Notes under the pieces: model-generated
What the model saw: the letters and a program-made list of their open reading frames with translations, nothing else
Told to the model about the DNA's origin: nothing
Database searches by the model: none
Position numbers and translations under genes: made by a program
Origin: Ascidia mentula
Taxonomy: Eukaryota; Chordata; Ascidiacea; Phlebobranchia; Ascidiidae
Direction: 5' to 3'
DNA: 64,000 bases
Assembly (NCBI GenBank): GCA_947561715.1
Contig: OX387203.1
Location: forward strand, 16,120,001-16,184,000
Part shown: in pieces, positions 1 to 64,000 of the stretch
Layout: each line of letters starts with the position of its first letter
Numbering within the stretch: the first letter of the stretch is position 1

Positions 1-265
1 AGCACCAGTGACGTCAACGCGTCGGGTGAGATAGTCAGGGGCGACAGAGGCATCAATGTTTTAGTTGCGTCCAATTACCAGAAGAGCAGGTAGGGTGTAT
101 GGATTTTTTAGCTTTCAGGACAATGAATTGCGAATAATTACCATGCAAGAGCAGGGCATCGATTTTTTATTGCGTGACGAAGAAGAAGTTCGGTACAAAC
201 TTTAACTTGTTGTTGATCCAGGAAGAACTTACAGTTGATTGTGTTATCTGCATAGATTTGTACAG
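1..265. other. 5' edge of window, no exon resolved
   Basis: This stretch probably belongs to the intron or an upstream exon of the ZNFX1-like gene that follows. Short open frames exist, but I found no family motif and no convincing splice pair. The gene clearly continues beyond the left edge. Confidence 0.3.
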
Positions 266-2104
266 CTTGAGGAGTGCGGAGATATATTCACGTATCAAGG
301 ACTGGATAAATGGATGAACGACGAAGAAACAGACGAAGAAATGAATATTGCTTTGAAGGAATGCCCACGATGCAAAACCCCCATAAAAAAATCGAGGAGA
401 TACAAAAATGTCATCAATAAACAACTTGAGTAAAAACAGAATTCTTGCTTTAGTTTTTACCAGGTTTTAATGAAAAAGTAAAATTAGCTTTTGTACAATT
501 TTGTGATGATATAATTAATGCCTTTGTTTTTTTTGCCGGATTCATCCAACGAAAAACATACTTTTTCTTTTCCTAAATAAATTTTTTAAACGTTGCTTTC
601 CTTTTAAATTGTGGGATTAAAGCAGTTGCGTTTTTTGTTGTACTATTGATTTATTTTATAACAGACTGATTAACGCATGTAAGATGAAAATTGCTGGCAA
701 CAGCAAAAACATCAAGTCCGAAGTGGGAAATTTAAAAAGCAAAATAAAAAGCGACCAAAACCTGAAACTTCACTTCGAAAAGCAAGCACAAGGAATCATC
801 GACGAAATAAACGAGGTATCGGATATTCTAAACATTTGTCACAGACAAAATTTATGCAAACTCAAATTTCCAGAGACGAATTCGAACGATGACCGACGTC
901 CACGTGGTGGAAGTAAAATACAATGGTTTAAGTTTTTTGTCAAGTTTAATGCAAAATTCAAACAAGATATATTTACCGTCGACAAACTCCACATTGCAAG
1001 GTGATCAACGTCATAAATTGAGTTCTTTCCGCCTTTATTCCTTGAGCTAATTTTTCCAGGAATGAAGAAAGAATTTGAAAAAAGTTGTCGTCGAATTTCC
1101 AGGTGGTTAACAAACAAAAGAAACAACTTTTCTGGTCAAGAAACTGACGACTTGGAGCGTGAATTTGCGAGACTGAAACATTGGATGGTTTTGATCAACA
1201 TCAAATCTTCGATTGAACGGAACCCAATTTTGGAGTGAGTTTGTCAAAAAATATTCGTTTGTTACAAAACGTTGTCATAACAACTCGTGCAAAACAAACA
1301 GGGATTGCGAAGAGGTGGAAGAACTTGAAAATGTTTTGTTGAAAGATCTTTCTCCCTACTCACAAATAAAGGAAGATAAAGTGAAAAAACTTCTGGATGA
1401 AATCAAGTCAAAGGTGGCTGAGTAAAAAAAATAAAACAAAAATAAAAAATTTCATCTTTACGCTGTTCTAGAATCCATCCCTGTTTTCCGTGTTGGGGGT
1501 TTCGGAAGATGAGCGGAAGATGGTTTTGAGAGCGATGAGCTTGAGCAAAGGTCACTGGTACAAGTGTAGGAATGGCCACGTGTACGCCATCGGGGAATGT
1601 GGTGGAGCGACACAACGAAGCCGTTGTCCTGAATGCAATGAAAATATTGGTTAGTTGATTGATATTTGTGTATGTTTGCGTTACGTTTACCTGGTATTAA
1701 GTTAATTATAGATTGGCAAGCTCTTGTACTCGAAATTGTACCATGGAAAGTTTGTTTGGTACCGACTTGGTCTTGATGCTGTGTAATCGTGACAGTTAGT
1801 TGTAGAATTAAGAGGATCAGTGTGTTTTGTCGAAAAATTCAAGCACCAAGTCTTTGTTACTCATCACCAAGTCTTTGTTAACTCAACAACAATTCAACGA
1901 TCTTAACGGAAACAATCATATCCATGAGACCATGCTTGTAAAACAGGTCTTTTATTCATGTTAGATAATGATGATTGTTTTGATGTAGGAGGAGTTTCCC
2001 ACCGACTTGATGATGGAAACGAACTCGCAGGTGAAATGGACGGAGCAACAACATCAGCTTTTGATCCAAGGAATATGTACATTCCACCTGAACTTCTTCG
2101 TTAA
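266..2104 (+). CDS. ZNFX1-like protein, C-terminal exons (partial)
   Basis: This is the 3' end of a large gene resembling NFX1-type zinc finger-containing protein 1, an SF1 helicase/RNA-binding factor in antiviral and small-RNA pathways. Exons by splice site and phase are 266-429, 665-1000, 1103 to about 1235, about 1236-1413, 1472-1649 and 1989-2104. The first encodes LEECGDIFTYQGLDKWM followed by CPRCKTPI, a cysteine-rich finger; helical linker sequence comes next. The fifth exon encodes GHWYKCRNGHVYAIGECGGA then SRCPECNENIGG, matching the RZ-type zinc finger shared by ZNFX1 and RNF213. The last exon ends in a TAA at 2102. Between about 1195 and 1236 the frame changes by one, so either a very short intron or an indel lies there. 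The helicase core lies upstream of the window. RNF213 is the alternative, but the short tail after the RZ finger fits ZNFX1 better. Confidence 0.8.
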
Positions 2105-2167
2105 ACTCTTAGCCTATGATTTACATTGTATATATCTTTATACTTAACATATTTAACAAAACATATT

Positions 2168-2173
2168 AATAAA
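2168..2173 (+). promoter_or_regulatory. Polyadenylation signal AATAAA
   Basis: A canonical AATAAA lies 64 bp after the stop codon of the ZNFX1-like gene, in AT-rich sequence. It fits the end of that transcript. Confidence 0.5.
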
Positions 2174-3340
2174 AACGTATCTTTCTTTCCACTTCTATCT
2201 TTTCTAAGCTCATTTTGCATTTTTTTAATTTTATAGCGCATCATAATCGACACTGTATGATGTAAATAATTTACTGTTTATTGACATGATTTGTAAGCAC
2301 ATGTAAATGTTCACAACAATTTTTGTGTAAATAATCCTACTGTAAGTAATATCAGTAGGAAGGTAAAAATAGAGCCAACAATAAAAAACACCTTTTTTGG
2401 TACCCAAAGGTGGCGACTTTATAGTCACAACAGAGTGGAAGTCTTCGCGCCGTAACTGCACTTATGAGAAGGTCGAAATAGTGGCCGTGTCTGCAGCACT
2501 CTGTAAAAAATTAAAAAAAAATTCTTTTCACCTTTCCCCATAACGATTCAACAACAATACGAAAGAACCAGGTTTTGAAGGTTCGCGTTATGTAGTGCGT
2601 GACGCTTTAAACACAAAATCAACCAAAAATTAGATCAGGGTCCGGCAATCCTTTTTCAGTGGCGTTACAATGGCAAAAAACTACACAAAAAGGTGTTCAC
2701 TGTTTCTTTAAAACCATCCTGAACTTTTGTCTAAGCCGACCTGGATTATGTGTGCTGCCATAATCCAGGTGCCATACATCCGTTAGGTACACACAACCGA
2801 AGACGAACCTATGTAAAACATATATTCGATGGACAAACAAACTGCTTAGAAACCGAATAAAGTGTGCTAAGAGTGGTCAGTTAATAACCACATGTTAATC
2901 AAACAAAACAACGAACATCGCGTGCGAGATTCTCAAAAAAACACAATTCTACCATACAGTAGGTTATGAAGTCCCAAACGAATGCGCATCCCTTTTTACC
3001 ACAGTACAATCCGAATTTCAAACTCCCGAAATTTAATGACGCAATTTGGCTATTTGTGATCAATGTTCATGAAATGCATAAATGTGCAATGTCCATTTTA
3101 CGTAGACGTAACACCATGTTATGATTTATACGCGTTCGATACGTTTCTGACCAAGATTTGGAACCGGTGGAAGAAGGAAGATTTCTGCAGCCTCCGTCTC
3201 CAGAATTTAACGTTCCAACTATTCCCAGCACTCCTGCGTTCGGTTCCAGCAATCCACAAAACTGCAAGCGATCGCGCAAACCTCCAGAGCGGTTTCCCTA
3301 TTAACCTGATGGAGGGTTTTTCTATCTTCGGTGGGGAGGT
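2174..3340. other. Intergenic, no gene seen
   Basis: No open frame here has family motifs or plausible splice pairs. The sequence is AT-rich and looks like unconstrained intergenic DNA. Confidence 0.4.
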
Positions 3341-3404
3341 GTTGAGGTCACGCCTCATTACGTATAAAGGGCAGCAACAGTGCGCTTGCATGTCACAGCC
3401 GTGC
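3341..3404 (+). repeat. 64-bp dispersed repeat, copy 1
   Basis: Starts GTTGAGGTCACGCCTCATTA and includes CAACAGTGCGCTTG. A second copy in the same orientation lies at 4157-4221 with only a few substitutions. It is probably a transposon remnant; I do not recognise the family. Confidence 0.6.
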
Positions 3405-3944
3405 AATTAGTAGGTTAATTTAAGTTTGAGGCTGGCAAAGACCACCGAGAAAAAACGACCAAATTAGCTGATTATGCAACACAACACTGTTATTCTGTCA
3501 TAGTACCACTTTTTGTCCGACAGTGGCGTTGCCTACGATTTCGCGTCATAAATGATTTATTTAATTCGCCACAATCAACCACTAATGTATTTTTCGCAAT
3601 ATAGTTGTAACTAGAAATGTTGGAATCATCAAATTAAAGTCAACATAAAGGTGAGGTTAAAGTTATGACATCACACCCAAATTGACGCCATGTACTGTCA
3701 CTGAGCAAAAAAACGCACCATCCCGTCTTATCAAAGTACAGAGTAGTGTCGTTGCTGCTATACCCTTGCTTTACCGATGATCTAGGACAAATAAGCCTTT
3801 GGTTTGTGACGTCACAGTGACATATTTTTGTGTGATGTAAAATCTTGTCCTGACCTTTGAGGCAACGTAGTCGGTGGATTCTCCTATGTTTGAAACTATT
3901 CGATATCTGCAATATAAGGCGCCTTCTCCCATGTAAACAATGCA

Positions 3945-4136
3945 TTTTTTCGACGCGAGCGCCTTGTGTGATGTCAATTAAGCCACAGCGCAAATGGTTT
4001 ACGATTTTTAATCGCCGTTACTTTCGTGCAGTTTTCTACATTTTTTAGTTGACGTAGAACCGTGAAACTTTGGATATATCTTTGTTGTAGATGTACCTTT
4101 AGTTTTACGCAAAGTTGTCATGGCCGTGTCATATTC
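3945..4136 (+). repeat. About 190-bp dispersed repeat, copy 1
   Basis: Shares almost its whole length, in the same orientation, with 26658-26848. Shared stretches include GCCTTGTGTGATGTCAATT, GTTTTCTACA and TGTAGATGTACCTTTAG. Copies 22.7 kb apart at roughly 85-90% identity by eye imply an interspersed element. It carries no coding signal. Confidence 0.65.
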
Positions 4137-4156
4137 ACTTTAAAGAAGAAAGACCT

Positions 4157-4221
4157 GTTGAGGTCACGCCTCATTACGTATACACGACAGCAACAGTGCG
4201 CTTGTGTGCCACAGCCGCGTG
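4157..4221 (+). repeat. 64-bp dispersed repeat, copy 2
   Basis: Second copy of the sequence at 3341-3404. It sits just after the 190-bp dispersed repeat, so the two may belong to one composite element. Confidence 0.6.
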
Positions 4222-4796
4222 ATTCGTGGAATGTGCCGCAGTCCATTCTGCGTATTTTGGGCACTCATCTGCCTGCTGAGTTGTTCAACATCAAAAAGTT
4301 TTCAAAAGTAATGATTTCGGTGTAAATAAATCGTATCTTACATTATACTTATTCAAATTCCATCAGATTATTTACGTCCTGCGCAACCCGAAAGATCAAG
4401 TGGTTCAACAGAGTTTTTTCATTGTCCCTAAAATGTGACTAACTTGCTTGAAAACGTTTTAGTCTTTGCCTTGACAGGAAGCTTGGATGTATCCTTCTGC
4501 AACTAGCTGCAAAAACGTGCATCTCAAATGGCCTGGCTGTATTGTCACGAGCGTTTTAATGATATGTACTTGTCACATTTGAAAATCATTTATGTACCGT
4601 TGTATTAAAGACTTAAGTTACTGCTTATGTTGGCCGTTGAGTTGGAGCTTTTATTTTGAGGTTTCCCATTATATTAATAAACCGCACAAACCAAGCCAAG
4701 TTCAATCTACCAGGCTATTTCTTGGTTTTATTGAGTGTTTACGGATATGCATTGCTCAAATTAGTATTGGATATACGGAGTTTAAAGTAATCTAAT

Positions 4797-4870
4797 AGTC
4801 TGTTCTTCTGGCACAACAAAAACGTAACTTTATTAACCGGCGTTTCGCGTGTTATCCAACTATAGTATTT
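4797..4870 (+). repeat. Fragment of an inverted-end element terminus
   Basis: GTTCTTCTGGCACAACAAAA followed by an ACCGGCGTTTCGCG-type core resembles the ends of the elements at 11142-12137 and 39265-40083. Such cores occur in Penelope-type terminal repeats. Only one end is visible. Confidence 0.45.
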
Positions 4871-5546
4871 TGAGCAACCCTCCTTTCAAAAATATTACAT
4901 CATTGTCATTGGATGATACCAGTTTATTAACAAATGTTATATAATGACCTGTTTCCCCAATCATGAATGAGTGCACAAACAGCACTTGCGTTCGTCTGTA
5001 ATACTTCGCAAATTACGATACATTACGAAGTTTCAATTTGGAATCGAATCTGGCCACTAGACATTCATGTCCTTGATATAAATGCTTGCATGCCTCCCTA
5101 AAACTGCTTTGCCGAACATATGTTGTAACGCAGATCAATATCAGCTTTACTGTGCATTCAACCAGCATGACTTCTTCCATTTACGTTTTATTCAAAATGT
5201 TTGATACCATTTGTCGCGTCTGACCCTAGACTGTTTTTCTTGGGCGACGCTGTCGGGTTAGTTTAATTGGTGTGTTTTTGAAACTGGCTTTACTGCTGCA
5301 GAATAAGCTGTTGACAGTCTGCTCACTTTTTTAATAATCATTCCGTTACCACTGTACAGTATCTCACACATCACAATCAACTATGACGTCACAATACAAC
5401 GTAACTTGATGTGTAACCACGTAATTTGTGACACCATTGTATTTGCTGGCAAATATTTCATTCAACCACATGCAACACCAAAATGTCACCAAACAGGTTA
5501 GTTTTAACAACGAAGGACTATCGTTGTAGGCCATTATTCAGTTAAC
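4871..5546. other. Intergenic, nothing recognised
   Basis: AT-rich sequence with short frames only. I see no motif or structured repeat. Confidence 0.35.
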
Positions 5547-5625
5547 ACAGTGTTTCCCAACAAATGGTACGCGACGCATTCCATGTGGTACGCGAGCACC
5601 TTTCAATAATTTGCGGATATAGTTC
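5547..5625 (+). repeat. hAT-like terminal fragment
   Basis: Begins CAGTGTTTCCCAACAAATGG and continues with repeated GGTACGCG words. CAGTG plus TTTCCCAAC is typical of hAT terminal inverted repeats. The reverse complement of a related sequence ends at 42085. The opposite terminus is not visible, so this is a relic. Confidence 0.45.
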
Positions 5626-6117
5626 GAATTGAAAAAATGACATCTGTTATCTGTTTGGATAACGTAGTTTCAAAAACAAACACATATTTGGATGAGATAT
5701 CTTCAAAATTGATGCTGTTGTTTCCTTTAATGACATTGTTGTCATTGATTTCGCAGACAAATCTTTTATGCTATGTTTTTATTTCTGCGTTGGTCATGAC
5801 GCTTTAAAAGAAACACATGTTGCTACATATCAACAATTTTGCCATTCCATGGCGTCAGGCAGACTGTCTTCTGCCGTATGTCAGTAGCAATGAGTTTCTT
5901 TGAAATTACCCATCTACAAACTCATTAGGAGAAAGTGATTTGCTGTCTGAAGACACCCCATTGTTAATCACCTGTATGAAACACAACCCTTCTTGAATAA
6001 AATGCAAAGAAAATACAGTGCAGTGAAAAGTAACCATTCATTGATTGTGGCCACCAGTCTTTCTCTGCTTTGACGGTCTTTTTCGCATTGATCGTTATAC
6101 GCCCAAATAAATTTTTC

Positions 6118-6380
6118 CCAACCATCATTGCCTTCAAAAAGGTGAATTTTTTTACACTTACAGACGTGATGTAATACATTGGCAGCTATACCCTTGCTTT
6201 TCTTCTTTTTCGTGACATGTTCTTCTGCAAACAAGAGAAAAATTAAATTGCACACTATGTTTTCAGATGGTATAGCACTATACCTCTTTAACGTTTTTTG
6301 CCAGTGGAGGTGCTTGGCGCATCTTCATCCTCTGTATCAAATGTCTGCGCAGCAGGTGCTTCTACGTCACCTAAAAATTG
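6118..6380 (-). other. Possible exons of an unrecognised gene or element
   Basis: On the minus strand an acidic segment (DVEAPAAQTFDTEDEDAPST) and a lysine-rich segment (EEHVTKKKKSKGIAANV) are bounded by plausible splice sites. A further segment NDGWEKFIWAYNDQCEKD follows. Together they look like protein-coding sequence, but I recognise no domain and the phases do not join cleanly. It may belong to the gypsy-like relic just upstream or to a small host gene. Confidence 0.25.
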
Positions 6381-6830
6381 CAAGACATTAATACAAATAA
6401 TTTTGAAACATGGGTAATTTAACATGATGCCCCATATTTGCATTGTAAATTGACTCACAATGAAAGTATACTTCCATTCACTTTCTGCTGTAATACCAAA
6501 TTCAACACATGATTCGCACCAACGCCAATGCGCGAGAAACGGGGTCATAGGTCAAGTTGTGCGGGGTGAAAAAAAAATAGAAAATGATTGGTTTCGGTTA
6601 GTAAATGTCGAATATAATTACATTTCGGAGTTGTTTTTAAAATATTTGTTGCAAAATGAAAAACAAAGACCCTGCGTATGGCATATGTATTGCGGACGTG
6701 GACAGTTGGGAGTTTGCGGGAACATTGTAAGCTGTTTGGATTGCAAACCAGCAACAAAGTCGTAACTTATTGCTTAGGCCTTTTTCGTCGATGTTATGGG
6801 TGTGCAGCAAAGTGAAAAAGTCTTAACACG

Positions 6831-7097
6831 TTATTGCATGTTCAAACTTTGCGTTGCCACCGTTTGATTTGCAACACAAATTTGTACAGCTTTAGTCAAC
6901 GTGAAATTTTCTTTTTTGAGTAAAGTTTTTCTCAATAGAATATTACAAGGCCCATACAGAATTTCACCTCCTACTAACGAAGCTTGCAAAGTTTCAAACT
7001 CACAATTTGCGGAAAGCTTCTTTAATTCCAAAACAAACTTCTTCCAAATTTTGGCTGCATTGCCATCCCACACCATCTGCTTCTGCAGAAACCACAA
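6831..7097 (-). pseudogene. Ty3/gypsy-type gag fragment
   Basis: The 88-residue frame contains KFVLELKKLSANCEF, then LRKTLLKKENFTLTKAVQIC. This is the pattern of a metazoan Ty3/gypsy gag C-terminal region, where a short helix precedes an LR-rich segment and an LTL-KA-QIC helix before the zinc knuckles. Only scattered, non-canonical cysteines follow downstream. No LTRs, protease or polymerase are recognisable nearby, so I call it a decayed fragment. A domesticated gag exon is possible but less likely. Confidence 0.5.
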
Positions 7098-9599
7098 TTT
7101 CTCCGCAATTAGTCGTTTGTTTCTGACACTTATTTATGTGCGTAGCAACTCCCAGACATAAGTAAGTTTTATTTGAAGGTTTTTTTTCACGATATCGGGG
7201 TTTGAACCCAGGAATTTTTTTTCACGAATTTTTTTATCCTGTTGTATGGGTCGGGCTCTTGACCATTGCCGCCAATCACCCAAAACTATTACAGTGCCTC
7301 GCCCTGGGCGACATCATGCGGACAATAACTTAACAACATACATAACATAAGGTAAGGCCCGTTTACACACTGGAATATTCAAAGAAACACTAGTTTATTT
7401 AGTTGTTTAAACTTCTGTTCCAACCAACCGTAAAGTGATTAACAGCAAATAAAAAGTAGTACCGGAACCTCGTAGTTAAGTGCAAACTATCCAGTTCTAA
7501 TACTTTACTAAATACTTGCTTTATTTGTCAATGAATAATTTGACTTCATTCATTTGCATTCAGCTCGACCACACATAGTTTCAATGGATTTTTACAGGTA
7601 AAAAAGTCGCAAAAAGCTTTTCAAATTTCCAATTAAACACATTCCGACACCACGAAATCTACAACCGCAACCCCGAGTCAGCGAGTCGAAAGAGAAAAAA
7701 GCGATCGAGTGGATTAGCGCTCGACGCACTTTGCAAGAAAAATGCGTGCGTTGGTTAATTGCTCATGCGAAAATTGCCAACGAAAGCAGTGCAGGTGCGA
7801 CTTCTTGGCAGCACAAAATATTCAGTTTCGTGACAAGACAAAAATACAGTATTTACAAAACAGGAATTAACTTAAGTGTTCAGTTCAAAGTAATAGAGCT
7901 GCGATCGTGTAAATAGAACTAACACGCTGAAATTTTGTGCATTATTTCTAGTGACTGCACACCAGGATGCGTTATCGATTTACATATTGTTGAAATTGAT
8001 TTAACCGCTTATGAAACATAACAAATAACAAGTTAATTCATCTTTCTGTGACTAGAAACTATAACATTAGAACAAACTGTGACGATAGATATATGATTTG
8101 TGCGAAGGGGTAAAATTCGTTCTAGTGCGTCGCACACGAGGTTTTGTAAACACTTCGTTAGAGCCCCGGACTTGTTGTTAACGCACACATGTGTGACCTC
8201 AAAATACTGGGAGGAAGGTTGAATTTCTTTGTGCTTAAAATAATATGTTGCACTGCAGTCCTTGCACGTATGTGTGGGATTCCAGCAAAAGAAAGTTCAG
8301 TACGGTGTGGTAAAAAGCAGCGATGTTACAAAACACAATATAAAAGCAAAATTTTACTTTGCTGATACATTTACATCATGTATTTCTGCATCACAACTTA
8401 ACGCATGGCAGACCACAACATATTGGAAGACAGGTTTATTTTTTTATCCGTGTTTTGTGGTGGTTTCTTGGCCTGTGTGTTGTGGCCGCGCATATTTTTT
8501 ATGTCATGAGGTTTATAAACGCTTTACTGTGAAAACCGACCCATCGTTGAAACGAATACACGAGTTTCCTTTCTGGTTATAATGGAGTAATGAAGACGAA
8601 AAGGAAGTAGTTGTGTTGTTATGAAGAACTAATGTTGCGCCTGAAAAGAAAATAGTCTGATGCAACGCATCTACACGGCAGGCAGTGTATAGCCTAGATT
8701 GTGTTAAGGTTAAGTTTGGAAAGTTGCCTTAACTTTCACTTTATTTTAGTTAAAACATGATTTCAGCGAATGATGTGTGGGTTGGTAAAAGTTTAAGAAA
8801 CAAAATCTGTTTATCAAAGGTGTTATGGTCACTAATTTTCCCAGGCAAATAAAGGCGTTAACGACGTAAAAAAATGAGCATATTATAAAACCGAAAATTA
8901 AATATGTATTCAGAAAACTAAACTAATTTGGATCAATTCGAACGAAGGTCCCGTTTGCGCATTGCGCATCACGATGTGGATTTGTGTGTGTAAATTCAAC
9001 ACAGCGATCGTGCGCACATTTTATAATTATTATTATTTTAACGACAGCCATTTAATACGTTATAATTTTAAACACTTTTACGAGAATCAACAGAAATTCT
9101 TTGTTTTTGTTTTCACCTCTGACAGTTGCAGAATCTGATGATGCCTTGTCAGGCGAAATACATTTTTCTAGACCTCAACTAAATGTACTGACTGTATAAT
9201 CGCGTTGTTGTATTGATACACATAAATACATAATTTAAAATTAGGCATTTAATATGGATTTTAAAATGTTCCTTGCTGCAAACGGTAATATTACAGGATG
9301 CAGAGTAAATGGTGTTTGTTTCTTGGCATCAGGGCGTGGTCGCCGCGCCGGCCATGGAAAGCGGTCTGTCACGTGATTATACTGCCGTGCAGTTAATTGA
9401 ATTGTGTTTTAAACCAATGTCTATCCCTTGGTTAACACCAATAAATTGACAACTGTAATTATATTTCTACGTAAGTTTAGACAAGAAAACTGATTTGTTA
9501 GTTATTTGCAGTTTCAATGGACTTGGTGACTTTCATTGTCTGTTAAATCATAGCATAAATTTATTCTTCCCCAGGTTGCTATGCACATATGAAATAAAT
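7098..9599. other. Intergenic, no gene resolved
   Basis: About 2.5 kb of AT-rich DNA. Near 7740-7810 a cysteine-rich frame (NCSCENCQRKQCRCDF) is visible but short. Around 9130-9220 a GATGATGCC-type core followed by GGCGAAATAC resembles a Penelope terminal repeat. Nothing is strong enough to call a gene. Confidence 0.35.
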
Positions 9600-12500
9600 A
9601 TGATTTCTTTTGACAAACTCACGGAGGAAATAGTGGGAAAGAGTTGGTACGCACTTTTCCTGGTGTTGCCTGGATTGTTGGTAAACGTTGCGTCATCTGG
9701 TATAATGACTGGTTCGGTTTTTCTAGGTATGAAATAGTACATGCAATACTAATACCTTTCAAACGAGACTCTCATGTGACATTTTACTGTGTGCGAAACA
9801 GTGTGTGTGAATTTAAATTAAATTGACATTATTTGTGTTTCCTGTTAGAATAAACTACTTTTCTAAAATACCCCATATAAAAAAATATGATTAGTATTTA
9901 AATCAAGTCGTTAACCACTTACGTCAAAATTATGATCTTTTGATATCTGCGAGTTATGAATTTTGTAAGGTTGTGAAAATATATAAGTTTTTGCTGTCCC
10001 GTGTTGTAAGTTTGCCATTGAATATAATTTCCGTCAGTTTGACACAACAAACGCAGAAGTGACAACTAGAGTCAATGCACTAAAATAAACAAAATCTTTT
10101 TACCATCAACGAACATAGCGGGAGTTCCCCTATCACGATGCTACATAGACCCCTACGACAACTCAACACAATATTCGCAACTTACTGATGATGTCATCTC
10201 CTTTAAGTTTCTGCCTTGGAATCACGCCACTGGGGTATTTACGGTTTACTGTAGTCAGAAACACGAGCTTCTTTTTCTCTACAAAAATGGAAAGATTTCA
10301 TTCTTGTTTGTTGATTAAAACCTCGTTAATTTAAGTTTTTAACACTCGAAATCTGACCAGTTCACATATTCCTATTTGTACAAAACTAGGAACCGGACAG
10401 ATGCCATCGAAACTTGATCAACGACAGTTGGTGCTCATCCAATATATCCGTACTTACTTGCTTGAACTCATCCGAAATTATTGGCAAAACCACATGCAGG
10501 GATGGTTATATATACGACAGGACACACTACGATGAAACTATTGTTACAGAAGTATGTAAAATCACCCGATTGTTTTTATAATCTTCTTTTCGTTTTATTC
10601 GTTACAATAAAGTTTTTCCCGTGCTTGTTTATCTACAGTGGGATCTCGTGTGTGAAAGACGTTCTCTCGTTTCATTTTCAACTTCTCTGTTTTTCATCGG
10701 TGTTGGAATTGGTTCTGTAGTAAGCGGAATTGTATCCGACACGTGAGTGTTGTACCACAGATAACTAACATCAATTTAAAGTCGGTAAATATGATAGGGA
10801 ATATGCAGGCATTAATATATAAACTGACATCTTGAACCTTGTGTTTAACATGCATTACATTGCATTGTCTAAACCTTGTGTTTAATACCATCCAATTGCA
10901 TTGTTTGTACCTAAGTTTTTATTGCAGGTTTGGAAGATTGTTCACTATACGGTTTGGGTTGATACTCGCAATTATAATGGGAGTATCTACATCTTATTCG
11001 CCAAACATATATGTATTCTCTGTGCTAAGGGCTATGCAGGTTATGTTTTCGTATCAATCCGTCACGTCGGCTTTTACATACGGCAAGTATAATGTAAACA
11101 TATAAGTTGTTACAAATATAATGTTGCTGCCCGGCATATCATATTTTAATACTCTGGTCTTCCGGCACATTAAAACGTAACTGGTATACTCCGACGTCGT
11201 GCCTGCTATTTAGGTAGGCTTCCTCGGGGTAATGGTACAGCACCAACACCAAGAAAACGCACAAACACGAAAAAACACCGCTTGTAAAATCACGTGATGT
11301 AATTAGAAGACGGGAAACAACACTTACAACTAATCGTTATGAAGCACCGGGAAATAGACGCACTGTTCCCCATTATTAATACGGCGACTCGGATGATATT
11401 GATCTCTTCAACATGATCTTCATTGCTTGAGACCAAAGCATAAGCTATCTCTATTAGGGATAGAAGCAGCGGAACCAAAAGGAGTGGTTTATTTAATTCC
11501 ATGTGTAAACCCTTCGTACTCTCCACATGGAATTAAATAAACCACTCCTTTTGGTTCCGCTGCTTCTATCCCTAAGAGATAGCTTATGCTTTGGTCTCAA
11601 GCAATGAAGATCATGTTGAAGAGATCAATATCATCCAAGACGCGGTGCGGGAAAACTGGTATCCCTCGTGGATATCACGTGGAAGATCGGCCGTCACACA
11701 AAAGACCCGACGCCAACCTTTGGTACGGTGGTTCTTCCCTATGTCTCCACACACACCGAGAATTTACAGCGGATGTTGACCGATTATGGGATTAAGGTCT
11801 ACATTAGACCCCATACAACACTCCGTAGTTTATTGTCGCATTACATTGCTATGGAAGCAGCGGAACCCAGAAGTGGTTTGTTCAATGTGGAGAGTGCGAG
11901 GGGGTCAACATCTTTGCTTTAAAACAACTTGCTGGAATTATTGTTTCCCTGCCTTTTCATTACATCACGTGATTTTACAAGCGTTGTTAGAGTTATTTTT
12001 TCGTGTTGGTACGTTTCCTTGGTGTTGGTTCTGTGCTGTACCATTACCCTGAGGAAGTCTTTGGCTGAATAGCAGGCACAACGTCGGTGAAAACAAGTTA
12101 TGTTTTATTGTGACAGAAGAACAGACCATTAAAATACGGTAGTAAACAATATATCTTTGTCAAGTGCAATTTTGACTGTGTGTCAATCATGTCAAAGCAA
12201 ACTGAAACTAGAGTGCCCCAAGCAAAAAAAATTACCGAAACTAAATTACCAAAATTAAATTATTTCGTTTAGTTTCGGAAGTAAGTCCACCATCTTGGAG
12301 ATTGGCAGTTACCCTTTCGTTTAGCACAGTATTTGCATTGGAATGCATGGTGTTGAGTGGTTTTGCATTTTATTGGAGGAAATGGAGAGACTTGCAACGT
12401 GCTTACACTCTCATCATGTTGATTCCAATCTTACCTTACTCATTCCTGCTTCCCAAATCTCCAAGGTAACGTGGATTGACAGTTTTCGTACGTTGCATAC

Positions 12501-14930
12501 AGAGTTTGCATCGGGCGTCACCGTTTCGATACACAATTATGTGCACACCAACCAAGTTTCCTTTCAGTAGATCAATTTAACAAGTTTTATTTAGTCGTTT
12601 TTTTCCAGATGGTTGTTTGCACGGGGAAGCGTAAACCAATCTAAGAAAGTCTGCGAAAAAATTGCAAAAAAATCTGGAAAACCTTTTCCGGATAAAACTT
12701 GGGATGATGTGATAAAAGATCACACAACAGAAGACCAAAACGTTGGTGAATTTGAATTTGAAACTGAAAATTAAATTCTGGCAATTGGACCAGTATAAGA
12801 TCTTTATTTATTTACAGAAATATTAATTTCGCCTATTAGAAAATCTTCAGTTTCTGTCTAAAAAAACATAGCAATAAAAAATAAAAAACAAATAAAAAAA
12901 AACTCAAAAGTAAGTCCACTTTTGGGACTGTGAAGACAAAATCCAAAGCAATTAAAACGATAAATTGTAAAGACTTAAAGACAGATCCGTCGTTCACCGA
13001 CTTGCAAAGGCTGATTCCTGTAGTCACGTTTTGACGTTTTCTCTGTTCAATAGTTCCAGTAAGATTTTTTTTGCATTCAACGCTATGTATTATACGTTGA
13101 TCAAATAAACATGAGTGACTAAAATTGATTAGTACAAGTGCGATGTTTTAACATTGTTATCCAAAACTATTGTTCGTTTTACCTATCTCTAACAAAACAG
13201 ACTTCCAACAAAAAGTTGAACACAATTAAGGAAATGTTCAAACGTCCCTACTCCAGGCTTCTCATCATATGCAACATGTTTGTGTGGTTTGTAACCAGGT
13301 AAGATTGGAATTTTTCCCTCCTTGATAAGAAACTGAATTTTACAATCTGTGATTCCCATGTTAAAATTCATGCAGCACAAACTTTCAAAATTTTTGGGGT
13401 CAATGTAAATTACCACAGAAAAGACTAGATGTGGTGGTAAGAACTAACTTAAAAAAACAACTAATCAATAATATTATGAAGAAACCAGTATAGGTAGTAG
13501 TAACAGAAAAACATATTTCACCCTTGTTTTGGATTAACTTATAAAACCTGACTTTGTTATTTCAAAGCATTTAAAAAAACACTCAAATTGGCGCCCCGCT
13601 AAAAATTAATTATATTAGCATTTGAAATGCACTTTTATGTTGCAAAGCATTTATCACATAAAACTTGCTACATTGTTGACATGTTCACATTTATCTTACG
13701 AAAGAGTGTACGTAATGTAAAAATAAAGATCTTGTTGAAACTGCATTATTTCATGCAGCTTGGTGTATTACGGACTGGTTTTAAACAGCGGATCTTTGGC
13801 CGGCGATCCATTTGTCAACAATGCGCTAGGTGGCGCGATGGAGGCAGTGGCTTGTACGGCGGGGATCTACGTCATCAGAAAGTTTGGTGCAGTGAAAATT
13901 GAAGTGTTTACACTCAGTATGGCTGGTGTAGCTTGTCTTGGATCCACCTTGGTCGTCCAACTTGCTGACGATAATTATGGTGAGCAGCTACAATTGGGAA
14001 TTGTTGGCTTGTGGGCGCAATCCTCTCGCGACTTGGTTAAAGGTCTTACTTTAAGAGTGATAGTTTTTACCAACGTTTGTGCGGTCAGTGCTCTTTGCAG
14101 GGTCTTTTTCTGGACAACTCAATGTTGTATGATTAAAAACTAATGTCACTACATATAAATTTGTCGGCGTTCATACAACTGTTATCATTTGTAGGTCTTC
14201 ATATTTTTGGAACAGTTCTTGCTCTCATTGGTCGGTTCGGTGTAAGCATGTGTTTTGCTTTTATTTTTGTTCATACTGCTGAAATGTTTCCGACAAGCGG
14301 AAGGTGAGATCACAAAATAAAACTGTTTGATATATATTTGGTTTTGTTAGTGATTAAAATAGTGAAAGCAACTCTAGTTGTAGCAAATCAAATGCATCTG
14401 CTCTTAAACAAAACAAAGCAATACAACTTGCGACAAACGTTATGTAAGTATATTACTGGCAGCATTTCTGTAGAACCACTGCAATTGGACTATCTTCAAT
14501 GGCTGGCAGAATCGGAACCATTATCACACCATGGACCATTCAGCTACAATACACCATCCCATGGTTGACTCAAGTAAAAGAAACTTTTGATAAATCTGAA
14601 CAAATCAATGTCTCGCAACGAGGGTGTAATATTTTTTTGAAAGACTTCTTGTGTTTTAGACAATTTTTGGTTTGATTTCTTTGCTTGGAGCTCTGGCAGC
14701 TGCAATTCTTGTTGAAACCAAAGACCATGAACTGATGATGACGTTTCCTGAAGCAGAAAGATTTTATAGGAAGAAAATGGATGGTTCTTTGCTACAGAGG
14801 GTTTTTAAACTTCCTAAAAATATGTAACTGTTTACACTATTTACCATTTTCAAATATGCCCTAAAACAAAACGTTTTATTTTGCTTTTAGACTTGACGAA
14901 GACCGTGGAAAACTGTTCGAACAAAAATAA
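9600..14930 (+). CDS. SLC22-family transporter, gene A
   Basis: Organic cation/anion transporter of the SLC22 branch of the major facilitator superfamily, a 12-helix plasma-membrane protein. Exons: 9600-9726, 10119-10234, 10390-10551, 10639-10742, 10928-11082, 12273-12465, 12609-12741, 13201-13298, 13759-13979, 14195-14303, 14474-14573, 14660-14823 and 14891-14930. All phases join and total 574 codons (573 aa), normal for the family. Landmarks are helix 1 (WYALFLVLPGLLVNVASSGI), a cysteine- and Asn-rich first loop (EPDRCHRN), SDTFGRLF as the MFS signature after helix 2, FYWRKWRDLQRAYTL in helices 5-6, and ETKDHEL after helix 12. Exon 5 uses a GC donor (G|GCAAGT) where gene B has GT. Exon 2 is 30 nt shorter than in gene B. 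A Penelope-type element fills much of intron 5. Gene B at 34104-38290 is an inverted paralogue. The substrate cannot be told. Confidence 0.9.
11142..12137. mobile_element. Truncated Penelope-like element with inverted ends
   Basis: About 1 kb in intron 5 of SLC22 gene A. The outer 150 bp on each side are inverted repeats: the left end has CTTCCGGCACATTAAAACGT, TCACGTGATG and a GACGTCGTGCCTGC core, and the right end repeats these in reverse, with GAGGAAGTCTTTGGCTGAAT. Inside, near 11668-11830, a frame reads VVLPYVSTHTENLQRML then KVYIRPHTTLRSLL. This matches the linker between reverse transcriptase and GIY-YIG domains in Penelope proteins. An inverted partial second copy of a Penelope element is a known arrangement and would explain the structure. 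Confidence 0.65.
11386..11640. repeat. Near-perfect 115-bp inverted repeat (hairpin)
   Basis: The arms are about 11388-11503 and 11525-11640, with a spacer of about 20 bp. The inner edges are ATTAAATAAACCACTCCTTT and its complement, and the outer edges GGATGATATTGATCTCTTCA and its complement. Only isolated mismatches are visible (CTCTATTAGGG against CCCTAAGAG). It lies inside the Penelope-like insertion and would be transcribed in the SLC22 pre-mRNA as a long stem. Confidence 0.85.
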
Positions 14931-15782
14931 CGCTTTTTTAAAAGAAAACATCCATTTGTTGTTAAAAGAATCTCCAAGTAACTTTGTGACAATTTTAAAC
15001 TGTGTCACATTTACTTAGTAATCACTGCTGGCTGTGGTTTATTACAATTAAAAACTATTTGTTGGACTTTAAATCCATTCTTCACTCTACGCCTGGGTTC
15101 GAAACCCATCCTAGTCCCATATTGTTTTTAACGCTGGTTTAAGCTACTTTCGAACCAACCAACGAAGAAAAGATACTTTCGAAACAGTGACCTATGGATG
15201 TCTAACGAGCTCAGCTGCTGCCATCCACGGCTATTCCAGCTGGGCCATCAACGGATGTGGCAAAACGTGTAATTTGTATTATGGATATGCCATAGTAGAT
15301 CAAACGACATGACTAATAAACTTTGTTTCAACAACCCAACATATTTTCCTAAGAAAACAGTAACTATCTACAGAACTTCTGTTACATTTTATACATAGAC
15401 TAAAGCACAAACTAAAACAATTTATAATGAGAATTGCATCCAAGCTTCAGGAGCAATTAGCTCAATTGGACAGGGTTTTTATGGATTTATATAGGACACA
15501 AAATCGTTATTTTGTGGTCGCTCCTACCCAAACAAAAAATTCCCATCGGTCATCTGTGGCCTTTCTTTTCGCACAATCGTGTCTTGTGTGGCCAAGCATG
15601 TGAACAGCACACAAACGGAGTTCATACATACAAGGCTAAGGTATGGTGTTACCATGCTTGGCAGTTACTTAAAAAAAATGACAAGGCTAAAGTGTGTCGT
15701 TGCGGCGGTTACCCGACCTGCGGTTGTGTGGTTACTACTCATGTAAACCCCAAACATGGAGTGCCATAAATTATGAGTAATG
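14931..15782. other. Downstream of SLC22 gene A, no gene
   Basis: 3' UTR and intergenic sequence. Near 15088-15115 a GGGTTCGAAACCC stem-loop resembles a tRNA T arm, but no acceptor or anticodon arms pair with it. The frame at 15512-15769 has no recognisable domain. Confidence 0.35.
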
Positions 15783-17660
15783 AAGTTATTAGCTTTGAAG
15801 ATGAAAGCCAAAGCTAAAATGCTGTTATACATTAGAAATAGTAAACGTTTCGAACACTAACTGCGTTCATCATCAGTACTACAATGTACTTAAAGAACCA
15901 TGCTGCCCTGTCAGATGAGGACTATAGGCGCATTCATCCAACATCGGCTGCCACTCCAACTCTTTATGGCCTTCCCAAGGTACATAAGCCTGGCACTCCT
16001 CTGCGACCCATTTTGTCCACAGTGGGAAGTTTCACCCATCGCTGTGCCACTTGGCTCACTGAAATTTTGTCACCGTTCAGGGCTCACCCCTCGAACATTA
16101 AGGATAGCTTTGCCTTTGTGGACGCCATCCGCAATACCGACCTGCAAAACAACATCATGGTGTCTTTTGATGTCAAAAGTCTATTTACTAACATACCTCT
16201 AGATTACACCATCAAACTCTTGTTGGAATTAATATTCACAAAAGATGTTGACAACTTCTCGTGCCTGAATAAGAGGAGGTTAAAATCCTTACTCAATTGG
16301 GTCACAAAATCCACAACCTTCCAGTTCCATGGCGCACTCTACCAGCAAGTTGACGGTGTTGCAATGGGGTCTCCCATTGCCCCTCTCCTAGCTGATGTAA
16401 TAATGAATCACGTTGTAGACAAAGCCCTGCAAAAGGCTAGTTTAGCCCAACAACCACTGGCCCTGTTCAGATATGTGGATGACCTTTTCTTGGTTTTCCC
16501 TAATCTGCAGTCAATGGATGGGTTCTTTTCCATCATCAACAGTGTTTATTGTAATATCTCATTCACTAAGGAACTCGAACAAGACGGGGTTCTGCCATTT
16601 CTAGACATACTGGTAGATAAAAATCAAAAAACTCCTGTCACTTCCGTTTACAGAAAGCCTACCCACACTGGCCTATACACCAAATGGTCTAGTTTCGTGC
16701 CTTTCATCTATAAACGAAACTTAGTCAATTGCCTTTTACATAGAGCGTACAAAATCTGCTCCACTTACCAAGGATTGCATGCTGAGTATTGTAATATTTC
16801 TCGCATGCTCATTAACAATGGCTTTCCATCCCATTTCATTTCCACTTGCATTAGGCGTTACCTCAATTGTCGGTATACTACCGTGAACGTGAGCCCACCG
16901 ACCCCCCCTCCTCAAGCACCAACCAAGTACTTGGTATTTCGACTGCCCTTCCTTGGCCCTGTAAACTATTACATACGTCAGGAATTACGACAATTCATTA
17001 ACACACGCAGCTTTCTTCCCATCAAACTGCGCATGATCCACGATACCATTTCCCTCTCCAAACTCTTCAACTTTAAAGACAAGCAACAGCTTCTCCATCG
17101 CTGTAATGTTGTGTACCAACTCACCTGCTCCTGTGGGGCCACTTACATTGGTGAGACCACGCGCAACCTTGCCATCCGCATGAAGGAGCATCATCCTTCT
17201 ACAAAAGCTGAAAGCGAGGTCAGCAACCATCTGTGGGAAAATTCGGATCATTAGGTTAAATTCAATTTGCCCAAAGTTTTACACACTTGTAATATAAAAT
17301 CTAAATTACTAATTCTGGAAACACTGTACATCCAACACCACAAACCAGTTCTGAACGTGGATGATAGCTCAAAACCTCTTTACCTATTCAACATCTAGGT
17401 CCGTACAGCGGCCTGACAAATCGTTAATGGTGACGTCGCTGCTGTGCTCCCATGTTGTTGTCACGCGACATGCCTCTGGCTTGTTGCGTGTTGGTGCTGC
17501 TGCTGTTCCCCTTTTGCCTGCTTAGTCCTTTATTACCCTGACGCTTTTCTTGCACGCACTCATTGTAGTACTGATGATGAACGCAGTTAGTGTTCGAAAC
17601 GTTTACTATTTCTAATGTATAACAGCATTTTAGCTTTGGCTTTCATCTTCAAAGTTATTA
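15783..17660 (+). mobile_element. Penelope-like retroelement with inverted terminal repeats
   Basis: The coding region at 15884-17397 is bracketed by about 90-bp inverted repeats: 15783-15883 and 17568-17660 share GAACACTAACTGCGTTCATC, TTCTAATGTATAACAGC and CTTTGGCTTTCATCTTC in opposite orientation. Penelope elements often carry such terminal repeats, made by a partial second copy. The element is truncated at its 5' side, because the frame opens inside the polymerase. Confidence 0.85.
15884..17397 (+). pseudogene. Penelope reverse transcriptase plus GIY-YIG endonuclease
   Basis: The protein reads TPTLYGLPKVHKPGTPLRPI (RT fingers), SLFTNIPL, GVAMGSPIAPLLADV and RYVDDLFLVF (catalytic YVDD), then FLDILV and YRKPTHTGLY. 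After a linker comes CSCGATYIGETTRNLAIRMK, a GIY-YIG nuclease with its EH motif. RT joined to C-terminal GIY-YIG defines Penelope-like elements. An in-frame TAG at 17252 interrupts the nuclease. The same frame then continues to 17397 with ILETLYIQHHKPVLNV, the expected C-terminus. With that stop and the missing N-terminus, this copy is probably inactive. Confidence 0.9.
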
Positions 17661-18838
17661 ACTCCAAATATTTTGCACCGAAGTTATTAGCTTTCCCCTA
17701 ATATCTCCGACGTAACGTTGTCTCAATAAAGTTAAATTAACTTAGAGTGCAATCAATGTATTAAGTTGCTTCGTCCTGTAGCCCAGGTCTTAACAGTGTA
17801 GGTGTGGTGATATATCAGTGTAGGTGTGGTGATATATATCGTCTATAGACGACCGTGTTCGGAGTGTAAATATTCAAGCAAAGCCTCTTTTACTTTTAGT
17901 TACTTTTTTAGTGTCTGCAACTTACTAATCGGGTATATTGCTTACTTTTTTTCATTAATATCTAGTAGGAAAAAATGCAGAGAGACGCGCTATTTTTTTC
18001 AGATTCATTCATGCGTAAAAAGCGTGGTCTTGTCAAGTCCACGAGGCCCGTCGTCATCGCTTTAAAAATCCAGACGTGTCTCTGTAAATCTATTTATTGT
18101 AAGATCAGGAAAATCCATGTCTGCTACTGCCAATAATTTTAGTTGTCATGTTATCTACAAAAGGAAAAACGATTTTTGATGATGATTTTATGCATCAACG
18201 TCATGCTAGTCATCACACTGGAATTTCAGTCTTTTTGAAAGTCTTTTGAAAATTTTTATGTCCAAAACTCTTGCCTTACAGTTCTCGTGGAGCAAATGTG
18301 AGAAAAAAAAATTGCCTTTAAAAGTCATCCTTTGTGTGCTATGGATTTAGTTTCAGTTTCAAGAAAACTTCGACACAAATTTAAACCGACTTAATTTTTA
18401 AACGAACTTACACGAATTTTGTGACGTAGAACACAAAGATTTACCATCTTCATTCTCAAGTTGGGGGACATAATTGTAAGCTGTACAAAACCAATGTGGA
18501 ATTATAATATTAGGGTGTAGGCTTAAACTAAACAAATCTTTCTCCATTTAACACATTGTATATCCATGGTGCAAGTCACCTGATCATTTCACCAATTATT
18601 CGACTGGGAAATTTTGATTGTCTCCAGGGAATAAGCGTTGCGCGCATTTCGCATTGACACTGATTTACAATCAAAACATTTGCAAATTAATTTAACATCA
18701 GTAGTATAGACTTTTGCCCTAACGAGGGTTAGGATTATTTGACGATAACATTGACAAGTACGTATTTATATAACACAATCAACACAAACAATTCTGCCAT
18801 GCTTTTTGAAACGAAATGTTTCTGACGAAGATTGGATG
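17661..18838. other. Intergenic, minor tandem duplication only
   Basis: At 17798-17839 a 20-bp unit (CAGTGTAGGTGTGGTGATAT) occurs twice in tandem. The remainder is AT-rich with no supported gene. Confidence 0.4.
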
Positions 18839-21800
18839 TCAATTTTTCCGCCAACTCGTGCCGATATTTACGAGGTTACGGTTGGTGGGGTAAGTGCTTG
18901 TGAGTTTTTGTGTTTTCGGTGGATCATCAGACGAATATAGGAGCTTGATCCTGTCGTAGGAGCGGCCAACCGCCTCCTTCACCTCGTTTGCCAGCAAACA
19001 ATAAACCGAAACAAGGAAGATTTCCACTTGATTTATTTCAGTCGCGGCGAAAACAACCGTTTTTAGACAACCTTCAGTTTCGTCGTAAGATCAAATGAAT
19101 GCATTAAAACAACGAGATTGTGAGTGTGTGTCCCTTCGATTCGAAAACGAATTTAAAAATCGTGTATCTTGCGAAAGTAAAAGAAGTCAGCTTGCGAGTC
19201 TTAGAGAGTGTTAAACGGAAGCTTCAATGTACGTGACGCCCCATTTCGGAACGTTAGCCAACAATACCAAACGACTGCTTTTCAACCCTTGTCCAATTGG
19301 CTGACGGCACATCGTTTCGTCAGAAGACAACAAAAACATATATTGTAAACAGCCGCTAGAAACATATGTAGGTAGTTGGTTGGTATTAGCTGTTATTATT
19401 TTCAAGCAACATGTATGATTTAACAATTTAATAAATTTTCCTGCGGAACACACAATAAAATGACCAACAACCCAGCATAATATAACAAACCAACTATGCG
19501 ACATTATCAAATTTTCCACCTCGGCAATCGGGTTCATTGCGTTTACGTCATCATGTTGTCATAAACTGTGATAGGAGAAATTGTTGCGACAAAACGCGAC
19601 AAGCGTTCGTCATGCGCGTTAATAACAAGAAGACAAGAATGTTAAACCCGCTTTACCCGCGTTCCATGGAAAAAATCCGTAATAATTACCACAAATTTGT
19701 GGAGGGGGCATCAGCGTTTATTTGCGTGCGACTGCTGTTTACCAGTGAGATGGAACAACAAATGGTACAACCAATGTAAAATATATTGAAACTCACCAGT
19801 AAAGAATATTGAAACTCACCAGTAAAGAATGCGAAGCTCCAGGTTCCACCGAGCATCATGAAGAGGAAAATGAACGTTTTTGCAACTCTTTTTGCATCTT
19901 CCTGATCAGGGTCATCTACTCTGTTTTGCATTCTTCGGGAGGTTAATGCTACATAAGATGTTTTCCCGATGACAAGGAGGTTGATGACAAGGACGAGAGC
20001 AAGAGGAGTGATGACAGAAGTGTAGAAAACCGGAGTGTTGGGAGCCAACCAGCATCTGTCGTACTTGGGAATTGGTGAAGTGTTGTTTTGATATTGGTGG
20101 CACGCCTCATAATAAGGCTGTGGCTTCATGTAGACGCCCAAGTGGAATCCCACGGATGCGGATATTAACACAATCAAGACGGGAAGAAGCCACCCGAACA
20201 TCATAAAGTACTTGAGTCGATCTTTTGAATCCTGGGCTTGGAAGTGGATTGGATTAGAGGTAGCCTGGAAGAGTCGTATTCCCTCGATCAGAAACCACAT
20301 TCCTATGGTAAAAAAAGGTTCAAAAAAATGTTTGATTTGTTGTTATTTAAAAACCATTTACCTGAACACATCAAGAAGATATGACATAGCACTGTTAACG
20401 CCATGCATGGCTGATCATGCGTGACGATAATATCGTGCAGTAAATTGATGCCGTGCAGAAACAGAAGTGATGCCGTCAAACATATCTGGATGTAAATTCT
20501 GTCCCCTCCCTCATTGAAACAGAGCAGGATGATTGTGGTGAGCAGGAGGAAGAAGACGGATGTTGATTCTGTGACGTATGTAGTAATCTAGAACAATTAA
20601 TACATTGATAAGTCATAAATGTTTCAAGTATTTCCTAATAACGACATCGACCAAGTTTTTTTAAGTTTCATTATAATGGAACTGACTGATTTTATAAAGC
20701 ACAAGGTGCAATTATGAATGAAACATTATATGTGTACTTGCCTTAACACCGTGTGGAACGACGATGGATTTTACCGCCAGAAGGACGGAAAAAACAGTGA
20801 GGTGGTTGCAACTGCACGTCACGTGATCAGGGCTTGCTTCGGTGGTACAGCCTTCATCCGAATATAAAGACGCTGCTCCGTCGAAGAATGTGATAGTTGG
20901 GAGATTTTCTGGTTGCTTTCGTTTTTCTTCATGTTTTCAATTTCGTCACACGCTGATTGTGGTGACGTGGTAGGAAAGACGAATCTCACGTTGCCTTGCA
21001 ATCGATTGTTGTCTTTCACTTTTCCATATTGTCTACGTCGGGGAATTTCATCTACGCTCAAACCGACAATAACAATGTAGCTCGTATTTTTGATGGCTAT
21101 GTAACGTGTCGTGGCGAGGGAGCCAACTTGGTCAGTCGGACCTTCAACCTCCACATCCTCTGGAATCTTAAACTGGAGAACTGAAAATGCGACTTGGTTT
21201 GCTCCGTTTGTTTCCAACGTTAAGTCGATGCGAGTTGAACCAAGCAAGATATTGGCAGTGAGTTGTGTCTGGGGACCATTCAATGTCGTATGATTGAAGT
21301 AAAGTTGGGCTTTAACATTGTGGAAAGTGATTATGTTTGAAGTTTGATAGAAACGTGTGATAATCTCCACAAGTTGGTCGATGTTTGTTAAATCATCCGA
21401 ATCAGCCGGTTGTATAGAATACAGATTACTTTCCACACCTGAGCAAATGTTATGTTGAGTTTCTTAGATTAGAGCTTCAACTGCTGATCAGCGTAACTCT
21501 AAGAAAAGCACGCGTTTGCCTGCGTGGTGACAAACCAAGCGTTTATTGCTTCCATAACAACGCATATCTCAAAATTATGCCATTCCTTTTTCAAAATGAC
21601 TTGTTACCACTTGTAAGCGCTACGGTTAATATCAAGCCACTTAATACACATTTTTTCGTTGGATTTTGCATTAACTTACTCACTACGAATACTTTCATTC
21701 CAGCTGGTGTTTGTTGTGGTCGATGTTTGGTTGGTTATTGGGATGATGGTAGGTTGGTTGATTGTCGTGGCTTGTAGAGTTGTCAGTGGGATTTTGGTTG

Positions 21801-23921
21801 TTTGCGAATTTATTGAAAAATCTGTAATATTTTTAGTGGGAAACGTTAACAAAAATTGCTTCAATAAAATTTGACCAGATGCTTTTTTATGTTTTGAGTG
21901 ATTTTATTAAATTCACTTACTGCGATAGATTGAGGCAAGTGGTAAAGTGATAGATTGAGGCAAGTGGTTGGATATTGTGATAAGGAAACTGATGCGTAAT
22001 CATCATTGGGAAAACCTGTAATAATGAACACAATTAAGCTTGATTTAAGAAATCGCCAAATATAAAAGGCCTGCGCAGTCGGGCAATCCTGCTTTGCTAA
22101 GCGAAAGCATGGTATTACTTCTGCTCAAACCAACAAATAAAAGCATGAGTTTAAAAACCTGCGTGGAAAATGAGGTATTCTCCAAATATTTCAATTATAT
22201 CAGACTTTTATATGTGGAAAAGCTGCCTCGAGTATTTGACCGATTGTTGAGTGCCTATTTGGGACATCCTCAACCTTCGCATGTGTTTGTTTTTGAAAAA
22301 TTTCGCAGTTGATTTTGCTTTTTCAAATGATTTTATTACAATTTTATTCGTTTTTCCGACTTTATATTAAAACTTATGCTATTAGGGATAATTGTACGAC
22401 CTTATGTCAAATCGTTCACAATTTTAAAAATAATGTGCGGAAATTAATTTGCTGATTCTTAGCTGTAAATCTCACATTTTTCGTATCCTTTAACTGAGAT
22501 TCTATAACCAGAACCAGAAACAGAGGGAGATGAACCTGCACAAAAAAACAAACAGTTGGAACAATTGTAAAGTAGACACATAAATAGTTTTTGCGATAAA
22601 ATTACTTTAGTCGCTGTAACAAGTTTCACCTGGTTGTAGGAATTGTATCAATACATTAATAGATGGGGGTGGGGAATGCCAATTTCTGTTGATTGACGTC
22701 ATGCAGCATCCACTTCCAGTACAGTTATGTTCTGAAGTTTAATGTAGTTATCGTTAGAAGCTTTGTTTCACGATCAACTTAAATCTAAAAGCTGTTTGTT
22801 TAAAAAAGGAAAGTTTTGCCGGAACAAAGTTTTCAAATTTGGCTAAAGTTAAAACTTTGCACCACTTGTTTTACCTGTGATACATTTAAAAATCTTTATT
22901 CGGCTTTCCTTGGAAGCCTAGCTGGATAGCGGGCGAAACGTCGGTAAATAAAATAGTACATTTAGGTGTGCATGGACAGATTAATTATAATACAATATGT
23001 CTGGCAGCAACAGTATCATAATATTTGTAAACAAAATAATTTGATTCACAACTACGGCACATAATTGCACCAGAACAACAGACTTATTCAAACATTTTAT
23101 TTTGAATGAATTATATTTACCTGCCCTTTGAAAACCAACCTGTGTGGCACTTAGCCCTACTTAGATAGCCATGCCATAAATACACACATCTACATTAAAA
23201 TAAAGAATAAGAAACTTACAACTTCCTCCCGATCCATTGTAAACTGGTTGTGATGGATTGTGAGAAGCGAAAACTACAACACAGAAAACTTTAATATTTG
23301 AGCATTGCGTCATACTACGACTGGCATTCACAGTAATATACGTAATAGCCTTCAGTATACTATGCTTTAAACAAATTTATTTAATATGTTGACGACGTTT
23401 TCGTTTTTTTGAGTTAAAACAATTGTTTTACAATGAATCTAATAAACTATGTTACTTACCACAAGGAAACGTTGTTCCACCTGAAGTTGAGTTGCACAAA
23501 AATATCGCACAATCCTTCGGCCCACGATCTAATAATGGGAATAAGAATACTTTGGTTAAATTGGGTTCAAAGATGTAAATTTAATACATTTATATGCTTT
23601 CTTAATACATACAATCATGAGATCACAAGCGCTGTTTTGGAGAGTTTGGTCAATTTGTTCGTAATTCCTAATTGCAAGTTTAAATCATCAGCTTACATAC
23701 ATATATAGAAACAATCTTCAAACAGTTTTTTTCTTACAAAGTAAATTCACAAATGCTGTGCATCCAGCAACAAAGGTGACAAACTTACCACAATAGTCAG
23801 AAGGGTCTAATTGATAAGTTGCTGTGAACAACACAAGCAAAAATGACATCACTGCAATATGACGTGTTTTAGTCACGTCACGAAACCGGCCAAGTGGCAA
23901 AACAACAACTGGAAACTTCAT
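18839..23921 (-). CDS. Adhesion-class G protein-coupled receptor
   Basis: A membrane receptor with an autoproteolytic extracellular region. Exons in transcript order: 23789-23921, 23460-23528, 23220-23273, 22509-22535, 21921-22015, 21687-21858, 20990-21438, 20742-20915, 20362-20587, 19820-20302 and 18839-19026, giving about 690 codons. Exon 1 starts MKFPVVVLPLGRF and carries a hydrophobic signal region (IAVMSFLLVLFTATY). Exon 6 is Ser/Thr-rich and mucin-like. Exons 7-8 form the GAIN domain ending in the GPS motif HVTCSCNHLTVFSVLL, cleaved at HL|T in this family. Helices follow (SVFFLLLTTIILLCF, FGWLLPVLIVLISASVGF, FIFLFMMLGGTWSFAFF). The last exon gives FLVSVYCLLANEVKEAVG, the end of helix 7. 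The first half of helix 7 is not resolved. The GPS exon uses a GC donor (AAG|GCAAGT). No ligand-binding domain is recognisable in the short N-terminal exons. Confidence 0.8.
19785..19830 (-). repeat. 23-bp tandem duplication across a splice donor
   Basis: ACTCACCAGTAAAGAATATT plus GAA is followed directly by a second, partial copy, so the donor after TTC TTT ACT G of the receptor is present twice 23 bp apart. Because 23 is not a multiple of three, the two donors give different frames. This may be why helix 7 is hard to place. Confidence 0.6.
22898..22990 (+). repeat. Penelope-type terminal repeat fragment
   Basis: CCTTGGAAGCCTAGCTGGAT followed by AGCGGGCGAAACGTCGG has the residue pattern of Penelope terminal repeats. 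It sits in an intron of the adhesion GPCR and has no partner end. Confidence 0.4.
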
Positions 23922-24700
23922 GTTTGTGAGAATTATGCTTTCGCAACAAAATTGTGTCTTAATTTTTTTCCCAACAAGCTTGCTTTAAATTTCCTTTTTT
24001 TTTACAAATACACTTTCACGCAATAAATGTAGCAGACAGGTCGGCTACCAAACACGTAAGGAAATGCACGTCTGGTGCAATAAGCTGGTTCCACAATTGA
24101 GCTTGCAAAAACAATAACCTAAAACAAAGCTGGTCTGTCAAAATCTACACTATTTGATTGATACTGCTGTATTACATACTTTCAATAACCTTTGAATGAA
24201 CTAAACATCATCTGCCACTCGGCAGGATAAATTCGTCAGCAGGCTCCACATATGACAATACGCTTACTTCAACGCGCATATATAGGAAGTCGCGCAACAA
24301 AAAAAAAGGTTGTTCTATTGTCGAAAAAATGCAATATAACCTGCATGTTGTGAGGTTACCAAATAAAATGAGTTGACTCAATAGCGCCACAGAACGCCAT
24401 TGTTAATTTTTGGAACGTGTTTTTCCTGTAAAGCTACTTGAGGTTCCATGGCAGCACATAACAACAACCGTAACTCGACTTTAACAATGCAAAAGCACAC
24501 GATAATGTCAACCAAGAAATAAAAAAAATAATATAAATTACTTTGTGGTTAAAAACGATACAAACGGTTCGGCAAAGAAATACCCTCAATTTTGTTTAGT
24601 GTTGTACCTTTTATCAATCATCGTTACCACTGCGAGATTTAGAGTGCATTTCGACTCAAATCAACTTATTTTTATAATGCATGCAACAACACTTAACATA
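23922..24700. other. Upstream of adhesion GPCR, no gene
   Basis: AT-rich 5' flank. I see no supported exon, and no TATA box or other element can be assigned. Confidence 0.35.
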
Positions 24701-24960
24701 AAATGGCATCGGGGTAAAGCATTGAGGGTTATCGAGTCAGGCGTCTATGTGAACGTGATTTCTTCACAGAGGATCGCAACCAGTCGGTATGGGGTGTGAT
24801 GGATTCCAATAGGTTGCATACGACATTGCGTGGCCACCCGGCCGTGCTGGCCAAAGCAAAACCTATCAAAACGCAAACACCAACTTGACTCAAAGAATGT
24901 TTTATTAATCCTTAACGACAGAAATATAGCCCCGTGGAATGGAAAGTTGATTAGGCCCAT
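24701..24960 (-). repeat. LINE 3'-tail fragment (reverse)
   Basis: In reverse complement it reads TTTGGCCAGCACG, then GGTTGCGATCCT followed by GAAATCACGTTCAC and TGACTCGATAACCCTCAA. The same series ends the LINE at 50650-50830 and the relic at 32290-32460. It is a 5'-truncated insertion of that LINE family. Confidence 0.6.
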
Positions 24961-26657
24961 GTGTGCGCTTTTTGTTTTTTGGTCAGTTAATGCAATTGTG
25001 TTCTAGCAAAACAGCAAGTTTTGTTGAATGGCTGGAAAACACCTAAAAATTTGGGTCCACACTCACGCTATGTTTGTTCTTTGCCGCGGTCGTACCCTCA
25101 AAAGAAAGCTTGGACGCGTGAGCGTTTGGTCACAAGATTTCGCGAGCTTGCGAGCGTTCTGCGTGACTTCCCGCTGAGAGTATACGCCGGCGAAATCATT
25201 TTGATTTAGCTCACGCCCGCAAGCTTTGGAAATAAATTGTACGAAGTTTGATGTGGGTCAGAATTCATTTTTTGGAAAATTAATCACAGCATTGTTTAAA
25301 TTAAATTTTATCAAACGTAGATAACAAGATTTTTTAACGTTCACCAACTTTTGTTTTTTTAATTTGTAAAACCTGCTTTGATTGTTGGGCAAATGCTTAT
25401 TTATGCAGTGTAGGTGACAAAATACACGGGATCATATTAGGTTGAGTTTGGATAAAATTCCTTAAAATGCATAGTGAAATTATCCGGTCAAACTTTGGAA
25501 CCAAGCGTGTACCAAACAAGACCCGCATCTACGGCCATCGCTGGTAGTGTTTCTTTGTCGAACTTTTACCAGAGATATATGTCTGGTTGAGGTTCGACAC
25601 CCATATACGGGCCACACACCTATCTGCCAAGCTAACCAAAGAAAAATGGTTAAGGCCCGGACGAAATTTTTTGATTGGTGTATACCTAATGTGGCCGTTA
25701 ATGGTTGCCATGGTAAAGAGTTGATAAATGAGAATAAAATGAAAGAATTCGTTATGTTGTTATCAAGAAGCGATGTTGCGCATGACAATAAATTGTCATA
25801 ACATGTTCGGTTCTCACGTTTAAAATACAAGGATGGCGTTTGCAAAGTAGACACGATATCACGCGAAAATACATCGGAGACGTTTTATTGCTTTTCCTTT
25901 TAATATGCTGCACATCAGTGGTCAATCCGATATCGCCGAGAGATGTCGCTGTTGACGTGCCCTCCAGACAGAATTGGAAATGCCTAGTTAAGTGCCAGCA
26001 GTCGAATGCGCTGTACTTGATTTCGGGCTTCCTCAGCTGACGGCTAAAGAATGTGACAAGAAAATCCATCAATTCTGTAGGTTGAGAAGCAAACCGTTGA
26101 CGCAGAGCCTTTGCAGGAGGTTTCTAAGATGATTCTAAATTTTCTTTGTCAGTAAATGCACAAACTAAGGAGCCATCAAGGTAAACGTAAACAAAATGTA
26201 CAAAATTAAGATCTTGACATACCATCGCGTTCTTCAAACCGAAAAGCATGCGCAATTATTCAAAAAGCCCGAATGGTCTGACAACAGTTTGGATTATCAG
26301 AAAAAGCCACAGGAGCTGGCGTCCTCTGACAAGATCAATCTTTGCGAAAAGGCGACACCCCGCTCTGAAATCTTGGATACGGGGAATGGTGAACTAATTA
26401 GGTTGAGTTGCTGCATTAAAGCCGCAGTAAGCTCTACCACAATAAAAAACAAGATTCACTGGTGCAGGTCGCGATCAAACACAAGGTGAAGAACTTGCAC
26501 GCTGCTGTCTTATGTGGTTTTTCTTTTACCAACAAGTGTTTTCCATTTTACATACTCCTCGACGCTGGAAGCACTACGACTACGATATTATATTCCTGCG
26601 TTTTGTTCTTTCTTGTTGCTCATTACCAATACACCTGAAGTGATCACGTTTGATCTC

Positions 26658-26848
26658 TTTTTTCGACATGAGTGCCTTGTGTGATGTCAATTTCGCCACA
26701 GCGAAAAAGGTTTACGATTTTTGGTCGCCGCTACTTTTCGTACAGTTTTCTACACTTTTTAGTCGACGTAGAACCGAAAAACTTTGGATATTTGTTTGTT
26801 GTAGATGTACCTTTAGTTTTATGCAAAGTTGCCATGACCGTGTCATAT
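26658..26848 (+). repeat. About 190-bp dispersed repeat, copy 2
   Basis: Same-strand copy of 3945-4136, including CCTTGTGTGATGTCAATT, GTACAGTTTTCTACA and TGTAGATGTACCTTTAG. Confidence 0.65.
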
Positions 26849-27242
26849 GCAATTGTTGTTTGAATGAAGCATCGGTCACGTAACTCGCCTGTGAAAAGGT
26901 ACAAATCAGTGACGTCATCGTGTAAGATTTGCCTGAAACGCAGTGTTGAGGTGGCCACTTTCTTTATGTATATTCAATACATTGAAAAGATAAATTATGT
27001 TTCTAAAAAAACAATGCAAAAAGTGGAAACACAGTTCGGGAAATACACAACGTTTTTAAAGTGTTGTTGGGCTTGCCTTTGAAAATAATATTTACTTTCG
27101 ATTTCGATGCTTTTTAATGCTTTGCCAAACCATTTTTTTCCATTGCGGAAATGTACACATCTACTCATATGGTTTGTGCATTGAATAAACCGTTTTTGTA
27201 AATAACCATACATTGACAAACATCGCAATAAACTGAATTTGC

Positions 27243-27248
27243 TTTATT
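27243..27248 (-). promoter_or_regulatory. Polyadenylation signal AATAAA
   Basis: AATAAA on the minus strand, about 50 bp past the stop of the ficolin-like gene. Confidence 0.5.
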
Positions 27249-27298
27249 GGAAAGGAGCGCGCCACTAATTACAAAATCATTCAAAACTGTATTGTCGT

Positions 27299-30200
27299 TT
27301 AAACACATTTAACTTTCATTTTTGTTTCCATAATTCCTCCCCATGCCTTTTTCCAATGGTACCAACTTATTGCCGAGTGGTGAGTGGAAGTCCTTGACCA
27401 AAGGCTGTTGAGATGAGCGTATGCACAATTGCGATGCCACCACGGACCTCCATAGTATTCAGCACAATTTATGTTGCTTTTTCTGCACAAAACGTATAGT
27501 GTGAAGTTGTGAACCAGGGATCGCTAAACCTTTGGCTTTCATCATTCAACGATTTTTTACTTGAAGTACAAGCGCCTCAATTCCCGCCCTATTCTTTTCT
27601 TTTTATGTTTATTGATTTTTGATTAAAAAATAATTACAGTAAATCTCACTTCTAGCTATGAATGACATAAATTTCAAATGCAGTTTTGCAGAAATTTTTT
27701 TGGTTTTTATTCGTAAACAGACCTCCTTTTTATTTTATAAACTTTGGGTTTCGAGCGACACTGGCAACGTGCAATGCGCTATTGTTGGCTCCCGTGCCAT
27801 AGGTTGGCCACCACCATAGGTTGGTGGAACAGTTTAACACACATAAAGGTTTTCGACTTAGTTACAAGGTCCGTTAAAGCTGAAATCTTCCCCGAAGCTA
27901 ACGGCCATCATAGCTCGTTACAACTGGCAAGTGCTAAAAACTTCTTACCTATCATTGTCCCTATCGAAAGTAGTAAATCCAAGTCCATTGATATTGTGGT
28001 TTTTAATCACACTATCGCCTGCCGTGCCATGGTAATCAGCAATACGTAACTGGTATAAACTTCCTTCATCTCCGATGCTAAAGTTACTAAAAGTAAAATG
28101 ACGTCATGTTTTCTCATGTAGTTTACTTTGCACCAAGGCAAAATGGAGAAGATGTTTTAAAATTCGAGATCTCAAGTGGTTTATTGCGACGACCAAACGT
28201 TTCCATATGGTTTTAATCCAGCTGCTATGAAGGGTAACAGAGTAAACTGTGATAATGGCGGTTTGCTTGTCGCCATAAAAGTTTCGGTCAACCAGAGGAC
28301 GTTTCATATCATGCAGGACGTATGTGACGGCACTTACTTGTACTCGGCAAAAACTTCTTCACGAGAAAAATCCCACAGCTCTATACGAAGGCGACATCTC
28401 GTGGACAATGATGTAATTTGATGCAGTTTCTCCAAACCTAAACGAACATCTCACATTGGTAAAAAACAGTGTTACGTAACACTTTGATTTGATTAAGGTA
28501 AGCTGCGAGGCTGATAATAAGATAATCAGTAAATTTCCTTTTATGCAGTAAAAAAAGAATTTCTCGAAATGTTTGGCTGATAATACAAAGTATTGCGCTG
28601 TGAGTTTATTTTGTTTAGTTTACATACCCAACCAGAACTCTGATGATGGGCTTCCAAATCCATTCTTGTATTCCACCCAACTTCTGTTAAAATCTACTGA
28701 CCCATCATAGCGATGTTGAAAAATCTTCAACAACAAATGATTGCTATTTCTGCATTGTTTTTATTCTACATAGGTTTTGAGTGGTGTAGTAGCAACGGTT
28801 AATTGATACACAAACTATATTAACCTCAATTAACAATGTGTTTGATAAAACCAACTGACTTCAATCTAAAACATATAAAAGTTAAAACTTTTGTTACAAA
28901 CAGAGATAATTTTTATTGTTGCTTAAAATGAAAAGTCACGTAGATTTGACGAGAATTGAAGCGGAATTTACAATATTTATGATTCCGTAAAGTGTTGCCA
29001 AAATTAAACGGCCCACCAGAGGGGACAGTTAAGTTCAACTTACCTGCCAGCCATCTTCACAGGCCAGTTCTTCACAGGTGTGGCGAGCAACAGTGTTAGC
29101 TCCTGAAAAGTTGCGGAAGTTTTACGCCAACCAGAAGCAACATTTTGATGAACTTACGTTCAAACGATTGGTTGAGGCGGGCTTCTTGCTGATTTACTTT
29201 CTCTGTTAGTGCTGTGATTAACACAAGTTTAAGTAACAACCATTGTATACATCCATAGGCGTCGATTTTTTAACGTTTTGTAAAATTTTAAGGGTGACTT
29301 TTCCAGGTTTCAGAAACACGTAAAAAACATTTCGTCAGTCGTATCGCCCTGAACATAGGTAAACGACGCAAATTCCGTTTCGTGTCACTTTGTTGCGTAA
29401 CAATCCACGAGACTCTTGTGTTTGTCCTGATTGTAACGGCGATAATACAGGTCGTTTGAAACTAGCTTAACGCATAGTACAATGTATGTGGTTTTTCCGA
29501 CAATAATTTTGAATTTAAACGAAATCCAGGGGTGACAATGCATGCTTTGTCACCCCTGTTTGTTTGTGAGGGGTGACATGTCACCTTATTCACCCCTAAA
29601 TCGACGCCTATGTATACATCGAATATCTTACTTTGCAGCGACCGGAATCACTTACAAAGAACAAAAAAAAACGGCAGAAGTGTTTCATGCCATCGTCTGA
29701 TAAACGGGATAACACCACTGCGAAGGCCCTTTACTCAATCTCCGCTGTGATGGCCCATATAGTAGGGCATTTCGCAGTGCGTCGATCCTGCCTTGTCATG
29801 CAATAGCATGAAACACCTCTGCATTGTCTGATTTTGGTGGTGGATATCCCCGACGTAAATGTAGAACTCCCCTGGTAAGTAATGCGCTTACATACATGTT
29901 TATCATGATCACAATATACCCCCGTGAAACCGCTAAGATCCCGTAACTCGATCTGTAGAGTAATGGGCTTTTGTAAACGCAGTGTCGCGAGTTCGAACAT
30001 CCCCGGGAGGTTGAAGCTCATTTCGACTTGTCGGAAAGTGGTGTTTTCCAGCTTGGCCGCAATGCCAGTGAACCAAATCATCTTAAAAATGTAAACCAGC
30101 CCCCCGTAAAGCTGACATCAATTCTACCTTCAATTGTTTGTCTCAAATCTTCCGTGATATCCGCAATTCTGATCCGTACAAGCCCTTCAAAAACATTTTG

Positions 30201-30681
30201 GGTAAGTATGTTTAATATTTTGCAAAAATGCTCAAACTATGATGGTGAATATTGTATGTCATTTAAACTGTTTGCCTTTTCCATGCTTAGAAGCAAACTT
30301 TCATACTTAGAATCATACGCTTCTGTACTATTTGCACTCCAAACTTACTTTATTAAATTGGTGGAAAAGCTCCTTTCTTTAAATAAAGTCAAATACACTT
30401 TAACAAATCGAAAACAATCCAACCATACTTGTAATCATCGCAGTCATTTGATCTTCGTCGGGTAACGCGCCTTGATTTCCTTTGCTGCCCTCGGGTCCGG
30501 GAAATCCCCTTTTGCCAGGTCTGCCGGCGGGTCCTGGATCTCCTTTGAGGCCACTTATCTGAAGATTGGGCCCCTGAGTTTGTTCGTTCCATTCAAATCT
30601 GCACTGTTGTTGTTGTTGTTGCTTAGTTGTGACGACCAGACAAACAATGAAAACTCCAACAACAGCTGTTAACTTAAACAT
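27299..30681 (-). CDS. Ficolin-like collagen/fibrinogen-domain lectin
   Basis: A secreted pattern-recognition lectin in the ficolin style. Exons: 30429-30681, 30128-30184, 29158-29211, 29044-29102, 28628-28724, 28338-28437, 27949-28077 and 27299-27482. All phases close on 311 codons (310 aa). Residues 1-20 are a signal peptide ([17 protein letters not shown]), then six glutamines, then about ten Gly-X-Y triplets from residue 44 ([19 protein letters not shown]). A short helical neck ([17 protein letters not shown]) precedes a fibrinogen domain with [35 protein letters not shown], the calcium-site motif [25 protein letters not shown] and [10 protein letters not shown]. The first fibrinogen subdomain is reduced to [12 protein letters not shown], far shorter than usual. 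Ficolins bind acetylated sugars and can start the lectin complement pathway; whether this one does is inference. Confidence 0.92.
29254..29612. mobile_element. 359-bp MITE with 8-bp target duplication
   Basis: Begins CATAGGCGTCGATTT and ends AAATCGACGCCTATG. Both sides are flanked by TATACATC (29246-29253 and 29613-29620). Further inverted AGGGGTGAC/GTCACCCCT words lie inside. The 8-bp duplication fits the hAT or P superfamilies. There is no coding capacity. It lies in intron 2 of the ficolin-like gene. Confidence 0.85.
29760..30110 (+). repeat. tRNA-derived SINE-like sequence
   Basis: CGATCTGTAGAGTAATGGGC, then GCGAGTTCGAACATCCCCGG, resemble the A and B promoter boxes of a tRNA-derived SINE. 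GCAATGCCAGTGAACC and TGCCTTGTCATG words recur at 43030-43290. It is degraded and lies in the ficolin-like gene's second intron, reaching its exon 2 side. Confidence 0.5.
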
Positions 30682-31689
30682 CGTTTGCTTGTTTCAAACT
30701 TCAACAAAACGTTTTTAACATTTATGTTTTTCGTATTACCACCGAGTGCACCAAAAGCCTAATTTTTCATATCTACAAATCTTTAGTATGATATCGCAAA
30801 TCAGATTTTAACAATATTCAACTTATTTGCAGGACATTTCCATTTAAATATGCACAGCAATCCCTTCACAAATAATTTCAAGCACAGCAAATCAATTTTT
30901 TATCGAGTACGTTTTGAAAGCATTGATTTGACACCGCGCGTTTTCGAGCTGCATTGAATCTGCAGAAACAGGAAACATGTTGCGTAGAAGTCGACTCAAT
31001 ATACCTTTCCTCCCAAACACCATCAATTTCCGGTTGTGTTTCCTGGTGTAAATTCTTCAATGGCAAAGCTTAAATCGGTTGAATGTCGGACATTTTTGCA
31101 CATGATGAACCTCAAGCATTTACCATTAGGGTGTTTCAATATACAGAGTGTTTACACAAGCAGGGAGTAGCACATGTTTTAAAATGTTATCGCTTTCATT
31201 TAACACGCATTACGTTTCGTATACCGGCATATATTTATATTTGCACTTGTTAACACGCATGTTTGAATACTATTTTATCTATTTCTACTACAAACCGCAT
31301 AATGACCCAAATTAATATCACTATGCGATTTTGGTGAAATTGCCAAACGTATAGGAACAATCAAGAGCCTATATGAGCTTGCCGTCTCTACGGAACGTAA
31401 GTGGGTGTAAGACGCATTTGTGGTGCCACAGCCATGGGTTGCCGACCTCTGGTCTAAGACTACATTTCTTTTTGTGAAAAGGGAGGGTTGTCGGCAAAGA
31501 AACTTCTGATTGGTCTGTGGTTGTTGAAGCAAATACTTCATATTATGCTAACGCAACCACGTAGCAAATACCTGGCATAAATAAGTCATTTTCATGACAT
31601 CAGCATGGGTTTATAACGAAACATTCCACATTACTAGATGTAAACGACAGGTTTTTGAATCGTTTGACAATAAACAATTTACGTAGAAA
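30682..31689. other. 5' flank of ficolin-like gene
   Basis: No gene recognised in 1 kb of AT-rich DNA upstream of the lectin. It presumably holds the promoter, but no specific element is assignable. Confidence 0.35.
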
Positions 31690-32465
31690 CGACGTGTCGT
31701 AAGAAAAAAAATACAATGTGCGACTGACCCTCCTTATTGTTTTCTGTGTATATTAATGACCTTTCGCTAATAAGGTTATTTACTATGTTCGCTGATGACC
31801 CGTAACTTGCTATGACGTCTTTGTATTTTTTCGACCAGCAATGTCGTGTAGACCACGAGCTTAAAAACAATTGGATGCGACACAACAACCTATCGCTTAA
31901 ATGTACTTGAGACCGAGTGTCTTCCATTTTCTCCGACCTTTACAAGCACTGGCGAACTGCAAATTATTATTGGTCAGAAAAAACTTCACATGTCAAGAAG
32001 TTCACATGCTTGATTAATTGACCTGGAAAACTCTCATTAAACCATTTGGTAAAAAAACCTTTTACAGACTTGCGCCACAATATATCTGTTGCGAGACTAT
32101 ACTGATATCACAAACCTACAAGAACTTGTGTACTGCGCATTCGTTCTTCGCACATTCAGTGCGCAATTGTTACTTGGGTGATGGAACAACCTAATCTCTA
32201 AGCAAACTATTTCTCACTTACAACAACAAGATACTTCGTAAACGAAGCTTTTTGTTAACCGACTTAGCGTTACAGATTTTTGTTTTGACCACATCGGGGT
32301 TTGAACCCAGGATATCAGGGGAACGAATCCCGGTCAGATTTTAGGTCAACCCCTTCACAAACAATTGGTTGCGACCCTACGACAGAGCGTGATTTTTCGA
32401 CAGGAAATTACCATTCACGGGCGAATGACTTGATAACCTCATAAGTTTTTTCGGTGTGAAAGCTA
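31690..32465 (+). pseudogene. Decayed LINE reverse transcriptase and 3' tail
   Basis: The plus strand reads VYINDLSLIRLFTMFADD, then LKNNWMRHNNLSL. This is the YIND and FADD catalytic region of a LINE reverse transcriptase, with stops (TAA straight after FADDP) and frame breaks. It continues into a tail, GGTTGCGACCCTACGACAGA to CTTGATAACCTCATAAG, shared with the LINE at 47206-50911. Confidence 0.7.
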
Positions 32466-34103
32466 TTTTTACTTTTGCATGTATATATCATTTACGTTGC
32501 AGTGTTTTGCGCAAAAATAGACGTGATTAGATTTGAAGCAGACTACTGGAGCCCTTTATGTCGAATATTTTGCAACATAGAAATCGTGGGCACATTTCTA
32601 TGCCAGCAAGAAAGACTTTACATCCCCAGTAAGTCCTTATCACGTTTCGACTTTTACCCAGCACTTCTGCGACGCTGCTGTTGCGACTTTTATTACATAG
32701 CGCGCTTGATTGCTGCGCACAGAAACACTGGTTGTTATTCTATATTTTTGTATTTTCAAAGACAACTTCATTATATAAACGTGACCTTCTTTTAATTTAT
32801 ATGGACATGGATAATTAACTTATATGAATCACTTCAAGGGTTGTTGTTGTCAACTGAGGGTGACGTGTGATTATTTTCTATTAATTTCATAACGGGGTTT
32901 CATTTTGTAGTCAATAATGTGAAACTAACAGAAGTTTTAATTTAAAGTCAGCTGATTCACGTCAAAAAATCGATTTCGCCTGCACGAGCATCCTCAGTTT
33001 CTGCAAATACGTAATTGCAAGTGAACACAGAAAGATATTCGGGTAGAACAAACAAAAAAAATTAAGGGATAAAATAAACTTGTAGTAGGAAGCAAATAAT
33101 CCTACTCTGCTGCCTTTCCTATGACCAACGATTGTTCCACAAATGTGCAAAACAGCTGTCAATAGGTTGATGTTGATCTGACGAGGGGTGCGCGCTTAAA
33201 TAATTGTGGGCCAGGTTAGCTTGTCAGTACTTCCCATTTTGCCTGTTGTCACGTTCCAGTGTGACTTCTGCTGTACGTACTGCTCATGGCAGATTTGGGA
33301 CGTTGCAACGTAAATGACATAACTTGCGCAGGATAGAAGTTGCGTTAGTTTGTATTCTTTACCTGTTTTCTTCGTTAATGTTGTCAATTCAATATAATCA
33401 TAGATTTAAGTTTGCTATGGTGTCCCCACATGGTAACTGCTAGCGTAACTGCCCGCGGGCCTGTTGTAGTCTATTTGCATTGCCAGTTGCCGGTAATTGG
33501 TCAGAATATTTTCCAAAAATTTTTCCCGACAAGACCGACTTGTGGCTGATCCAGCTTAGCCATCCGACGTTAAATTGAATACAATTTGTTCAAGGGAAAA
33601 AAATTAAGCTTTAAAATTATTATTAATATATCTTCTGCAGCATTGAGCTTCCACGGCAACAGCGACTTAACCAGTGATCAATATTTTACAGCAGGCACTT
33701 TCAAAAGTTTAATTACAAAATTGAATCTAAACAGCGACAACATGCAATGGTAAGGTAACATGTATGCTATTGTTATTTTTGATTAGTGCAAATTGTTTAT
33801 TATTGCTACTGTACTACGCTATGCAATAACTGACAGGGGGTTAAAGAATCATAATAAGTAAACATGGAAGTTATGTGAGGGATGTTTTGAAACCACATGA
33901 AAACATATAAGTAAATGCGGTTTCAAACAAAGTTGCAAGATCAGGTAAGAGGGAGCGAATCGCACGACACGTCGTCCACCATCATTTCCTCGCCTACTTC
34001 TTCTTTGTATCTAGTAAGGAATAATAATTAATATAACTTAAACATCATCGATTCAAAAATGTTGTCAAAATGTTTTTTTTTAAGGAAAAAGGGCCTTTGC
34101 GTC
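32466..34103. other. Between dead LINE and SLC22 gene B, no gene
   Basis: AT-rich and without supported exons or structured repeats. The last few hundred bases are the 3' flank of SLC22 gene B. Confidence 0.35.
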
Positions 34104-37100
34104 TTACTCTTTGGGAAGTTTAAAAATCCTCTGTGGCAAAGAACCACCCAGTTTCTTCCGGTAAAATCTTTCTGCTTCAGGAAACGTCATCATCAGTTCA
34201 TGGTCTTTGGTTTCAACAAGAATTGCAGCTACCAGAGCTCCAACCAGAGAAATCAAACCAAAAATGCTCTACAAAACAGGTCGCTAATTAAAATAGCCGC
34301 AATTTTGAGCTATGGTATAAGACAGCCTTAAAACTAAACAAAAACGTTATTGTTGTGAGTTACGTTCACTTTGGTTACCTTTCCACAGAAAAAACAAATG
34401 AAACATCAAATTATCACCAATTAAACAAACAAAGTTTTAATGCACGCTCACCTGAGTCAACCATGGGATGGTGTATTGTAGTTGAATGGTCCATGGTGTG
34501 ATTATGGTTCCAATTCTACCAGCCATTGACGAGAGACCAACTGCTGTTGTTCTAGAAAGTGATTTAATGAAGATTACATATGCAATACAAAAAACTTAAA
34601 TAAAAGTTTAAAAATAAAACTGGTGGAATGTTTTAACGCTACCTTCCAGTAGTTGGAAATAGCTGAACGGTGTGCAAATATATTGCCCCAAAACACATTC
34701 CCACACCAAACCGACCAATCAGAGCGAGACCAGTTCCAAACATCCGTAGACCTGTATTGCACGCAGCATTTAATGCAAGTTATGACAATTTTGAGTCAGT
34801 TTAAGTTATATTGAAACCAATATCATTCCGTGTCAGGTACAATGTAAAAAAAAACAACCAAAGAAGTATAATTTAGTGTCACCAAACTGACACAGTTTAT
34901 CGAATAATTTGTCATAGTAAGCATTGGAGAAACGGTGTCAAGAAAAGTACAGCAAAACGGATTTTACGCTCCTAATTAAACAAGCAAATGCGGATTATTT
35001 ACAGCAAGCCATAGGTTTCCATGTCCCACAGTATCTACTCACCATAATTATCGCCAGCAAGTTGGACGACCAAGGTGGATGTAAGACAAGCTACACCAGC
35101 CATACTGAGTGTAAACACTTCAACTTTCACTGAACCAAACTTTCTGATGACGTAGATTCCTGCCGTACAAGCCACTGCCTCCATCGCGCCACCTAGCGCA
35201 TTGTTTACAAATGGATCGCCGGCCAAAGATCCACTGTTCAAAGCCAGTCCGTAAAACACCAAACTGTAACATACCGCGTAATTAAAGGTTGATACAAGCC
35301 CTTGAAAATTAGTCTGATTCAGCAAAAATGGTACAAACCGCCAGGCCGCTGCGTATGCTTTAACACCACACCGAAAGCATAGCTGTATACTGGTATTAAA
35401 TTACCTGGTAACAAACCACACAATCATGTTGCAGATAATGAGAAGTCTCGTATAAGGTCGTTTAAATGTGTCAGTGATCGTGTCCTTCTTAGCGGTTCGC
35501 TGCAACATGAGTGCGTTTTTAGATGACATGAATTTCGTGTCGTGTAAAAAAACCTTCATTCGCGACACTTTTGAAACAAGTGTGTGATATTTTGTTATCT
35601 GTTTTTCTATTGTCTACAAATACCTTACATTGTTTTAATAAATGTGGACACAGAAATTTTGTCATACTTGTTCGTTCATTGACTGCTGGTCTTTCACCAA
35701 CTTTTTCCAAAGATTTTCAGGAAAATTTTGTCCAGCTCTTTTTGCAATTGTTTCACAGACTTTTTTTGATTCTTGTGTGTTTCCTTGTACAAATAACCAC
35801 CTTAAAAACACAAAATCTGCTTTTGTTGATTTGGTAAACTAAGCTCAATGTTGAGGGAAAATATGGAAGCACAAAACATAGTAAATCATTTTTCAGAAAC
35901 TGTTTTTAAATAGTTGGTGTAAATCAAAATGTTGGTACTTGGTCGTTTACTTTTTTGCTTTTTGCTTAGGTTTATTATATCAGTTTGTTAGGCTTACTTG
36001 ACAGAGATAAACTTAAATTGAGACAACCTCATAGCATAGATAGAACTCGTTGATAAAGTATGAAAATCACCAAACAGTCTTGTGGACAACAGCGACTTGG
36101 TATCGGATTTCGACAAGTTGAGAAAAAAGTCATTTGTTATTATGATCGTGTTTTACATATATTTCACTTACAATTAGACATCGTCAGTTATTCGCATAGA
36201 ACAACAAAACCATCTGTGAATATTGGCACGAAATAAACTTACCTTGGGGATTTAGGAAGCAGGAATGAGTAAAGTAAGATTGGAATCAACATGATGAGAG
36301 TGTAAGCCCGTTGTAAGTCTCTCCATTTCCTCCAATAAAATGCAAAGCCACTGAACAACATGCAACCCAAACCAAACAAAGTATTTGGAAGAAGATTAAC
36401 CTCCAATCTCAGCGATCGTGGACACATTTCAGAGCCTACGATAAATTCAATTTTGCATTAGAAATTTGTAGAAAGATTTTGCATAGTTATTTTAGTACGA
36501 GTTGCAGTATGCTATGACTTTGACGGTGGTAATTTATAACATTTTTTTAAGATATACAGCATACATTGTGTTTGTTTTTAACCATTTTAAACTTTAGGTT
36601 TATTGCATGACAACAGGCACCCCCGTGTTCCGCTTCAGTGATTGCGCTCGTCCGAGCAATTCCCCTTTTCCCCATCACTGTACCGTTTTGTCCGCTTGCC
36701 TACATTGTGCATTGAGAATGATCGAAACGTTTGTAAATAATTTTTGCATCAGCTTTACAGGTTATATCGTTTGTCCTGCATATAGATGGTGTCATAAAAC
36801 AAAAATGACAAACGCCTTTTTCTCACCGTATGTAAAACCGGACGTTACTGAAAAAAACAAGAAAAGAGCTTGTAATGCCCGAAGTATTGAGAAGACAAAA
36901 ACGTTTGGTGAGAATGATGTGGAAACTCCAAACACAACGGCGAATCCGAGGCCTAAACGGAAGCCAAACATTCGTCCAAATCTGCAAGAAAGATAGTCAA
37001 AAAGGTGATGATTGGGTTTCGAGTTTGAGTAACAAACACCACTGTTTTGGGGCTAGAAAAAAAATGTATTGGGGTTTTGGCTGTTATTGTGTCACACCTG

Positions 37101-38290
37101 TCGGATATAATTCCTCCCACCACTGAACCAATCGCAACACCGATAAAAAACAGAGAGGTTGAAAATGAAACGAGGGAATATCTTTCGCACACGAGATCCC
37201 ACTGAAAAAGTAGAGACGATTTTTCAAATTTTTTTGATATAACATTTCACTATTTCATATGAACACCTTTTGCATTACAAAATTAAAACACAACTAAACA
37301 AACGGACAAACAAACAAACAAACTCTTTTATGTTATAAATTGTGGGAGGTTTACAGTTGTTGTAACAGCAATATACAAGCAAAAAATGGGCTTAATCGTT
37401 GCATACTTTCGTAACAATAGTTTCATCGTAGTGTGTCGTGTCGTAAATATAACCGTCCGGACATGCGGTTTTGCCAATCAGTTTGGATGAGTTCAAGCAA
37501 GTAAGTACGGATATATTGGATGAGCACCAACTGTCGTTAATCACGTTTCGATGGCATCTGTCGGGTTCCTGTTGGATTCAGAAAAGATAATCCTTTTTTT
37601 ACAACCATTGGCATATACAGAGTCAGTAACCTTTAGCATACAAAGTAAAGCAAGTTTACTGAAGGGAATTACGCGAAATTTTCATGAAGCAAACAGCACC
37701 GAGAGTGTTATGTTTTTATAACTAAGCTTTTTGTGAAGCCAAACAGAGAGATGAACGACAGACACGTGGTTCCGGATCCGATGGTTCCCGACCTTTGTTT
37801 TTTGATCTACGCAAATTGTTCATCTGGCAAAAACGGTTTGCAGCAGCAGAGATTTTTTTAATCCATTAGTAACAATTTTGTTGACAACCTTTGCAACTTC
37901 GTTCCAAGGGACGAACTTTTGAATTATGGCCTCATTAATGATTGAGGGTTGAACGGTGACGTCATCGTAAGGTTGCACGTGACAACGATGCGGCGGAACT
38001 CCCGCTGTCATGAAAACAAAACATTTCTGAAAAGCTGGCAATATTCTGACAAAAGAGAGATTCAAACCCGCGTATCTAGAGCTGGACGCTGTCTGTCTAC
38101 TCACATACAGTTAAATGTTTACCTAACACAACACGTAACTGAAAAAAACCCCTCAAGCATACTGACCAAGAAAAACGGATCCAGTCATGATACCAGATGC
38201 AGCAAAGAATATCCACAATCCAGCGGAACATAGGAACACTGTGTACCAACATTTTCCAACTACTCCATCAATAAGTTCGTCAAACGACAT
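34104..38290 (-). CDS. SLC22-family transporter, gene B
   Basis: Inverted paralogue of gene A. Exons: 38167-38290, 37889-38034, 37407-37568, 37098-37201, 36827-36981, 36243-36435, 35668-35800, 35405-35499, 35043-35263, 34643-34751, 34452-34551 and 34104-34268, total 569 codons (568 aa). Eight exons have exactly the same length as in gene A, and several are almost identical in sequence, including the exon with SLAGDPFVNNALGGAMEA and the one with MAGRIGTIITPWTIQLQYT. Landmarks are MSFDELIDGVVGKCWYTVF, VPPHRC in loop 1, SDRFGRMF, FAFYWRKWRDLQRAYTL and ETKDHEL. Gene B keeps the AFQKCFVFMT segment missing from gene A, and ends one exon earlier, after KLPKE. It is a 12-helix transporter of organic ions; the substrate is unknown. 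Confidence 0.9.
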
Positions 38291-39264
38291 CGTTTTAATT
38301 CAGATGTTTTCCTAAAACATTATCTCTGTTAGGAAGTATCGATACTCTGCCAAACTGAACGCAATTCAGCTGCAACGAATTTATGGTCACCAATACATTA
38401 GTGAAAAATACCATAACTTTATGTCACTAGCGCCGAGTCGACGGCTGTTTTGTGTGTAATTTTTAACAATAACCAATTCTAAATCAACCGTATAATCAAG
38501 CTAATTTCAAAACCTAAAACCTAAATTTTCAAACTTAAGCCAGAAAACGCGCACGTTAGCTTGCCTGCTATTTTAACAAAATGGTCTGCAGAGCGATATT
38601 ATTTGCAAAAATTATCAGCTTCGGACAGCAGTTTGCTGAGCACGCCATTTACTTGCTGAGCAGCGTGCTGTTCTGTCATTACGTGGCTTTACGCTTTATC
38701 GCCAATAACCGCTTCGCTGGATGTTATGGTGGAGTCACTGAAGCGATAAAACCTTTCACGCGTTCAACAACAGAGGAACGCGTTTCATGTTCATCGACAA
38801 AATATCACCAGTATTCGCATTTTAAAATAACACATTCGAAGACGTGAAATACATTTAAAGAATTACTAGAAAATAATTAGAATAACTCATCCTCGTCGTG
38901 TTAAGTTTGTCAGCCCCGGTTGTGTAAAATCCGACCAATCATTTAACCCAAAATATTACAACTTTTTGAAGGATCGTTGTTTGGAAGCACGAAGAAAAAT
39001 GCAATAAATGCAGTTGTCTTTTACTTAAAGTCTCCCGTTTTCGTTTGGGATTGTTATTAGTTTGAGTGAAAAACCCTTTCCACATTGTTAAAGTAAATGA
39101 GCATAGATGATAATATAAACGCCACCATTTTCTTTCACGTCCAAACTCCCGAAACCTTTTTTTTTGTAAAAATTAAGGGATGAAATCGTCACGTTTCATA
39201 TTTCTAGTTCATTTACATTTCAGTTATTTTGCTACTGTTGCTGCCATTCATATAACAATTTAAA
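38291..39264. other. 5' flank of SLC22 gene B
   Basis: No supported gene in this AT-rich stretch. The frame at 38581-38847 shows no recognisable domain. Confidence 0.35.
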
Positions 39265-40083
39265 TAGTCTGATCTTCTGGCATAAAATTAACGTACTGTG
39301 TTCTTACGACGTTTCGTAACGTAAACCACGCAACAACATTCAAAAGCACAAAAAAAGGTAGATGTTAACACCCTATCAAATCACGTGATGAAGGTTAAAA
39401 ATACACACACAGTTCTTTGTCATTGACACATGCGCTGTTTTTTTGTGGATATGGAGCGTCTCAACAAAGAGTCGCTTTGTATAGTCCAACTCTTTGTCGA
39501 GAACTCGGGCTTAACCGAAGGCAACTTCGTGCCCAAAAGTGTCACTGAATGCTGTCGTCTTGCTGGCATCTTTCGATGCGACGTCGCGGCCGTCAAGGCT
39601 CACGATTTCGCCGATGTGTCGCAGTCTTTGCAGGGTGTTGAATTCACCACTCCCTCTGGTTCAGAAGCCTCCGTAGCAATAGGTCGTGATATTAGACTTC
39701 GAATCGGTGACACTTGGTCCAGAAGCTGCCTTCGATAAATCCTCTTTCTCGACGAAGAGTTGGACCACACCAAACAGCTCTTTCATGAGACGCTCCATAT
39801 CCACAAAAAACAGCGGATTTGTCAATGACGAAGAATAGAGCGTATATTTTCGGGCAGTATTCGACAGTTTGTTGTAAATTGTTGCGCCTCCTGCAGTGTG
39901 TTTTTTTGCCTTCGTCACGTGATTTGATAAGCGGTGTTAACGTGTACTTTGTTCTTTTTGCGCTTCTGAATGTTATTGTGTGGTTTACGTTTGAATTGTG
40001 GTATCAAACCTTAATGAAGTCTAGCCGTGTGGCAGACGAAACGTTGAAAGAATACAGTACGTTAATTTTATGCCAGAAATCAG
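39265..40083. mobile_element. Inverted-repeat element, Penelope-like arrangement
   Basis: Outer ends are inverted: GATCTTCTGGCATAAAATTA then ACGTACTG at the left, and CAGTACGTTAATTTTATGCC then AGAAATC at the right. TCACGTGAT and GTTAACACC words also pair. Inside, a second inverted pair (39435-39510 against about 39740-39830) makes both strands encode FFVDMERL, then VQLFVE. The end sequences resemble those at 11142-12137, so this looks like two head-to-head partial copies of one family. Confidence 0.6.
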
Positions 40084-40557
40084 TTTATTTTTAATTACAT
40101 TTTAGTTCTTCATTTCATAATAAAAAGATTTTATTTGACGTTTAAAATTAACACATCTGAAGACAAACAAATACTTAAATTTGAACTTCAATACACTCAA
40201 TTTGAAGAACCTCAATTTGTTAAAAATACATTATAAATATTGCTTGGAGCGTGAAACGGTTAAATCGCTTTGCGATAATATTTGTAAGATGAAAAACTTA
40301 CGAAAAGACATAAAATACGCTGAAAAATCGATTTTACAACAAAAAAGCACAGTTGGACTTGTGCAAACACGGAGCGTACTTTGGCACGTCTAAAGTAGAT
40401 TGCGGCACCGAGAAGTTCGACAGCTTGATAGAAGCTTTGATTGTGACGTCATCAAAATGCGTCAAATTTTTCATGTTTTATATTAAAAGATTCGCTAAAA
40501 TTCATGGAGGACAATAGTTTAAAGCGTTTTACTGACAAATAACAACACAAAATAAAA
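40084..40557. other. Intergenic, nothing recognised
   Basis: Short AT-rich gap between the inverted-repeat element and the 3' end of the kinase gene. A short frame at 40181-40393 has no motif. Confidence 0.35.
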
Positions 40558-43500
40558 TCAGTTTTGATTTTGCTTGCCGTGATTTTGAAGCCTTTGCACC
40601 AATTCCTTGTAGTAAGGATCCTGCTTGCCATGAGCTGACTTTACGATTTCTATGGCGTTTTCAAGATATCTTCGACTCATTTTGATTTTTCCAACCACCT
40701 CTTCAGTTTCAGATATCCACACCCACCACTGGCCTATCCACTTGGCCTTGTCTCCTTTTTGTAAGGCTGGTAACTTTTCTCTTTTTTGGACAAGTTCGAC
40801 CATACGTGGAATGACGTAATCAGTAGATATCTCGCTGGACAAAAAACAGGCAGTCGTAAATGAAAGGATTTGCAAAAAAATCCATGCAGCAAAACTGCAT
40901 CAAAATCAAGTTTTCCTGGCGACCCCAACTTGCAATAGTACGTGAAATATGTACATGATTAAGGCACTTCAATTTATAACTACCGTTTATTGCTTATACA
41001 GCTAAAGTATTAGGAAAAAAGGGACAACACGACACCAAGTCCATAAATTTTCGATTCGTTGGGAAGTTTACATGACAACAGGGATTACCACAAAACTCAC
41101 CGAAGGGGGGATTTCAGGAAATCGCCTGAATTTTCCTGACACATTTTGCTCATCTCCTTCACGTATATTTCCATCCCCATAACCGTGTTCTGGTGATTGT
41201 TCGGATGAACATAGGCCAGTTGGGCGACCTCGAAGAACAGAATTGCTTCCAAAAACTTTTTCTCGTTCCTTCGTCGATTCGCGGCGCCCTTTAACAAGGG
41301 AACTTTCGTATTCGAGTTGGAGTTGATGAATTCTAACACTTTTCCAGCTGTTTCTCTAGCGTGATTGTACTGATGCGCCTCCAGCATTTGTTTGTAGGTT
41401 TGTATTAACTCCCGACCTTGAAAACATGTTCTTTGCTGAGGGGAAACGTTAAGATTTCTGATTCACAAAATCATAAAAATCAACTTGAAATTCACTAAAT
41501 ATTTGAGAAACGAAGTTTCAATTATTTCCAAAATCTGTAAATCTGTTTGGTGTAAAGCCAAGTTTTTGTGGTTAGTCCTGACAAATACACGAATCAACAT
41601 AAAATCGTACCTTTTCCTTGTTCGAACATCTGATCGAAATTAAGAATGTTGGGTTTTGAAGACGACAAGTTGGACGAGGCTGGGGATTAACACAGAATAA
41701 ATATTTTGTGCGTGAAAGTTGTTGGTTTTTGTGTTCGTGACTGTTTTAGGGAAAGCAATAAACGTAATATACTGCATGTAACTTGTGGTTACACCAGCAC
41801 CGTTGTTCTGTATATTACAATTCAATGTTGTTATGTCACTCTCTAGTTAGGGTTCGGGTCAGTTTCATAAACTAGTCCTTTGATACCGAACCTTTTTGTG
41901 GTTGCGTACCACTTGGAGGTAAAACAATTTCGACGCGTACCACCTAGTTGTGTGTTACAGAGTAACCTAGGTGATGAAGTAATAAACATTTTGAGATCAG
42001 AATTTTTGAATTCGAACTGATCCGCACCATCTGGAATGCCGTCGCGTACCACTAGTAGTAGCGTACCACCGGTTGGAAAACACTGACTTAGTCAGTGACA
42101 TTGCTTACGCGAGACCAAGTAACGGCGGTTGTTATCGCGCAAAAATTACGTAAGGATAAGAGCACAATTTTCGAACAAGTTATATCCGCCGTTTAAAGTT
42201 TATGCCGGGCCGCTGTAGTCAACGAAAGCCCGACAGGCCGATATTTCAAACATTGTTTAAATTTCATGCATTGCCTTGATATTCTTACTTTGGGCAGAAG
42301 GCGGAGAAGGCGGAAATGTGGATTTCTGTTGAGTTGAAGGCTCTGAAAGCAACAATGACATGCAAAATTACGACGCATTTTCGCAGTAAGCAAGAGCTAT
42401 GGTTTGCAGAATTGTCAAACACTTGTGTACCTGAAAAGCACAAGTCTTCGTTTCCATAATTAGATGGAGGTCGGTCAACATTCTGTTGTACAGGAACTAA
42501 AACACAGTAAAAATTATGTGTCGGTTGATCATCATGCGTTCGAGTAATTTAATGAGGTGCCCAAATACATTCTTCACCTGGCAACAAAACACTGCATTCC
42601 AAATGACTTACGCTTTTATATTGAAACAAGCGACAATACTAAACTTAAAACACAGGTAACTGTATACAATACAAAAGTGGGATATTTCTACAACAAAAGA
42701 AGTTCTTTAACATGTGCAATCATAACAGTAACACGGTCTCTAACCACTGAAATTTGCTGTGGGAAACGAGTAGGGAGCTTCTTGCATCCGAATCAGCTCA
42801 TTCTCTTTCAACGTTTCAGCACTTTCTGAAAAAGTTGGTCTGGAAGTCGGTGGGTTCGGGGTTCGAATCCCGCGTGGTGCAGGTCTTGGAAGACTGGAGT
42901 TGCCTGTTTGAAATGACTTTGTTACAAATTACCGCGTATAAGAGATTATCAAAATAACAAAGGAAACGATAGTTGAGAACAGTTCATTCACGAAAACCTA
43001 TATTCATAAAATTTTACATCACAACTTATGCTTAACGCTCTAACGACTGAAGAACGGGGGTGTATTTTGGTCAAGGTAAGCCCAGGGATGAGAGCTCAAA
43101 GCTCACCAGGTGCTTAATTTTTCAAATCTCGCTCCGACTTATCGGTTAAAATGGCTGATTCAGCTTGACTGCGATGCCAGTGAACCTAATAAACATACGA
43201 CTGTTAAGATCGCCAAGTAAGGGCATGCGATCATGCCTTGTCATGTTATACCGTGAAACATATCTGTGTTGACGAATCAAACAATTACGTACTTTTTAAT
43301 ATAATGTCATATCGCCTTGGATTGACAAGAGGCGGCGAAGGTGCCCTCAGTTAACGGTTCATTGGCTTTGTCCGCTTGCAAATGTGTTGTCCTTCACGCG
43401 TCCGCGTGCCAACAAGCTGTCCTTATGTTAGAATAAAGAAGCCCACGTACGAATTACCCAGGAATCCCATCTATATAAGTGTATAACAATATTTTTCAAC

Positions 43501-46068
43501 GCCTAATGTGTTATTTGTTCTCTCATTTTGTCAGAAATTTTATTCGAAAAAGTGTCAAGGATTTGGGTCTGTGCGGCCGTTTTATTAAACCGATATCTGC
43601 AATTGAAATGAGTGACATATGTCAGTTAAAGGGTTGTTACTTTTGTGGACAAACAACTTACTTGTTGTTGGAGAGTTAATGTTTAAAGATTGAATTGAAA
43701 TTGGTGTTTTGGGGTTGGTCTCGTCTGGAAACAATAAAATATACAATTAATTACTCCTGCATTGTTCGGTAAAAAATTGAAATTTGTTTCAAATGGAAAA
43801 CGTTCGTAGACATCTTAATTGTGTTACCGCTACCATACGGCTATGGCATGCGCAATGAATTGCAAGAAAAAAGCATAGCAGTTCCTATACAAACACCGCC
43901 AGACAGCGCAAGTACCTGACGCGTCTCCGCCATCAGCGACGATCTCTCTGTCAGCTGTCGGTCGCGATGATGTCATCACGCGAGATTGCGCCATTGAAAA
44001 CCCGGCGCCAGTAAACGGGGCTTTCCCGCCTGCGAAAGTAAAGTCTTACTGTGAAAGAGGAAACAGAACCACCGTGTTAAGTCAAGCGTGAAACATATGC
44101 GGATAACTCAAAATTAAACAACAATTTTGACACAGGACAAACATATGCATTATATATTCTATAACTCCACCAGCCTAAATCCAGCAAACAAAACACAGTT
44201 GACATTTTAGTGAATATTTCGCAAAAATTATACCAGAATGAAGCAAGTTGACAAAATTATGCAGTATCTTGGACCAGGTCCTTAAACATGTTATGTTTGA
44301 AATTTTTTATGCACCTTGGCACCAAATGTACATCCACCAAAAAGTCAACTTAAACTGTGGTTGCAACTCTAACCAATACAAATTGCTCTAGGATCTATTT
44401 TTTTAAATTTGAAGTAAGATTGTGTCAACAAACTTCGTTGTACATAGGAACAAACAGTTGTGTTCTTTGATATAAAATGTTGCACAATTAATAACTTACC
44501 TGAGTCAGTAAAACATTTCCTTACAGGGTCAAACTCATGCAGAGGAGAAGTATTGTGTTCTGTAAATGTGGGTGTGGAAAATTGCATTTCCTTCTGAATT
44601 TGAGATACTTGCAATGTGATTGCAGAAATATCTTGCAACATGAAAAGTTCCCCAAGCTTTTTACTAAAAAAATATTTGTATGTATATAAGTCAGTAATAA
44701 TTTTGGGCTTGAAAAGTTAATCAAGCTTTTTTCTAGAAACATATTTTACACTGTTTAAAAATCATTTTCTTAAAACTTAATTGGTAAAAGCATACTTCGA
44801 ATCCAAAAAAGGAAACCAGAGCTAAAATGCCGTTGATCATATTAAGTAGATACTTCGTACATACTTTGAACATATTCATATTAAATAGAAAACAAATACA
44901 AAACACTTCTTTTCAAAATATTCCACAAACAGTTGTTAATTTGACGGAAAATGGCAAAATGGTTTTATCTAAAATGAAATTGACTTTTACAAATAAAGTT
45001 CGACAAAATAGTATATTTGTACCTGACAAAGGACATATTGGCCCGTGTTGCTGGATTGTGTTGCCAACATTCCTGTATTACGGCTAATATTAGATCAACA
45101 ATTTCATTTTCCTCAGGTGTTGTATCTTCTTTTATCTCAGAAACACTTATTGAAGGACGTTTGCCACCCATGATTGCATCAATGTAATTATCAAGTGATG
45201 TGGAACCCATCGGATATTTTTGGAACAGTATAAAATACACAACCATGGCAAAACTGAAGACATCATCTTCTTTAGTGATGGTTGCCAATGGGTTGGAAAG
45301 TAATTTTGGAGATGCAAAGGTTTTTGTATACTCCCTATGCTTCCTGCTGGAACTCATTGCTGTTGTTGTACTGACACCGGTGATTGTTGACAACTTGGCA
45401 CTTCCAAAATCACCAACTTTGCAGATTAAATGTGCGTTGATAAAGACATTTTCTGGCTTAATATCACCATGAGTCATCCTTTTTTTCCCTGGGATATTGT
45501 GGATGAAAGCCAGGGCTTTGGAAATATCAAAACTCATTCTAAGTTGCAACCCTGGTCTGAGCTTAACATGAGAATTCTGAAGCAGGGTACCAAGGTTACC
45601 ACCTGCCATGTATTCCATTACAAGGGCCATGGCATTGGGCCATTCTGTCCATCCATACAAACGGACAATGTTGTCATGGTTGGCATTTTCAAGCATTTTA
45701 ATTTCATCAGAAATTCTGCAAAAATTATTTTAAACATCAACTTTTTTGTCAAAGCACATAAAATCACAGTTAAAACCAATTTATCAAATAAATAAGCCAA
45801 GTTTCTTTCAAAAGATGCCTGAATAAGTGCTGCAGAAATTAAATTTTATTTTTTCTTTGGCTCTGTCACTTTATATCACCACAAGCATTACAAACCTGTT
45901 TTTAATGTTTATCTTGTCTTTTTTCCCACCTTGAACCCCAAAGCATTTAAGTGCAACTTTTCCAAAATTTTGAATGTCACCTAGCAACACAGTGCCCACC
46001 AAACCTGAACCAAGTTCTCCATCATCTGTGTTGAGACAGCGGATTTCTGTCACATCATATCCCGTCAT
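40558..46068 (-). CDS. RIP-like serine/threonine kinase with helical C-terminus
   Basis: Exons: 45896-46068, 45023-45715, 44500-44663, 43662-43724, 42431-42496, 42289-42342, 41611-41679, 41101-41416 and 40558-40834. Phases close on 625 codons (624 aa). The kinase domain occupies roughly residues 10-290: GSGLVG loop at 20-25, VALK lysine at 41, HGDIKPEN catalytic loop at 140-147 (Arg of HRD is Gly, the Asp is kept) and GDFGSAKL at 159-166. The APE motif reads SPK. The short middle exons are Ser/Pro-rich and look disordered (STFPPSPPSAQ). The C-terminus is helical (LIQTYKQMLEAHQYNHARE, KFLEAILFFEVAQLAYVHP), possibly TPR-like. The fold resembles RIP/TKL kinases, but I cannot name the orthologue. 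Introns contain hAT-like and SINE-like fragments. Confidence 0.85.
41840..42085 (-). repeat. hAT-like element fragment in kinase intron
   Basis: In reverse complement it starts CAGTGTTTTCCAACCGGTGG, followed by several GGTACGC words, as in hAT non-autonomous elements. A related fragment is at 5547-5625. The opposite end is not found. Confidence 0.45.
43030..43290 (+). repeat. SINE-like fragment in kinase intron
   Basis: Shares GACTTATCGG, GCGATGCCAGTGAACC and TGCCTTGTCATG words with 29760-30110. The tRNA-like head is not clear here. Confidence 0.4.
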
Positions 46069-46533
46069 TTTGAAAACTGCAAAAAAGAAATGTAATCACA
46101 AACTCAACAAACATTATAGGCAAAGAAAACTCCAAGCAATAGGACATCAATAAATAGAAAATATAATGTTACCTTGATCTAGTCTAGTGTACAATCATAA
46201 ATACTATTATAACCTCAAATAAACCTTTTCATCTTAATCGGTTTTCCATGAAGCAAGGTTACAATCCAATAATTAAAACCAACATGAATATATAACAAAA
46301 AATACTTGAAAGTAAAGCAGATAATGTTTCAAAAATGTGAAACACAAAAACAAACCTTCTGAAAGGCAGAAGCAGAATCAATAGTTTAGAAACCAAATCA
46401 TTGTTGCACCAGGGGCAAAAACAACGGCTTTAACAAGGCATTACATATACTTGATTTTTTGTTACTTTATTACACTTTAACAAACCACAAACAAGTTCCT
46501 CTCCCAGCATTTGCAAAACATGTGGGCTAAAGA

Positions 46534-46601
46534 CAGACCGGTAACACCGTTTTCTCCAGTATATGGCGCTATTTTACTCCAGTAAATACGTTACCGGTCT
46601 G
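46534..46601. repeat. Short inverted repeat
   Basis: Arms CAGACCGGTAAC and GTTACCGGTCTG flank a 44-bp spacer that contains TCCAGTA twice. It may be a tiny MITE or a chance palindrome, and lies between the kinase promoter and the MULE. Confidence 0.55.
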
Positions 46602-46699
46602 CCGTTAGCTCCAAGAAAAAGCAATTAGTTTGTTTAGTTGCGTTACGCATGATCAACCACAATGCTTTTCTCAACTCGTGCCGTATTTTCAGCATGCCT

Positions 46700-46708
46700 T
46701 TTTCATCA
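46700..46708. other. 9-bp target duplication, left
   Basis: TTTTCATCA directly abuts the first base of the MULE. An identical 9-mer abuts its last base at 57976-57984. Confidence 0.9.
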
Positions 46709-46869
46709 GGTAGATACATTGACCACATAACGGGGGCATCGACGCAAACCAGATTATGACGTCACAATCGCTTTTAACAATGGACAAGGTTGTGCGTGCG
46801 TCAAATGTGCGTGAAGTGCGCTGTAGTCTGAAACGTGTCAACTGAACCGTGAATGTTTTGAAGAATATA
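46709..46869 (+). repeat. MULE terminal inverted repeat, left unique part
   Basis: About 161 bp matching the reverse complement of 57816-57975 almost base for base, including CATAACGGGGGCATCGACGC and GTGAAGTGCGCTGTAGTCTG. It leads into the minisatellite at an AGAATATAATGTGGG junction present on both sides. Confidence 0.9.
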
Positions 46870-47205
46870 ATGTGGGTTGGGCCTAGATTTCAGTTATGGT
46901 GTAGCCTGGAAGCATTAAATACTGTAATGTGGGTTGGGCCTAGATTTCAGTTATGGTGTAGCCTGGAAGCATTAAATACTGTAATGTGGGTTGGGCCTAG
47001 ATTTCAGTTATGGTGTAGCCTGGAAGCATTAAATACTGTAATGTGGGTTGGGCCTAGATTTCAGTTATGGTGTAGCCTGGAAGCATTAAATACTGTAATG
47101 TGGGTTGGGCCTAGATTTCAGTTATGGTGTAGCGTGGAAGCATTAAATACTGTAATGTGGGTTGGGCCTAGATTTCAGTTATGGTGTAGCCTGGAAGCAT
47201 TAAAT
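46870..47205 (+). repeat. 57-bp minisatellite, left array (6 units)
   Basis: The unit begins ATGTGGGTTGGGCCTAGATT and ends with GGAAGCATTAAATACTGTA. Successive starts are at 46870, 46927, 46984, 47041, 47098 and 47155, an exact 57-bp period. The units are nearly identical. The last is cut by the LINE at ATTAAAT. Confidence 0.95.
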
Positions 47206-50200
47206 TTGGTACGTCACAAAATTCTATAATATTTACTTATGTAGTTGTATGTTTGTTATATATTTTGTGTCAATGATTTCATTATTAGTAATTCCTCCTC
47301 ATGATGGCCCAGTTTAAAACTAAGTCCCCAGACCTATGTTTTTTGGCTAGTAATGAACACACCCACTCACAGTACTATGATCATGCATCACTGGATATGA
47401 CACTGAGAAATATGTTGAAGAATGATCTATATATTATCCACATTAACATTTGCAGTTTAAAAAAACACAAAGATGATTTAGAGAATTGGATATCAAATAT
47501 GTCTAAAATTCCTGATATAATAATGATAACCGAAACGAGAATGAAGCATAGTGTTATTTACACCACAGATATTGAATGGTATGAATTTTGCCACATTGAC
47601 ACAGTTTCTAATGCGGGTGGTGTAGGAATGTACATTAAACAGTCACTTTCATATCACATAAGGCATGACATCACACTCCTTTGTCAAGATAGTGAAAACT
47701 TATGGGTTGAATTATCACTTAAGAAACAACAAATTGTCCTTGGTGTAATATACAGACATCCCACATACTCTCATGACTCATTCCAAGATGCACTTTCCCA
47801 AACCCTACATGATCTTAATAAACATAATATTCCAGTTTATATTGGTGGTGATTTTAACATTGATTTGATGAAACATAACAGTTCTGACTCAGTGCGCAAT
47901 TTCATAGATACCCTTGCCTCGTACAGTTATACACCTCTGATATGCCAACCTACCAGGATAACTCCCCACAGTGCAACTCTTATTGATAATTTTTTCTCTA
48001 GTAATTCCAATGTAAAGTTTAAATCTGGTATTATTACAACAGACATATCTGACCATCTTGGAATATTTATTATACTCCACACAGTAGCCCTCAGTAAACC
48101 ACTAGAGAAAATACTTGTTAGAGATATGCAACATTTTTCTGCCCCAAACCTAATGCAAGACATAAACTTTCTGATCGAAAGCTTAACTCATTCCAACCAA
48201 AACCCTATTGATCAATTCACTCATTTTGTCCAAAACTTTATTTCCATTTTACAACATCATGCACCAATATCCCACCTGTCCAGAAGAAGAAGGAAACTAG
48301 CACAGAAACCATGGATAAGCAAAGCTATATACACTTCCATTAAGAAAAAAAATAGACTTTTTCACATGTTATGCAAATCACATTTTTCCAGTATTAGCAA
48401 ATACAACCAATATAAGGCATACAGAAACCGTTTGAACCATGTAATGAAACAAGCAAAAATCATTTTTTACAAGAAAAAACTAAAAGGTAGTGAAAAAGAC
48501 ATTGCTGGAATATGGAAAATAATCAACAGTATATTGCAGCGTAAACAGTCCAAACCCCATAAACCCACTGTTGTAAGAACAAACCATGGCAATATGTCAC
48601 ATGACCCTTTAATTATATCGAACACTTTTAATTCCTTCTTTGCCAGCATAGGAAATAGCATTGCACTCTCCATACCGTCCCCAGATAAACCCCTCCCAGC
48701 TGTTGCTTTAAGTGGCAATGTGTCTTCATCCTTCTTCTTCTATGAAACAACACCACACGAGATAGAAATGTGTATATCCCTTTTAGATGCAACAAAATCG
48801 GTACCATCTCATGATATCCCCATTAGGTTCATTAAGCTAGTTAAATACATAATTTCACCCTTTCTGTCGGAGGTGTATAACTGGTGTATTCGTAATGGAC
48901 AATATCCTGTAGTTCTTAAGTCGGCAGAAGTAATTCCCATACACAAAAATGGTTCTGTGAGTGAGTGCACTAATTACAGGCCAATATCATTATTGTCCCC
49001 TTTTGCAAAAATTTTTGAAAAAATTATTCACAGCCGCCTATATAACTACCTTTGAAAAAAGTAAGTTAATTTCACAGCATCAATACGGATTTAGAAGCAA
49101 ACATTCCACGTCACTCGCCATTTACGACATTTACGAGAAGCTCTTAGAATCTTTTGACAATAAACAGTTTACATGCGCCATTTTTCTAGACCTGTCTAAG
49201 GCATTCGACACCGTAAATCACGAGAAGTTGTTGGAAAAGTTAGAGCGCCAGTATGGAATTAGGGGAAATACCCTACACTTAATCCACAGTTACCTTGTAG
49301 GTAGAAGTCAATGCACTAGAATAGGAAATTCTGTGTCGGATATTAAACCCATAACATGCGGTTGCCCACAGGGTTCGCCATTAGCTCCTTTACTTTTTTT
49401 ATTGTACATCAATGACCTTCCGCAAGTATCCTCTTTTACAACCAAATTGTTTGCTGACGACACGGTTCTTTCAATGACCTCCCCTTCACTTATTGACTTA
49501 CAATCCCGTGTTAACGAACAACTCACAAATGTTGACAACTGGTTAAGGCACAATCGACTTTCTCTCAACATTCGGAAAACAAAGTTCCTATTGTTTTCCC
49601 CTTCCACCTCAAGCACTGGCAATTTCACCGTCACCATTGGTCATGAAAAACTTTTGCGATCAGATAATATTAAGTACCTCGGTGTATACATTGATGACAA
49701 ACTAACCTGGACAACTCACATTCACTATTTAGAAAAGAAATTGTCACAAGCATGCGGCACTTTTTTTCAGTTGCGAAGTAATCTTGACGTCAAAACGTTG
49801 AGAAACGTTTGCTATTCATTTGTATATTCCCATATTCAGTACGCTATCGGTGCTTGGGGTGGAGGATCGGCACTCTCACTGAAAAAACTCAACACCATTC
49901 ATAATAACATACTCCGCTCCATAACCTTTAGTTCCTTTCAAAGCCATGTCACGCCATTATATAAGAAATTAGATCTCACAAAAATTGGAGACATTTACCA
50001 ACTCGAACTGGCCAAAGTAATGCACGATTTCCATACCGGCAATCTACCGGCCTCCTACAACTCCTTATTTTCGTTAGTAGGCACAGTGCACGATCATTTC
50101 ACAAGAAATGCATCGAAAAAGAACTTATTTCACCCAAGAGTTAACACCACCTTCGGCTTACGTATGCTAAAACATAGGGGCCCACAGATATGGGAGGAAA

Positions 50201-50911
50201 TAAACCCTTCCATTAGATCGCTCTCCCGTCCATCATTTAAAAAAAAAATCCCCCAATATTTCACATCTCAGTATTAACTTCCTTTTTCATCCACCCTGTT
50301 AGCAGTCCGTTTTTCCCTTTTTTCTTGTAGTCCTCCTGTCGTTTATTGCGTTTCTTCTGTCTTTTTTTTATGGTGTTTTTATTTGTGTTTTTATGTATAT
50401 TCCACTGTACACTCTACGCCTAAATGAACAATTTACTGCCGTAGGATCCGTTGTTGTTTCAGACCTAGGAGCGCTGCACACCAACATCACAACGTGCGAT
50501 TGATCATCAGCAAGACCTACGATGATTCAACAAGCGCAACCTCCATACGATCCCGACCATCTCCAACCAAAACCACCACGTTTGGACTGTCCTCGGGACG
50601 TTAAGGTCTGTCGATGTGGATCAAAGGAAACGTTCTGAGAACCGAGTTGGCGTTTGCGTTTCGATGGGTTTTGCTTTGGCCAGCACGCACCTTGTCGTCA
50701 CATGCAGCTTGTCGCAACCCATCACCTCCCAGTGCGACTGGCTGCGATCCTACGGCAGACGGTGATTCTCCGTGAGGAAATCATCTTTACATGGGTGCCT
50801 GACTCGATAACCTTTATGGTTTTATCGGTGCCCATGCCATTTCATTTCCTTGTATATTGTTCGTCGCGTAGTTGCTTTTCTCGCAAAATAAACATGATTT
50901 GATTTGATTTG
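47206..50911 (+). mobile_element. LINE retrotransposon nested in the minisatellite
   Basis: Non-LTR element of the jockey/CR1 group by its layout: APE-type endonuclease then reverse transcriptase, with no recognisable ORF1. It interrupts a 57-bp unit. ATTAAAT occurs at 47199-47205 and again at 50912-50918, a 7-bp target duplication, although one copy could partly be microhomology with the tail. The 3' end is a short TGATT repeat rather than poly(A). The tail (50640-50830) is shared with relics at 24701-24960 and 32290-32460. Confidence 0.9.
47301..50277 (+). pseudogene. LINE endonuclease-reverse transcriptase with frameshift
   Basis: From ATG at 47301 the protein shows endonuclease motifs HINICSL, TETRM, YRHP, GGDFNID and SDH in order, then a spacer and RT: NYRPISLLSPFAKIFEKII, QYGFRSKHST, LDLSKAFDTVNH, CPQGSPLAPLLFLLYINDL and the catalytic FADD. 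The first frame stops at TGA (49053) just after SRLYNYL, and the RT continues in the next frame. One extra T in CTACCTTTGAAAAAAG explains the break. It ends at 50277 after QIWEEINPSIRSLSR. Otherwise the coding sequence is intact, so the insertion looks recent. Confidence 0.92.
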
Positions 50912-53068
50912 ATTAAATACTGTAATGTGGGTTGGGCCTAGATTTCAGTTATGGTGTAGCCTGGAAGCATTAAATACTGTAATGTGGGTTGGGCCTAGAT
51001 TTCAGTTATGGTGTAGCGTGGAAGCATTAAATACTGTAATGTGGGTTGGGCCCAGATTTCAGTTAGGGTGTAGCGTGGAAGCATTAAATACTCTAATGTG
51101 GGTTGGGCCTAGATTTCAGTTATGGTGTAGCGTGGAAGCATTAAATACTCTAATGTGGGTTTGGCCTAGATTTCAGTTATGGTGTAGCCTGGAAGCATTA
51201 AATACTGTAATGTGGGTTGGGCCTAGATTTCAGTTATGGTGTAGCCTGGAAGCATTAAATACTGTAATGTGGGTTGGGCCCAGATTTCAGTTAGGGTGTA
51301 GCGTGGAAGCATTAAATACTCTAATGTGGTTTGGGCCTAGATTTCAGTTATGGTGTAGCGTGGAAGCATTAAATACTCTAATGTGGTTTGGGCGTAGATT
51401 TCAGTTATGGTGTAGCCTGGAAGCATTAAATACTCTGATGTGGGTTGGCCCTAGATTTCAGTTATGGTGTAGCCTGGAAGCATTAAATACTCTAATGTGG
51501 GTTGGGCCTAGATTTCAGTTATGATGTAGTCTGGAAGCATTAAATACTCTAATGTGGGTTGGGCCTGGATTTCAGTTATGGTGTAGCCTGGAAGCATTAA
51601 ATACTCTGATGTGGGTTGGCCCTAGATTTCAGTTATGGTGTAGCCTGGAAGCATTAAATACTCTAATGTGGGTTGGGCCTAGATTTCAGTTATGATGTAG
51701 TCTGGAAGCATTAAATACTCTAATGTGGGTTGGGCCTGGATTTCAGTTATGGTGTAGCCTGGAAGCATTAAATACTCTAATGTGGGTTTGGCCTAGATTT
51801 CAGTTATGGTGTAGCCTGGAAGCATTAAATACTCTAATGTGGGTTTGACCTGGATTTCAGTTATGGTGTAGCCTGGGAGCATTAAATACTCTAATGTGGG
51901 TTGGGCCTGGATTTCAGTTATTGTGTAGCCTGGAAGCATTAAATACTGTAATGTGGGTTGGGCCCAGATTTCAGTTAGGGTGTAGCGTGGAAGCATTAAA
52001 TACTCTAATGTGGTTTGGGCCTAGATTTCAGTTATGGTGTAGTGTGGAAGCATTAAATACTCTAATGTGGTTTGGGCGTAGATTTCAGTTATGGTGTAGC
52101 CTGGAAGCATTAAATACTCTGATGTGGGTTGGCCCTAGATTTCAGTTATGATGTAGTCTGGAAGCATTAAATACTCTAATGTGGGTTGGGCCTGGATTTC
52201 AGTTATGGTGTAGCCTGGAAGCATTAAATACTGTAATGTGGGTTGGGCCCAGATTTCAGTTAGGGTGTAGCGTGGAAGCATTAAATACTCTAATGTGGTT
52301 TGGGCCTATATTTCAGTTATGGTGTAGCGTGGAAGCATTAAATACTCTAATGTGGTTTGGGAGTAGATTTCAGTTATGGTGTAGCCTGGAAGCATTAAAT
52401 GCTCTGATGTGGGTTGGCCCTAGATTTCAGTTATGGTGTAGCCTGGAAGCATTAAATACTCTAATGTGGGTTGGGCCTAGATTTCAGTTATGATGTAGTC
52501 TGGAAGCATTAAATACTCTAATGTGGGTTGGGCCTGGATTTCAGTTATGGTGTAGCCTGGAAGCATTAAATACTCTAATGTGGGTTTGGCCTAGATTTCA
52601 GTTATGGTGTAGCCTGGAAGCATTAAATACTCTAATGTGGGTTGGGCCTAGATTTCAGTTATGATGTAGTCTGGAAGCATTAAATACTCTAATGTGGGTT
52701 GGGCCTGGATTTCAGTTATGGTGTAGCCTGGAAGCATTAAATACTCTAATGTGGGTTTGGCCTAGATTTCAGTTATGGTGTAGCCTGGAAGCATTAAATA
52801 CTCTAATGTGGGTTTGGCCTGGATTTCAGTTATGGTGTAGCCTGGAAGCATTAAATACTCTAATGTGGGTTGGGCCTGGATTTCAGTTATTGTGTAGCCT
52901 GGAAGCATTAAATACTGTAATGTGGGTTTGGCCTGGATTTCAGTTATGGTGTAGCCTCGAAGCATTAAATACTCTAATGTGGGTTGGGCCTAGATTTCAG
53001 TTATGGTGTAGCGTGGAAGCATTAAATACTCTAATGTGGGTTGGGCTTAGATTTCAGTTATGGTGTTT
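50912..53068 (+). repeat. 57-bp minisatellite, long left-arm array (about 38 units)
   Basis: Same unit and orientation as 46870-47205, with variants: ACTGTAATG or ACTCTAATG, GTAGCCTGG or GTAGCGTGG, GGGCCCAGATTTCAGTTAGGG, and TATGATGTAGTCTGG. Blocks of variants recur at distances of 4, 5 and 12 units, so a higher-order structure exists. It ends abruptly at 53068 in TTAGATCC. Confidence 0.95.
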
Positions 53069-53084
53069 AGATCCATTAACATAA

Positions 53085-54002
53085 TTTAGGTCGTTCTGTT
53101 TTGACTATGTTGGTTTCAATAAAAGACATATGACATTTGGAGCGACAAGTCAAACAGAAGACACAAATGAAAAGGTTTATTATGATTTTATCTAAAAAAA
53201 ACAATTTTAAATGCTATATACTTGAATTTCAGCTGAACATCTGCAATGCTTGTGTTGGAATATTGCATCTGTGGAAATAAAGTATAATTTGAATAAGGTA
53301 AGAATTACTGTTAAGTCTTTGAAGTTCATTTTGTGTGGTCGTTTTTACTCCTGCCCAAAAATGAAATTATTTTATATGATACTATGGATATGGTAGTATC
53401 TGTCGTCATATTACAAAATATTTTCACTTCGTATATTGTTTACATTGGATTTAAGAAAAATGGATAATCATGTATGATTCTTGATTGATAAAACAAAATT
53501 GTTACAAAGCTTTAACACTGCAGATTCTGCAAGGATTGAAGCCACCCATAAGCTGCAAGAAACCAGATACAAATTTCCAAACATATTTTTTGCAAAGTTG
53601 AAATCTTTATAAAACACATTAATCTCATGTTAGACAGCATTTGTGTTATGTATATTGTTTTGTGTATGCTAATTGTGATGAACTTCCTTTGGGCACAAAC
53701 ATTGCACTCCTTGTCACATGTCGCTACAAAAACAGTGCTATTTGTGTTGTAATCGATTTCTCTTTTTTATGGCGAACTAAGTGCATTTCAGGCTTTCCCA
53801 ATAAATAATGTTTGCTTATATGTTGATGGACTGCATTTTTATGTTGTGTTTGAAAAATTCCTACCACGCCCAGGAGGCTTTTCCATGTGGTCGTTGGCAT
53901 TTTTGATAACCCAGACGCCTCGCCAGTAGCCATATGAAACTGGGTTGAACAACATAATACATGTTGAAGAAAACACAATACTTAAATAGTATGGTCTTAA
54001 AA
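53085..54002. other. MULE interior, non-coding
   Basis: AT-rich internal sequence between the left minisatellite arm and the transposase 3' end. No supported coding region. Confidence 0.4.
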
Positions 54003-54245
54003 TCACTCTGCAGAAGTGTTACACCTCTCAGGTAGAGTCCCGATTGGTCAGGTTTACCATCACTCTACGAGTGTTACACCATTTGGGTCAAAATCCGTAG
54101 GTATGGTAGGAAATTCACTTCACAGGAGTGTTACACCTCTCAGGTAGAGTCCCGATTGGTCAGGTTTACCGTCACTCCAAGAGTGTTACACCCTTCAGGC
54201 CAAAACCAAAAAGGTACGGTATTACAGTCACTTTGCAGAAGTGAT
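54003..54245. repeat. About 56-bp tandem repeat of small palindromes
   Basis: Five sites of the form CACTCTGCAGAAGTG, CACTCTACGAGTG, CACTTCACAGGAGTG, CACTCCAAGAGTG and CACTTTGCAGAAGTG recur about every 56 bp, most followed by TTACACC. Pairs form a 112-bp unit that shares CTCAGGTAGAGTCCCGATTG. It lies inside the MULE near the 3' end of its gene. Confidence 0.75.
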
Positions 54246-54346
54246 AAAACTAAAAAAATTGGGACATTGTGGTTGTTATGGTATAGTGAATAAATTTCAT
54301 TTGGCTGGTGTTCTTTTTTGTTTGACAGATTGTAATGCTGTTTGAT

Positions 54347-55909
54347 TTACAATGTGCACACAAAATATTTATCTTTTTTTGCTTGCTTCTCTGAAAAACC
54401 AACACACGTGATGTGAAACCACTGTCCACATCGAGTGCACTCAATCCAAACTTTTTTCAGGGGATTGGCGCCTTCATCTCCACATACTTTACATGTCTCT
54501 ATTTCATTTGTGCCTTGAAGACATTTGCCAGCAATTTCCCCAAACATTTCAAGTCTATAGCTGTAGGTACAAACATTTTGCACATGTTTTTCTCCAGTTG
54601 CCAGCCATTTCGCATACATACATATCATCACTCCACAGCTTGATCCATCTGGCTGTTTTGTTCTGTGTGGTATTTCCACAGTATTAATTTTCCAACCAAA
54701 CTTTGTTACCATTAGACAATTCACCATAGCTTTTGCAGTTTGAACATTGCTGTTTGTTTTTACACAAGGCATTGCTACTGGGTCTATGTACAGCATTTTT
54801 CGACCAGGGATGTCAACTACAAGCAAAACCCAGTGAAAGCCTGAAGAGTTCCAAGGTATAAACAGTGTTTGTTTCCCTTGCAAATTCATCCCTTCCCAAA
54901 CTTTTTTAATGGAAGCTTTTCTTTGTAATATTTGAGCCACTGTCGAACAAACATAAAGTGTGTGTTGGTGCACACCAGTTAATCGCCATAAGTAGCTGTT
55001 AATGACTTCATCATAAAGCCAACCAACATTAAATCTGCTGTCATGCTTTTTAAGCTCGCAAACTTCAGCTGGTGGCAATGAGTCTATCAAATGCTTCATT
55101 AATTCAATAAACTTTTGATGGCTTTGTTTGCAATCTGAGGTTTTGTTGTCAATACCGCAGGTTTTGTCGTCAGTTACAATGTTTTCAGGTTGAGCAATTG
55201 ATTGGTTTGTGGATGAAATCTTGATGTCTTGTGTTTTGACCACAGTATCACAAACAGTTTCAGCTGACAATTTGTTCACAACAACCGGATCCAAAACCAT
55301 ATAAACAGAATTGGAGTACCAATCTGGCAGACTATGCCATCCAACATCTGCATACTTGTTAAAAATTGCAAACATGTGTTTGCATGGTAAAAAATTGTGT
55401 AAAAAATCATGACATGTACACTTTGGAAAATCTCTTTCGGTGCCAAATTTAATGGTGTATATTTCAGAAGAGGAACTGCTTACCACAGTGAACAAGTCCC
55501 CTTTTCTACATATAGAACTTGCCTGAATGTTTGTAGTTTCTCCGATACGTTTTATACAATGTTTTACCAATTTTCTTGGTCGGTTTCGAAGAAAGCTGGG
55601 AACCTCAGCATTGTAACTTCTGTAATTTCCAGAAGATCTCATGTTTTGTTGTTTGTATCTGCTCAAAATAAAATTTATTGATTCATTTTGATTGCATGTT
55701 CTTGCACATAACCATAAATGTTTTAGTGGAGGTACACTCACTTCTCATATGCATTTGGCAAAAATTCATGGTGCAAAATTGTAATTAAGCCAGAAAGCGA
55801 CTTATCAGTCCTAAATCGCACATGGCATTCTTTTAAAACTCGGTTTTGTCTCTCAACACCATTGTTGGTGCGGATCAAAACCTTTAACTGGTCTGCTCGA
55901 TAGAGCCAC
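54347..55909 (-). pseudogene. MULE transposase C-terminus with SWIM, Ulp1 and PHD domains
   Basis: Two exons: 55742-55909 and 54347-55658, joined in phase. The first reads VLIRTNNGVERQNRVLK and LITILHHEFLPNAYEK, the end of a MULE DDE domain. The second holds a SWIM finger (CTCHDFLHNFLPCKH), a C48/Ulp1-like protease with GFHWVLLVVD (His and nearby residues), LYIDP and QPDGSSCGV (Gln and Cys), and a C-terminal PHD finger (CKVCGDEG, CTRCGQWFHITCVG). The frame ends CTL before the PHD's last cysteine, where a GTAAAT donor may splice to a further exon. Upstream the coding runs straight into the minisatellite, so the first two DDE acidic residues are absent. This is a truncated transposase gene; the protease and fingers look intact. 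Confidence 0.85.
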
Positions 55910-55911
55910 AT

Positions 55912-57815
55912 CCTAACTGAAATCTGGGCCCAACCCACATTACAGTATTTAATGCTTCCAGGCTACACCATAACTGAAATCTAGGCCCAACCCACATCAG
56001 AGTATTTAATGCTTCCAGGCTACACCATAACTGAAATCTAGGCCAACCCACATTAGAGTATTTAATGCTTCCAGGCTACACCATAACTGAAATCTAGGCC
56101 AACCCACATTAGAGTATTTAATGCTTCCAGGCTACACCATAACTGAATTCTAAGCCCAACCCACATTAGAGTATTTAATGCTTCCACGCTACACCATAAC
56201 TGAAATCTAAGCCCAACCCACATTAGAGTATTTAATGCTTCCACGCTACACCATAACCGAAATCTAGGCCCAAACCACATTAGAGTATTTAATGCTTCCA
56301 GGCTACACCATAACTGAAATCTGGGCCCAACCCACATTACAGTATTTAATGCTTCCACGCTACACCATAACTGAAATCTAGGCCCAACCCACATTAGAGT
56401 ATTTAATGCTTCCAGGCTACACCATAACTGAAATCTAGGCCCAACCCACATTAGAGTATTTAATGCTTCCACGCTACACCATAACTGAAATCTAGGCCCA
56501 ACCCACATTAGAGTATTTAATGCTTCCATGCTACACCATAACTGAAATCTGGGCCCAACCCACATTACAGTATTTAATGCTTCCACGCTACACCATAACT
56601 GAAATCTAGGCCCAACCCACATTAGAGTATTTAATGCTTCCACGCTACACCATAACTGAAATCTAGGCCCAACCCACATTAGAGTATTTAATGCTTCCAC
56701 GCTACACCATAACTGAAATCTAGGCCCAACCCACATTACAGTATTTAATGCTTCCACGCTACACCATAACTTAAATCTAGGCCCAACCCACATTAGAGTA
56801 TTTAATGCTTCCAGGCTACACCATAACTGAAATCTAGGCCCAAACCACATTAGAGTATTTAATGCTTCCACGCTACACCATAACTGAAATCTAGGCCCAA
56901 CCCACATCAGAGTATTTAATGCTTCCAGGCTACACCATAACTGAAATCTAGGCCAACCCACATTAGAGTATTTAATGCTTCCAGGCTACACCATAACTGA
57001 AATCTAGGCCAACCCACATTAGAGTATTTAATGCTTCCAGGCTACACCATAACTGAAATCTAGGCCAACCCACATTACAGTATTTAATGCTTCCAGGCTA
57101 CACCATAACTGAAATCTAGGCCCAACCCACATTACAGTATTTAATGCTTCCAGGCTACACCATAACTGAAATCTAGGCCCAACCCACATTAGAGTATTTA
57201 ATGCTTCCAGGCTACACCATAACTGAAATCTATGCCCAAACCACATTAGAGTATTTAATGCTTCCACGCTACACCATAACTGAAATCTAGGCCCAACCCA
57301 CATCAGAGTATTTAATGCTTCCAGGCTACACCATAACTGAAATCTAGGCCAACCCACATTAGAGTATTTAATGCTTCCAGGCTACACCATAACTGAAATC
57401 TAGGCCCAACCCACATTACAGTATTTAATGCTTCCACGCTACACCCTAACTGAAATCTGGGCCCAACCCACATTACAGTATTTAATGCTTCCAGGCTACA
57501 CCATAACTGAAATCTAGGCCCAACCCACATTACAGTATTTAATGCTTCCAGGCTACACCATAACTGAAATCTAGGCCCAACCCACATTAGAGTATTTAAT
57601 GCTTCCACGCTACACCATAACTGAAATCTAGGCCCAACCCACATTACAGTATTTAATGCTTCCACGCTACACCATAACTGAAATCTAGGCCCAACCCACA
57701 TTACAGTATTTAATGCTTCCACGCTACACCATAACTGAAATCTAGGCCCAACCCACATTACAGTATTTAATGCTTCCACGCTACACCATAACTGAAATCT
57801 AGGCCCAACCCACAT
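55912..57815 (-). repeat. 57-bp minisatellite, right-arm array (about 33 units)
   Basis: Same 57-bp unit as the left arm in the opposite orientation, with the same G/C variants. It runs from the transposase coding sequence to the right unique inverted repeat. A few units lack one base (AGGCCAACCC), shifting local phase. Confidence 0.95.
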
Positions 57816-57975
57816 TATATTCTTCAAAACATTCACGGTTCAGTTGACGCGTTTCAGACTACAGCGCACTTCACGCACATTTGACCACTCACAACCTTGT
57901 CCATTGTTAAAAGCGATTGTGACGTCATAATCTGGTTTGCGTCGATGCCCCCGTTATGTGGTCAATGTATCTACC
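57816..57975 (-). repeat. MULE terminal inverted repeat, right unique part
   Basis: Reverse complement of 46709-46869. It ends CAATGTATCTACC immediately before the 9-bp target duplication. Confidence 0.9.
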
Positions 57976-57984
57976 TTTTCATCA
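57976..57984. other. 9-bp target duplication, right
   Basis: TTTTCATCA, identical to 46700-46708. Confidence 0.9.
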
Positions 57985-60129
57985 CACACACACCCAGCTA
58001 CACATTGTGGTGTTAAACTTCAGTGTTCATTTTAATCACAAACAGCAGTTCAATCAAAAAGTTGCTTTTTCAGCGTGTCGGTTTACCCGTTGTCGGGGTA
58101 TGTCCCCGCTGGGTGACCGTGGGGTACGACTGCGTATCGGCCTCGCACCTTACGGATCCGACTGAGTCTCGTTGGCAACTCGGCCTCGTAGGCAACTTGC
58201 CTTCTCTATCTCAAGGTTTACTGTTGGAGTTAAAGAACTCCTTTACACAAGTCTGTGCGTCTTCTAAATAGTCTAACTCCCGACTAAACACATACATCCA
58301 CCAAGCTTCAAGCCAGTCCAAAGTTGTTCATAAATCCATTTATTGATATAATCCAACGAATAAATCCAAGTACAGTACAGTACAATTGGGGCTCCTGTAC
58401 AGTGTACAAAAGCAGAACCAACAGCCTAGACCCTTACACAGCAACCTTCAAAACACACTGATTTGGCAGGCGCTAGTTGCTCTGCTTATATAGTCTGCGG
58501 TTGGCCACACGTATTGATACCTTATTTGGAGTTGTTGCGCAACTTGAATGCAACTTGAAGTTGACCGATTTGGTCGATTACGTCAGTTATTTTTATAGCT
58601 TAATTAACTAAGTGCCCTAATAGGTTATTTATGTATAGGTAGACTTTGTTTTCAGAATAACTAAAAGTAGTTATGTTTATTTTAGCTTTATTTATCATTT
58701 GCGAAAGAAGTACTTGTGTTTAAATCAACCTTTATTTATTATTTGCCAAAGAAATGTCTGTAATTATTTTAACTTGATTTACATAGTTAGTTTGGTTGCC
58801 TAAGTTACCTATATGACTTTATTGCCCAAATTTCATGGTTTATAACACATCTATAATGTGGCTGCTTCTACCGGCTACAATTTTTTCACCTGCCACCAGC
58901 TCGGCAGGTTTTTCCTATTAAATTGTCCGGTCAGGAATTGACCTAAACCGGAAATGAGTTCTTCTTTTTTCCCATGTCGTTTTATTGGACGTCACAACTT
59001 GGACATGCGTTGAACGCGTGATTACAATGACTTTGGTTTTAACTCTCGGTCATAATATAGTTATACGCTTTGGACCTTTTTTAGTATATACATGTGTTGT
59101 GCGGCGACAAGCGTTTCGTTTACTAAATGTTTTATTGGTTCTGGTCAAGAGGTGACTGGAAATATTGTCAAAAAGTTGTTGGCAGAAACGCCAACATGTT
59201 GCAACAGTGCCAGTGGTGGGATTATTTTTTTTTAACATCCGCAAGGACCCTGGACCGATACATCAGGATTCATTATATACGTGGTTATTTGGGACTTCTA
59301 CTGAAAGAAGTGATACACAGCCCTACGATACACGCTTGCTAACAACCGGTTCGCGGAGGTCATTAAAGCCACTACTGAACAGCCAGCGCCCAGAACATAA
59401 GCGTGTTGCCAGGTGCTGCAAACATTATCAAAATTCACGCTCGACTAAAACATAAAAACTGCCTCAGTAGGCGTGCTTATGACGAAGTTCCTTTGACCGC
59501 TTTGTTAACCAATCTACCAAGAACCTGTAGAAAAAAACAGCTTTATAACCGGAGATGAAAAGATTTGTGGATATAGCCAATATTTATTGTGTGGATTTGG
59601 CAGGCCCCACGAAAGAAAGTGTGTAATAATTGCGGTGAGCCAGGGGCCATTACCACTATAGAAGGCCCATGATAAAAATATGTGGGAATGAACTCCATTG
59701 TTTCCCTTCAAACTCAAGAATTGCGACCTGTAATTTCATGTCATCTCCAAAAAAGGTTGTCGCCACGACATTAGGACCCGGGAATCAAAAAATGTCAGCG
59801 AGGAATATTTTTAACGGCCTTAGAAGCCTTTTCACATTTGAGGATTATGAATATTCTTGAACGTAGTTGCGCATACTTGCCTACGGTTAGGTGTGTTTGG
59901 TTCAATATATTTATTGTTGGTTAAGACTCAGAGGTAAATTAGGATATTGTCGAAAAGCTCATTGGTTTGAACACCGACCTTTTACAATAGCCGTTACCCT
60001 CATTTGAACATGAACTAAAAGAATCAAACCTTACCTTGTAGCAAGACAACATTTGGTAATGTTGTTTTATTCTTCGTATATCTGCATAAATATTACTTGC
60101 TTTTGAAGGTGTTTTGCTTAATTCATACA
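57985..60129. other. Intergenic between MULE and RNase L-like gene
   Basis: At 58060-58200 the sequence turns GC-rich (TTGTCGGGGTATGTCCCCGC), unlike its surroundings, and CAGTACAGTACAGTAC follows near 58371. It may be a relic of another element. No gene is supported. Confidence 0.35.
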
Positions 60130-62795
60130 ATGGGACAAACCAACGAAAGTTGCAGCATGTCGAAGTATAGTTTTGACAAAGGTGGTGTAATAGCCGAAAA
60201 CGATGGCGTACAAGTCCGCATGTAAGTTGCAAATGTTGCTTAAAAAATTGTCGGATATATTTATCATCAGTATTTAATACTACACGGAAAAACACAGTAA
60301 TATGGTGCAATATTTAAATGTATCGCTTATATTTACAGGATAGATTTTTCGTAAAATTTTTGATTGTTTCAGATGTCGGAGAAAAGAAGATAATCACATT
60401 TTTGCTGCAAAAATTGTCGGCCCAGGATATTACGGAGAGAGGGAAAATGAAAGGGAGATTCTTGACAAAATCGACTGCGAAAATGTGATCAGATTTTACG
60501 ATTACTTTCAGATGCATTTAGAAACTTATTTTAACTGAGAAAAAATCAGTGAATGTCAGTGTATTTTTGTTGTTAGGGAAATGAATACAATTACTCCTTT
60601 CTGGATCTCTGCAGCGGAGATGCTTCTCAAGTACTTTTGTATACCGTTAATTTGTGTATTGCATATTAAGCATCACTTGAACAGCTTTACCTTAGCATCA
60701 CTTTACCAATTTATCCTTGTGCAACTTTGATGATCCAAAAATAACATAAACATGTTACAATACGTCATTAACAACGTTTAATTTGGCCACCGCAGAGGTG
60801 AAGAAAATATCAATATAAAAAAATAAACAAAAATTCTAAAATCAGTTAATAGAACGTAGCATACGAGCGTTCGTTTGTGGTAACTATATTAAAATTGTCG
60901 ACTTAAAGTGACTTTTACTTGTAGTGTTTTTCCAATATAATGGGTTTGGACACTAAAATTTGCCACGAATAAATACAGTGGATCCTCTAAATTGAAAAAT
61001 ATTAGTGCTTGTGTCTTTTTGTTGGTAGGAAAAACAATTCAGCTGCTTTATTATGGAACTCTGCAGCGGAGAAGTTTCTCAAGTATTTCTACATATTGTT
61101 AATTTCTGTATTGCATATTAAGCTGTAGTCGTTTTTATTTTTTCATGAAAACTTGTTGACATAAAAATAAATTATAATTTTGCTGCTGTTTTCATGGTTT
61201 TTATGTCTTTTCAGTGGGTTGCCAACATGAAGGGTAATTCTAGTGATCCAATTGATCCCGAAACGGGAATGAATTTAAAGAAAAGTTTCTTGGAATATTT
61301 TGATGTTGGACCACTCGACATACTGCGTCAGTCCATTACTGGTGTAAAGTATTAACATGAAACTGGCATAGGTTTGTACACAGTCGGCCACGCAGACGAT
61401 TTCTCAGCTTATTTGCTTGTTTTATGTTCAGTTCACGGCAAAATCAACCCTGAAAAAAAAAGTTGTAGTAAAAGTTACTGACTTTGGTTTCAGTAGACAG
61501 AATTCCAGATTAATGGTAAGTAGAACATATTTTGCAAAGAACACATCAACAGGATCACATTGTTTTTCAGATAAGGAGCCATGATATATTTTCTCTCGGT
61601 GAATACATTTACTACGTTCTTACTATTGGAGGATCCATGTTTCAAAGGGAAACAAAACAACCAATCAATTTTCAAAGCAGAAAAGCGCCAGAATTCCATG
61701 GTTTGGAACACTCTGCATTGCTGACAATGGAACAAAAAGTAACTACCCGCGACCTGCTGAAAAGAATGGTTGCCGATGATCCTACATGTCGGCCAAACAT
61801 TCATACTGTGGAAATTCATCCAAGATTTTGGGAAGACAAACGAAAAGTGGAATTTTTTGAGGTCAGTTCTGTCTTTGTATGCATTCGTTTGAAGCATTCC
61901 TTATAAGGTGTAACAGATTCACTTAATAAGTAAAATTTAAATCTGGTAAAAAATACTTTTTTTTGTGGAAATACTTTGGTTGCTTAACCCAATGGTTTTT
62001 AACAGAGGACGCAAACAAGAGCGCATCGTGACGTGAAATTTCAGCACGAGCAAAATTAAAAAAAATAACGCAAAGGGTTCGCGACCATTCTGACGTCATC
62101 AAAAGGGGATCTGAAGAATGAAAACTACTGGCTAAACCCATGTGTTTTTCTTTCTGGCAGGATATAAGACGTGTTTTGGAAATTGACGACTACATTGACA
62201 TAGAAAAGTTCAACATGTTCAATGAAGCTTATTTGTCTGATTCACAATATAGTGGCGAAGAAAAGTACAGAAAGTTTAACTTAACTGGCGCCACCCCAAG
62301 GTTTAATCGTAACAATTGCAATGGAATTCAACACATTATTCGAGAGTTGAGAAACAAGGTAATATGTTTTTATCAACATAAAATCTATTTAACAGAGAGC
62401 AAATGAAATGAAATGCAATTGTGTTTGCACAAAAAACAACAACGCCGATGAACAATTACAAAAAATAAGTTTCCCCTTGTCCATTACACACCACAACGTA
62501 CCTGACGACGTGTTACGTAGTAAATATTTTGGACAATACCAACACATAATGATTGAAGCTTAATGTTTTTATGTGAATTGTCACATGTCCTAATGTTAAT
62601 TTACAATGTCAGGCGACCCATGCCGCTCAGCTGCCAAAAGAGGAAATGAGTTACTTCGGTTTAACACCAGGACGGGAAAACGGAAACAAGTTTTTGGGGC
62701 GATTTCTGGCCAACTTTCCGCACTTGCTCATTCACTGCTACGAGTTCTTCCGTGAAGACAGTAAACTGCCTAACAGAAAAAAATATTACGCATAG
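60130..62795 (+). CDS. RNase L/IRE1-like kinase-KEN protein, possibly a pseudogene
   Basis: Exons: 60130-60221, 60373-60511, either 60577-60630 or 61029-61082, 61215-61371, 61432-61515, 61571-61861, 62161-62358 and 62613-62795, giving about 398 aa. Start is MGQTNESCSMSKYSF. The N-lobe has FAAKIV and NVIRFYDYF, and the C-lobe VKVTDFGFSR and SHDIFSLGEYIYYVLTIGG. HPRFWEDKRKVEFF opens a KEN nuclease domain with LRNKATH (the spacing of the catalytic Arg and His in IRE1/RNase L is kept) and NFPHLLIHCYEFF. No ankyrin, luminal or transmembrane part is seen. The HRD motif reads HGK, so the kinase is probably catalytically dead. Lesions: a TAA at 61352 where family members have Leu, one extra A in a run of nine at about 61450, and AT instead of GT after exon 2. 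These mean either a recent pseudogene or sequence errors. Confidence 0.75.
60577..60630 (+). other. Duplicated hinge exon, version a
   Basis: 54 nt, phase 0 at both ends, encoding GNEYNYSFLDLCSGDASQ. The acceptor is TTGTTAG, the donor GTACTT. The copy at 61029-61082 has the same length and phase, and the flanking intron (TTGTATTGCATATTAAGC against CTGTATTGCATATTAAGC) is duplicated too. Confidence 0.75.
61029..61082 (+). other. Duplicated hinge exon, version b
   Basis: 54 nt, phase 0, encoding EKQFSCFIMELCSGEVSQ, closer to the kinase consensus at the hinge (MELC). Including both copies would also keep frame, but would repeat the hinge, so the two are likely alternatives. Confidence 0.75.
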
Positions 62796-64000
62796 TTATT
62801 TAACATTTGGAAATTGTTGCACAAAGGTAGACTTATACCTATTGACTTGTACTTGTTTCCGGTTGACTTGTGTAGAAGTTGAATTTTAGGCATTTTAATA
62901 GGATGTAGTATTTCATATACGCGAGCTTTGAGAATTGTCAAATTGTTGCCTGTACATATGTGTGTTTATTGTACATTTAGTTGCAGTCGTTTGTAAGATT
63001 CAAGTTTCTAATGTACTTTTATCAAAACTTTGATGATCCTACATGATGACCACGTTAAAATAGGTCACGGACTCGGTTAAGAGGAAGTTGAAATTAGTGC
63101 AAAAAGGTTAAATTACCACATCACCAACACAAAGAAAATTCCGGAGTTGTTCAATTTGCACGTGAGTGTTAAGTAAACCCTGTTTCCCATGTGGACTGTT
63201 AATAAAGTGCTAGTCTTATGTTATAGCGTAAATTGTTTCCTCTCGTCTGGGATGTTTGCAGTCTGGTGCTTGGTTATTCGATTATGTTTCTATCGGTTGT
63301 CACGTAAACTGCTTGTGTGAAAAGGATTAAAATTAACCTTGACTGTCCTGGTCCTACAATTGGCACTTAGCAAGAATAAAATTGTAGATATTATTTGGAA
63401 ATATGTTCAAGCGGATGTGAATAAAACACACATTCCTGGAAGTAGTTGCTTTGTCGTTTAATGTGGTTGTGTAAGATGACGCAAATATAGCACTTCGATA
63501 TGCAGCGGTTCTTGATCCGGCAAAGTTTAATATAAAACAGGTAAATGGAAATCAACTTGAATGTAATCTCTTTCCACAAGTGTAAACTACACTGATAACA
63601 ACAAGGGGCAAGAATTTGAAACGGCTTCAATGTGTGAACGAAAAAAGAAATAGCAAATTATAAAACAATTTTGGTCAAACAAATGCGCGTAAGACATTAG
63701 CTGACTGCAACACGATTAGGTGCATTGAATTGATGATGACATAGCAATATTTCAGCTTAGTAATTATAAGATCGTTGATTATGCTTTTTAGTTTAGCGTT
63801 TACTTTCACATACCGAATTTCAGTAAATTGTAAGGTTAAATAAGGACGTTCTTTGTAAACCTTTGACATAAATCACCAATACCATTTATGCAGGAGCATT
63901 ATCCAACCACCATTGTTTGAAACCAGGGAGATACAACATTGGTCGACGATCAGCATCACGCGAACTTCCGAACGGGAATAAATATTTTAGATGTGTAATT
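62796..64000. other. Right edge of window, no gene seen
   Basis: 3' flank of the RNase L-like gene. Short frames only, with no recognised repeat. Confidence 0.35.

Follow-up and report, generated by a model that had tools for sequence, protein, structure and literature searches.

A tunicate family of foldback-type MULEs with minisatellite arms and its probable non-autonomous member in Ascidia mentula

A 64,000-bp stretch of the Ascidia mentula genome (contig OX387203.1; this whole stretch is referred to here as the window) contains an 11,267-bp structure with inverted minisatellite arms, raising the questions of whether it is a mobile element, of which kind, and how its arms arose. A sequence-only reading had taken it for a complete foldback-type MULE of undescribed build with an exact 9-bp target duplication. 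We found the structure bounded on both sides by exact TTTTCATCA duplications, just as claimed; a chance 9-bp match at one fixed flank pair has a probability of about 6e-6 at local base composition. The element ends, GGTAGATACATT, face each other and belong to terminal inverted repeats of 160 bp that are 98.1% identical (BLASTN), again in agreement with that reading. TRF, at period 57 throughout, returned 5.9 + 37.8 = 43.7 units in the left arm, which is interrupted by an inserted LINE, and 33.5 units in the opposite orientation in the right arm, close to the 44 and 33 units first counted. The features are as follows:

46700..46708, no strand: left target-site duplication TTTTCATCA (scripted flank comparison)
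46709..46868, plus strand: left 160-bp unique terminal inverted repeat, first bases GGTAGATAC (40 scored genome copies)
46868..47205, plus strand: left arm, outer 5.9 units of the 57-bp repeat (TRF)
47206..50911, plus strand: nested non-LTR retrotransposon (boundaries set by the array break)
47292-49055: its endonuclease frame
48961-50277: its reverse transcriptase frame
50912..53066, plus strand: left arm, inner 37.8 units of the 57-bp repeat (TRF)
53067..55741, minus strand: transposon core, with the 3' part of the transposase gene and a 3' non-coding part
54015-54199: minor repeat inside the core
54347..55658, minus strand: transposase exon 7 (SWIM zinc finger, Ulp1/C48 protease, PHD finger), open
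55742..55919, minus strand: exon 6 remnant with the catalytic-Glu motif TNNGVERQNR, abutting the right array directly
55914..57817, minus strand: right arm, 33.5 units of the 57-bp repeat, inverted (TRF)
57816..57975, minus strand: right 160-bp terminal inverted repeat
57976..57984, no strand: right target-site duplication TTTTCATCA (scripted flank comparison)
46514..46522, no strand: CAAAACATG in single copy, the unoccupied counterpart of the site of a 35-kb copy

The nested retrotransposon carries TTTGA-type repeats at its 3' end and a TTAAAT duplication of about 6-7 bp. tRNA and Rfam scans of the whole window gave no matches.

The 160-bp end recurs in the genome with 40 scored matches among 48 candidates, from which 15 paired elements of 2.6-35 kb could be delimited. 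Ten of these 15 carry exact 9-bp duplications, all ten different, which bears out both the foldback-type assignment and the expectation that other copies would have duplications of their own; of the remainder, two are one base off, one has a 10-bp match, and two lack a duplication. Among the paired ends, 29/30 align from base 1 of GGTAGATAC/GGAAGATAC and 1/30 from base 2. No scored end match except the window's own extends more than 4 bases outside GG. The two outcomes that would have refuted the first reading, ends running on at other copies and a lack of duplications there, were thus looked for and not seen. Unoccupied sites were also found. The window flanks, when joined, match seven paralogous sites without interruption, one of them at 100% over 317 bp, and the joined flanks of the 35-kb copy (C71:16391491-16426518) match window positions 46123-46708 at 96%. 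Another copy is inserted in a sister transposase gene, to which its joined flanks align continuously (74%). Two copies of 10,521 bp show 0 differences, whole arms included, but have different flanks and different duplications; since they are base-for-base identical, the family must have moved very recently. Where compared, cores are 97-100% alike among copies, and 891/917 genome-wide matches to a 34-mer of the 57-bp unit fall within the element loci examined.

The window site lies within a cluster of local duplications. Together with the proneness of 57-bp arrays of hundreds of units to assembly misjoins, this setting might suggest an inverted satellite duplication or an assembly artefact rather than a mobile element. 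Such an origin is refuted, to the point of being extremely improbable, by independent target duplications at many unrelated sites and by the uninterrupted paralogous sites; the fixed 160-bp ends argue in the same direction, as do arrays in both arms of 13/15 paired elements, the other two having an array in one arm. Array lengths are given as assembled and may still contain misassembly.

Assignment to MULEs was based on a MULE DDE transposase domain and target duplications of 8-11 bp (mostly 9), and the family has both: 9-bp duplications, and the DDE domain in the copy C2:6800321, the window copy itself being without the DDE exon. Four of the 12 copies examined, the window copy not among them, have seven exons with AG/GT at internal boundaries that splice into an open frame of 1,106 residues; this length is counted from 'E1' on and describes a candidate rather than proven full protein. 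The spliced C2:6800321, the only copy scanned, matched CARF (N-terminal, 124.7 bits), the MULE transposase domain (PF10551, 42.7 bits, cut-off 27.6), SWIM, Ulp1 (C48) and PHD, and FLYWCH was absent from the profile matches in its 1,106 scanned residues ('E1' onward). The PHD match of the family's transposase (PF00628) scores 30.0-30.8 bits (cut-off 24). Of 106 homologues, 99 retain the first catalytic D, 102 the second and 104 the E, which together with the PF10551 match upholds the MULE identification. The best homologue is a Ciona intestinalis protein (56%), and the protein search also lists MULE-domain proteins of lancelets, frogs and one fish. The complete copies differ by few coding changes, most of which replace an amino acid (pN/pS 0.8-2.4, on 0-3 synonymous changes), a pattern that does not indicate current selection on the gene.

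In the window copy we did not find exons 1-5, among them exon 4, which encodes both catalytic Asp. Because this exon is missing, the description of the element as complete is right for its ends and wrong for its gene. The window copy does keep an intact SWIM-Ulp1-PHD frame and the catalytic-Glu motif, as an autonomous element would, yet the missing exons refute autonomy of this copy by sequence, leaving it next to no chance. Compared with C2:6800321, its core is 97-98% identical along 1.9 kb of gene sequence and 87.5% identical along 1.2 kb of the 3' part; compared with C71:16391091, it is 99.3% identical over 2,875 bp. With two other copies, the window copy forms a deletion subfamily; all three have a 504-bp linker deletion in common, and each is flanked by an exact duplication of its own. 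Intron loss in the window copy was rejected, as other copies have coding linker with an open frame where this copy has its gap. Per site, the subfamily's divergence from four complete or near-complete copies is mainly synonymous (pN/pS 0.32-0.39). The data do not support a conserved stand-alone Ulp1-PHD gene in this subfamily: the SWIM-Ulp1-PHD frame, open in the window copy, is interrupted by a stop in two of the three copies.

Collectively, our results make it very probable that the element in the window is a non-autonomous foldback-type MULE, a cut-and-paste DNA transposon. Transposase from complete copies would bind the 160-bp ends, and possibly also the 57-bp units, excise the element and insert it where the target is cut with a 9-bp stagger; lacking the DDE exon, the window copy may have moved in trans or may have lost the exon after insertion. 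The arms would be minisatellites in which block duplication adds units within each arm, whether by slippage, by unequal exchange or during gap repair after excision; when the element moves, they would move with it.

Unit number ranges from about 5 to 368 among copies. Upon inspection of unit variants, we noted repeated blocks of up to 40 units within single arms. Opposite arms of one element, by contrast, have a longest common run of only 1-3 units (10 elements, permutation p 0.13), and same-side arms of different copies have common runs of up to 8 units. As read from the order of units, arm growth is mainly by block duplication within one arm. Were the arms instead kept alike by copying between them, via a foldback hairpin or gap repair from the other arm, these runs would be hard to reconcile with it, as would unequal arm lengths (7 versus 130 units in one copy), and we regard such copying as quite unlikely; the block comparison likewise speaks against gene conversion between arms as the principal route of growth. 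Variant overlap between the arms within an element is nonetheless slightly above that of random pairing (0.214 versus 0.161, permutation p 0.03), and therefore rare exchange between arms is possible.

Long inverted arms of tandem repeats make this a foldback-type structure, which is not a clade. Drosophila Foldback/NOF elements have long inverted tandem-repeat arms, short repeat units and 9-bp duplications. The present family shares the arms and the duplications, a likeness by description, and differs in its 57-bp units. The nearest known kind appears to be the Rehavkus/foldback MULEs, Rehavkus being a Repbase group, as judged by a comparison of described features. Like Rehavkus, the family has a 9-bp duplication, a 160-bp terminal repeat, a PHD finger and a minisatellite beside its ends. 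As tabulated, Rehavkus has 9-bp duplications and terminal repeats of 26-400 bp (PMC6446971 Table 1), and the passages concerned describe a PHD finger in the transposase and a minisatellite before the 3' terminal repeat (e.g. Rehavkus-1_TC of Tribolium), with Rehavkus given there only from arthropods and annelids (PMC6446971, PMC10218199). Rehavkus arms, as described there, comprise a few monomers, compared with up to about 368 here, and 'peptidase', 'C48' and 'ULP' are absent as words from the main text of PMC6446971.

Tm1 of root-knot nematodes and Muta1 of Aedes are described as having a MULE transposase, 8-10 bp duplications and tandem repeats in their terminal repeats (PMC3169594, PMC5225508). 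They resemble the present family in transposase, in tandem repeats at the ends and in non-autonomous derivatives, whereas their units are 12-15 bp, against 57 bp here, and their transposases, as given in those accounts, have 496 and 504 aa (PMC3169594, PMC5225508). Tm1, of which examples of 1,080 and 2,593 bp are given, is placed in the Phantom subclass (PMC3169594, PMC5225508); the Tm1 passage assigns Phantom MULEs an N-terminal FLYWCH zinc finger, and PMC6446971 lists none, FLYWCH or SWIM. Tetris of Drosophila virilis is a foldback element with 8-10 bp duplications and 220-bp arm repeats expanded up to 66 copies; no coding capacity was found in it, unlike in the family here, and the authors suggest that larger arrays disrupted transposition (PMC4079207). 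In contrast, our 35-kb copy, with about 178 + 368 units (about 546), has an exact 9-bp duplication, although these are present-day lengths and may differ from those at insertion. Calling the build undescribed was too strong, since parts of it recur in Rehavkus, Tm1, Muta1 and Tetris. The tunicate host, the Ulp1 domain and arms of up to about 368 units are apparently new, and our literature search returned no paper on ascidian foldback elements, nor on ALS2CR8 with MULE.

A second, distantly related MULE with 42-bp arms is nested inside one copy. For a second transposase from this genome, the closest named homologue is another Ciona intestinalis protein (48%), with two unnamed proteins scoring higher. 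In the second family, the PHD match is below the cut-off, and the SWIM-like finger was recognized by eye only. The 42-bp unit scores 23 against its own end (shuffled mean 15, maximum 24); given that maximum, a relation is only suggestive. This genome has two deeply separated MULE clades, both with inverted minisatellite arms and Ulp1 and PHD-like domains, which raises the possibility that the arms are functional and that the 57-bp units are candidate docking sites for the element's own protein, by analogy either secondary transposase sites or targets of a SWIM-Ulp1-PHD anti-silencing activity. Precedents are described for secondary transposase sites in Galileo and for VANC proteins that bind VANDAL tandem repeats (PMC3688188, PMC5735166). 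We consider docking possible but on balance doubtful: the 57-bp unit resembles the 160-bp end no more than chance (score 14, shuffled mean 15), so a relation between the two was rejected, and the wide range in unit number, the stops in the deletion subfamily and a sister-subfamily sample devoid of inverted arms also speak against it. Sister subfamilies are 72-91% alike in the DDE exon. In the one 10-kb sister sample (L046), long inverted arms were not seen and tandem arrays had periods of 105 and 99; therefore, arms are not shown to be general in sister subfamilies. The related locus C67:8.33 Mb also has repeated matches to the 105-bp array, next to the gene. More speculative, and rather unlikely, is the fuller proposal that giant arms are functional and convergent in both clades, with a SWIM-like/Ulp1/PHD-like protein docking on the arrays to strip SUMO-dependent silencing or nucleate a higher-order transpososome, such that arm length would set copy activity and DDE-less copies would be mobilised in trans.

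A 2019 survey gives limited evidence for MULEs in chordates other than one Ciona savignyi sequence (PMC6446971). Here, a tunicate has a family with open-frame, very recently moved copies and a DDE-less subfamily at three sites. A clean 9-bp duplication flanks the 35-kb copy of about 546 units, regardless of how long its arms were at insertion. Arms of about 5 to 368 units on near-identical cores form a natural length series, which could be used to ask whether transposition gains or suffers from foldback arms, and how minisatellites originate and spread; as other copies have the transposase gene open and differ little or not at all in sequence, the growth and the role of the arms are directly testable.

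The window element lies between 9-bp target duplications and ends in inverted repeats of 160 bp that are 98.1% identical, as the sequence-only reading had proposed from matching 9-bp flanks and inverted ends of about this length. That reading had also counted about 44 and 33 units of a 57-bp repeat in opposite orientation. In agreement, the left arm holds 5.9 + 37.8 units, split by a LINE, and the right arm holds 33.5 units in the inverse orientation. We also noted, at window 54015-54199, a minor tandem repeat of 3.3 copies with a period of 55, within the non-coding 3' section of the core; the counterpart in copy C52:489639 (copies are named by contig of the same genome and position) has a period of 78-113.

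Features of the window element and of related copies
Window 46700-46708 and 57976-57984: target duplication TTTTCATCA, from flank comparison
Window 46709-57975: element, 11,267 bp between target duplications
Window 47206-50911: LINE within the left arm, with endonuclease and reverse-transcriptase frames
Window 54347-55744, minus strand: SWIM finger, Ulp1/C48 protease and PHD finger (Pfam, all over cut-offs)
Window 46514-46522: unoccupied counterpart of the insertion site of a 35-kb copy
C52:490228-504519 (fetched loci L030-L031): second-family element, nested in copy C52:489639-516123

The sequence-only reading had looked to other copies of the 160-bp end for duplications of their own, and had named copies running past the end as evidence to the contrary. 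When the genome that holds the window (196 Mb in 79 contigs) was searched with this end, it yielded 48 candidates, 40 of which were scored, at 81-100% identity. Apart from the window itself, no scored match extended past the outermost GG by more than 4 bases. Thirty of the 40 ends were paired by position and orientation into 15 elements of 2,560 to 35,028 bp, 13 of them with arrays in both arms and two with an array in one arm; the remaining ten ends stood outside the duplication count. The 9-bp duplication is exact at 10 of the 15, every one different (ACTGCAGAC, AGGAAATGA, GATTTCCTG, TAACATTCC, AAGGAGGAC, CTAAAAGAG, GTGCACTTG, TTTTCATCA, CAAAACATG and TATTTATAT). The remaining five comprised one 10-bp match (TGAAAAACTG), one of 8/9 and one of 9 bp shifted by 1 base, and two elements, C71:4022529 and C2:19050828, whose flanks carry no target duplication.

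Empty sites were sought by joining the window flanks with a single TTTTCATCA and searching this query back against the genome. Besides two window halves and two fragments, the 11 matches comprised six that run uninterrupted across the whole query at 97-100%, including C71:16467467-16467783, identical over 317 bp, and a seventh, also uninterrupted, that covers query 26-316 at 96%. These paralogous empty sites form a local cluster at C71 16.17-16.60 Mb. The sequence around the insertion site (window 46123-46708 and 57976-58086) exists in at least eight copies in this cluster, the window being one of them, 96-100% alike. One such paralogue contains the 35-kb copy C71:16391491-16426518, at a position equivalent to 186 bp from the window's insertion point. 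A third copy, C52:9530821, interrupts an exon belonging to a sister MULE; with the copy and one 9-mer removed, the sequence aligns continuously to the family's gene at 74%.

Elsewhere in the window, protein-kinase-like exons flank the element (44968-45729, minus; 61520-61903, plus, under the curated cut-off), a secretin-family seven-helix receptor exon (7tm_2) lies at 19689-20342 (minus), and a separate retroelement at 15845-17251 (plus) has a 469-aa reverse-transcriptase frame (RVT_1). The sister MULE loci L046 (C52:14049001-14059000) and C67:8325816-8332698 have tandem arrays close to the gene, of ~99 and ~105 bp; long inverted arms were not found in the one stretch read at these loci. Locus L038 (C1:15013000-15021299) carries at 141-5379 a transposase gene fragment in ~3 tandem repeats with 1,677-bp spacing.

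Twelve copies were spliced by script over the seven resolved transposase exons, which amount to 1,106 residues, excluding any exons further upstream. An open frame of this length, with AG/GT at internal boundaries, was obtained from 4/12 (C2:6800321, C70:20310447, C70:19543633 and C52:489236), with 0-14 residue differences among them; in each of the remaining eight, some exon is disrupted, missing or unmatched. The C2:6800321 protein scored over cut-offs for CARF/ALS2CR8 (124.7 bits), ZSWIM1/3 RNase-H-like (50.0), MULE (42.7), C48 (37.7) and PHD (30.0), and slightly under for SWIM (19.1 vs 19.6). When window frame 54347-55744 was searched against the PDB, it matched SENP2 (E 5.7e-7) and PHD fingers, KDM5B among them. 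Of 106 aligned homologues, 99 and 102 conserve the respective catalytic Asp residues and 104 the Glu. The query's Ulp1 residues have counterparts in 42 (His), 43 (Asp), 46 (Gln) and 52 (Cys) of them; most of the remaining homologues have gaps at these positions. The top homologue of the 106, a Ciona intestinalis protein, shows 56% identity and an identical domain set.

The window element, called complete in the sequence-only reading, does have both ends with duplications, but it lacks exon 4 with both catalytic Asp. This copy retains exon 7 plus a piece of exon 6, where it is fused to the right array. It has a 504-bp linker deletion in common with C71:16391091 and C1:14373379, and its core is 99.3% identical to that of C71:16391091 over 2,875 bp; C71:16391091 and C1:14373379 also have in common a further upstream deletion joint. 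Since all three sit between exact target duplications of their own, the linker-deletion form has moved, and this DDE-less form may have done so in trans. Both C71:16391091 and C1:14373379 have a stop in exon 7, hence the remaining frame is not preserved as such.

Two C70 copies lie 767 kb from each other, oppositely oriented and with different flanks and duplications; their 10,521 bp, both arrays included, are identical throughout. Among eight gene copies compared, seven are 99.2-100% alike, and C2:19269706 is 97.1-97.4% alike. By these identities, the family has moved very recently.

From the 15 elements, 1,299 units (206 distinct) were excised by exact anchor, a procedure that misses mutated-anchor units. 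For arm comparison we kept ten elements, taking only the first of the two identical C70 copies and leaving out three elements with few or no units in an arm, as well as C71:4022529, which has no transposase match to set its orientation. Between the two arms of one element, the longest identical-unit run was 1-3 (permutation p 0.13; ten elements), and variant overlap was 0.214 vs 0.161 expected (p 0.03). Inside single arms, repeated blocks reached 40 units (offset 31), then 26, 22 and 13. Different elements had runs in common of up to 8 units in same-side arms and up to 4 in opposite arms. Long in-arm blocks against short arm-to-arm runs indicate that arms lengthen mainly by block duplication in place, and are then inherited via transposition. 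Of 917 genome-wide occurrences of a 34-mer taken from the unit, 891 fall within fetched loci, thus the 57-bp repeat is almost exclusive to this family. Foldback TU elements of sea urchins, Ulp1-bearing plant MULEs and Zisupton offer leads for comparison.

By its structure the family agrees with Rehavkus and is a candidate member of that group. PMC6446971 supplies the Rehavkus definition and a statement on chordate MULEs; the comparison also drew on Rehavkus-1_TC (PMC10218199), Tm1 (PMC3169594), Muta1 (PMC5225508), Tetris (PMC4079207) and precedents for proteins binding repeats (PMC3688188, PMC5735166). A tunicate element of such build was not found in the literature searched, whose scope excluded most subscription journals.

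Nested in the left arm of copy C52:489639-516123 is a 14,292-bp element of a second MULE family, ending GGGTAACACTAATTTACGG. Its two arms carry an inversely oriented 42-bp repeat, with 149 units in one and 47 in the other, and its target duplication is CATTTATG(G), 8-9 bp. The frames, with two breaks in this nested copy, scored over cut-off for MULE (31.6 bits) and C48 (30.9) and under for PHD (19.6; cut-off 24), and a SWIM-like motif was picked out by visual inspection alone. The end has 47 genome matches, among them opposite pairs spaced by 1.5 and 2.8 kb, which are possible short non-autonomous copies. A tree was built from the two families and 36 sequences selected out of 128 homologues, 38 in all; in it a split with support 1.0 separates the families, each of which lies close to a Ciona protein. 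The second family is only distantly related to that of the window element, so the inverted-arm build has arisen, or been kept, in two separate lineages.
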